From Gordius sp. MW1 (taxonomy: Eukaryota > Nematomorpha > Gordioida > Gordea > Gordiidae), in the NCBI GenBank assembly GCA_964036665.1, contig OZ038530.1, forward strand, positions 12,619,001-12,683,000: 64,000 nucleotides of DNA, in the 5' to 3' direction. Below the pieces are notes generated by a model. That model made no database searches. It had not been told where the DNA came from and saw nothing but the letters and a program-made list of their open reading frames with translations. Both the position numbers and the translations under genes were made by a program. Position 1 is the first letter of the stretch, and each line of letters starts with the position of its first letter. Below are positions 1 to 64,000 of this stretch, in pieces.

Positions 1-262
1 TTTGGAATGTATTAAGCTTCTCCCTTGTTGTGCTTGTGGCTCTAGTGTCGACTTAAAATTATAATATTATCTAACAAAATTTTAAAATTACAGATCTCTC
101 CTCAGGAACTTGTGAAAAAATCTCCAAAAGTGACTCATCTGTTAATAAATTATTTGCCATAAAAAGTTTTGAATTAAGCGAATAAAATGGGGAGAGAGGA
201 GGTCTTTTTAAAATAAGAATAACAACGTTTCATGCTATAAGAGATAGGGAAGAGGGGATAGG

Positions 263-360
263 CGATATGTCACATAAGACATAAGTAATTAACACATTTG
301 CTGAGCAGATTAAATGCGATAAGTCACATAATTAATTAACACATTCGTTGAGCAAAATGG
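263..360. repeat. Diverged short tandem duplication
   Basis: A segment containing a GATA-GTCACATAA core, then TTAACACATT and TGAGCA, occurs twice about 50 bases apart. The rest of 1-590 shows no coding signal; it is AT-rich spacer that resembles the flanks of the inverted-repeat elements elsewhere in the window. Confidence 0.4.
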
Positions 361-589
361 ATGAGCAACTTGCTATCAGCAATTGCTTGTGCAATACTAC
401 TTTTATTTCAAGTTGTAAACAAGCTAATATTCCTACTGCTTGAGCTTGTATTTGCTGTTACAACTTAACCCTCAAGCATTTTACCCCTCTTGTTGACAAA
501 GCTTATGCGTCCAAGCAGATATGCTAGCTATGTGTTTACGTCCAAGTCGGCGCATAACAGCAACTTAACTACTATAATCAACGCACAAA

Positions 590-735
590 ATGTGTACCCT
601 TTTTTCCGCCATTTTGATGTGAACATGGTAAAGTGGTGATTATATAGATATTACATATTAGTAATTTTTGTAAATTAAATAATTTTAAAAGGTAAATAAA
701 AAAATATTGGAGTGGGTAGATATTAAAACAGATTT
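590..735 (-). repeat. Dispersed repeat, inverted copy of 48730-48890
   Basis: This stretch reads as the reverse complement of 48730-48890. Both contain the block around ACACATTTTGTGCGTTG, an AT-rich middle, and the TGATATCTACCCA block at the other end. It is one end of a non-autonomous transposon whose other copies end in a motif like GAGCAGCCTATCTAATCTATG. No coding capacity is visible. Confidence 0.6.
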
Positions 736-1112
736 AATATAATTATGTAATACCAATCCTTTGAATAATAGAAAATTTGTGTTTCAATCCAACATTACCA
801 TTATTTAACACAGATTCTATATTATTTAAAGGATTGGTATTACATAATTATATTAAATTTGCTTTTGGTAGAAGTAAAAAATTATATTGTGAACCCTTTC
901 ATTTTATCAATTCAACATTACCATTATTTAGCACAAATTCTATTAATTTATTAATTCAAAGGATTGGTACTACATAATTATATTGAATTTGCTTTTGGAA
1001 GAAGTAAAAAATTATATAATGGACAATGGTTGCTGGACGACCGAATTATCTAAACCCATTTCAACCCTCTCATTTTATCAATCCAACATTACCAACACAA
1101 ATTCTATATTAA
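735..1112. repeat. AT-rich repeat family C, degenerate internal tandem copies
   Basis: The block AATTATGTAATACCAATCCT appears at 741 and returns in the opposite orientation at 832-850 and again near 960. Blocks around CATTACCATTATTTA also recur. The 3' part (around 1020-1100, TGCTGGAC then CTAAACCCATTTC then CCCTCTCATTTTATCAATC) matches the arms of the palindromic element at 21907-22197, so this is a rearranged member of that family. Short open frames here are repeat sequence, not genes. Confidence 0.6.
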
Positions 1113-1347
1113 ATTAAAACAGCATTCTAAAATAAATATCATGTTCGTTTATAAATATATCGCCATCTATATTATGTATAATATTAATTGTGGTTAAAAA
1201 GTTTATTTTCACGAAACAAAGTTACATAAATAAGCTAAATACAAAAATAAAGGCATATTGGTTAAATACAAAGATCTATATCATTATCTTCTAAAATGGG
1301 CCATTAGTCGGCAAAGGATTTAAAGTTGTATCGTACAACAAGAATTC

Positions 1348-2424
1348 CTAGATGTTGCTTGAGTAAATCGGACGCAGAAATTTTAGATTTCGGTGAGCGT
1401 TTTCCGATTTCTTTAAAAAAACCCATTGCCTGTTCACCAAAGGAACCGGAGCACGAGGCAACGACAGGGATATAAATGTGGATGCCAAAAGGGCAGAGAA
1501 CTTTGTAGTTTTACGCACTTTTGCTGTAGCGATAGGGTCGTAATTAAAATAGGAAGGGGCAAATAGGTCAATACAAGTAAAATCCCATTTGAGGGATAGG
1601 CCATTTTGCCAGGGGACTAGAGAAGAGCCGTCAGGGCGCATCCTACCTTCAAGAGAGGGATCTGACGGCTTAAGGATTGAGGGAATTTTTGCCTTTTTAA
1701 GGGCAGCTTGAATTAATAAATTAGCTTTAGTGTGCCCAACATATATATATTCGTTTGCTAGGCAGTGTAAAGGGTGCCTAGCATATTCGTCTACAATGGT
1801 AAGACAATTTCGACAATTGAATTCTCTGCTGTAACTAATCCCCAACCTTAAAGCTATGGATTATGATAGCTCAAAGTCTTCAAGCAGCATTCCCAAAAGT
1901 TTGCTGGGATAGGCTTCAAGCCACTCGTAACCGGAACCATCCAAAATGAAGGACCTAAGGTTGTAATGCTGGCTATCATCGCTGCTCGATAAAAGGTAAA
2001 CGGAGTGCGATACTAGTCCAGAATCCCAATCTTTTTGTCTCGTACTTTGAGGTTGAATGGTCTCGGATGTGACATTTAAATTTCAAAGCTCCAAGGCTCG
2101 AGTTAGCAGAGGGTCGGAATCATGTGTTGTGGGATTAAAAATTAAGTTTTGGACCGACTTAAAAGAGGAAATAAAAGCAGCTAGCGATATGCTGCCGGGA
2201 AAACGAATTCCTAATCCTCCAGATTTGGTTGGGAGGGATGCTTGAATCCAATTGTTAGTATTAAATTTTAAATTTAAAATTTTTTCTAATAAAGTTTCTA
2301 AAAAGCCTTCGTATGACTTTAAAACGTCTGGGTGTAAAAATGCACCAGATGAGCGAAAACAATGATTAATCTTTGAAATGTTAAAATAGTTTTTGATTAT
2401 GTAAAAAGAGTGATGTGCAGGCAA
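1348..2424 (-). pseudogene. Decayed retroelement ORF, C-terminal region
   Basis: Read on the minus strand, 2424-1348 gives a nearly continuous protein similar to the region downstream of the reverse transcriptase in a retroelement polyprotein common in invertebrate genomes. In order one sees LPTKSGGLGIRFPG, then QKDWDSGLVS and LLSSSDD, then a Cys-rich stretch (FNCRNC, HPLHC), then GRMRPDGSSLVPWQNG followed by KWDFTCIDLFAPSY. The two main open parts (2424-2083 and 1845-1348) are separated by at least one in-frame stop near 1855, and the polymerase core is not present. Family recognition comes from memory of similar proteins; the exact superfamily is uncertain. It is a dead fragment, probably inserted before the neighbouring piggyBac copy decayed. 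Confidence 0.6.
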
Positions 2425-3317
2425 GCATTTTAAAAGTTCCGTTTTAGATTTTAAAATTTCGAGGTTCTTATGAAGAAAATTTAAAAAAGATTTTCACCGC
2501 CAATGGGTGATCCCAGAAGGGATATGTTTTCTCTCTCTAAAACTAAAAAAGTTTTAAAAATTGGAAAGTCGATAGTGTTGGGGGCCTGAAAGATTTCACA
2601 TTTGTTTGAGCGTTAGTTCAAATATATAAACTTGTAAAAAAGGTATATTGACTGTTATTGACTAAAACATTTTTATTCAATTTATTTCTTATATTAATTC
2701 TTAATTTTTGATTTATATTACGGGAATGATTATGAAAAAGAATTTTAAAATTGTTCACACTATTAAATTAATTAAAAAAAATTAAATGTGTAAAATCTTG
2801 ATTAATAAGGTGATTGTTTGATGTATTATAAAAATTAGAACTGATTAGATTAGAAAGTTTTTTATTTAATAATATAGATTTATGTTTTTTTTATTTAATA
2901 AATTCTAATATTGAAGTTATTAAAGATAGAGTACGTAGTTTTTCATCATAATATTAATTCTTTAGAGGGACATATTAAGCTACAATTTTATATATTAATT
3001 AAATGATAATTATTATTCAAACAATTATTAGGAATAGATGATAGAATAGCTATATAAAGGCTTAAAACCGATATGTCGTGGATTTATTTAAATGAAATTA
3101 TACTATATATAATAATAATAAAATTTATCTGATTGGCCTTTTTCTGAAAGAGCAATCCCATTCAGGACTATCGTCGTACATAAGCAAAATATACCATTTT
3201 CAGCCTATTAATTTTAAACCTCAAAGGCCTTATTATATTATCAAACGTAGTTTTTATTAAAGCTTAAACTGAGTTCTACCTTCCTGGTGGATCATTATTA
3301 TTTTGTTTCCTTATTAA
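2425..3317. other. AT-rich spacer upstream of the transposase
   Basis: No protein-like frame is visible. The segment is strongly AT-rich with low-complexity runs. The last 200 bases probably belong to the left end and 5' flank of the piggyBac element, but I could not identify a convincing terminal inverted repeat or a TTAA target duplication. Confidence 0.4.
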
Positions 3318-5341
3318 ATGGCTTCTATAACCAATAAAAGAAAGCGTACTTTTGAAATTTTGAAAAATTCAGACTCTTTGTAAGTATATGTTAATAAACT
3401 TCTATATAATAAACATTTAACTAATTACATTTGCATATTCTTAATCTATAAAAAATGCTTTTTAAAATGATATATAATTTATACAATATTAAGCATATTT
3501 TCATATTTATATAAGCTTTTAAAAATTGATGTAGTAATTTTCACACTATAGGCTTTTAAATACAGAAGAAGTCCTTACACTTTTAGAATCAGATAGTACT
3601 TTATTGAGCAACGTTCAAGCCATTGATTTAGCCCTTATTCCACCTGTTGATGGTTTTGATACAGATTATGATGAAATTTCAGAAGATGAAACTGAAGTTT
3701 TTATTAATGATCCTCATAAATTAGGACCTGGTGTATTATCAAAGAAAGCTGAGGTGCTTATAACAAACAATGATAATGAAATAAATCACCTTGACACTGA
3801 AATGCTGTTACCATCTATAAACAAAGTGTCCACATCTAAAAAAGAAAATCCTTATAAAAAGCAAAAACTCTTAACATGGAAATCATTTAAACTTGTGCCA
3901 GAAACAAAGGAACATGCAAAACTTAAATTACAGAATTTACAAGAGAATGCTCCTAACATTTTAACTGAAATACAAAAATCTTCTCTTACACCCTTATAAG
4001 TTTTTCAATTGTTTTGGGATACTGACTTAATTGAGCTCATATGCAAGGAGAGTAAAAAATATGCCAAAGATAAATATAGTGATGAAACCTTTGAAGTGAC
4101 TTGTGAGAAAATGTATAAATTGCTTGGCGTTTTACTAGTATCAGGCTACTCTAAACTACCTAAAAACGTCTGTATTGGGAAACGCAAGCAGATGTTAATA
4201 ACATAGCCATTGCTAATTGTATTTCCAGAGATCGCTTTCAAGCGATCTTTAAATATCTTCATTTTTCGGATAACACTTGCAACCTGGAAATTGGAAGCCT
4301 GAAAAAGGTCAATGTTTTGAGGATTATATGAACAAAAAATTCGAAAAATATATTGAACCTAATCCCACAATATATTCTTTAGATGAAGCCAGGGAACCAT
4401 ACTATGGTAGGTTTCATTTAAAGCAATTTTTACGTGGTAAGCCCATAAGATTTGGGTATAAGTTTTGGTGCTTGAACAAGCCCAATGGTTATTGTTGTCG
4501 TTTCAAATTATATGAAGGACGTGATGAACGAGAACCAGGAGTACCCCTTGGTTCCGCCGTTGTAAAAAAGCAGGTTACAGGGTTTGTCCAATCAAATAGT
4601 CACATATTTATTGATAACTTTTTTAATTCTTTACCATTATTGGAAGAGTTGGCGAAAGATTCAATTCAATTAACAGGAACAATACGAGCCGACAGGATTC
4701 AAATGGCCCCTCTCCAAGATTTAAAAAGAGCGCCTAGGGGAGCCTGGCAAGTTCTTAGGGCAAAGGATACAAATATACAATTGTATAGATGGAATGATAA
4801 TAGCCAGGTGACCCTGGCAACAAATCGAACAGATAGCCTAGCAAGTACACTCACGAAGTGCACTAGGTATAGCAGATCAGCCAAGAGTAGGATCACCATT
4901 CCTCAACCAACCCTAATCAGCGAATACAATAAGGGAATGGGGGGTGTTGACCTTTTCGACCAGTTTCGTGGCTCATATCGTGTCAGAATACGATCAAATA
5001 AATGGTATTGGCCCCTAATACGTTTTTGTCTTAACGCTGCAGTCGTTAATTCGTGGCTGTTATACCGGGAAGTTCATAAAGGGATTCCCCTTTTAAATTT
5101 TTTGCGGAAGATTACAGTCCCTTTGCTATCTGTTCCGAACATTCCGCGATTAAGGACCGTATATCCAAGGCGTACAAGCAATGTTTATGCCGAGGTGCGG
5201 TTTGATAATCAGGAGCAATGGCCCGCAAAGAACCCCACACAAAGGAGATGTGGCCTTTGCCATAAATCCGCGAAAATCATATGCACAAAATGCAACATCG
5301 GTCTACATATTAATTGTTTTATTCAATATCATACTCCGTAA
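3318..5341 (+). pseudogene. Broken piggyBac-type transposase
   Basis: A piggyBac transposase cuts and pastes DNA at TTAA sites using three catalytic Asp residues. Here exon 1 (3318-3379) splices in phase across a short intron with a GTAAGT donor to an exon starting at 3552. The exon 2 N-terminal part is acidic. The frame is interrupted by an in-frame TAA at 3997-3999 just before the FQLFWDTDLIEL block, by a frameshift near 4165-4172, and by a second shift with an apparent small deletion near 4277-4290. After that a 354-codon frame runs to 5341. It holds SLDEAREPYYGR with FLRGKPIRFGYK, FIDNFFNSLPLLEEL, and NKGMGGVDLFDQFRGSYR. These are the three conserved Asp contexts of the family. A C-terminal Cys/His motif (CGLCHKS..CTKCNIGLHINC) is the zinc-binding tail seen in PGBD proteins. 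The breaks make it non-autonomous, although its catalytic residues survive. Confidence 0.85.
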
Positions 5342-6091
5342 CTTGTTAACACTATATTTTCATATTTTTGTGATTTTAAATTTTGCAATAAATTTTTAAA
5401 TATATGACTTAAAATTAACTTGTCAATAAATAATTTATATTATGATCAGTTTTATTTCATAATTAAATAATTTTTGCTCGAGCTATTGCTTAAAATTTGC
5501 ATTTTTTATTGTAATATAAACAGCGGATTTCTATCGTATGAAATAAACGACACCTTAAAAATGGCAGAAATATATTTTTTTTTCAAATTTTTTCTCAATA
5601 TTTTCTTTTGGTGCAAAATCACTCGAGAATTGCAAATTTTACAAAAATCTGTCGAAGATTCATATGGTCCGGTCTCAATGGGTTTAATAGGTGAATTAAA
5701 AATGATAGTTACAAATTATTAAAATGAGAATAAATAATATAATATTTATTTTGTAAATAATAATCTTAATAATAAAAGTTTATAGATATACCTGTGCTGG
5801 AAAATCAAAAATTGCTGGAAAGGCATCTTCTCTCAATTGATGATAGTTTGTTGAAGTTGGGTAGAACATATCCCTGGTAAATATTAAGAGCATACTCTAG
5901 AATGGATTGTTGGTTGGAATTCCCTTTTTATCTTATAAAACCATGTTTTTCATTGGAAACTTAAAATTATAAAAAAATATGTAAAATTGTAAAATAATAT
6001 GATATATATTAACAAATGTTACTTACTTATGATAAGAATATTGTTTATCCCAAGTTCTTCTGTTGGAACAAAATGGAACAGCGCAAAATGG
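5342..6091. other. Spacer with no recognisable gene
   Basis: AT-rich sequence following the transposase. A short open frame (5474-5722) has no recognisable domain and biased composition. Nothing else is supported. Confidence 0.4.
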
Positions 6092-6192
6092 CTTAGTTGA
6101 AATACACCAGTTGTACTCTTTAAAATGGCTGAAAATATGACACAAAATTTACCATATGGAACATATAACATGAGCAATCTATCTAGTCTATG
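6092..6192 (-). repeat. Partial family B element
   Basis: This reads as the reverse complement of 47990-48090: the shared blocks are ACACCAGTTG, then ACCATAT, then GGAACATATA, ending GAGCAATCTATCTAGTCTATG. It is a solo end of the family whose terminal motif is CATAGACTA(A)ATAGACTGCTCAT. Confidence 0.6.
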
Positions 6193-6653
6193 TTGACAAA
6201 TAAGTCATGGTTGTGCTATAAAACCCAGATAAAAATAAGTAAGAATTTTAAAAACTAACATAAAAAATTCAAAGGGGGTGTTCTCCCTGTCTATCCAATT
6301 AGCCCCCTGTGCTAATTAAAAACTAATGCAATTTATTTAAAAATTAAGGCTAAAGAATGATTCTATAATTGCTGGCTTCAAAGCAAATTTAGGGGAGAAA
6401 GCATTTGAAACTTTTCATTAATTAATTGTCAACCCTTTTTATCTTAGGCTATTTATAATTCATTCAAATAACAAATGAGGACTAGTGTCCCGTCCACTAA
6501 TGGTATAAAGATTTGCAAAAATAATGAAACAGTTTTCATATTTGATATCCAGAAAACAAACTTTATTCTAAAAGCATATTATTTATAATTATAATTAAGG
6601 TTTTTTATTAATTAATTGGATTTAATATTTTTCATCTTTAATTAATCATATTT

Positions 6654-7232
6654 TTGATCAGAAATGGCTTATCAAATCATTTGCAATCATTGGTTAAATT
6701 GATATTTAATATGTATAGCAAAATTTTGCTTCATAATTTTCGCCAAATTCAAACCAAGAATTTAAAACTAACATTAGGGAAAAATTTAATAATACCATTA
6801 TTTTTAAGTGACATAAATTTTTTGTTGACCCGGCTTTCCTACTTCAATGGAACCCACGGCCTAAGCTCCACAGACGGTAAAAGACCCGATGGTGTAACAA
6901 TCATCCTGTGGGCTCGTGGCCTAAACGCTTGTTGGGACTTCACTGAAGTGGATATAATTGCCAAATCTAACACCTCTCCCGACCTCATCACTTCTACTGA
7001 GAGAAAGAAAGTGAAAAAATACAAATACCTCAGCAATATTATTTTTGTACCAGTAACGACCCTCTGTAATTTAGGTTCCAAGGGCAGCCAATTCCTCAAA
7101 CAAATATCAAAATATATAACCTCCATTACATACGATCTTAAAGAATTCTTGTACATCAAGCAGAAAATCACAATAAAAACTGTAAATTCTAATACAATCA
7201 CAATCCATGGCTCGATGCAAGCTCATTATTAA
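6654..7232 (+). pseudogene. Decayed retroelement ORF fragment, second copy
   Basis: The middle of this frame carries DGKRPDGVTIILWARGLN followed by CWDFTEVDIIAKS. This is the same RPDG-x-W-WDFT module as the minus-strand fragment at 1348-2424. The first ~60 residues are low-complexity and probably not part of the original protein. Only the extreme C-terminal region of the element is left, with no polymerase motifs. The two fragments lie on opposite strands on either side of the piggyBac copy, and their sequences differ too much to be one recent duplication. Confidence 0.6.
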
Positions 7233-7831
7233 TATATTTTACCATATAACACTCATAGTTATTTGAAAATAAACTTCTATTGGATTTATAAAAAAAAATT
7301 TAGAAAAATTGGTTAATTTATTAATATTCAAAAATTGCGACCTCGCATATAATTTTTATAGTATATATAGTTTCATTTAATAAAAGATATCATTAAAAAA
7401 AAAAAATTTATTAATATAATTTTACTTGTGAAATTTAGATTTATGTTTATAACATTATAGATGGCGCTATTTTCATATTTCTCTTTACTATTTGAAATCG
7501 TTAAGTATTTATTTTTTCTTTGAAATTTTTTTAATTTAAATTTAATGGTATTTTTTCTTTCCTTAATATATATTTCTAAGAGATTTTGTTACGGCTTATT
7601 AACTTCATTTATATATTTTACAAAAAAGTAGTAAAATAGAACGAAATACATTACGTTGAGTTCTTTAAGTAGTTGAAATATCCACCATCATGGCGGTTAA
7701 ATAATTACTTCACCATAATGGAATTAACAGCTGTTCATCAGTCTATGTTATTATTAGTCTATGGTTAAAACCGATTCAAGGTAGATGTATCTTTATGTCA
7801 TTGCTGTTTTCCAGCTGTTTTTATTTTTTTA
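7233..7831. other. Intergenic spacer upstream of the HAD gene
   Basis: AT-rich, with poly-A and poly-T runs. Around 7690-7762 a block (CATGGCGG, CAGTCTATG, TTAGTCTATGG) resembles the ends of repeat family B. The promoter of the HAD gene should lie here, but no confident core promoter motif can be assigned. Confidence 0.4.
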
Positions 7832-10800
7832 ATGTTCAAATCGCTAGTCTTTAAAACCTTGAAAAATTGTAAAATACAATCAAATGTTATAAAAATATGG
7901 GAGGGAAATCTGCAAATTCAGAGTTTATCCAGTCTGAATAAATCCTCTAGTATTAAATTAGTCATTTTTGACAAAGATGGCACACTTATATGTTTTCATT
8001 CCATGTGGAAGCCTTGGATGGATAAAATTATCACGAAGTTTGGTCAATTTACGTTAATGTCTTCTAATTTTCTTAGTCTAGAAACTTTAACTAGTCGCCA
8101 AATGAGGCCTCACTTATATAAGGCATTAGGATTTTGTGATGTAAATAAAAAATTTATCCCTGGAATCATAGCTGAAGGAACTTTGGAACAAGCCAAAGAG
8201 AAAATCACAGGTATTATGATAGCATAATAAGTCAATTAATACCTTTGAAATTTAAGTTTTGAGTGTGGTTCAACATCCTATCTATATGACTTTTAGACAA
8301 AATTTAAAATTTATTCATATTTTTTAAGGTTTTCGAAATTTTATTTAATCATATTTTTCTTGCCATATCTCATAAACTCTAGTTATTTGTAAATGGATTG
8401 AAAATCTATGATATAATTGACCTTTATACGCTTTTTATAATGCTTTTATACTCTTTACAATTTTGTTAATAATACCAAAATAATCACCCTTATAGCTAAC
8501 CTAGTATAACTATAGCTCTCAATATTTTATTATTTTTTATCTAACAAATTTTAACTTGAAACAATTAGTTTTACAATTATAAATTTGATAGACTTAGGAG
8601 GATGAATTAGTGTGATTAAATATTTATCTGCCAGGTGATTTATGCAGTCAAAAATTTATACAGGAATGATTTTTCTTTATTTTAATTCATAAATTGTCAT
8701 CAATGAAATTTTTGAAATTAGGGGAAAATTAACTGTTTCCCTTTGGCTATCACTATTTTCATGCCTCCTTCTTTTACAAATTTTTGAAAGACTCATGCAA
8801 GATGAATTAACTATTATTTTAATTTGCTAAAATAATTCTTATCAAAAATTTTGCAAAAATTGATTTTTTATAACATTTGTTTAGATATTTATAACTTTGA
8901 GGGTTAGCTCAAATTTTGACAAAAGTAGTCCACTAACTAACGTAAAACAGTTTTCAATTTTGCTCAATTATAATAATAAATAAGCATTGCGAAAATGGAA
9001 GTAAAGCCCTTTGAAAAATGTGTCTTGTAATTTTTATCCACAAATTGCAATAAACTTTTATCTATTAATAAAATATATTTTATCAAAAGTTTGAATAGAA
9101 ATCTAAATATTAGATGAAATTTTCGTAATTTGTCTATTAAAGTTTTTTCATTTGTGGACTAAAACTAGTTTACAGCCAAACCAAAATTAATATTTTTGTG
9201 TTACACTATTAGACCCTTAATTGCACTTTGTATAAATTTTTTCTTAATATAGTATCATAAAAAATTTCTTTTTTTTATATTATTTCTTTATGGGTGTTTC
9301 AATAATTCGATTTCCATTGCATTTTTTACAAAAAACTACACTCTGCATAAGTAGTAAATTATGTTAGTCAAGGGTCGTAAAAACGGCTCGGTTTTGTTTG
9401 GGTCTGTTTATGTTTAGTCGAATAAAACCAAAGGTAAGCCAAACAAAACCCAGTAGACGTTTAGGGATACTTTCTCGCCTAGTGAATAATGAATATTCAT
9501 CAACAAAAATTTTAATATTGTTTGTCACCTAAGCCGGTGGTCAGTCCTTTCAACATTAATTTCCATTTGTCTCAAATCTATTTTATTTTTCACTTTTTTA
9601 CCTGCGAAATGAAAACACTTTATTATTTTACAAAGAATAAATATTATACTTTACATCTTAACGCAATTATTGAAGATTTGATTTTCCACGAAATTAACTA
9701 GAGGTATTAACCGACGTAGAAGGGTACGGATTGGAAGAAGCGCGTAAACTCGTCATCGAGGCTTTCAAAGACCAGCACAAAATGATGAAAATTTTAGCAC
9801 CGTTCGCCGCTACTCATACGCCCCCGGCCCAAGACCACTCCGATAACCATTTGATCATGAAGGAGTTAGCAGACTTGGGGTCTATCTTTAAGAGCTTGCA
9901 GGTATTTATAACGATAAAAAAGTCTACTTCTACCTTAAGTCCAGTTTAATGATATAGTTTTGAATTTTCTTAAAAGCCTACGTGGTCTTGATTTTAGGTT
10001 GTGGGTAAATAATCCTTAGGTCTTTGAACAAGAGCTTGCGGGTTCAAATCATGCTTTCTGCACTTTCTTTCAAAAGATTTAAAATATATCACATTGTCGA
10101 CACGGCTGTCTGGCGTAGATAGCCGAGCATAACCCCTCATCCAAATATCTAAAGAAGCTGACCACCTTAGTGTGACAAAGAGCTATTGCAATTTTTTTTA
10201 GATTGTGAAAGTGAGACTTTCAAATTGTCTTATTTTTGCTCTTACCTAACGCAAAATTATTATAAGTTTTCCGAAAGTCCAAATTAAACAATTTTTATCG
10301 GCACCTTGTTAAAAATTTACATAAGCCCCCCTCCCTCTTAATAACGTGGAGAGTGTAAAGTTTATATAAAAATTTCGACGGAGTCTCAACCCCACCAGCA
10401 ATAGTTTCAAAATTATTGCCAGATTATGACATTTGACCCTACCCTTATATCATTGAAAACTTCCTTTATTTGTAAAAAATGTTAAATATTTTTCCACTTT
10501 AACTTCCCCTTCCCCCCGTTTAATTTCGATCTTGGCTGCGCCCATGTAAAAACGCATGATGACCTTGCCAAATGCCTCAAGTTTATACTTGTTTCATAAC
10601 TTACTTATCATATTTATCCAATAAAAGTATTTTTTAACTTACAAAATTTCTATGCCTACTCACAATTTGGTAATGTTAAATTATGACATAACTTACCCGC
10701 TCCGTCAAAATTGGCCAATCATGTCTTTACCATTGTTGACAATAAAAACGTGTACGATCACCCTTGTATTGTATGTAGTCATGTAAAAACGGCTGTGTTC

Positions 10801-12727
10801 CCTTTAGGCGGCTTTTGGTTTTACTCGACTAAACATTAACAAATCAAAGATTTTTGGTCTATTAATTGTTTTTCTTAGTCGACCACCAGGCATAGTCGAA
10901 ATTTTAAAAACAGACTAGAGTCGACCGATAGTCTTAGTTGAACCAATGGTCGGTCAAACAAAACCCAGCCGTTTTTATAACACAACTTGTAGGCCCTGCC
11001 TTTAAATATAACTATACCCTAGGCATTCTCGAGTTTGTTTTGCCTGGACAACTTAACGATTTCCAAAACGTTTTACTCTAATCCAAAAATATCAAAAACA
11101 AAAAAATGATGAAATCCTTTGAAATCTCACTACATAATTTAAGTAATGATAATGTCATCTTCTATTTACTTTTGCCCAGGCTAAGGGAATTAAAGTTGCC
11201 ATATGCACGGCCGACGACCGAGCTAATACGGAACACACCCTAGCATCCCTTGGGATCGCTGACCAGGTGGACGCCTTAGTTTGCGGAGATGACCTCGGTA
11301 CCAAACCGAAACCAGCACCCGACAACGCCTTAGCCATTTGTGCTAGGCTCGGAGTGGAACCATCCCGAACGGCTATAGTTGGTGACACGGTTGCTGACGT
11401 GGGTACGAGTGTCGTTATTATTTTGCAGACTGCTTTTTTTTGGTCGACCTTTGGTTCAACTAAGACTAACGCTCGACTTTGGTTTGTTTTTCAAACTTCG
11501 GCTAAACCTGTTGGTCGACTAAGAAAAGCGGACCAAAAAACCTTGGGCATTTTTATGTTTAGTCGACTTAAACCATAGATAGATCGACTGAACAAACCCA
11601 GCCTCATTAACAATACTATCATATACGTTGCCTTATTGAGATATGAAGCTAAATTAATTATAACTTTTATGGCGCCATTTATTTATTTTAGCGAATTTGG
11701 GATACGATTTAAACTGCAGGAAGATCATAAAGATCTTTTTATGGATGTTGCTAGTTGCACTTTATATCATCGATATTGTTGACCAATATTTATATTAATA
11801 AATTAAGTAAGGTTCAAATTAAGAATGCAATCGCGTACAACCCATCGGGTATAATATATGGGACACAGCGGATAATGTGTTTTTATTGTCCTTTCTTGAA
11901 GCGAGGCTTTCCGGGAATAAACTCTGCCAAGGTTATCAGCGATCTTTTTTATATAATATTTAACTCGAAATTTATACTAAACAATTAACAAATTCGCTTT
12001 AATAACTTAATTTACTTTTTTTGCAGCACGGCCTCGACTCGAGGATTAACATAGGACTCCTTCATTAATTTGATTAATAATATATTTTTCATGAATTGCT
12101 GTGCAATTTTTAGGTTACCCCACTCCCTCCTATAATTGCATAGCCAATTGAAATATGGCCTCTATAGGTTTGGAAATTTAAAAAAATGGACAGGGCCCAA
12201 GGGCGGAGTCTCGGGCCAGGTCAGAAGGTTTGAATTATGATTTTTTTAAGATCTACTTTACAACGCGTATTATAATCTACCCACACTTATTTATCTACTA
12301 ATGACTCAAGGTTCAACTCTTTCTAAAGGAGGCGACTTTTTTGATTTTTATATTCATGAGCGTATGTGACCTCATAAGTCTTAGCCAGCATTGCATTGGA
12401 ATTAGAGGGGGGAAATAATGATTTAAGCGGGGTAATAATGGTCATTTTTTGAATATTTAGTTATAATTTTGACAAATTTTTGGATTTAGAGGGGGGGTCA
12501 GCCGCCCCCCCCTCCCTTGGTTACGCCCATGCCTCACCCTATAAAACAAATCTAAAATAGGTATGGGAGTAGCTGCAAATTTAGGCTTGGTGGTGGGCAT
12601 ACTTTCTGGCGTTGGTGACGAAAGTACCCTTTCAGCCGCTCGAGCTCACAAGTTGGCGAAGGATTTAACCCACTTGACTAAAATGGTAATGGATCACGGC
12701 CAACCAGGGTCCCATGGATTATCTACG
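7832..12727 (+). CDS. HAD-superfamily phosphatase (phosphoglycolate phosphatase-like), 4 exons
   Basis: HAD phosphatases hydrolyse small phosphoesters through an aspartyl-phosphate. Exons: 7832-8210, 9702-9901, 11180-11402, 12561-12727, together exactly 323 codons with phases 1, 0, 1, 0. Motif I is VIFDKDGT, with nucleophile D47 and acid/base D49. Motif II is ICTADDRA (T203). Motif III is GTKPKPAPDNA (Lys near 237). Motif IV is VGDTVADVGMG (D262, D266), split across exons 3 and 4. A small cap domain lies between motifs I and II. The first 24 residues are basic and free of acidic residues, compatible with a mitochondrial presequence. The ATG at 7832 is the first in frame. The exon 4 donor (GTACGA, the same hexamer as the exon 3 donor) ends in phase 0 and can join the dehydrogenase exon at 13373. 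If it is not spliced, the frame stops at 12805 and an AATAAA lies near 12938. The substrate is unknown. Confidence 0.85.
8211..9701. other. HAD intron 1, with a family E repeat
   Basis: Intron between HAD exons 1 and 2. It is AT-rich with no coding signal. A short element of repeat family E sits at about 9371-9460 (AAAACGGCTCGG, TTTAGTCGAATAAAACC, AACAAAACCCAG). Confidence 0.6.
10012..10200 (+). repeat. tRNA-derived SINE, copy 1
   Basis: The head has a T-arm/B-box-like block GCGGGTTCAAATCATGC after TTTGAACAAGAGC. The body (GCACTTTCTTT, AATATATCACAT, GGCTGTCTGGCGTAGATAG, CCGAGCATAACCCCTCATCCAAA) aligns along its length with 18780-18962. The A-box part is degraded here. It lies in HAD intron 2 and is best explained as a SINE rather than a tRNA gene, because the shared similarity continues more than 100 bases past the tRNA end. 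Confidence 0.7.
10505..10546. mobile_element. Solo end of family A element
   Basis: A C-rich tract followed by CTTGGCTGCGCCCATG matches the right terminal repeat of family A. No left end is found nearby. Confidence 0.45.
10781..10983. mobile_element. Family E MITE (TCGACTAA-rich)
   Basis: The ends form an inverted repeat: TGTAAAAACGGCTG on the left and CAGCCGTTTTTATAACA on the right. The interior repeats GGTCGAC/AGTCGA and AACAAAACCCAG motifs. It is about 200 bases with no coding capacity, in HAD intron 2. Related copies lie at 9371-9460, 11405-11616 and 54787-54911. Confidence 0.65.
11405..11616. mobile_element. Family E MITE next to a splice donor
   Basis: TCGAC-rich element of the same family (TTGGTCGACC, TTTAGTCGAC, AACAAACCCAGCC). 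It begins only a few bases after the HAD exon 3 donor at 11403. Its open reading frame continues the exon 3 frame for about 60 codons, which is chance read-through rather than protein. Confidence 0.6.
12382..12531. mobile_element. Family A MITE (CATGGGCGTAGCC ends)
   Basis: The right end is a poly-C tract, then TTGGTTACGCCCATG. The left end is degraded (TTAGCCAGCATTGCATTGG). The interior has the family pattern: GAATTAGAGGGGGG, AATAATGATTTA, TGGATTTAGAGGGGG. It sits 30 bases before HAD exon 4. Confidence 0.65.
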
Positions 12728-13372
12728 GTACGACGTTCTAATAAATCAGGCATCAGTTTACGATTGTGGGTTGTTAGGTTGTTAAAATTCATGTTTAGCT
12801 TTTAAAAACGTGCTTGACAGATAATATAATATAGAAGTCACGCATCCTCGCTCGAGAGCCTAAAAACGATATTCTCCGTAACTAAGATGCTTGGCTCTTT
12901 TTTAGTTCCCGACTTAAATTCCACCCTACTGAAATGAAATAAAATTTATTTTCAACTTTATTTAATTATTATTATTATTTGAACTGGAACAAAAAATGTT
13001 GATGGCGCACTTAATAACTTTTTAATATGTTTCGTAAGCTATTTCATATTTTGCTTATATATTCAAATACCCTCACCATTAAATTGGTCAGGAATGGAAT
13101 ATTTTATGTATATACTTGGCTAGTTTAATAGAGTTAGAAAAGGACGTGATTAAGGTGAAATTGTTAAAGGAATTTTAATTGATCTTTCTCTCGATTTTTA
13201 ATTATTTTTTTATAAAAAAATTGTTGCGGAAATTTTTAGACGGTATAGCTCCCATCCCCCGGATAAGCATTTATAAGTCTTTGAATATAAAATGTTTTTT
13301 GGGGGATTTATTATGCTTGTTAAGGGCTATACTATATAAAGTATTTAAAATCTCAATATTCTATTCCTACAG

Positions 13373-16300
13373 GATCCAGACTTAGACGACAGTCATTACA
13401 CGGCCGATCCTTATCACCGAAATCGCTTGCTCGAACCTCACGTATTGGGCGAGGGCCCGATGAAGGTTATAAAGCGAAAATTAAGCAGCGCCACTTCTCA
13501 AACGTGGAAGTACCAAAGGCATTGGAACGGCGACATTGAAAAAGCCATCTCCGCCGGTCCTTACGATTATATCATTGTCGGGGCTGGATCCGCCGGTTGT
13601 GTCCTAGCCAATAGGCTCACCGAAGATGGAAATCATAAGGTTGATTGAGCACTTTGAAAAATTTTAACGTGTCAGAGCAAGGGCCTAATCAAGGGGGGGG
13701 GGCATAGAGGGGCGGCTGACCCCCCACCCCCCCCCCCCCCCCCCCTAAATCCAAAAATTTGTTGAAATTTATTAAAATTGTGGGTAAAATTTCAAATATG
13801 ATCATTTCCCCCTCTTTTAATCATTATTGCCCCCCTCTAATTCCAATGCTGGCTACGCCCATGTGTTAAAGTGCTTTATTATGAAAAGTTAAATATATAA
13901 TGATATTTAAAAAAGGCTATAAAACGAAAATAATTATAAAACGATTAAAGGGCGTTGTCAGTTTCTTTGTCTTCTTTGAGATTTAGCATTGAATCCATCC
14001 GGGAGGAAAAATTAATTTTTGCATTAACAATGGCAATTGGATATTACGAGTTAGTATTTATCAAGATTAATCAGGACTCGAATTATACCTAAACCTATAT
14101 ACCTTATTTAACAAGGTCTAACAATAATGTTATCTGATATTTGTGAGGCAAAGCTCTCTATGGTTCAACGGTTTTTTTATGTTGAAACTGAATATATGTA
14201 ATGGAGGAAACGATGGAAATGTATGTATAGGCGACATGGTTTTAATGTAAATATTTGCGAAAATGGTTTTTTAACTAGATCACGCGGCGTGTAACTTAGT
14301 AACAGTGACCTTATATAATGCGATGAAAGTTTTTATGTGTTATTTCGCATTACGTGTTTACGATTTATCATTTACCCATAATTATTGCACAGATTTAGCA
14401 TTTCGATTGTGATTATATTACGGAAGCCATTTGATTTGTAAATTGCGCTCTGCCAAATATAATTAATAGATTTTCACTTAAATTTTAGAGTACAATTTTA
14501 TTTAATCTTTTTATCGGAGCTCGTTTTCAAATCAATATTCATTTTTATCAATCAATTGTGATTAAATAGCGATCGAATGTAATTGTAAATATAGATGATG
14601 ACTTACGTGCAAAACATAAAGCTGGATTATTTTGGCTTTATCATTTATCAAATTTAACTATATTATGATGAATTTGTTTGATAAGCGTCAATATACGTGT
14701 ATATGTCCTAAACAAACCTTTATTATTTAGGAATTATAAGTCGTGTTTAAGCCTAATCTAGGTGACAATTTACACTAATATTCATTAAACCGGTTTGGGC
14801 TCAAAAAAATTTGACTTCTTCACCATGACTACCCTAATTGTAACAACCCCATTTCAGGTACTCCTCGTAGAAGCCGGTGCCAAAGATCATTGGTGGAATT
14901 GGAAGATACACATGCCAGCAGCTTTGATGTACAATTTGGGGAGCCAGGCGGTGAATTGGTATTACCACACGGCACCCCAGCCAACCATGGATGGCCGAAT
15001 CATGTATTGGCCTAGGGGAAGGGTGTGGGGTGGTTCTTCGGCCCTAAACGCTATGGTTTACATCAGAGGCCACGCCCTCGATTACGATAGATGGGATGCT
15101 ATGTATGGGGCTCGAGGCTGGTCTTATGCCGATTGCTTGCCTTACTTTAAGAAGGCCGAACACCACGATAATCTGCCACCCGATGATTACGTGGGAGGTA
15201 TACACAGTGTATTTGCGTAATTACCATGAGATAATAGCTTTTTTTTTAATAATCGTTGTTAAATATTCGGTGGCATGATTGTATCGTAAAAGTTTGTAAT
15301 ATCTCGAAACGTTTTTTTTAACAATTTAGCGCTTTTTATTTTAAAGTGTGTACTTTTGCACATAAAAAACGAACAAGCCAGTGTATTGATAAAAAAATTG
15401 AAGCTTAAATTTAGAAGTTTTCTTCCTTCCTCTTAAAAACGGCCCAGAATCTGCGAAAGAATTTAGACTTTATATTGGAAATTAGATAAAGTTCTTTAAA
15501 ATTTGAAACTGCAATTTATTTTATCAAAAAGGTAGTAGCTTGTTTATTTATGATAAGCCCTTAACTAGAGTTGTTAAATTGCTAATTTTCTTCAAACTCC
15601 AGACCCGAGCACGCACACTGAGCTGCTTAATATGCGCGTTAGCACAAAATGTGCTCGCTGTTCGGTGCACTAGGCAGAACAGTAGCCTATAAAAATGCTC
15701 GAGGGTGGAGCAGAAACTCGAGCAGATGGTAGCTGGAGTTGAAGAAAGTTAGCAATTTAACAACTCTACCCTTAACATAGGAAATACAAATTATTATTAT
15801 TATATTAATTATCCTGCCTTTGTCAAATAATAAAATGTTTTAAAAAAATTTAAATTATGAAACAGATTTTTTGGAATATGTATATGCCCTTGTGTTATGA
15901 AAAACTAGTGAATATTTGTTTTTCAAAATCTCACTAAGTTGTCTCTAAATTGTGTGCTTTTTATTATATTTACTTTCATAAGTTAACATTTAAGGCCATT
16001 AAAGATCATGTCTTTGACTTTAGAACTTAAGATATCTAAGTTGCCATTGTGGTTTTAAGTTAATTTCCTTTAAAATTTCGTGGTAAACCCTGTATTTACG
16101 GACACAATGGGGAAATTCCATAGACTTGGTAAAGTATTTCTCTAATTTTTATTGATCAATTTTAACAATTTGCGGGGCGATTTAAAATAATTGCCGTTAG
16201 AATATATGCCACTGCTCATGCATAAGGCTTGTTTCAAAAAAAATTATGCCCAAATTTCATTTTATTTGCCAAATTTTTTTAAACATAAAGCTCATGCCTA

Positions 16301-19300
16301 AGAATTTTGACTATTTCATAAATGTCATTTATAATATTAGGGGATGGCCCTCTCCACGTTAGCCGTGGTCCTATGCGTAACCCCCTTTATTCGGCATTTA
16401 TCGAGGCCGGGCAACAAGCTGGCTACCCCTATACCAACGACATGAATGGCTTTCAACAAGAAGGCTTCGGCCCTATGGATCTCACCATACACAAGGTTTC
16501 CCATCACATGTATATGTTAGGATGTAATATAGTTTGTTTTAAAAGTATAAAAGCGAAAATTGACAGGTTAATTGTTTTTTTAAATCATCAGTGAATTACA
16601 AAATGCTTATTTTTGGCTTTTACCTCAATTTTTAAATTATCCGCTCATGTAATTTTTTATGTGAAAAATAATGTGAGCAAAGTTAGTTAAATCTTTGTTT
16701 AAAGAGAAAGCCATAAGAATTGATTAATTTAGCATGGGCGTAGCAAGGATTGGAACAAGAGAGGGGCAATTATGTTTTAGGGAGTAGCAAAATGCTCTTT
16801 TTTTTATAAATTTTGGCCATCGTTATATGAATTTTTACAGAATTTCTGGATTTAGAGGGGGGGCTCTTTGCCTCCCCCTTACTACGCCTATGTAAGAATA
16901 TTAAGATTTGAACGAAACAGACCCCTTTTATTCCTTCGTTCAGGAAATTAGTTTTTATTAAATATATAAAGGGTAAAAGATGGAGTTCGGCCCGCGCTTA
17001 CCTCCATCCAATTTTGACCCGTCCTAACTTATATTCGCTGAGTAACACGCTAGTCACAAAAGTGCAAATAGACCCGGTCACAAAAAAGGCGGTGAGTGTG
17101 GATGTGAGTCCTAGATATGGATCTGGCAGCACCTCCAATAATATACGCTGCCGCGGTGAAGTTATTTTATGCGGCGGAGCCATAAATACTCCACAACTTC
17201 TCATGCTCTCGGGAATAGGTATTTGTCATGTATAAAAATATGAATGTATTTTTTGATCATTTCGGGTAATGGACTTAATTAAAGGTTTAAATAGATTGAT
17301 ACATAATTACGATATTGCTTGTTAAATTTTCTTGAAATGATTTTTTAGGAATTATCACCTATTTGGATCTTATAAGATTGTTTAGGCAATTTGACAGGAT
17401 AATATTTAAGGCAAATTATTTTGTTAGCTGTTTAAGGATGGATCAAACCCTTTTGCCATGTTATATTGCAAAAACTCGTGGCTTTTATATTTTCTATCCT
17501 TTAATTAGGAATTTCTTAAATAGTTGATTAATTTTTAACAAAACTTAATTGTTTTAACCTAAGAACATCGCAACGATTAAACATTTTATCAAATTAATAT
17601 AAGGATGGGCTTAACGGTAATTACGTTTTTAAAGATTTGTTATGATTTGCCCGGGGGGGGAGACAAATGATGATTTTTATTTTAGGCCATAAAATATCTA
17701 AAGATTGAGTGAGTTGGTTGGTTACGCCTAACACATTATATTATAGTAAGAATAATAAGCATTTCAAACAAAAATTCCTTTTTGTTGCCATAAATCAATT
17801 CTTTTTTGAATATCACTTTTAAGTGGATAATAAACTAATCACATTTATAGAACGTTAATGATATGTTAAGATTGCAACCTTTTCAGTTTGAATCTTAAGT
17901 TATATTGTGAGTTTCTATCATCCATTTTTATAATATATTACGTTTATCTCAAATTATAAATGACCTTTTGGAATAAACATATAAATTTTAGCGCCGGGAA
18001 ATTAATTAAAGATTAATCAATCGAAATCTCACGTTAAAACGACTTTAGAATGGCCAAAACTATTAGTATAAATTTAAGGCAGAGCGACTCGCCCTTTGTT
18101 ACGCTTTATGACGACTCAAAACTAATATTTTACACAACTTTTATACGGATTTTTCGAGTCGCTCACTCATCTAATAATATTTTTAAGGTGACGCCGAGTC
18201 GTTGAAGAAGCTCGGGATTCCCTTGATACTTCATTCCCCGGGCGTGGGTCAAAATTTGATGGATCATTTAGAGGTTTACGTGCAACAAACGTGTAGCAAA
18301 CCCGTAACCTTGTATAAAGCGCAATGGAAATTTCCCCTAACCATGGCACGCATCGGGTTACAATGGTTCGCCACGCGGGGCGGAGAAGCCGCTTCTTCAC
18401 ACCTAGACGCCGGGGCTTTCGTCAGGAGTCCCCTGCTCCCCACCTTAGCCGAGGATGAATGGGATGCTGCGCAACCCAATTTACAAATCCATTTTTTGGC
18501 TGGGGTCGTCGAAGATCATGGTCGTAAAGCTGGGGACTGTCACGCTTATCAAGTGAATAAATGAGTTTAAGCTTGTTGTGATGGATACTTGATTCAAGCT
18601 TATAGGTGTTAAAAGTAAGACGGGGATGTCTGTTGCTTTTTAAATGGCCTTAGGGTCAAATGTTGTATAATGAAATAAAGTGGATTAGTTATCTAGATGA
18701 AACCCATTTTGTATTCGTAATTTTAACGTTGTTTTGTAAAGCAAGCGATTTGTGATTATTTTTTGGCAAGTTTTAATGAAGCGGGGTATTTTAGTGGTAT
18801 AGACTTTGTCTTTGAAACAAGACCTCGCGGTTCAAATCCCGCTCACGGCACTTTCTTTAAAAAGTGTAATATATTACATCCATGGCTGTTAGGCCTGGAT
18901 AGCCGAGCGTCACCCCTCATTCAATCTCTAAAAAAGTTGATTATCAAGAGTGGCAAACATCTATAGGGATTTTTTTGTCAAACACCAATGATGGCGATAC
19001 TTAATTTATCGTAAAAGCTTAAGATTTTGGGAATTAACATTATAACTTTTTTTTATTATATCATAATTACCTAAATTTTTTACTGTTTTATATCATCAAT
19101 ATGTCTCGACTTTTGGTATTTATGAGATAGCCATTTCTGTCACTTGAGGAATCTGACCTATTGGAATCACAACAACACTATTATAAGTCAATTGGGAATA
19201 TTTTAAAATAGAAATCAAAATTCCGTTCTCTCTTTTTTAGTAAGACAAACTAGACCAAATGAATAGGTTGGTATGCCCTAACATTCGCATTTTAACCCTA

Positions 19301-21025
19301 TTATTTCCCCGTGCTCAGGTTCATATCGGTTCGATGAGACCCAGCAGCCGGGGCGCTCTCACTCTAACTAGCCCGGATCCGCTTAAGGCCCCCCTCCTGA
19401 ATCCGCGTTACTTAACTACCGAGCGCGACGTTGTTGAAGCTCGTGAAGCCGTTCGAGTGGCGCGGCGCGTATTTGAGCAACCAGCGTTTGACGCTTGGCG
19501 CGGCCCTACAGAGCTTCAACCTGGCTCGAGCGTCAAAAGTGACGCTGAAATTGACGCTTTCGTACGCCGTAGAGCTGATAGCGCTTACCACCCCTCCGGT
19601 ACTTGTAGGTATGAAGATGTTAACTGTTCGGTACCTTGTAGTCCGCAGATTTTATGGTGTACTATCTATCTAAAGTAGTACCGAATCTTTTTCAACAGCT
19701 ATGCATTTTTAAAGCTTTGGAGGTTCTGTAAGACTTCCTATGTGTGGTTACTTATTTGAAATATACACTACAGAGTTTGATTAAAGGGTCAAATAATTTA
19801 AAATGGCTGGTGGGGAATGAGGTATAATTTAATTAAAATAGTTTTAAGAGTTATAAAATAAATCTAAAAAAATTTATACTAAATGAATAAATTTGTTATT
19901 GATATTTTTTGACGACTGGCGTACTATTTTAGATTGATACTTAGACTTAGTTTTTCGAATTTTATGGCTAATTTATTAAGCTATAATGATATTAATTAAG
20001 GTATGTAGTAAAATTGGCACGTTAAAACTAAGAGAGGTAGCTGGAAGATTTGTTTCACTGGTTAATTCACAAGAAAATGATTTTAACGGATTTATACCAA
20101 ATTACAGCATGCGGAACCCTCAGAGAGATTGGTCAATTTCAAAAATATTTGATGTTTTTATTTAGTTAGAATGAAATCAATAAATATCGCTTGATTATTA
20201 TTATATTAAAAACTTCACCCTATTAATCTTAGACCTAGGATGCATTAGTAATTTCTCTAAGGGCCCGTCTTAATATACGATTCACCTTCATGGCGCCATA
20301 TTTTTGTTCGTCTAAATATGCGATATACATGTCGTGGAATCAACAATTTTAGTTTAGTTACCATATGAATATGCATTAATAAGCGTAATTAAAGGATAAG
20401 TATTTGTTTTACGAGCAAAAACACAAAAATAGAACAAAAATGAAGTGACGCTCGTATTGACGCGGCTATGTTCTAACATGCATTCGTTTTTTTTGCATCT
20501 ATGCAAAATCGCATTTTAAGACGCACCCATAGATTAACATAATAGTTATACGAGTTGTTTCTTATTAAATTTAACTTTTCGCGCAATATAACAAATTTTC
20601 AATTCTACTAGACAATTGCAAAGAATAGTTTTAAACGTTAATTCCATAATATTTAGTTAATTATTAAAAACAGAAATGTATACAATTACTTATTATTATT
20701 TAGAATGGGATCTCTGGACGCAAAACACTCTAGTCTTAACGCTACAAGGTCGCATCCCGTAGTCGACGCCGCCTGCAGAGTATTGGGCCTGACTGGAGCT
20801 AATTTACGCATCGTAGATGCCTCTATCATGCCCAGCATCCCTAGTGGAAATCTCAATGCCCCGGTTATAATGATTGCTGAAAAGGCGGCTGATATCATTA
20901 GAAATCGGGCCGCCTTAACACCAACATTTCAAGTTCCCGTATATCGTGCACCCGGTACATCCTATCCCAATGTCGATGTTCCCGACTCTAAACAATCTAA
21001 ACAATCTAAACGCGCCTCGCAATGA
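13373..21025 (+). CDS. CHDH: Choline dehydrogenase (GMC oxidoreductase), 7 exons, possibly fused to the HAD gene
   Basis: Choline dehydrogenase oxidises choline to betaine aldehyde with FAD at the inner mitochondrial membrane, the first step of betaine synthesis. Exons: 13373-13639, 14858-15197, 16341-16495, 16972-17218, 18188-18552, 19319-19608, 20704-21025. All junctions keep phase and end at TGA. From the internal ATG at 13460 the protein has 632 residues (family about 590-600). It begins with a basic, presequence-like [10 protein letters not shown]. Visible motifs: FAD-binding [10 protein letters not shown] (residues 41-46 GAGSAG), GMC signature 1 ([19 protein letters not shown]), signature 2 ([15 protein letters not shown]), catalytic His in SAYHPSGTC, and Asn in [17 protein letters not shown]. 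The CHDH-specific blocks [10 protein letters not shown] and [12 protein letters not shown]-like [12 protein letters not shown] are present. The 29 codons between 13373 and the ATG are open, GC-rich and hydrophilic, and follow a good acceptor, so translation may start upstream in the HAD exons. Confidence 0.95.
13691..13863. mobile_element. Family A MITE
   Basis: Long poly-G and poly-C tracts at the left end, interior CTAAATCCAAAAATTTG and AATCATTATTGCCCC, and right end GCTGGCTACGCCCATG. It lies in the intron between the first two dehydrogenase exons. The left terminal CATGGGCG is lost. Confidence 0.7.
15558..15776. mobile_element. MITE with ~40-bp terminal inverted repeats (family I)
   Basis: The left end (TAGAGTTGTTAAATTGCTAA, then TTTCTTCAAACTCCAG) is the reverse complement of the right end (CTGGAGTTGAAGAAAGTTAG, then CAATTTAACAACTCTA) with few mismatches. 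The interior is about 130 bases and GC-richer than the intron. It has no coding capacity. I saw no second copy in the window. Confidence 0.75.
16733..16892. mobile_element. Family A MITE
   Basis: Left end CATGGGCGTAGCAAGG, right end CTTACTACGCCTATG. The interior carries GAGAGGGGCAA and TGGATTTAGAGGGGGGG. It lies about 80 bases before the dehydrogenase exon at 16972, in an intron. Confidence 0.75.
17219..18187. other. CHDH intron without recognisable features
   Basis: AT-rich intron between the exons at 16972-17218 and 18188-18552. A G-tract near 17653 and the phrase TTGGTTACGCC near 17718 hint at an old family A remnant, but no paired ends are seen. Confidence 0.5.
18763..18962 (+). repeat. 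tRNA-derived SINE, copy 2
   Basis: The head looks like a tRNA: an A-box-like TTAGTGGTATAGAC, an anticodon arm with a 7-base loop (CTTTGAA between TTTGT and ACAAG), and a B box (GCGGTTCAAATCCCGC). If the fold is right, the anticodon would be UUG (Gln-like). A tRNA-unrelated body follows (GCACTTTCTTTAAAAAGTG, AATATATTACATCCATGGC, GGATAGCCGAGCGTCACCCC), shared with 10012-10200. The copy is in a CHDH intron. Confidence 0.75.
20265..20530. mobile_element. Putative MITE with CGTCTTAA ends (family J)
   Basis: The left end CCCGTCTTAATATACGATT and the right end AATCGCATTTTAAGACGCACC are imperfect inverted repeats of about 20 bases. The interior is non-coding. It lies in the last CHDH intron. Confidence 0.6.
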
Positions 21026-21444
21026 TAAACTTTTTCAAAACACATGCCCGTTCGATGTTTAATACAAAACTATATATTTTTAAAATAGTCAGAATTGTGG
21101 GCATATACATTAAAATTTGCTCTTCGTTTTATAAATTGCGTTGGTTGGAGTGTATAAAATGTATTAATCGTGAAATAACTCGTTTTAATATTATATTATC
21201 ACACCACGGCCTTTGAGCATTTTAAAATGAAGAAAAGTTAACGCGACTATATTTTTAGTGAACCAATTCGCGATATTTCATATATATACACATAAATAGG
21301 AACACAATTATATTAATCTGTTGATGCCATATTGTTATTTTATAATTTTTAAAATGGATACAAGTTCTTCTCACATTTAATAAATGCTTTCATTATTTAT
21401 CTAGTTACTAGGCAATTACAAAGTTTGCCTTTAATGAATAAGGA

Positions 21445-21617
21445 CATGGGCGTAGCCAAGGGGGGGGGGGGGGGCAGGGAGGGGCGGCCGCCCCTCTCTA
21501 AATCCAAAAATTTGTTGAAATTTATCAAAATTATGGCTTAAATTTGTAAAAAAAACATTTTGCCCCTCCCTAAATCATTATTGCCCCCCGCTAATTCAAA
21601 TGCTGGCTACGCTCATG
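21445..21617. mobile_element. Family A MITE, well preserved
   Basis: Left end CATGGGCGTAGCCAAGG followed by a long G tract; right end GCTGGCTACGCTCATG. The interior has GGGCGGCCGCCCCTC, CTAAATCCAAAAATTTG and AATCATTATTGCCCCC. It is located between the CHDH and peroxidase genes. Confidence 0.8.
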
Positions 21618-21906
21618 AATAAGGATATTCATGGGAAAAAATAACTTTATAAAAGCTTTAATTACATTGCTTTTTTGTGGGCTCTCATATGATATATTTA
21701 GCAAATGTGTAAGTTCAAATTATATAAATTGTGTTATGATAAGTTACACAGTATTAAAATTTTACATATTTCTTTCAAATTAACAAGGAAAAGTTAAATT
21801 ACATAACTGTGGGCGCACCTCATTTTAGGATTCAAAGACATATACATTTATTATTTTATTAGGAGCACGTCATCTTTGGATCTAGTGAAACATACATTTA
21901 TTATTT

Positions 21907-22197
21907 GTAGAATTTATTTCCAATAATGGTAATTTTGGATTGATGAAATGAGAGGGTGGAAATGGGTTTAGATATTTCGATTGTCCAGCAATCATTGTCA
22001 ATAAAAAAATAAAAATAAAAAATTACGAGGTAAAAGTAAAAAATTATATTTTGTTTTTATTAAATTTCAATTCACCTCACTTGTAATTTTTATTTTTTTT
22101 ATTGACAATGATTGCTGGACAATTGAAAATCTAAACCCATTTCCACCCTCTCATTTTATCAATCCAAAATTACCATTATTGGAAATCAATCCTACAA
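21907..22197. repeat. Large palindrome, repeat family C
   Basis: Two arms of about 110 bases are near-perfect inverted copies. The left arm runs TCCAATAATGGTAATTTTGG, then GAGAGGGTGGAAATGGG, then TGTCCAGCAATCATTGTC. The right arm reads the complement (GACAATGATTGCTGGACA, CCCATTTCCACCCTCTC, CCAAAATTACCATTATTGGA). About 60 AT-rich bases separate them. The right flank continues with AGGATTGGTATTACATAATT, which also recurs in 735-1112. This is a foldback-type non-autonomous element. Confidence 0.75.
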
Positions 22198-22680
22198 ATT
22201 TCAAAGGATTGGTATTACATAATTATATTATACATTAATTATTTTATTATATTTATTAAAACTGGTATTAGGACTAATTCTGTCATTAAGTTTTATTCAA
22301 GTGTAATTAACTTATGTCGAAATAACTGGCACCCATAAAACCTATATTATGTTTCTTATAATGTTTCCAAATGAAATGAATACTACAGTTGCTTAATATA
22401 TATTTTAAAATACATATATTTGCACTTTAAAAAAACCATTGTCCCACCAGTTATAATCAATTGATAGAATGATAGGTCATTTTAAGAATTGGCAAGCTTT
22501 TTAATAATATATGATATTTAATACTGAACCCTTAGCAAGGTAACCTAATTTGTAAGTTAATGGGGATATTATTTATAATTTACAGTTTTGGCCTCAATAA
22601 AGCGTTAAAGGAAGTGGTTTTCAAATTAGGTATTAAATATGTGTTAGCAATTTACTTTATAATTTATCACTATTGGTAGC

Positions 22681-25600
22681 ATGCATATAGCCAATTTATT
22701 AATTTTTATACTCAGTTTATTTAAAATTGGCATTCTTCAAAATCTTAATCATTCCTTTAATATAAGCATCAAAAATGTTGATGAAATTATAAACCAAACT
22801 ATAGATGAAGTCGAAACGATGGCAAAAGCCGAACTTAAAAATGTGCTCTTTATAAGTAAGAAACAAAGATCTTATATTATTGCAAATTGTTAAAATTAAT
22901 ATGTTACTACTTATCCAATTTTATTTAATCTTCAGAAACGGCAAATGGCTTTAGCGATAAGTTTGATATGAAAATTAAGATGGGATTTGTATCCGTTATG
23001 GCTTCTGTCAAAATCGCGGCCGCTTTAAAGTAATTTATATAATGATAATGTAATATATTATGTTCGATCATACTAATGTGGGTAAATTGCTCACTTTGGG
23101 ATTCTTTTTTTAATGAATATACGGGTAAAACACCTAAAGATATCATTCTAATTAAATCATATTTAAAAACTATATAAAAGCATTCAGCAGTAATGCTAGA
23201 AAATTTTATTTTATGAAAATATTTTATTAAAGTCTTAAATGTTCATCATTTAAAAAAATGTATTGTAAAAGGGTAATAATCTTTTAAAAAAGCACGCGAT
23301 TATATTTTATAAGGGTTGTAGTAGACTTTTTAATAAGGATAATGTGAATAAAAAGTTATTATACTTATATGATTTTTTGCCATTTAGAACCAGTGATATG
23401 AATAAAACCGAGGTAGCCCAAATGTTAAATACCATAGATCTGAATTCTACAATAATGGAATCCAATTGCCCCTACAAATCTCACGTCAGTACACCCGATC
23501 GTGCATGCAACAATTTTTATCGCGAAATTGATGGATATTGTAACAATCTTGCTCATCCCTATAGAGGCACTTCCCATTACCCTGCACAGCGATTTATATC
23601 AGCAGATTATGGAGATGGTGATTCCTTCATACAATTTTATTAATGCAAGTTATGTATGGGTTGTATATTAGGTATATAATCATAAGGCAAGCGATGATTA
23701 TACAACGTCAAACTTAAAAATAAACATAAACATCCTATTACTTATTCCGTTTATTTATTCTAGGATCCCCACTTACACATAATTTCTATAATATAAGCCC
23801 GATAATTTACACATATGCTTTATAGGTATACTATCACCATCTTAAAACATTAGGACAATGTGAAAATTATGCGATTAAGTAAACAATTACGTTTCGTCAG
23901 TTATCAGAATTCAAAAACATACACTTTTTTCGCTCACAATTTTACACAATTGGGAATTTAATTAAGTGATAAGAGGCTGATTTAATGAATTCACCCGTAG
24001 TCTTTTTTGAAAAATTAAAAGTTTCATATAGACAAATGATCATTTGCCTTATTTTAAGGATAGTATAATTTGCTTTATGCCTTTATAAAACTTTAAATGT
24101 ATATCAGTCTATTTAAGGCATAGTAAACTCGATCAAATATAAGACAATCTAATATTGCAAGGACGTTAAATTTGCAAATTTTGATAAACCTATTTGTCAT
24201 CAAATCATTGTCTTTTCCAATGCCATTAAGAAGTTTCAATATCGCCTTGCCAAATTAAATAGATGAAACTGGCTATTTGAAGAATATTAAAACAGCCATA
24301 TCTGGTCATAGAATGTGTAGTTTGCTTTAGGATTATAAAAGCTAAACAATGCTAGGTTGTGTAAATATTGTTATTTTTTAATAAAGTAGAGCGACTTATA
24401 TATTTTTCTGTATACAGGCTTAACGGATCCAAGATTAGCTAGGGACGACCAGCCTCTCCCGAATCCTAGAATGATAAGTACGATGTCCTTACCCGATGCG
24501 CCGATATCAAACCCTATGTTTTCTAACATGGTCATGGTATTTGGTCAATTACTCGACCACGAACTAGTACTAGCATCAAGCCCTACAGGTAAGCTTTATT
24601 ATGGCTGATTTAAATAATATTTGTCTATCGCTAAATAATGCCTTGCAATGATAATGGTTGTTGATCGCCAAAACTGTAATCTTTTAAGTGATTCGAATAA
24701 AAAAAAACTACGATATTCTTAGAAGAGCAACTGTAATTTTTACTATTAAACTTATGGCTCTTAGGAACTTTATGAAATTAGTGTAATTAATCACAAAATG
24801 TAATATGCAATTTATCAATATTTTAAATGTATCAGGTTTCAAATTTGGTCGCCTTAAATGTTGCTTAGAAGAAAATAGCCGGAATCCTTTGTGTTTTGCC
24901 ATGAGCATCTTAGCAAACGATTCATTTTTTTCTGCATACGCTACCAATTGTATGGAGGTTGTAAGATCTCTACCCACCATAGCCCCTGATTGTCGTCTAG
25001 GTAACATTTATTATCCGTTAAAACCTAATTATAATAGATTTTGCATATTTATATCAATGAAAAGACCTTCGATTTAGCTTTTAAATATTTTTACTTTGTT
25101 ACTTAACAGATTGTAAATAAATGCATCATTTATATTAATTAATAAATAACGCATATTCAAAATTTTATATATTATTGCACTTTTTGAACGTACGTACTCT
25201 TATTGTGAATGTTGAAAATATTGTATATAGCTTTGTGCCAGCTCTGTTAATAATATTAAGTGCTATGCACTTTAACCATGGGCTTAGCCTGGATTTGAAT
25301 TCGAGGTGGGCAATAATGATTTAGGGATGAGCAAAATAATGATTTTTTTAAATTTTAGCCATATTTATATCAAATTCTAAAGAATTATGGATTTAGAGAG
25401 GGCAGCCGCCCATCCCTGCCTCCCCCTGGCTATGCTCATGAATTTAACATTTAACTTTATTTAAAGTATTATACTGGCACATACCTTGGATAACTAAAAT
25501 ATTTTATTATCTTTTAAATAAGGCATACGAAATCAAAATAACGAAGTTACATCATATATCGACGGATCTCCTGTGTATGGTTCGACTTTAGAAGCAGCTC

Positions 25601-28600
25601 ACAGACTGCGTACATTTGAACAAGGTATAAATTAATTAATTAATGTTTCTTTAATTTATATTATCATTATACAAGGTTTACTCAAAATGCAGCAACATCC
25701 AAATAGCAGGCATTTCAAACCATTTATGCCAATATCAAATATTTCCTTCTCTGAACAATGCGCCAACAGAACGGGACGCTTCAAATGTTTTGCTTCGGGT
25801 AATATTGAATGCTTCTACTTTATAAGGGTTCCTCTAGAATCCTTGGGGGGGGGGCGACATTTTCTCTTACATTATCTGAAGCAAACCCTGTATTACATTG
25901 GTAATTTTTAAAAACTGCCTATATACATCACCTATTTTTTATAATTTAACTAAATTCTATAATTAATAAATTGTACACACCATACGAAAGCTTTTCGATT
26001 CATAAATTTTGTGCGCCACAAATATAAATTTAATCTAACATAACATTACTAATTGCAGTTGTTTATTAAAAGTTATATAACGACATTTAAACATGCTACG
26101 AGTCTTAATTTTACAATTGCTTGTTATAGGTTGTGACTATTTACATTTATCCTGTTGTGTGTGGATTCATTACACTTCACCACCCTGTAACCCACTCTTC
26201 CCTCTCCCTCCTTGTATTATAAATATGACGCTGTCCCCTTTTTATACGATACATACATAGACTAATAGACTGCTCATTCCCTTTTAAAAAGTTTCCCCAT
26301 TTTGGCAGCCATTTTGATAAATGAAACATGAATTTTGGCCAATTTATATAGTTTGATAAATTTTTAAAATTGCTATATTGATTAAAATGGGTTGTTTCAT
26401 GTTATAAGATCAATGATTATTGTCTAATGCAATCCATCGCTATACAAACTCTACTTCACTTATTAAAATGGCGGTTGTTTTAGGCAACACTTTTGATGCG
26501 TGAATATATAAGAGATGAGCAGTCTATAAGTTTATGGATACATATTACACTCTCCTCTTTCCGTACGATAATTATATAATACTTTCTTCTCCTTACAACT
26601 GTTACCGTACATTAATTATTACCATCGCTTTGTGAGTTGTAGCAGAAACCAGATGGGGAAAAACACAGATAAAATATCTATCACACTAACATTTTATAAT
26701 TCAGGGTGTCCCATTTAAATCACATTACTTATTTCTTCGTGATTATCGCGATATTTCATATTATCTATGCATGACGTTTTCGGGTAATATTATTAAAATA
26801 CGTTAGGGAATTAAAATGCATGTAAGATTAAAAGATAACAACATTTATTTGATTGGTAATCAATTCCCTTTGTGTAATAATTTTTTTAGTTTGATTATTT
26901 TCCACTTTTTAACCTTTTTGTGATTTGCTAATCACATAATTAAAATTATATCGTATTTTGCGTTAGATATTCAAACAAATATTACCTTAATATATACGTA
27001 CTAATATTGATTTTCACCATTCTAACCTTATGTCATTCTAATAAATTTGAAAATGTAGGTATTATATAAAACAAAATTCTCATTACAATGTACAAATTCA
27101 ATTTGTCTTTATTAAGGTGATGAACGGGCAAATGAAAACACATTGCTCATCGTAATACATACGTTATTTGCCCGAGAACACAATCGATTGGCAAGAGCTT
27201 TAGCTAAGGCTAATCCGCAATGGGGTGATGAAAAAATGTAACATCGATCATGGTCATTTCGCTATTATTTATATAAAATGTTTAATATATTTTATTCACG
27301 TTTCTACATGTTGTATGAATTAAAATTTAGTGGCTAGCAAGCCAATAATTATTAGTAAGCCTTATTTATAGGCAAGCACTATAAGATTGACACGTTATTT
27401 AAGTGGTATATTATGACTTTTTAGTTATCAACAAGCACGAAGAATTGTAGCCGCCGAAATCCAGCACATAACTTACTATGAGTTTTTGCCCATTGTAATT
27501 GGACCAGCCAAAATGGAAAAATATAGGCTTAATTTAAGGCGAGAAGGCTACTTTAATGAATACAACCCTGATATAGATGCCACTATTGACCAGGGTTTCT
27601 CAACAGCCGCTTTTCGGTTTGGTCATAGCTTAATCAAGTATATTTATAAAAATCATCATTATATTAACACCTATTTTACGTGTATATTGATGAGCACTGT
27701 TTGATGTTGAAAAGTTATTTCTTACAAATATAAGTTTAATAAAACATTATTAGCATTTATTACAGAATGTTATCACGTACTAAGGGGCTATTTAAAATAT
27801 CAAAAGAACTTCAATACTAAAACTATCAAGAAATAGTGTGCTATTGAATTGAACCCAACGACTCATATTTAAATATATTTTTTCTTAAACTTATCATGCT
27901 AAACCAATCCATTTAATCACCATATTTTTTGTAACTTTTAAGCAAAATTTTGTGGAGAAGTTAAAAAAAAGCTTTAATCTTTACATTCCCCTCTGACTTC
28001 GCTTTCATTTATTTGGACATTTTCGAACTTAATTGTTATAATAGACATACATACATATAGATAACTTGAACAGAAATCAACTAAATTATTTGCATAGTTA
28101 GTTAATAAAGCTATTTTTATATTGTATATTCTAATGTTGGGGCCTGTGAGGGGTAGGTTGACAAAAAGACTAAACTCTAATTTCCTAAACTCTATTTTGG
28201 TTTATTAATGTAAATAAACTTAGCAATTATAAAAGACATGGGCGTAGCCAGGGGGGGGGGCAGGGAGGAGCGGCTGCCTGATCCAAAATTATGGCCAAGA
28301 TTTCAAAAAATGATCATTTTCCCTCCCTAAATCATTATTGCCCCTTTCTAATTATAATGCTGGCTGCCCATGAAAAACGATATTCGTATGTAGAATATAA
28401 TAATATAAAACCTCCTAATATTTTTAAAAATGGTACTGGCACCGACTAATCATCATTAATATATTCATTTACAAATTTTAAATAGAAAATACCAATACTT
28501 CTAACTTCTATGATATCGGCAGAACATCTAAAGCAACGTTTATTAATTTGTATTAATTATTAAATATTTCAGATAATACAAATTTATTTTTACTTTTAGC

Positions 28601-31600
28601 AAAGACATGTTTAAACAGGATGAAGCGGGACGCGACATGGGATCTTTGTCTTTGCGTCGAGATTTTTTTCAGCCCCAACACGTCTATCAAACGAATTACA
28701 TAGATGGGATGGATCCGATCGTGAGGGGTATTTACCGTCAAAATTCCCAACGTATGGATAATCACATCGTTGAAGATGTCAGGAACCATTTATTTAAAAA
28801 TCCGTCCGAACCTTTTGGTACGAGCTAATATTGTTTTGTATTTGATTATTGGCCTTCTTTATATATAGATGAGGTTGGATAAATCACGCCCTGTTCATGT
28901 TTTTGTGCAAAAGGCATTAAAATTAATATGTAATTCATATATTTGCCAGAATTCTCAGTGAGCTATTTAAAATTCAGCTACGTTTTAATAATTATACCCC
29001 CAAACTAGACTTGGGTTGGGTTTATGTAAAAATTTAAAACTAATTCAGGCTCACTCGAGTATGAGTTTACTTCTTCTTACATCGCTAATAAATTTAACAT
29101 TAAAAATATAATGTGAGATCTGCACGGGCAGGCCCGGCCCGCGGACGGGCCTAAAAGCCCGGCCCGCGGGCGGGTATGGACGGGCTTTGTATCATAAAAA
29201 TTTTAACGGCCGGGCCCGGACGGGCTTAACATTTAATGGAACGGGCTCGGGCGGGCCTGAGATTTTTTTAACGGGCTTGAACGGGCCTGACATTTTATAA
29301 ACGGGCTTGAACGGGCTAGAGATTATATAAACGGCAATGGAATTACAAAGGTCGTTAAAATTCAGACAATTATATAAATATATGATTTTTATTAAATATA
29401 TAGATTATTAATTGCTTGATGTTTTTAACCGCTAATTTTTGTGGATCCTTTAACATTCATACTTTTTTTAAGCGCTAAATTTGGCTTATTATTCTATTTG
29501 CCATAGATTTTTGTTTACACAATCTAAGATTATAGCTTCGTATATTCTTTTATAAGTAAGTTCAATTACTTAGTTACAATGCACCAAAATCTTTGTTTTC
29601 AATTTTATCACAAATTTTACTGGTATAATTATTATTAGGGCCATATAATTTAATGAATATTTTTGTTCTAATTTAAAACTTAGGTGTATTAACTGATATA
29701 AATTAATCAAATTAATGTAAACTGTATATTGAAAGTTGAATATACTCATGTAATTTTATTAAAGTATTATAAATTATTGGTAATACTGAATTCGAACTTC
29801 TTAGGTCTGTTAACTTATATTAGTCAAATAAAAGTTAATTGTTGAGATATTCCCCTGTAATTTTTTAAAGTAATTTAATGGTAGTACTACATTGAATTTT
29901 TTAGGTGTATTAACTGCATATAATTGATGATTTATTATTTTTACATGATAATTATTGATGTTTTTTTACGAATATGTCATAAAATAAAATTTTGTGAAAT
30001 TTTTGATGGGGCCGGGCGCGAAGTTCTTTTAAAAAAATCTTAACGTGCTTGGGCGGGCCTGACGTTTTTCAAACGGGTACGAACGGGCCTGAAAAATTTA
30101 CGGACAGGCTCGGACGGGCCCTAAAAAATTAACGGACGGGCTCGGACGGGCCTGAAGTGTTGAAAAAAAATTACGGGCGGGCTCGGACGGGCCTTGAAGT
30201 TTTGAAAACGGCTATGGGCGGGCCGACCTTCTGAAAAGGGCCCGTTGCAGATCTCTAATGTGAATAACATGAATATTCTGTATTTAGTTAATGCTTTTAA
30301 CTCTTTACTTTGCTATTGCCCTACAGATGTTTAATTTACCCCTCGAACTAGGGTTGTGAATAATTTGCATTACTCTGGATTAAACCCGGATGTTTGCTTA
30401 TATAAATTTTGCCTTTTAATTTAAACTGCTTTTAAAAACTATAGATGGGCTTTGGCTCAAATAAACTCACCGGTTACAATTTCTGTCATTTTTTGATTTT
30501 AAAGTTCTCATATTTAAAGGGATGGATTTGATGTCCTTAAATTTACTGAGAGGAAGAGAGCACGGAGTGCCTGGTTATACCAAATGGCGTCAGTATTGTG
30601 GCCTAACTCCCATAAATGAATGGGAAGACCTTATTCCATACATGCAATCAGGAGCAGTAGAGAGGCTAAAGATGGCTTACAAGTTTTCAATTTTAAAAAT
30701 GTTATAAATATAAGCAAAAATATCTTGATTGTGAAAGTACTTAAGCGTCTGAATAAAAACATAATAAAAGAAATAATATAATTTTAAATTAAATTTATCA
30801 TTTTATGATAGCTTTTTATAAATGATTTAAAATTAAAATGTCTAACCAAGTTCTTTGAATTATCACCGCTATAATTCGTTTCCTAAAATTTATATTTGAA
30901 AATACTTTTTAGCACAAATATAATACATAGCTGAGGTTCGCCCGTAGTTTGTTGTTTATACATGTTATTCTCAGCATTAATATAGGTAACTATTTATTAA
31001 TATTTAAATAATCTATAGTTATATACAAAGATATTGCGTATCTACCTTCGATAAATAATTGATATTTTCAAATGTTAGGTGACTTCTTTTATAAAAATCG
31101 TTATAAACAATCCTTAACTCCAATTCTGCGATTATCACTTTTGTGCTTTCTTGAACCACAAGTATCATAAATAACATTATAAACACTTCTAAATAAAATT
31201 TATTTTTTATGCAACAGGCACGTGGATGACATTGACCTGTTTATTGGGGGTGTGTCGGAGAAAAGTATTTCATTCAGAGGTGGGATTTTGGGGGCTGTTT
31301 TTTCCTGTATACTTGGACAGCAATTTCACAATTTAAGGTACGGAGACCGGTTTTGGTATGAAAACGGCAACCGAACCAACGTCATTAACCATGCTTTCAC
31401 ACCGAGTAATTAAAATAATTATTAAAAATTAAAAAAATAATGCTAAGTTATTAAGTCTGCTGAAATTCATGTTTGCTACATTAATGTTCAGAATTCATAA
31501 AATATTTATTAAATAAACATTAATTGATTTTAACAGGTCAATTAAAGGAATTACGGCGAACTACATTGGCAAAAGTGATCTGCGATAATTCCGACAGGAT

Positions 31601-32122
31601 CTATAGGGTTCCTCGTAATCTATTTATGAGTATTAGTGAAAGGTAAACATTACAAATAAATTGTTATCTTTTTCTTCTTTTTTATGTATTGGTCCCACAG
31701 TCGTAGTTTGTTTTGATAAGTTCCATCTTGATCGGGGGCCATGTCCGGATTTGATTTCTTAGTTTTCATAACTTTGTCTTGTCCTTTCCACATAATACGA
31801 GGTCGTCCTCTTCATCTCTTCTCCGGCACCTCCCTGTCCATTACTTTTCAATTTACATCATTTGTCCCTCTTTTTAGTATATGACCACACCATCTTAGCC
31901 GGTTTTCCTTATCAAGTTTGCCATAGGTTGAACACCCATTTTTGCCCGAGACAGTCATTCGTCATATGGTCGAGCTTAGTATACCCCAAGCTCTAACTGG
32001 TTTATATAAAATTTATTTAAATACGTGCCTAATTCATCACATGTTTTTACAAATTAATTAGAAATCCATATGTTACATGCAATTCGATCCGTAGCGTTGG
32101 TATGTTTGCTTGGAGAGAATAG
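22681..32122 (+). CDS. Secreted animal haem peroxidase (chorion peroxidase/peroxinectin-like), 14 exons
   Basis: Animal haem peroxidases oxidise substrates with H2O2 outside the cell, in eggshell or cuticle cross-linking, adhesion or defence. Exons: 22681-22855, 22936-23029, 23388-23617, 24418-24588, 24836-25000, 25523-25624, 25676-25798, 27117-27237, 27425-27637, 28600-28817, 30520-30682, 31218-31405, 31537-31642, 32062-32122. They total 2130 bases (709 residues) with all phases consistent. A hydrophobic N-terminus (LLIFILSLFKIGIL) is a likely signal peptide. Hallmarks: CNNLAHPYRG with ADYGDG; distal site GQLLDHE (Q210, D213, H214); CC and CFAM blocks; TSYIDGSPVYGS; GDERANENT (catalytic R357, haem-link E360); HTLFAREHNRLA; proximal H461 in FRFGHSLI; LNLLRGREHGVPGY; HVDDIDLFIGGVSE; GDRFWYENG; AKVICDNSD; and NPYVTCNSI near the end. 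Calcium/haem loop reads DHE instead of the usual DHD. An AATAAA lies near 32321. Confidence 0.95.
25277..25440. mobile_element. Family A MITE in a peroxidase intron
   Basis: Left end CATGGGCTTAGCCTGG, right end CCCTGGCTATGCTCATG. The interior has GTGGGCAATAATGATTTAGG and ATGGATTTAGAGAGGGCAGC. It ends 82 bases before the peroxidase exon at 25523. Confidence 0.7.
26256..26535. mobile_element. Family B element (ATAGACTGCTCAT ends)
   Basis: The left end CATAGACTAATAGACTGCTC and the right end GATGAGCAGTCTATAAG form an inverted repeat. The interior has CCCATTTTGGCAGCCATTTTG and AAAATGGCGGTTGTTTT. It is about 280 bases in a peroxidase intron and has no coding capacity. Closely related sequence is at 48090-48556. 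Confidence 0.75.
28237..28372. mobile_element. Family A MITE with internal deletion
   Basis: Left end CATGGGCGTAGCCAGGGGG, right end GCTGGCTGCCCATG (three bases lost from the terminal repeat). It is shorter than its relatives, and the left half of the interior is missing. Located in a peroxidase intron. Confidence 0.75.
29109..30263. mobile_element. GC-rich ACGGGC-repeat transposon (family D), ~1.14 kb
   Basis: The ends are inverted: GAGATCTGCACGGGCAGGCC on the left and GGGCCCGTTGCAGATCTC on the right. TAATGTGA occurs immediately at both borders (29109-29116 and 30256-30263), a target-site duplication of 6 to 8 bases depending on where the ends are drawn. Both terminal quarters (29117-29335 and 30005-30250) carry many diverged repeats of an ACGGGC-x-GGGCCTGA unit; the centre is ordinary AT-rich DNA. 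An 8-base duplication would suggest the hAT superfamily. It is non-autonomous and lies in the peroxidase intron before the exon at 30520. Confidence 0.75.
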
Positions 32123-33767
32123 TTACTATATGCATGACTCAAATGAATGTGCAAACAAGTTTTATGATCAAACTGAAATCATTATAATTTATAAATATTA
32201 TATTAATGTTGAACAACAATTATGTTTATATGGAAATGTATTTAATTTCTTTGTCTCTCACCTTAAAATTCTCATTGACGATTTAGAAAGCGAACAATAA
32301 TTTATATTGATAGTTGTACAAATAAACTTTACAGTTAAATGAATGTGATTTGTATATTTTAGAAGAAGAGCTTAATATGTATATGCGATTTTTAAATAAT
32401 GGGGGCGCTCTCGAGTTTCACCAAGTTAAAATTTTACAACCTGAGTTTCCCTTACAGGAATCATAACCCCAGCGAGGTCCGCCATAACTAAATACAAATA
32501 ACACCTAAAAACTGGTTAAGAATATAATAATTCTATAATATTGTACAACCCTCTACTAAAAAATGGTTTTATTAAGGAAACATCAAATTTTCTGTATTTG
32601 CCCATTTAAAAAATGTAACCAAATCTGAGCGAACTCAAAATAATTTGTTGCTTTTATTAATTTCGGATCAGAGCTTTGTTTTCATAATACATATTCTCCA
32701 TAATTCTTAATAATAAATTCCATATGCTACATAGTAGGTATCTAGTGAATATAATTAAAGTATTAAGATTTATAGCTATGTTACCTAAAGTTTATGATTA
32801 AAAACGAGGGTAATTAGTATGGAATAGTTTTAAATTTTTATGATTTTTTATTACTTTTCTCTTTTTACAATGTCGAAAAGCCAAAATTATCAAACACGGA
32901 TGTGGTAAAACATAACTATTAGTGACGCATGATGATATATAAAATTTGTGTATAATAATATTACATTTCATCGTCATAAAATATACTAACGAAAAAATCA
33001 AAAATAAAATTCATCAGCTTATGCTTTTACAAATAAACACATCCGCATACGCGACAGCAATATATAAACATTTGTAAAGAGTCCTGCTAATTGAAGATTG
33101 CCAACAAAAGGCTTCAATTGTCTACAATTTCAAAAAAAAATATATATTAATAATCGGTGTTGTTCTCGATTTCTTCAGGTTTATTTGGCATGACTGATCT
33201 GCCCTTTAAAATTCCTGTCTGCAAAGATAGGCGAAAAACCTAGAAATAATATTGTTTAGGCGCATTATCATGCAAAAGAATACTATTAATCTCATTTTTA
33301 ATTAACAATATCATTGATTATTTCATTGGATAAATGGTAATTTAGACTTATCCCGCGATATTTGATCAAATTATCATTTTGTCGACGGGTCGAGCTTGAC
33401 CCAGGTCTTATATTTAGATGTCTAGGCCAAGCCGGTGGTTTTAAAATTTGAGGCCCAGGCCAGTATTTGATTTAGGTCAAAAAGTTATTACAACATTGAA
33501 TAGTAAATGAGATCTAAAAGATCAAGAAAGTTTGAGATGATAGCGAGCATGCTAAGTTAGATATAAAAATCCGTCGGGTCCATCTAAAATCAAACATCCT
33601 ATTATTTTTAAATTAATTTAAGCAAATTTATTGATATCTTTGTTTTCCGATATATAAGTTATACATTTAAAAAAGTTAAATTACAAATTTTATCAGTATT
33701 TAAAATACAGAATTGCAATAATGTATAAAACCTTTAACGTATAGCATTTCGCTTGAGCATTTAACAC

Positions 33768-33938
33768 CATGGGCGTAGCCAGGGAGTGGCAGGGAGGGGC
33801 AGCTGCCCCCTTTAAGTTCAGAAATTTGTAAAAATTTAATATAATTATGGGTTAAATTTCAAAAAATTACTATTTTGCCTCTCCCTAAAGCACTAATGCC
33901 CCCCCCCTTCACTAATTCCAATTCTGGCTACGCCCATG
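33768..33938. mobile_element. Family A MITE, well preserved
   Basis: Left end CATGGGCGTAGCCAGGGAG, right end TTCTGGCTACGCCCATG. The interior has the family's AGGGGCAGCTGCCCCC near the left and ACTAATTCCAATTCTGGC near the right. Confidence 0.8.
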
Positions 33939-34292
33939 CTTAACACCTTGATCAGGGCAGTTAGTTTCTAATAAAACTGATTTATTGAAAAACTTTGTAA
34001 GATACCCCTATTGAACATATGCTTCGAAATGTATGGGTGGAATTTGAGATAACCTCTCACACAAATTAACTTAATTAAGAGTTTCGTCGACCCAGATACA
34101 TTTCCTATAATAAATGTGTTTTCTTTTTTTTCACGCCTAAAAAAGTAGTCTATAATACTGCTAGAATAGCTAACCAAAATGTATGGGATGGAACATGGAA
34201 GGGGGAAGAGAGTATATAAAACTGTTAACTCCTAAAAGTATACTGCATATGCATATATCTCGGCCCGATTGTACATTGAATTTCAAAAAGAT

Positions 34293-34393
34293 CATGGGCG
34301 TAGCCAAGGCGTTAAATTAATTTTTTCTTATAAATTTAACAAAAAATTTCAAAAAATCATCATTTTATTCTTACCTTGATTATCATCAATATT
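34293..34393. mobile_element. Degraded family A MITE
   Basis: Left end CATGGGCGTAGCCAAGG and the interior AAAATTTCAAAAAATCATCA remain. The G and C tracts and the right terminal repeat are lost. Confidence 0.5.
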
Positions 34394-35307
34394 ATTCAAC
34401 CTTAGGTTTTTATTTTTTTCTATATATCATTAAATTTTAATCTTCAAAATTAACATCAACATTCGCAATTTTTGACTAATTTTCTTAATTGCAGAGACTT
34501 TCGATCAAAATTTAATTAATATAATTAATAAATAATTTCGATTCCGGGGCAATCAAGTAATTATAGCCAATAATTTGGCAATTTATATATTAATTTAAAG
34601 TATTTAGTTATGTCTTATTTGTATGTATAGCAATGATATACCTATATTATTGATAATAATTTGAAAGGGAATTATATGGTAAAGGGAGAAAGATACACAC
34701 GCTTTTCTTAACACATTCTTCAGTGTAGACGCATTGAAAAATTGATTTATCAGATTAATAACCCTAATCCATAGTTTTTAATCTCCAAATTCCTATCTAA
34801 TATTCTACAAAAGGTAAATAAATGATCATTCGATTCGTGTTAATTAAGATTAAGAGCTTTTTCATATTTAACGGGGATAATATATTAATATTTTGAATAG
34901 ATTGCATTTTATACTAAAAATATTTGCTAAACTTTATTCTAAAGTCACTTATAAAGCTAAAAATAACGAATGTGAAGAATTTATGAACAAAAAGATCGAT
35001 ATGGATATTTGAACATTTTATTTATAAATTTAATAAATTAAATTCGCAAAAAACGTTTAAATTTTATGAACGATTATATAAAAAATGCATTAAACTTTCC
35101 TTAAAGTCCATGTTTATTTTATTGCATTTTGAGGGGAAAAATTTTTCACCTTGGATTATTGAATAGATTGCCCAACTTCTAGCAATTGTCCCTAATGAGA
35201 TTGAACAAATTTATCATTTATAACAAATTTAAGATAAGGTAGGTATTATTATGTTGTTTTATAATTCTGTAGCGCTTTTTATAACAAAAACATATTACTA
35301 CCTGTTA

Positions 35308-35989
35308 GAGGTCTCCATGGGCAGGTCCGGCCCTAAAATAGGTTAATTAAAATCTGCGGGCCGGGCTTGGGCCTAGATAAGGTTCGGACTTTAATTTGCT
35401 CTCTCTCTCAAAATTATGAATATAAGAACGAAGGAATGCAGTACTTTAAAGAAAATTACATTTTATTTATTATTAAACAGGTCTACAATTTTAATTTATA
35501 ATACAGATGGTTATTTATAGGGAATTAATTTGATATTTTTCCCTTAAACTAAATATAATAATTGAGAATTTTAAGTTAGATATACTTTTTTGTTGCGGAA
35601 ACATCAACATTGATATCAAATTTATTCAAATCAGGTACAGGGGGGTTTTTATCAATTCTAGCCATCAGCACTACTAGTGACATTAATACAGCAAGTCATC
35701 TTATAGAAGCGAAAAGGACCAAAATAAAGCCTAATAAAATAGATAATCTTTTATTTTTAAACGACTAGTTAAAATTATAATATTGCATTTGCCCAACATT
35801 AATAACTTTGTTTACTACGTTTTTATTATAAAAATCAAAATTTTTAACAATGTGGGCCTGCTTTTGATAAGTGCGGGCCCGGGGTGCAATTTCATGGCTA
35901 AATCTGCGGGCTGGGTGCGGGCCGGAATTTTTTTATTTGTGCGGGTATGGGCCGGGTCGCAACTCAATAATTCGGCCCATGCAGATCTC
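35308..35989. mobile_element. Family D element, second copy (~680 bp)
   Basis: Left end GAGGTCTCCATGGGCAGGTC and right end CGGCCCATGCAGATCTC correspond to the ends of the 29.1-30.3 kb element. The GC-rich zones are limited to the two ends (GCGGGCCGGGCTTGGGCC; GTGCGGGCCCGGGG; TGCGGGCCGG). It is older than the first copy. A 90-codon open frame over its right end is not a gene. Confidence 0.65.
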
Positions 35990-37371
35990 AATTACCTGAT
36001 GTTTGCTGTTCGCCTTGCCCAAGCTCGAAGAAAAATGTGTTTTTTTATTAAATAGTATTAAGCTTTTTTAATTTAGCCTTAGATATAATATTTTGTCATA
36101 ATTTATATGCCTTAGTGTTACATTAATAAAGGCGCTCATTTTTTATAAATTGCTGTTTCAAATTTTTGCATGAAATATTGTGTTATTATAAAATCCCAAA
36201 ATTGTCGCAATATAAGTTTGCGCTCTCATTAGTTTCATGAATGAGGTAATACAATCAAAAATTGCTTTAATCTGCGCACCTAAAAAAGGGCGAAAATTAT
36301 AAAGGAGTTTAATCGGGAGTATTTTGTTTGATCAAAGCTTCAGATTTTGAAAAGTTGCCTTAATTGATTTTTACAAATAGGTACAACTCTCCATCGATAT
36401 CATCCTCTCTATTTTTAAAAGAGCATTTCAAATAAAATTCTTATAAGTTTAAGCTGTTTTCTCATTTGAAATTAAAATTAATTGGGAAAAACCTGAGTTA
36501 ATCCAACAGATGCTTTTGGCGGGTAGTATATATGAAACGGTATCTCTTTTCAAATCAAATTTTTGAAGTTGGAATTCAGAAAAATTTCAAATCTCATCGA
36601 TGCCTTCCTTTCTTATTTATGCTGAGAGATCGATTGTAATGTTTGTTCTATTAAATGGTATCACCAATGCATCTGCTGTTTCCTGTTAATCCTTAAACGA
36701 AATTTTTACAATCATTTATTTGTCTGAGACATAAATTTTTAGCCCTTTTTTGTAAAATAAATAATTATGGAAATATTTGTAAAATATTTAAACTGAAAAT
36801 GATGCTATTATCAAGCAAATTTTATGTTCTACGATATGTTATAATATAAATGAGGAAAGATACATTAATCTTCAATTAAATTAGTTTCCTAAAATTGTAA
36901 AGTTTATAATGTATAATCAATTACTGGTGTAAATAATAATGTTCTAATAAAGTTAACAAGCAAATTTTATAATCATTTTTGTAGAAAATTTAAAATTGAT
37001 TTTTTAAGGGGTCGGCTTACAAATTCAATAATCCCTCTATTTTTAAATATAATGATTACGATGACATTTTATTAGTCATCATCCACAATTGTATGATTTC
37101 GATGATTGGTAACAATGATTGGAGTTTTCAAAGGTCTTATTAAGACAACAATTTTTTACATACTGTATTCATGAACTTTTATAACTATTGATTATAGATT
37201 TTGAGTTTAATAACATTTGCAAAATGTGATTCGTGTATAAAAGAAACTGATATAAAAAATATGTAGGGTGAATTAACCTCAAAATTGACTTTTTTTATAT
37301 TATTTGTAAGTTTTAATCTAAAAAATTACAATTTTTTTGTATGCTATATAGACTTTTAGTCGAGAAATATC

Positions 37372-40300
37372 ATGAAGTGCTGGAGCTGTAACAAAGCTTT
37401 GCAAGAATACGTAGAAAATAATTCTCAGCCGTATTGCTTGGAATGCTATGAAAAGAATTTCGCGAACAAATGCAAAGGCTGCAACAAACTGATAATGGCG
37501 GGACAGAAAGTAAAGCAATTTTTCGAATAGTAAATAAAACTTCCATTATTTGGTATGATTTATTAATAAATGTCTAATTTAATTCTTAAAATTATTTAAT
37601 TAATAAAAAATGATAATTGACTATATGAAAGATATCTTTTATAACTAATTCTACACATGGGCGTACGCAGGTTTTGAATTAGGGGGGGGCAAAACGTTCA
37701 AAAGTTCATTTAGAGGGGGGCAAAACATAATTTTTTTTAATTTTTCAATGTTTTTGCATTGAAAAAATTTTTTTTTCATAAATTAGGGGGGGGGGGGGGC
37801 AGCCGCCCCCCCCCTGCCCCCCCCCCTGCGTACGCCCATGATTCTACATACATATGATAAATCGTAAACAAAAACGGTCTAAAAAGGTTTTAATAGCTAA
37901 ATGAGTAGACCTCTAAATTCCACCAAATTATTAAAATTATTTGTATGATCAGTTTGCCAGCTTTTAAATTTATTAATACTGGATTACTAACGAGATTTTT
38001 TTAACTAAAAACTCGTTAAACTCATTTCATATATAACAAATTATCATTACTAAATTCTCAAAGTTGGTTTTCTTGATAGTCTCGTCGGATTTATAAAAAG
38101 TGGAAGGAAAGGGGTTCCAATATTTCGTGCCACATGGGCTCATCATCAAGAAAAAAGGGTAGTTTAAATAATAGTAAACAAAGAGGTAAGATTAAAATGC
38201 ACTTAAAAAGGGGTTACAACAATACGTAAAATTATCGAGTGTTAGGGCTTGGATTCGATTCAAATCGCGTAAATTTATTTTTGTCTAAATTTCCGATTCA
38301 ATTCCATGCGCCAAACTTGGTTGCAATTAAAAATATTTTGTTTATTGATAGTTAAAAACGTTTTATTGTTTATTTCAACTCTTGAGATTAAATCTAAACT
38401 TTGCTGATACCTAAAAATTTATAAACCTACAACATTTAAGCTTAGGAAAAATTTTGCATCTTAAAAAATTGCTCTTATGTTAAGCGTCTGAAATGTAAAT
38501 CTGCTGTGAATTCGAAGTTAAAACACGGCTATGTTAAAACCCGTATGACGATTTTTGCTGCGCAGCAAAATCTGATATTAAAACAAGCCCTTAATAATAA
38601 ATTTTCCTGGGTCAATCACGATTCTCTATGTTCGGGAAAATAATAAAAGTCTTAAATAAATCATATTTTTAACTTTATATTCGGCGAAAGTTTTTCTTTT
38701 TTTATCCAGAACGGGTTTAAATTATTTCACCAATGAGTCAGTTCATAGCGTGTTAGAAGTATATTTAACCCAGGAAGGTGATTTAAGAGAACACCCTTTG
38801 TGGCGTTATAAAAGGTAATTTTTAACAATCACGCAGAATTATTTTTATTTCACTGAATATAGCCCCATAAATCCTCATTGCTAACAATTTAATTAATTAG
38901 TCATTAAAACAATAGATTGTCAGTTTTTTAATTTTAGTGATTTTATGTGGCCTAAAAACAGCAATCTTAAGATTAACATTGTAATTACCTAGAGTAGTGC
39001 AAAATCACAATTCGCCAAATAAATTGAAATTTCCTCGTCCCAAAAATGATTAATTTGTCACCTGCTACATGACTAACTTGTAACATATTTAATTAGATTC
39101 AGTTGCAATTGACCAAAAAGCAAATAACAAATAAATGTCTACGAATGTCTACGAAAATGCATTTGTCGATTAAAATGTGTGCATCTAATCCTAACCCAAA
39201 CCCTAAGCTAAAACCCCGACCTAAAACACTAACCCTAACGTTTTCGTCTCTGTAAACCCCTTTCAAGGAGCATTTTCGTTAAATATTCATAGACATTCAT
39301 AGATATTTGGTCAGTTAAACTTTGGTCGAATGCACCGATACGATTTAATTATACTTGTTTTGCACGGCTGATCACATTTTTCAACTTAAGTCAATAATTT
39401 TAATTAAATTGGGTTTCGCGTCACCAACATTTTGTTGATTTAAGGACTTGTCCTAATATCGGATTTTGCTGCGCAGCAAAAATCGTAGTACGGGTTATAA
39501 CGTAGCCGTGTCTTAACTTCGAATTCACAGCAGATTTGCATTTCAGACGCATAACATAACAGCGATTTTGTAAGATGCAAATATTTCCTAAGCTTAAATT
39601 TCTAGGTATTAGCAAAGTTTAGATTTAATCTCAAGAGTTGAAATAAACACAAAACGTTTTTAACTATCAAAAAACACAATATTAATAATAATTCCAACCG
39701 AGTTTGACCCATGAGATTAAATCGGATATTTAGACAAAGATAAATTCGCGCGATTTGAATCTGAATCCGATATTAAGACAAGTCTTAAGACGATAAAACA
39801 TTGAAAACACTTACCCCATTCCTAATTTTTATAAATGGTGTTTTTAAATTTTATATTTAAACACTTTTATAGTACATAAACGACTATTTTATTAAAAATT
39901 ATTAATGTAGCCAAGATTTAAAGGGGAAAAACAGCAAGTTTAGTAATAAGTTTGAGGGAGCAAAGGATGATTTGTGAAATGTGAAACGGAAATAAATTGT
40001 CTTCCTATTGAAAAAAAACTTCTAACAAAATATAAAATATCTTTAACTGGGGAAAGGGGGATGTTCTTCCTTCTGCTTCCTATTTAACTTAAAGCATAAT
40101 CCTTTAATTTAAGGTTAAAATATGTGCTAATTTGACAAACATTGTAATTATACATAATTTTAAAAGTTTACTTTTATTAAATAGACGATAAAAATAAATG
40201 CATTTAACGCATTTCACGCCGAATGTTTTACATGCACCACCTGCAAAGAGCCTTTGGAGGGCAAGCCATATGAAAAACGGAAGGGGAAACCATATTGCAC

Positions 40301-41730
40301 CAAATGCTTTGGGGAAGCATTTATTGGGAAATGCTTTGCCTGCGATAAAGTTATTGAGCCAGGTACAATATATTACTGATGTGTTATAACATGCAAAAAA
40401 ATATGATTTTTGTTTGAATTACAATAAAATTGTGGATTGTTTTTAAATAAAACTAATTAATTTTATGCGATTAGGTCAAGCTAAAATTGAAAATGAGGGT
40501 AAACTCTGGCATGACACTTGCTTCGTGTGTGTGACGTGCAAAAAAAGCTTGGTCGATGTCGACATTTATCCCGACGACGCGGGAATGCACTGCGAAGATT
40601 GCTTCAAAATGAAGGTGGCGGCTATTTGCAAGAAATGTGAAAAGGTAATGTTTCTACTATGTATTTTACTTTGTACATGGGCGTAGCCTGCTTTGGAATT
40701 AGAGGGGGGCAATAATGATTTATAGAGGGGCAAAATGATCATTTTTTGAAATTTTAGCCATAATTTATAACTAAAAGAAGCAGATTTCCTTAAAAATATG
40801 GTGTGTATGCCATCTTTTTATTTTTTTAAATGTACCGTATTTCATGAAAACTCCGTAATATGTCTTTGGCTGTTGTGTTCATAAATTTGATATAATTAAA
40901 ATTAGTACACTATAATTATTAATAATTATGACTTTTTTAAAGTACGATCAATAATTTTTTGCGTTTAGCCAATCATGGACACATTTGTTGAATTTCATGG
41001 CAATACCTTCCACGCCGCTTGCATGAAATGTGACAAATGTAAGGGAGATTTGACGGGCAAGCAAGTCGTAGAACACAATGGGCTTCCAGTTTGTTTGCCT
41101 TGCTTTACCAAAAATTATGCTGATAAATGCGCCAAATGTGGACATCCCATAACTAGTAAACAACTTATTTTCATATATAAATTGATAAAAAAACTACTTT
41201 CGTAATTATTATTATAATCCTATTAAGTAAAATTTAAAACTAATTGATTTCTTATGAGAAGATAGATACAAGAATACCATTAATAAATCACGTACTCTTT
41301 AACACGCCTCCTTAAGAGTTAAGTATTTGGCAGATTAAATTACAAAGTTTATTAAAAACTTTTTAGTAGAGTATAAGATTGAAGTAATTACAAATAAGTA
41401 TATAACAAGCCGTTATTTGTTTTTGTATATGCAAAGTGAATTGTTTGACCTGAACAAACAATCAAATTTATATTAAGGCTCTCTTCCAAATTTGTTAATT
41501 TTTTTTATAACTTAAATGTTATTAAATGGTATTATATTTGATAAACACAATCTATCTTATGCCTATACTAATTTATTTTTATAGCTGCTGAAGCGCTGGT
41601 TCATGAAAATAGCAAATGGCATAAGCCGTGTTTCATATGCTCCAAGTGTAAGAAATCATTGGTTGGAAAAAATTTCTTGACTAAACGAAACAATCTCTTA
41701 TGCGAGACATGTGCCGGATCAACAAAATAA
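37372..41730 (+). CDS. Four-and-a-half LIM domain protein (FHL/limpet-like), 5 exons
   Basis: LIM domains are paired zinc fingers used as protein-binding scaffolds; FHL and limpet proteins act in muscle and as transcription co-factors. Exons: 37372-37509, 40185-40362, 40475-40644, 40969-41155, 41585-41730, total 819 bases (272 residues, like the ~280 of FHL proteins), phases 0, 1, 0, 1. The protein starts with a half LIM (CWSCNKAL..PYCLECYEKNFANKC), followed by LIM domains built on FHAECFTCTTC, WHDTCFVCVTC, FHAACMKCDKC and WHKPCFICSKC, each with its second CxxC finger. It ends CETCAGSTK-stop. The exon 1 reading frame is open back to an AG at 37358-37359, so a longer isoform with an upstream coding exon (limpet proteins have a PET domain and more LIMs) is possible. 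Intron 1 is 2.7 kb and full of repeats. Confidence 0.92.
37656..37840. mobile_element. Family A variant with CGTACGCAGG ends
   Basis: Left end CATGGGCGTACGCAGG, right end CCTGCGTACGCCCATG, a perfect 16-base inverted repeat. The interior has TTAGGGGGGGGCAAAACG and a long G tract followed by CAGCCGCCCCCCCC. The terminal motif differs from the usual CGTAGCCAGG, making it a subfamily. Located in LIM intron 1. Confidence 0.8.
38242..38594. mobile_element. Family G MITE, copy 1
   Basis: Ends TAGGGCTTGGATTCG and ATATTAAAACAAGCCCTTA. It contains the 18-base palindrome TTTTGCTGCGCAGCAAAA near its right end. The whole copy is an inverted match to 39440-39787 (shared blocks CTTGAGATTAAATCTAAACT, AAGCTTAGGAAA, TGAATTCGAAGTTAA). 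Confidence 0.75.
38710..38814 (+). other. Orphan exon-like open segment in LIM intron 1
   Basis: A 105-base segment with a good pyrimidine-rich acceptor (TTTTTTTATCCAG) and a donor AAAAG|GTAATT. In one frame it is open for 34 codons and reads hydrophilic, protein-like (GLNYFTNESVHSVLEVYLT, then QEGDLREHPLWRYK). The frame that would fit the phase-0 LIM intron has a TGA after 8 codons. So it is either a poison exon, an exon of another transcript, or chance. I recognise no domain. Confidence 0.35.
39180..39241. repeat. Degenerate CCTAA-like repeat
   Basis: About 60 bases of irregular (C)CCTAA units: CTAATCCTAACCCAAACCCT, then later CACTAACCCTAACG. It resembles telomeric repeat on the C-rich strand but is too irregular and short to be a telomere. 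Confidence 0.5.
39440..39787. mobile_element. Family G MITE, copy 2 (opposite orientation)
   Basis: The ends GACTTGTCCTAATATCGG and CCGATATTAAGACAAGTC form an inverted repeat of about 20 bases. The palindrome TTTTGCTGCGCAGCAAAA is now near the left end. The element is the inverted counterpart of 38242-38594, and its better ends define the family. Confidence 0.8.
40676..40775. mobile_element. Truncated family A MITE beside a LIM exon donor
   Basis: Left end CATGGGCGTAGCCTGC, interior TTAGAGGGGGGCAATAATG and AGGGGCAAAATGATC. The right half is missing. It starts about 30 bases after the LIM exon 3 donor at 40645. Confidence 0.65.
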
Positions 41731-44014
41731 TTAATATGATTAAAAATCACAGCTTCAATATTAAAATTAAACCTCTCTTAATATTTATACGATTTAATTC
41801 GTTTTTTATAATAACTAAGTCACATCAAAGTTATTTATTTATTCGGGAACGGCATTCATCATGTCACTGTAATAATATATAAAATAGGTAATTAAGCATA
41901 ATCTAGGAATCTTTTCAATTGAATTATGACTAACTAGGAGCGAAGGCAAAGTAGCCCGAATCTCTAAAGCTCCCTGAAAAGAGATTAGATTTGTTATTTA
42001 AAGAATATATCTTTTTGAAATTGTATAAATTATGTCTATTTATATTGTAGAAAAATATAATAGCATTTCTTCGATTAGTTCCCTCGAAATTACTTTTATC
42101 ATTTTAAAAACTGACCGTATGCGATCTGCTACACTAACTTAAGCCTTTTACACCACTTTTTAGAGCTTAAGATTGTAATTTAAATAATTTTATGGGATTA
42201 GAATATGATTTTATAATTCTCATGTTAAAATTGGTGGCATTTGCTCGATTTGTGGCCTGTGGTAATTTTAAAGAAATTTGGGATATTAATCATGGCTAGC
42301 ATATAATTTTTCTGCTTATATTTGTGTGTTTAAGTAATGCCTATTAAGATAATCGATAGGCCAAAATCTCTAATAAAGTTTATTCATTTTATTGACAAAC
42401 ATTAAATATAAAATTTGCAAAATATTTTTTCATTGTTGTTATTAATGTAAATAAAGATAATTTTATAAGCAAAAATGTATACATTTTGATTCTAATAATA
42501 TTTGCTTTAATTATAATTGATCAAAGCCATCTAGAGATGCAATCCTAAATTAAACTTTAATTTGGTGAGATGTATGCCGCCTCTTAAGCTTTTTTTGTTT
42601 CTTAATATATGATTTGAAAATTGTGGTATCCCACAAACCCTAGTTTAATGATTTTAATTACTTTAAATTTAAACCTACTCTTTAGGTGTAAGAGGACTAT
42701 TAATGATTCTAAACCTTGTAATTAAAAGGAGATAGTTCAATGTAAAAAGAAAGTATACAATTTTCTGGGTAGAAATTAAGTTTAAAACTTTTAAGCATTC
42801 CCCACAGTATTTCATCCAACTATTTAAAAAAATATTATACGTACATTTTCGCTATTATTCGGAGCTCACAAGTATAGTTAGTTTTATAGCAAATATAACG
42901 GTTACACATTATAATCATCCCTGGCAAATTTATATTTATCTAAGATTTTAATGTACCACTCGCATTTTTATTAACACTTAAGCGATGCTGATCAATCAAT
43001 GATTAAAATTTTTGTGGATAGGTTGGAGATATTTATAAAAGTAGAAAGGAAAGGGACCTTTCGGCCAAGGGTTAAATTTATAGTGGTTGAGGTTAATTAT
43101 AATACTTTAGATTCGATTGAAGAATAAACGAGGATGATTAATATACAAAAGAAAGCGATGTCAATTGATCTAATTACCTATTTAAATGTTCCGAGATGTA
43201 TAAAGCGAACTTTACTCATATTAACCCATTTGGATTCACTGAAATATTTATTACATTCAGACACCTATTCAAGTTTTGATATAGCTCGTTAACTTAGTCT
43301 TATACTTTTAAATTCAATATCAGTTTAGCATAAGAATTGAATTGCATTAATCAATATTTCTACCATTTTTTCTCCGATGATTAAATTATATTTGAATCCA
43401 AGTGCAGTGGCTGTGTCTAATGCATTAATCAATCAACAAACCCGACGTGGCTACCTAATAATAATAAAAGATGTCGATAAAATTGGAAATTTAAGTATTT
43501 GATTTTTTATGGCTTTTAATGTGGATAACTAAATAGTCTAATGTTTTATCAAAGATTTTAAACTGCTTGTTTTAGTGTGTAATATTCATTTTTAAGAGAC
43601 CGGTGTTTGAAAAACTTAATCGCGTTATAAAAAAACTAAAGATTATTACAATTTTTAGTTGGAACATATTTTTAAGGCCTTTACTCTAGGAAAATAATTC
43701 AAAAATTGTTATTCTTGAGGTGCACGGGGTTTATAGCCCCTTTCTTAGGAAAAAATAGCTTTTTTTATTTTTTACTACTTTTTTTACCTACGACAACTCA
43801 AACTAATCTAAAAATTGTTTTATTACAATAAATATAGGAAATTCCAATGTAAAAGTTTCAAAACATTTAATGCATTTGAAGGTTCCAAATGCAACAAAAA
43901 TTATATTGTTCCTTTTATGAACTATATGGTGCTTAATATTCTTACTCGTAGGCGAAATTTTTCACTCTTTTTTTGTCAAGACATGCATTTGCATTCAATT
44001 GTTATTAATTCAAT
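41731..44014. other. Intergenic region between the LIM and SMARCC genes
   Basis: AT-rich with no recognisable repeat family or gene. A TAATAAA at about 42371 could end the LIM transcript. The right end must carry the SMARCC promoter, but no motif can be assigned with confidence. Confidence 0.45.
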
Positions 44015-60619
<16,605 letters not shown>

Positions 60620-62964
60620 TTTAAAACTTTTTATTCGTGGGAATAACTTATCATTAGTGCGTTACTCAAAGTCTTTTGTACATTTATACGACCATTTTAA
60701 GTGGTATACGTTTTTATAGATTATTGTAATTCCTCTTGTTTGTATAGTGAAATTTGAAATATTTCTGTGTAAATTTGATAAATATGTGATTTGTATGACG
60801 TGTTTGGAAATCTCATTGTGCCATAATCAAACATGACTATGCCACACCAAATATATCTGTCATATTAGGGTTAATATAGTGTTCAAGTTTTTGTATCAAT
60901 CTTTATTTTTGGAAAATTTGTACTGGATCTAATGAAAATAATTGATCATAATTAATGCAAGTCTTCACTGTATTATCCATTGTATTATATTGAAGTTTGT
61001 CTTTGTAATATAATTGATGGAATCCTAATGATATATGATGAACAGTATGTAATACGCAATAATTTTACATAACGATTGATTCGTACTTTTTGTGATTTAA
61101 TTTTATGATATTAACTCCATTTTTATAAATTTAACTAAATCCTATTTATGATTTAGTTAAATGATTTAAATCGTAAGCTTGAAGTATAGGGGAAAGAATA
61201 TCTTAGATATGAAGTTGAGTATTTAAAGTTCCTCAAAATAAGGAAATGGTTTAGTTTCAAGTTCCTGCTTTTTCACATGGAACGATTTTAGCTTCCTTTA
61301 ATCTATTTTTAAAAGTTTTTATACGTGTCCATACCTATTATGAATTCCAATGTCGGCTTAAATTCTTCATATTACCCAATTGTTTTTAATTGGATTTAAG
61401 ATACTGGTTGCATAACCCAAATTTAGATTAGGAGTATAAAACCATATCAAAGTATTCCATGAAAAATGTAAATCTTTCCAAACTTAAAGTCGGAAGATTT
61501 TGTAAAAAAAAAAAGTTTTAAAGAATTAAACAATGAGTTTTATTTTGTTATGATGAAGCGCATACTTTGCTGGCTGACATGTTTTTTAACTAGTCCAGAG
61601 ACCAAAATATAAAAACGAATATCATAGTAATTAAAATTATTCTATCTAAGCTAACACAATACCGATTTTCGACCCAAAGTTAGAAAGTTTAACTCTGGAT
61701 AATATCTTTCTTATGTTAAACACCAATGATTTCTTTTTCAACATGGTGGAACTATAAACTACTTAGTAGATAAAAGCTTTAAATGAACTGTTATTGAACC
61801 TCCGCCAAATATTAAGAGTGGCAGCTTTGTTGTACTAAGGTGCGTATATATCTGTGCAATATAAGCTTTAAGTTATGAACTCACCAGGACTTCAAGGAAC
61901 TAGAGTGCTCCGTCAGTTTCAAGATTAGAGGGAATGTTGGCTTTTAATATAGCCACAAGCTTAATTTTATGTTGCATAAAAAATAAGATTTAATTGGCTT
62001 GCAGTAGGATGGATGACGGGCCCGAATATTTATACGATTGTTGCAGTTTTGTGCATGGAAATATTTAACTAAATTACAGGCCTTAAGCATTTGCATGAAA
62101 TATTTTGAGTAGAAATCTGCAACGGGCAGTTATTAGAGGGTAATCGTTTTCGAAACTTTAAGGCCGGCCACAGCCAATCCAATTTTTTAGGCCTGCCCAT
62201 GCCGTCCCTATTCTTTTTACACACTTTAAATCCGACCTTCTATTTTACAAATATCGACTTCCAGGACCGTAAAAAACAAAAAATCATGCACCAATGCCAT
62301 TTTATTAATTAATAAAGTGCCACATGCAATTGAGGCATTAAATCCTCGCTTAACCCATTTAGATAAATACTTAACTAAGTATTTGAAGGAATACTTCTGC
62401 TCGAACAATTTGCTTGGAATGCATTCGAGTCATTAAGGGCCATAGTATGCTTTAGTAAACTGAATAAAAAGCTTTAGAATGTCACAACTCGAAAGTAAAG
62501 CAATGAATCCCTGGATCATTCAAGCAATAATCCCACAATTCACTATTTTAGGCCATTATTTACAGATTTGACATACTTTTTTTCCTAGAATCTAATAGTA
62601 ATTATGTATTTATTAATGTTTTACACGTTTTTTAAAAATGTTTTAAGTAAAGCGGGTGATTGCCAAAAAAATGTTTTTTCAGTATAACTACATTATAGTT
62701 CTTAGAAAAAAATTAGTTAACCCGAAATGATAAAAATTTGTTGCACAACTTACTGCTTATATGAATTGTAAAAAATCGATAATCTAACATGTTTTAGGTT
62801 GACCAACGTCTATAATAAAAGCGACAGTCTGAAGGGAGAGAACAAGGTCAAGGTCGTTTTGAAATATGTGTCTTTTCCGCTATGACCTGTTAAAAATATG
62901 GAACCTTTTTGATATTTACTTACATAAAATTTTTTTGTTAAATTATAAAGTGCAGGTTTTGTCT
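60620..62964. other. Downstream spacer of SMARCC
   Basis: AT-rich sequence with no gene. At 62118-62205 there is a weak GC-rich patch (TCTGCAACGGGCAGTT ... GGCCTGCCCATGCCG) that may be a collapsed family D remnant. Short open frames have no recognisable content. Confidence 0.4.
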
Positions 62965-63400
62965 CAGGCGCGTAGCCAGGATTTTGTCAAGGGGGACGAA
63001 AAATTCAAAAAAATTTTCGACACTTTTATTCATAATGTAACAAAAATAAACTTATCGTACATTCAATGCCAAATTTCAAGGCTCTATATAACCAGCTTTG
63101 GAAAAATCTCTTCTCTTCAGCAATCAGAGCATTTACTATCGCTTTTATATAATAATAATTAACCCCATTTAAATTAGTTATTAATAAAAAAAAATTTAAT
63201 TTTGGCCAAGGGGAAGAAAAGTCCCGCTCTCAGCCCCCTTGGCTACGCGCCTGTTCCAGGCTTTCATAAGTGACTCAAAATCTTTTATGCAACTAAACTA
63301 TAATATTTTAACCCATTTAATCTATTAATCAAAAAAAATTTAAAATTTTGGTCAAGGGGGTAGAAAAGTCCCGCCTGCCGCTCCCTTGGCTAAGCGCCTG
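62965..63400. mobile_element. Element with CAGGCGCGTAGCC ends, right end duplicated
   Basis: Left end CAGGCGCGTAGCCAGG at 62965, first right end CCCTTGGCTACGCGCCTG ending at 63253, and a second right end CCCTTGGCTAAGCGCCTG ending at 63400. The two right parts share the AAGGGG-A-GAAAAGTCCCGC block and the preceding AT-rich run, so about 140 bases were duplicated. It is related to family A in its GCGTAGCCAGG core but has different outermost bases. Confidence 0.7.
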
Positions 63401-63489
63401 TTTTGTCTTGATTAATTTATGTAATATGAGATTCTCACCTAACCTTAACGGCTACGTTAATGATTACTTTACAATCATACGTTATGAGC

Positions 63490-63652
63490 TATGGGCGTAG
63501 CCAGGGGGGGCGGCCACCCCCCCCCCCCTAAATTGCGAGAAAAAAAAATTTTTAATGCAAAAACCAAAAATTTAAGTTTTGCCTCCCCCCCCCCTAATTG
63601 AACTTTTAAACGTTTTGCCCCCCCCCTAATCCAAAACCTGGCTACGCCCATG
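63490..63652. mobile_element. Family A MITE
   Basis: Left end TATGGGCGTAGCCAGGGGG, right end CCTGGCTACGCCCATG. The interior has GGCGGCCACCCCCC, AAAAATTTAAGTTTTGCC and CTAATCCAAAACCTGGC. The rest to 64000 is AT-rich spacer. Confidence 0.8.
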
Positions 63653-64000
63653 GCTATTCATGATTAAATTTAGCAATTTTTAAAAAGGCAGTAAACACAA
63701 TTTTCTATATCTTGTTTTGCTATTTATTTTATGTTAACTTGAAGTGAATGAAGTACAAATTTATTAAACTGTTTAATGAGAATTTTTAGATACATAACAG
63801 AGATGAGTGTTTGAAGGGCTCCCAAGAATTAAAAAACTAATAAAACCCACATCAAATCATTATGACATTAAAAGAAATAAATTTTGTAAATGTAAAATTA
63901 ATGTGCTAACGATACGATATAATATTTATATCAAACATGTTTAAATTCATCCTTAAATTCACTACCTGGTTTGAGTAATTCGGATCCTGTTTAACTTTAT

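Follow-up and report, generated by a model that had tools for sequence, protein, structure and literature searches.

A likely fusion of a HAD phosphatase gene with a choline dehydrogenase gene in Gordius sp. MW1

We describe here a gene of the nematomorph Gordius sp. MW1 that likely encodes a phosphatase of the HAD superfamily and a choline dehydrogenase (CHDH) as one fused protein. It occupies positions 7832-21025 on the forward strand of the window, i.e., the whole 64,000-nucleotide stretch that was analyzed (contig OZ038530.1, positions 12,619,001 to 12,683,000). Of the alternatives, fusion has the strongest support, because the codons that bridge the two parts look translated, those that follow the phosphatase do not, and the sole ATG exon with a phase-0 donor in the gap between the parts is not coding-like. 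A fuller account also seems rather probable to us: an N-terminal HAD subfamily IA phosphatase, a linker and a complete CHDH would constitute a two-step enzyme leading from phosphocholine to betaine aldehyde. The HAD part would take the phosphate off a choline-type phosphate, and the CHDH part would then oxidize the resulting choline. The protein would be located in mitochondria and would act as a single chain or after cleavage of its linker.

The gene model joins four HAD exons to seven CHDH exons. HAD exon 1 (7832-8210) contains the modeled start codon and motif I (FDKDGTL); it is AT-rich (GC 0.32) with a codon LLR around or under zero, and the real start may lie upstream of the modeled one. 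Exon 2 (9702-9901) encodes the cap region, exon 3 (11180-11402) motifs II and III and the beginning of motif IV, and exon 4 (12561-12727) completes 969 nt, or 323 codons, ending in phase 0 at ACG/GTACGA. Splicing of 12727 to 13373 would remove a 645-bp intron (12728-13372) and lead into the first CHDH exon (13373-13639), which contains a 29-codon bridge (13373-13459) and the FAD motif GAGSAG. The remaining CHDH exons are at 14858-15197, 16341-16495, 16972-17218, 18188-18552, 19319-19608 (encoding HPSGTCR) and 20704-21025 (stop codon included). The joined exons comprise 2,955 nt and 984 residues, with the enzymes separated by a linker of some 75 residues (roughly 312-386). On several points the sequence agrees with the original prediction: the 323 codons and their phase-0 end, the donor hexamer GTACGA shared with the preceding HAD exon (at 11403), a joint translation of 984 residues whose sole stop is terminal, and an ATG at 13460 (Met353) that follows 29 open codons and is unique in its frame within the first CHDH exon. 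The protein's next Met is residue 431.

Both enzymatic parts appear complete. The HAD part matches Pfam PF00702 (9.2e-26) and has all of the motifs of subfamily IA (I, DxDGT; II, T/S; III, K; IV, GDxxxD). In an alignment of 34 rows (the window protein and 33 of 87 bacterial loci), D47, D49, K237, D262 and D266 are invariant and T203 is nearly so. A predicted model of one bacterial relative, L009 (pLDDT 95.5), places helices at the cap position between motifs I and II. The window HAD does not reach the cut-offs for phosphoglycolate phosphatase (TIGR01449; 58 vs 180 bits) or the phosphonatase-like family (TIGR03351; 77 vs 219 bits). When the ends of the bacterial stand-alone HADs are projected onto the window protein, their median falls at residue 316 and 80 of the 87 fall at or before residue 323; the HAD has thus reached its full length by the end of exon 4. 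The CHDH part matches NF002550 over its full length (735 bits; cut-off, 605) and has both GMC domains (PF00732 and PF05199), but falls short of the BetA equivalog TIGR01810 (651 vs 732 bits); its best solved relative is PDB 9lq0. Its translation contains the FAD motif and HPSGTCRMG, and the earlier claim that both active sites are intact holds for the two parts. To our knowledge, the known CHDHs lack a HAD domain. No HAD-CHDH fusion was found in the literature, which was covered in part and mostly by title or the start of the abstract; an automatic annotation of one may already exist.

The proposed intron has an intron-like length, the gene's other nine measuring 476-1491 bp. Its donor (12728) is within the top 7.6% of GTs and mid-range for the gene. 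Its acceptor (13372), which had been called good, is within the top 0.2% of AGs by a generic consensus, but only within the top 48% by a weight matrix from the gene's other nine acceptors. We judged nine sites too few for a usable matrix and relied on the generic consensus; the description of the acceptor stands on that consensus and not on the matrix.

The HAD could instead end by reading past 12727 to a stop at 12805. This read-through does not look coding: its codons (12728-12802) have an LLR of -3.6, compared to +3.0 for the final ten codons of exon 4. Such an end, or some other 3' splice, belongs to an explanation that we regard as unlikely, in which there are two adjacent genes, the second of which, CHDH, has a 5' UTR that may or may not be spliced and begins translation at ATG 13460 with a mitochondrial presequence of its own. 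The AATAAA hexamers at 12740 and 12938 would suit two genes, although about one is expected (our estimate) in DNA this AT-rich, and the character of the read-through codons argues against them.

There is no convincing separate start exon for CHDH in the gap. In 12728-13340, no exon combines an ATG with a phase-0 donor of at least 4 bits, and the only weaker candidate with a phase-0 donor in the gap is at 13027-13107. A coding bridge in the absence of fusion would be accounted for if CHDH were a separate gene and a coding first exon of its own were spliced to 13373, but we find this improbable. The candidate at 13027-13107 is open and in phase 0, its peptide is basic, and first exons here can be AT-rich (HAD exon 1); its LLR of -6.9 and its 2.7-bit donor speak against it. 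Another, within a HAD intron at 12186-12227, scores better (LLR +7.0; donor, 8.0 bits), but it comprises only 14 codons and was chosen in scanning some 5 kb, with no chance expectation attached.

The bridge bears most directly on these alternatives. Under the codon model, its LLR in the HAD frame is 13.8 nats; trained solely on the window's other three genes, the model returns 12.9, with -3.9 and +3.5 for the remaining forward frames. On the antisense strand, the highest-scoring frame reaches 9.1. The bridge's score exceeds those of 95.5% of 312 real coding windows and is matched by none of 40,926 overlapping intron or intergenic windows (4,438 of them open), by 42 of 5,563 out-of-frame or antisense exon windows and by 72 of 20,000 dinucleotide shuffles. 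Thus, these 29 codons, described as coding-like in the original prediction, look as though they are translated in the HAD frame. Their openness is weak evidence and their codon content stronger: a second frame is also open over the bridge (13324-13539, 71 aa), which led us to reject openness as evidence by itself, and 9,152 of the 20,000 shuffles are open. That 13373-13459 has no ATG in any frame is a point for two adjacent genes; such a UTR would nonetheless have coding-like codons in one frame.

Some animal groups employ spliced-leader trans-splicing, and a polycistronic pre-mRNA could in principle be processed in this way at 13372, yielding HAD and CHDH as separate proteins. The short gap, the common strand, an acceptor that is good by the generic consensus and the plausibly related functions are compatible with this arrangement, but the coding-like bridge is not what it predicts, and we consider it very improbable. 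No Rfam family reaches its gathering threshold in the window, an observation that says little on this point, given that leader genes lie elsewhere; a tRNA scan of the window found none.

The region that begins at Met353 complicates the fusion. The net charge is -5 over the 29 residues before Met353 and +6 over the 24 residues from it (13460-13531), which include no acidic residue. Among all 961 24-mers of the protein, the charge maximum is at 351-353. The hydrophobic moment of the Met353 segment (0.45) is above the protein's 95th percentile (0.41), and the protein's sole R-x-[FYL]-[SA] motif is nearby at residue 358 (RKL/SS), with about one such motif expected by chance (our estimate) in a protein of that size. 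CHDH is a mitochondrial enzyme. These features would be natural for a separate CHDH gene starting at ATG 13460, although the C at -3 of that codon is a weak context. They would also suit a mitochondrial precursor that is cleaved internally. The single-gene fusion first proposed is favored by the joint frame and the coding-like bridge, but a presequence-like stretch beginning at Met353 is what one would expect of a separate CHDH start. The protein's own N-terminus, which had also been called presequence-like, has this character only weakly: its net charge is +4 over 25 residues, yet residues 1-45 lack Arg, and its best hydrophobic moment (0.33) is below the protein's 90th percentile (0.35).

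If the fusion is real, an analogy may be drawn to yeast Arg5,6, which is outlined in PMC8847149 and PMC8835746 as two mitochondrial enzymes that arise from a common precursor through internal cutting by the mitochondrial processing peptidase. By this analogy, a phosphocholine phosphatase and CHDH would form one animal mitochondrial precursor, cut at the internal presequence at Met353, and the protein would be a metazoan counterpart of Arg5,6. We advance this idea tentatively and think it doubtful. The yeast protein comprises other enzymes and belongs to another kingdom, the cleavage of the window protein is hypothetical and its N-terminal targeting signal is weak. Were it true, it would supply a metazoan case of a processed tandem enzyme.

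Relatives of the HAD bear on what the phosphatase may do. Single-sequence searches confirmed none in viral or genome contigs, and a phage search with the DNA of HAD exon 1 returned no match. A profile search found one viral contig (L007) and at least 489 places in genomes. The 80 genome loci kept among the matches listed are all titled bacterial, with no second animal species among them. In the first set of 87 loci (of which 80 were retained, among the matches listed, when the window HAD served as reference), CHDH is near the HAD in one, L059, which holds betA, betB, betI, choX, choW and choV-HAD, together with a betaine-homocysteine methyltransferase-type gene and a sarcosine-oxidase/GcvT-like gene. 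Because this is a choline locus, a wider test was made in alphaproteobacteria. A choline/betaine gene is within about 7 kb of the HAD in 13 of 30 regions, and betA in 10 of the 30; these regions were drawn using a HAD that is itself in a choline locus, nor do related genomes count as independent events. Among control regions, the corresponding counts are 1 of 50 and 0 of 50. The first 30 controls (none positive) were placed by hand at round coordinates in 15 of the 30 genomes. Because they came mostly from genomes with a choline-free HAD region, 20 more (one positive) were added from eight genomes whose HAD region does hold a choline gene. The single positive control, L208, is positive through a sarcosine-oxidase/GcvT-like gene, which shares its contig with the HAD of that genome. 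In another locus, L132, HAD and betA are adjacent on one strand, with aligned ends 35 bp apart. A link to MttB-type methyltransferases (23 of the 87 loci) was rejected: 17 of the 23 are from Mesorhizobium, and the wider test reveals no enrichment (2 of 30 HAD regions and 2 of 50 controls).

The frequent placement of these bacterial relatives beside choline-breakdown genes suggests that the two halves of the window protein may serve one pathway. From this genomic context, the putative HAD substrate may be a choline-type phosphate; phosphocholine is our best guess, and phosphoethanolamine-like or phosphonate-derived compounds are possible. The alphaproteobacterial choXWV-HAD and betA-HAD loci resemble the fusion in that a HAD of the same family adjoins a BetA/CHDH gene, but the genes are separate there, and in our tree their HADs are in a different clade from that of the window, whose nearest relatives are from Chloroflexota. 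In the latter clade, betA is near none of nine HADs (three of these regions end at contig ends), and the commoner neighbor is a PhnT2-type ABC importer. Some members of the alphaproteobacterial clade are found elsewhere, for example between waaA and lpxK. Horizontal transfer from Chloroflexota was weighed on the trees (95/95, 96/87); we do not claim it, because the trees contain no eukaryotic relatives and their rows were preselected by similarity.

The oxidation of choline in animal mitochondria is a source of betaine, of methyl groups and of an osmolyte. A phosphatase joined to CHDH, if confirmed, would name a candidate supplier of CHDH's substrate. It would also offer a direct way to test the role of this HAD family, both in animals and in bacterial choline loci. 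On the more doubtful precursor reading modeled on Arg5,6, animals would gain a mitochondrial route from phosphocholine to betaine, parallel to the bacterial HAD-betA loci.

Two known systems invite comparison. According to PMC3170909, Pseudomonas aeruginosa produces the phosphorylcholine phosphatase PchP on choline, betaine and dimethylglycine. Like the putative HAD activity, it acts on phosphorylcholine; it is, however, a stand-alone bacterial enzyme that we set beside the window HAD by description only, and none of the window HAD's 17 PDB sequence matches is a chain named PchP. MtlD (NF046057; PDB 7oct) provides an architectural parallel, being a HAD phosphatase fused to a dehydrogenase, with the two acting on consecutive metabolites. 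It differs in being bacterial, in having an NAD(P)-type dehydrogenase that acts on a sugar phosphate rather than an FAD-dependent GMC enzyme, and in that its phosphatase acts second. A search with the window HAD gives a match to the HAD part of NF046057 (E 2.5e-06, with a score far under the cut-off), and the predicted model of L009 matches 7oct with a TMq of 0.62.

The original prediction placed a HAD phosphatase (four exons, 7832-12727) and a choline dehydrogenase (CHDH; seven exons, 13373-21025) in a single gene. When the window sequence is spliced accordingly, the HAD exons amount to 969 nt, the predicted 323 codons; with the CHDH exons they make 2,955 nt, ending in the only stop, so that the 984-residue joint protein is borne out, and every exon junction is in agreeing phase. 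For the HAD part, Pfam returns PF00702 (9.2e-26). The HAD catalytic residues show no or almost no variation across an alignment of 34 rows, comprising the window and 33 of 87 relative loci. Both GMC domains are matched by Pfam in the CHDH part, which scores 735 bits against NCBIfam NF002550 (cut-off 605) and lies under the NCBIfam cut-off for the BetA equivalog. The ends of the 87 bacterial HAD relatives, projected on the window protein, have a median at residue 316 (range 294-512), and 80 of the 87 fall at or before residue 323; the HAD domain is thus complete where exon 4 ends. The proposed joining intron measures 645 bp, as against 476-1491 bp for the gene's other nine. A presequence-like N-terminus, also predicted, is weak, residues 1-45 containing no Arg. 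Ahead of ATG 7832 the HAD frame stays open back to 7769, with an acceptor-like TTTTCCAG near 7813, and the true start may lie upstream, in an earlier exon.

An important question is whether the 29 codons preceding ATG 13460 (the bridge, 13373-13459) are translated. Their openness had been offered as support, but this by itself is not enough, because a second frame is also open across 13324-13539; we therefore scored their codon content against introns, as a codon-model log-likelihood ratio. In the HAD frame the bridge reaches 13.8 nats, higher than 95.5% of 312 real coding windows and than every one of 40,926 overlapping intron or intergenic windows (4,438 of them open), a null drawn from introns and intergenic DNA rather than from the genome's true 5' UTRs; on this first scoring one antisense frame stands at 9.1. 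With training confined to the three other genes in the window, the model still gives 12.9, with -3.9 and 3.5 for the other two forward frames. Of 5,563 exon windows read out of frame or antisense, 42 were both open and as high as the bridge; of 20,000 dinucleotide shuffles, 72 were. GC by codon position (0.72, 0.38, 0.55) is similar to that of HAD exons 2-4 (0.60, 0.42, 0.52). Read-through beyond 12727 scores -3.6; the value for the final ten codons of exon 4 is +3.0. Some real exons escape the measure, since HAD exon 1 is itself near or below zero.

The main rival is that CHDH is a separate gene starting at ATG 13460, Met353 of the joint protein. Among 961 24-mers, the top net charge (+6) begins at residues 351-353; the hydrophobic moment there is 0.45, above the 95th percentile for the protein (0.41). 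The sole R-x-[FYL]-[SA] site, a motif of the R-3 class among mitochondrial cleavage sites, follows at residue 358; a passage of a review describes such sites with Arg at -2 or -3. The charge peak and the motif fit a separate start; by our estimates, about one such motif is expected by chance per 984 residues, and a peak would fall within two residues of one of the 28 Met with a probability of about 0.15. The basic segment is also compatible with a remnant of such a start in a fused gene, or with an internal presequence like that of yeast Arg5,6, which, according to PMC8847149 and PMC8835746, the processing peptidase cuts internally into two enzymes.

A separate CHDH might instead begin in a spliced first exon. 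Between 8211 and 13340, a search for exons that open with ATG and end in phase 0 at a donor scoring at least 4 bits returned 14 candidates, ten beginning inside HAD exons and none in the gap (12728-13372). The best of the other four, 12186-12227, has 14 codons and a ratio of 7.0; a weaker gap candidate, 13027-13107, has -6.9 and a 2.7-bit donor. The donor at 12728 scores 5.5 bits, within the top 7.6% of GTs and in the middle of the range of the gene's other donors (0.3 to 9.1 bits). The acceptor at 13372 ranks within the top 0.2% of AGs by an acceptor consensus, but no better than the top 48% by a matrix built from nine sites.

We consider a single fused HAD-CHDH gene likely, and, with the proposed mechanism included, somewhat less firmly probable. 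It is favoured by the coding-like bridge, the matching phase, the intron-like gap, the HAD domain complete at the junction and a pathway link. No such fusion was found in the literature searched; this search covered papers rather than eukaryotic protein sets, and the novelty of the fusion is therefore provisional.

The pathway link comes from bacteria, where the HAD relatives found are stand-alone proteins. The 87 loci comprise 80 retained of at least 489 genome-contig places, six plasmid and one viral. CHDH lies near HAD in one, L059, in which choline dehydrogenase, betaine-aldehyde dehydrogenase, BetI, ChoX, ChoW and ChoV precede HAD, and betaine-homocysteine methyltransferase-type and sarcosine-oxidase/GcvT-like genes lie beyond it. 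With this HAD as query, 32 of 289 alphaproteobacterial genomes had a match at E<=1e-40, and 30 regions of up to 14.7 kb were taken (the query's own genome and a case at a contig end were omitted), genes being called, here and in controls, at identity thresholds that we set. BetA was present in 10/30, BetB in 4, BetI in 5, ChoX and ChoW in 7 each, ChoV in 6 and the sarcosine-oxidase type in 4; 13/30 held some choline/betaine gene (Bet, Cho, sarcosine-oxidase or betaine-homocysteine methyltransferase type). None of 30 control regions (20 kb, hand-placed, from 15 of the genomes) passed. Because these came mostly from genomes without a choline gene near HAD, we added 20, each of 14.7 kb, drawn from eight genomes that do have such a gene there: a single region passed (L208, sarcosine-oxidase type; 1/50 overall), and betA occurred in none of the 20. 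Two caveats apply: the query was itself taken from a choline locus, and related genomes do not count as independent cases. Gene orders vary (choV then HAD; betB on the opposite strand; the sarcosine-oxidase type adjoining HAD; betA and HAD adjacent on the same strand in L132), which argues for repeated association. This unassigned HAD gene recurs in choline/betaine loci (choXWV, betA, betB, sarcosine-oxidase type) in L059, L121-L123, L125, L127, L128, L132-L134, L137, L138, L143 and L145. Some members lie elsewhere, for example between waaA and lpxK in Sinorhizobium. A link to MttB-type (trimethylamine/glycine betaine) methyltransferases was dropped, there being no enrichment (2/30 regions vs 2/50 controls). 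Such genes lie within about 8 kb of HAD in 23/87 loci, 17 of them Mesorhizobium, and in several lineages (e.g. L005, L012, L021, L059, L063, L079).

Two trees place the window HAD with Chloroflexota (support 95/95 and 96/87), separate from the alphaproteobacterial clade, to which the choline-linked genes belong. Close HADs occur in 9 of 301 Chloroflexota genomes. Their nine regions (three shortened) contain no betA; four encode an ATPase of PhnT2 type (>=60% identity) and two (L183, L185) a choline/betaine-type ABC permease. Neither was seen at those levels in ten control regions, where the matches were to aldehyde dehydrogenases (44% and 37%), to the MttB type (37%) and to an ATPase (32%). 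In L010, a GcvT/sarcosine-oxidase-like gene precedes a PhnS-like importer and HAD. The link to choline is thus direct for the alphaproteobacterial sister clade and only suggestive for the window HAD's own. Genes for an ABC importer (substrate-binding, ATPase, permease) precede a HAD of this family in L088-L090, L004, L181, L183 and L189, from Martelella, Sulfitobacter and Chloroflexota; the importers of the last four loci are PhnT2-related by tblastn, and a DeoR-type regulator lies near HAD in L004 and L088-L090.

Phosphorylated amino alcohols could be the common theme. Our best guess for the HAD substrate is phosphocholine, helped by PchP of Pseudomonas (PMC3170909), and the HADs of alphaproteobacterial choline/betaine loci are a candidate phosphocholine phosphatase family. 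An AlphaFold2 model of the relative L009 has a confident fold (pLDDT 95.5). Among its PDB neighbours are AlnB, phosphoglycolate phosphatases, NANP and the HAD domain of MtlD, a protein in which a HAD is fused to a dehydrogenase; the modelled fold and its neighbours assign no substrate.

Four other features of the window lie on the forward strand. A transposase-like element (3538-5341) matches DDE_Tnp_1_7, the piggyBac-type transposase domain, at 4274-5338 (2.5e-45), with more open frames, in other frames, just upstream. A multi-exon animal haem peroxidase gene (22717-31413) matches PF03098 in all three exons tested, and an FHL-like multi-LIM gene (37360-41205) PF00412 in the single exon tested; both extents are by eye. 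A probable SMARCC/Moira-type SWI/SNF subunit (44753-60619) has SWIRM (51753-52112) and Myb/SANT (54409-54639) domains, its other exons being placed by eye; 44753-45205 has no Pfam match. By eye, a repeated element of long G and C runs, then CTAAATCCAAAAATTT-like sequence, occurs in introns and intergenic DNA near 12490, 13700, 16860 and 21460, and is probably a mobile repeat.
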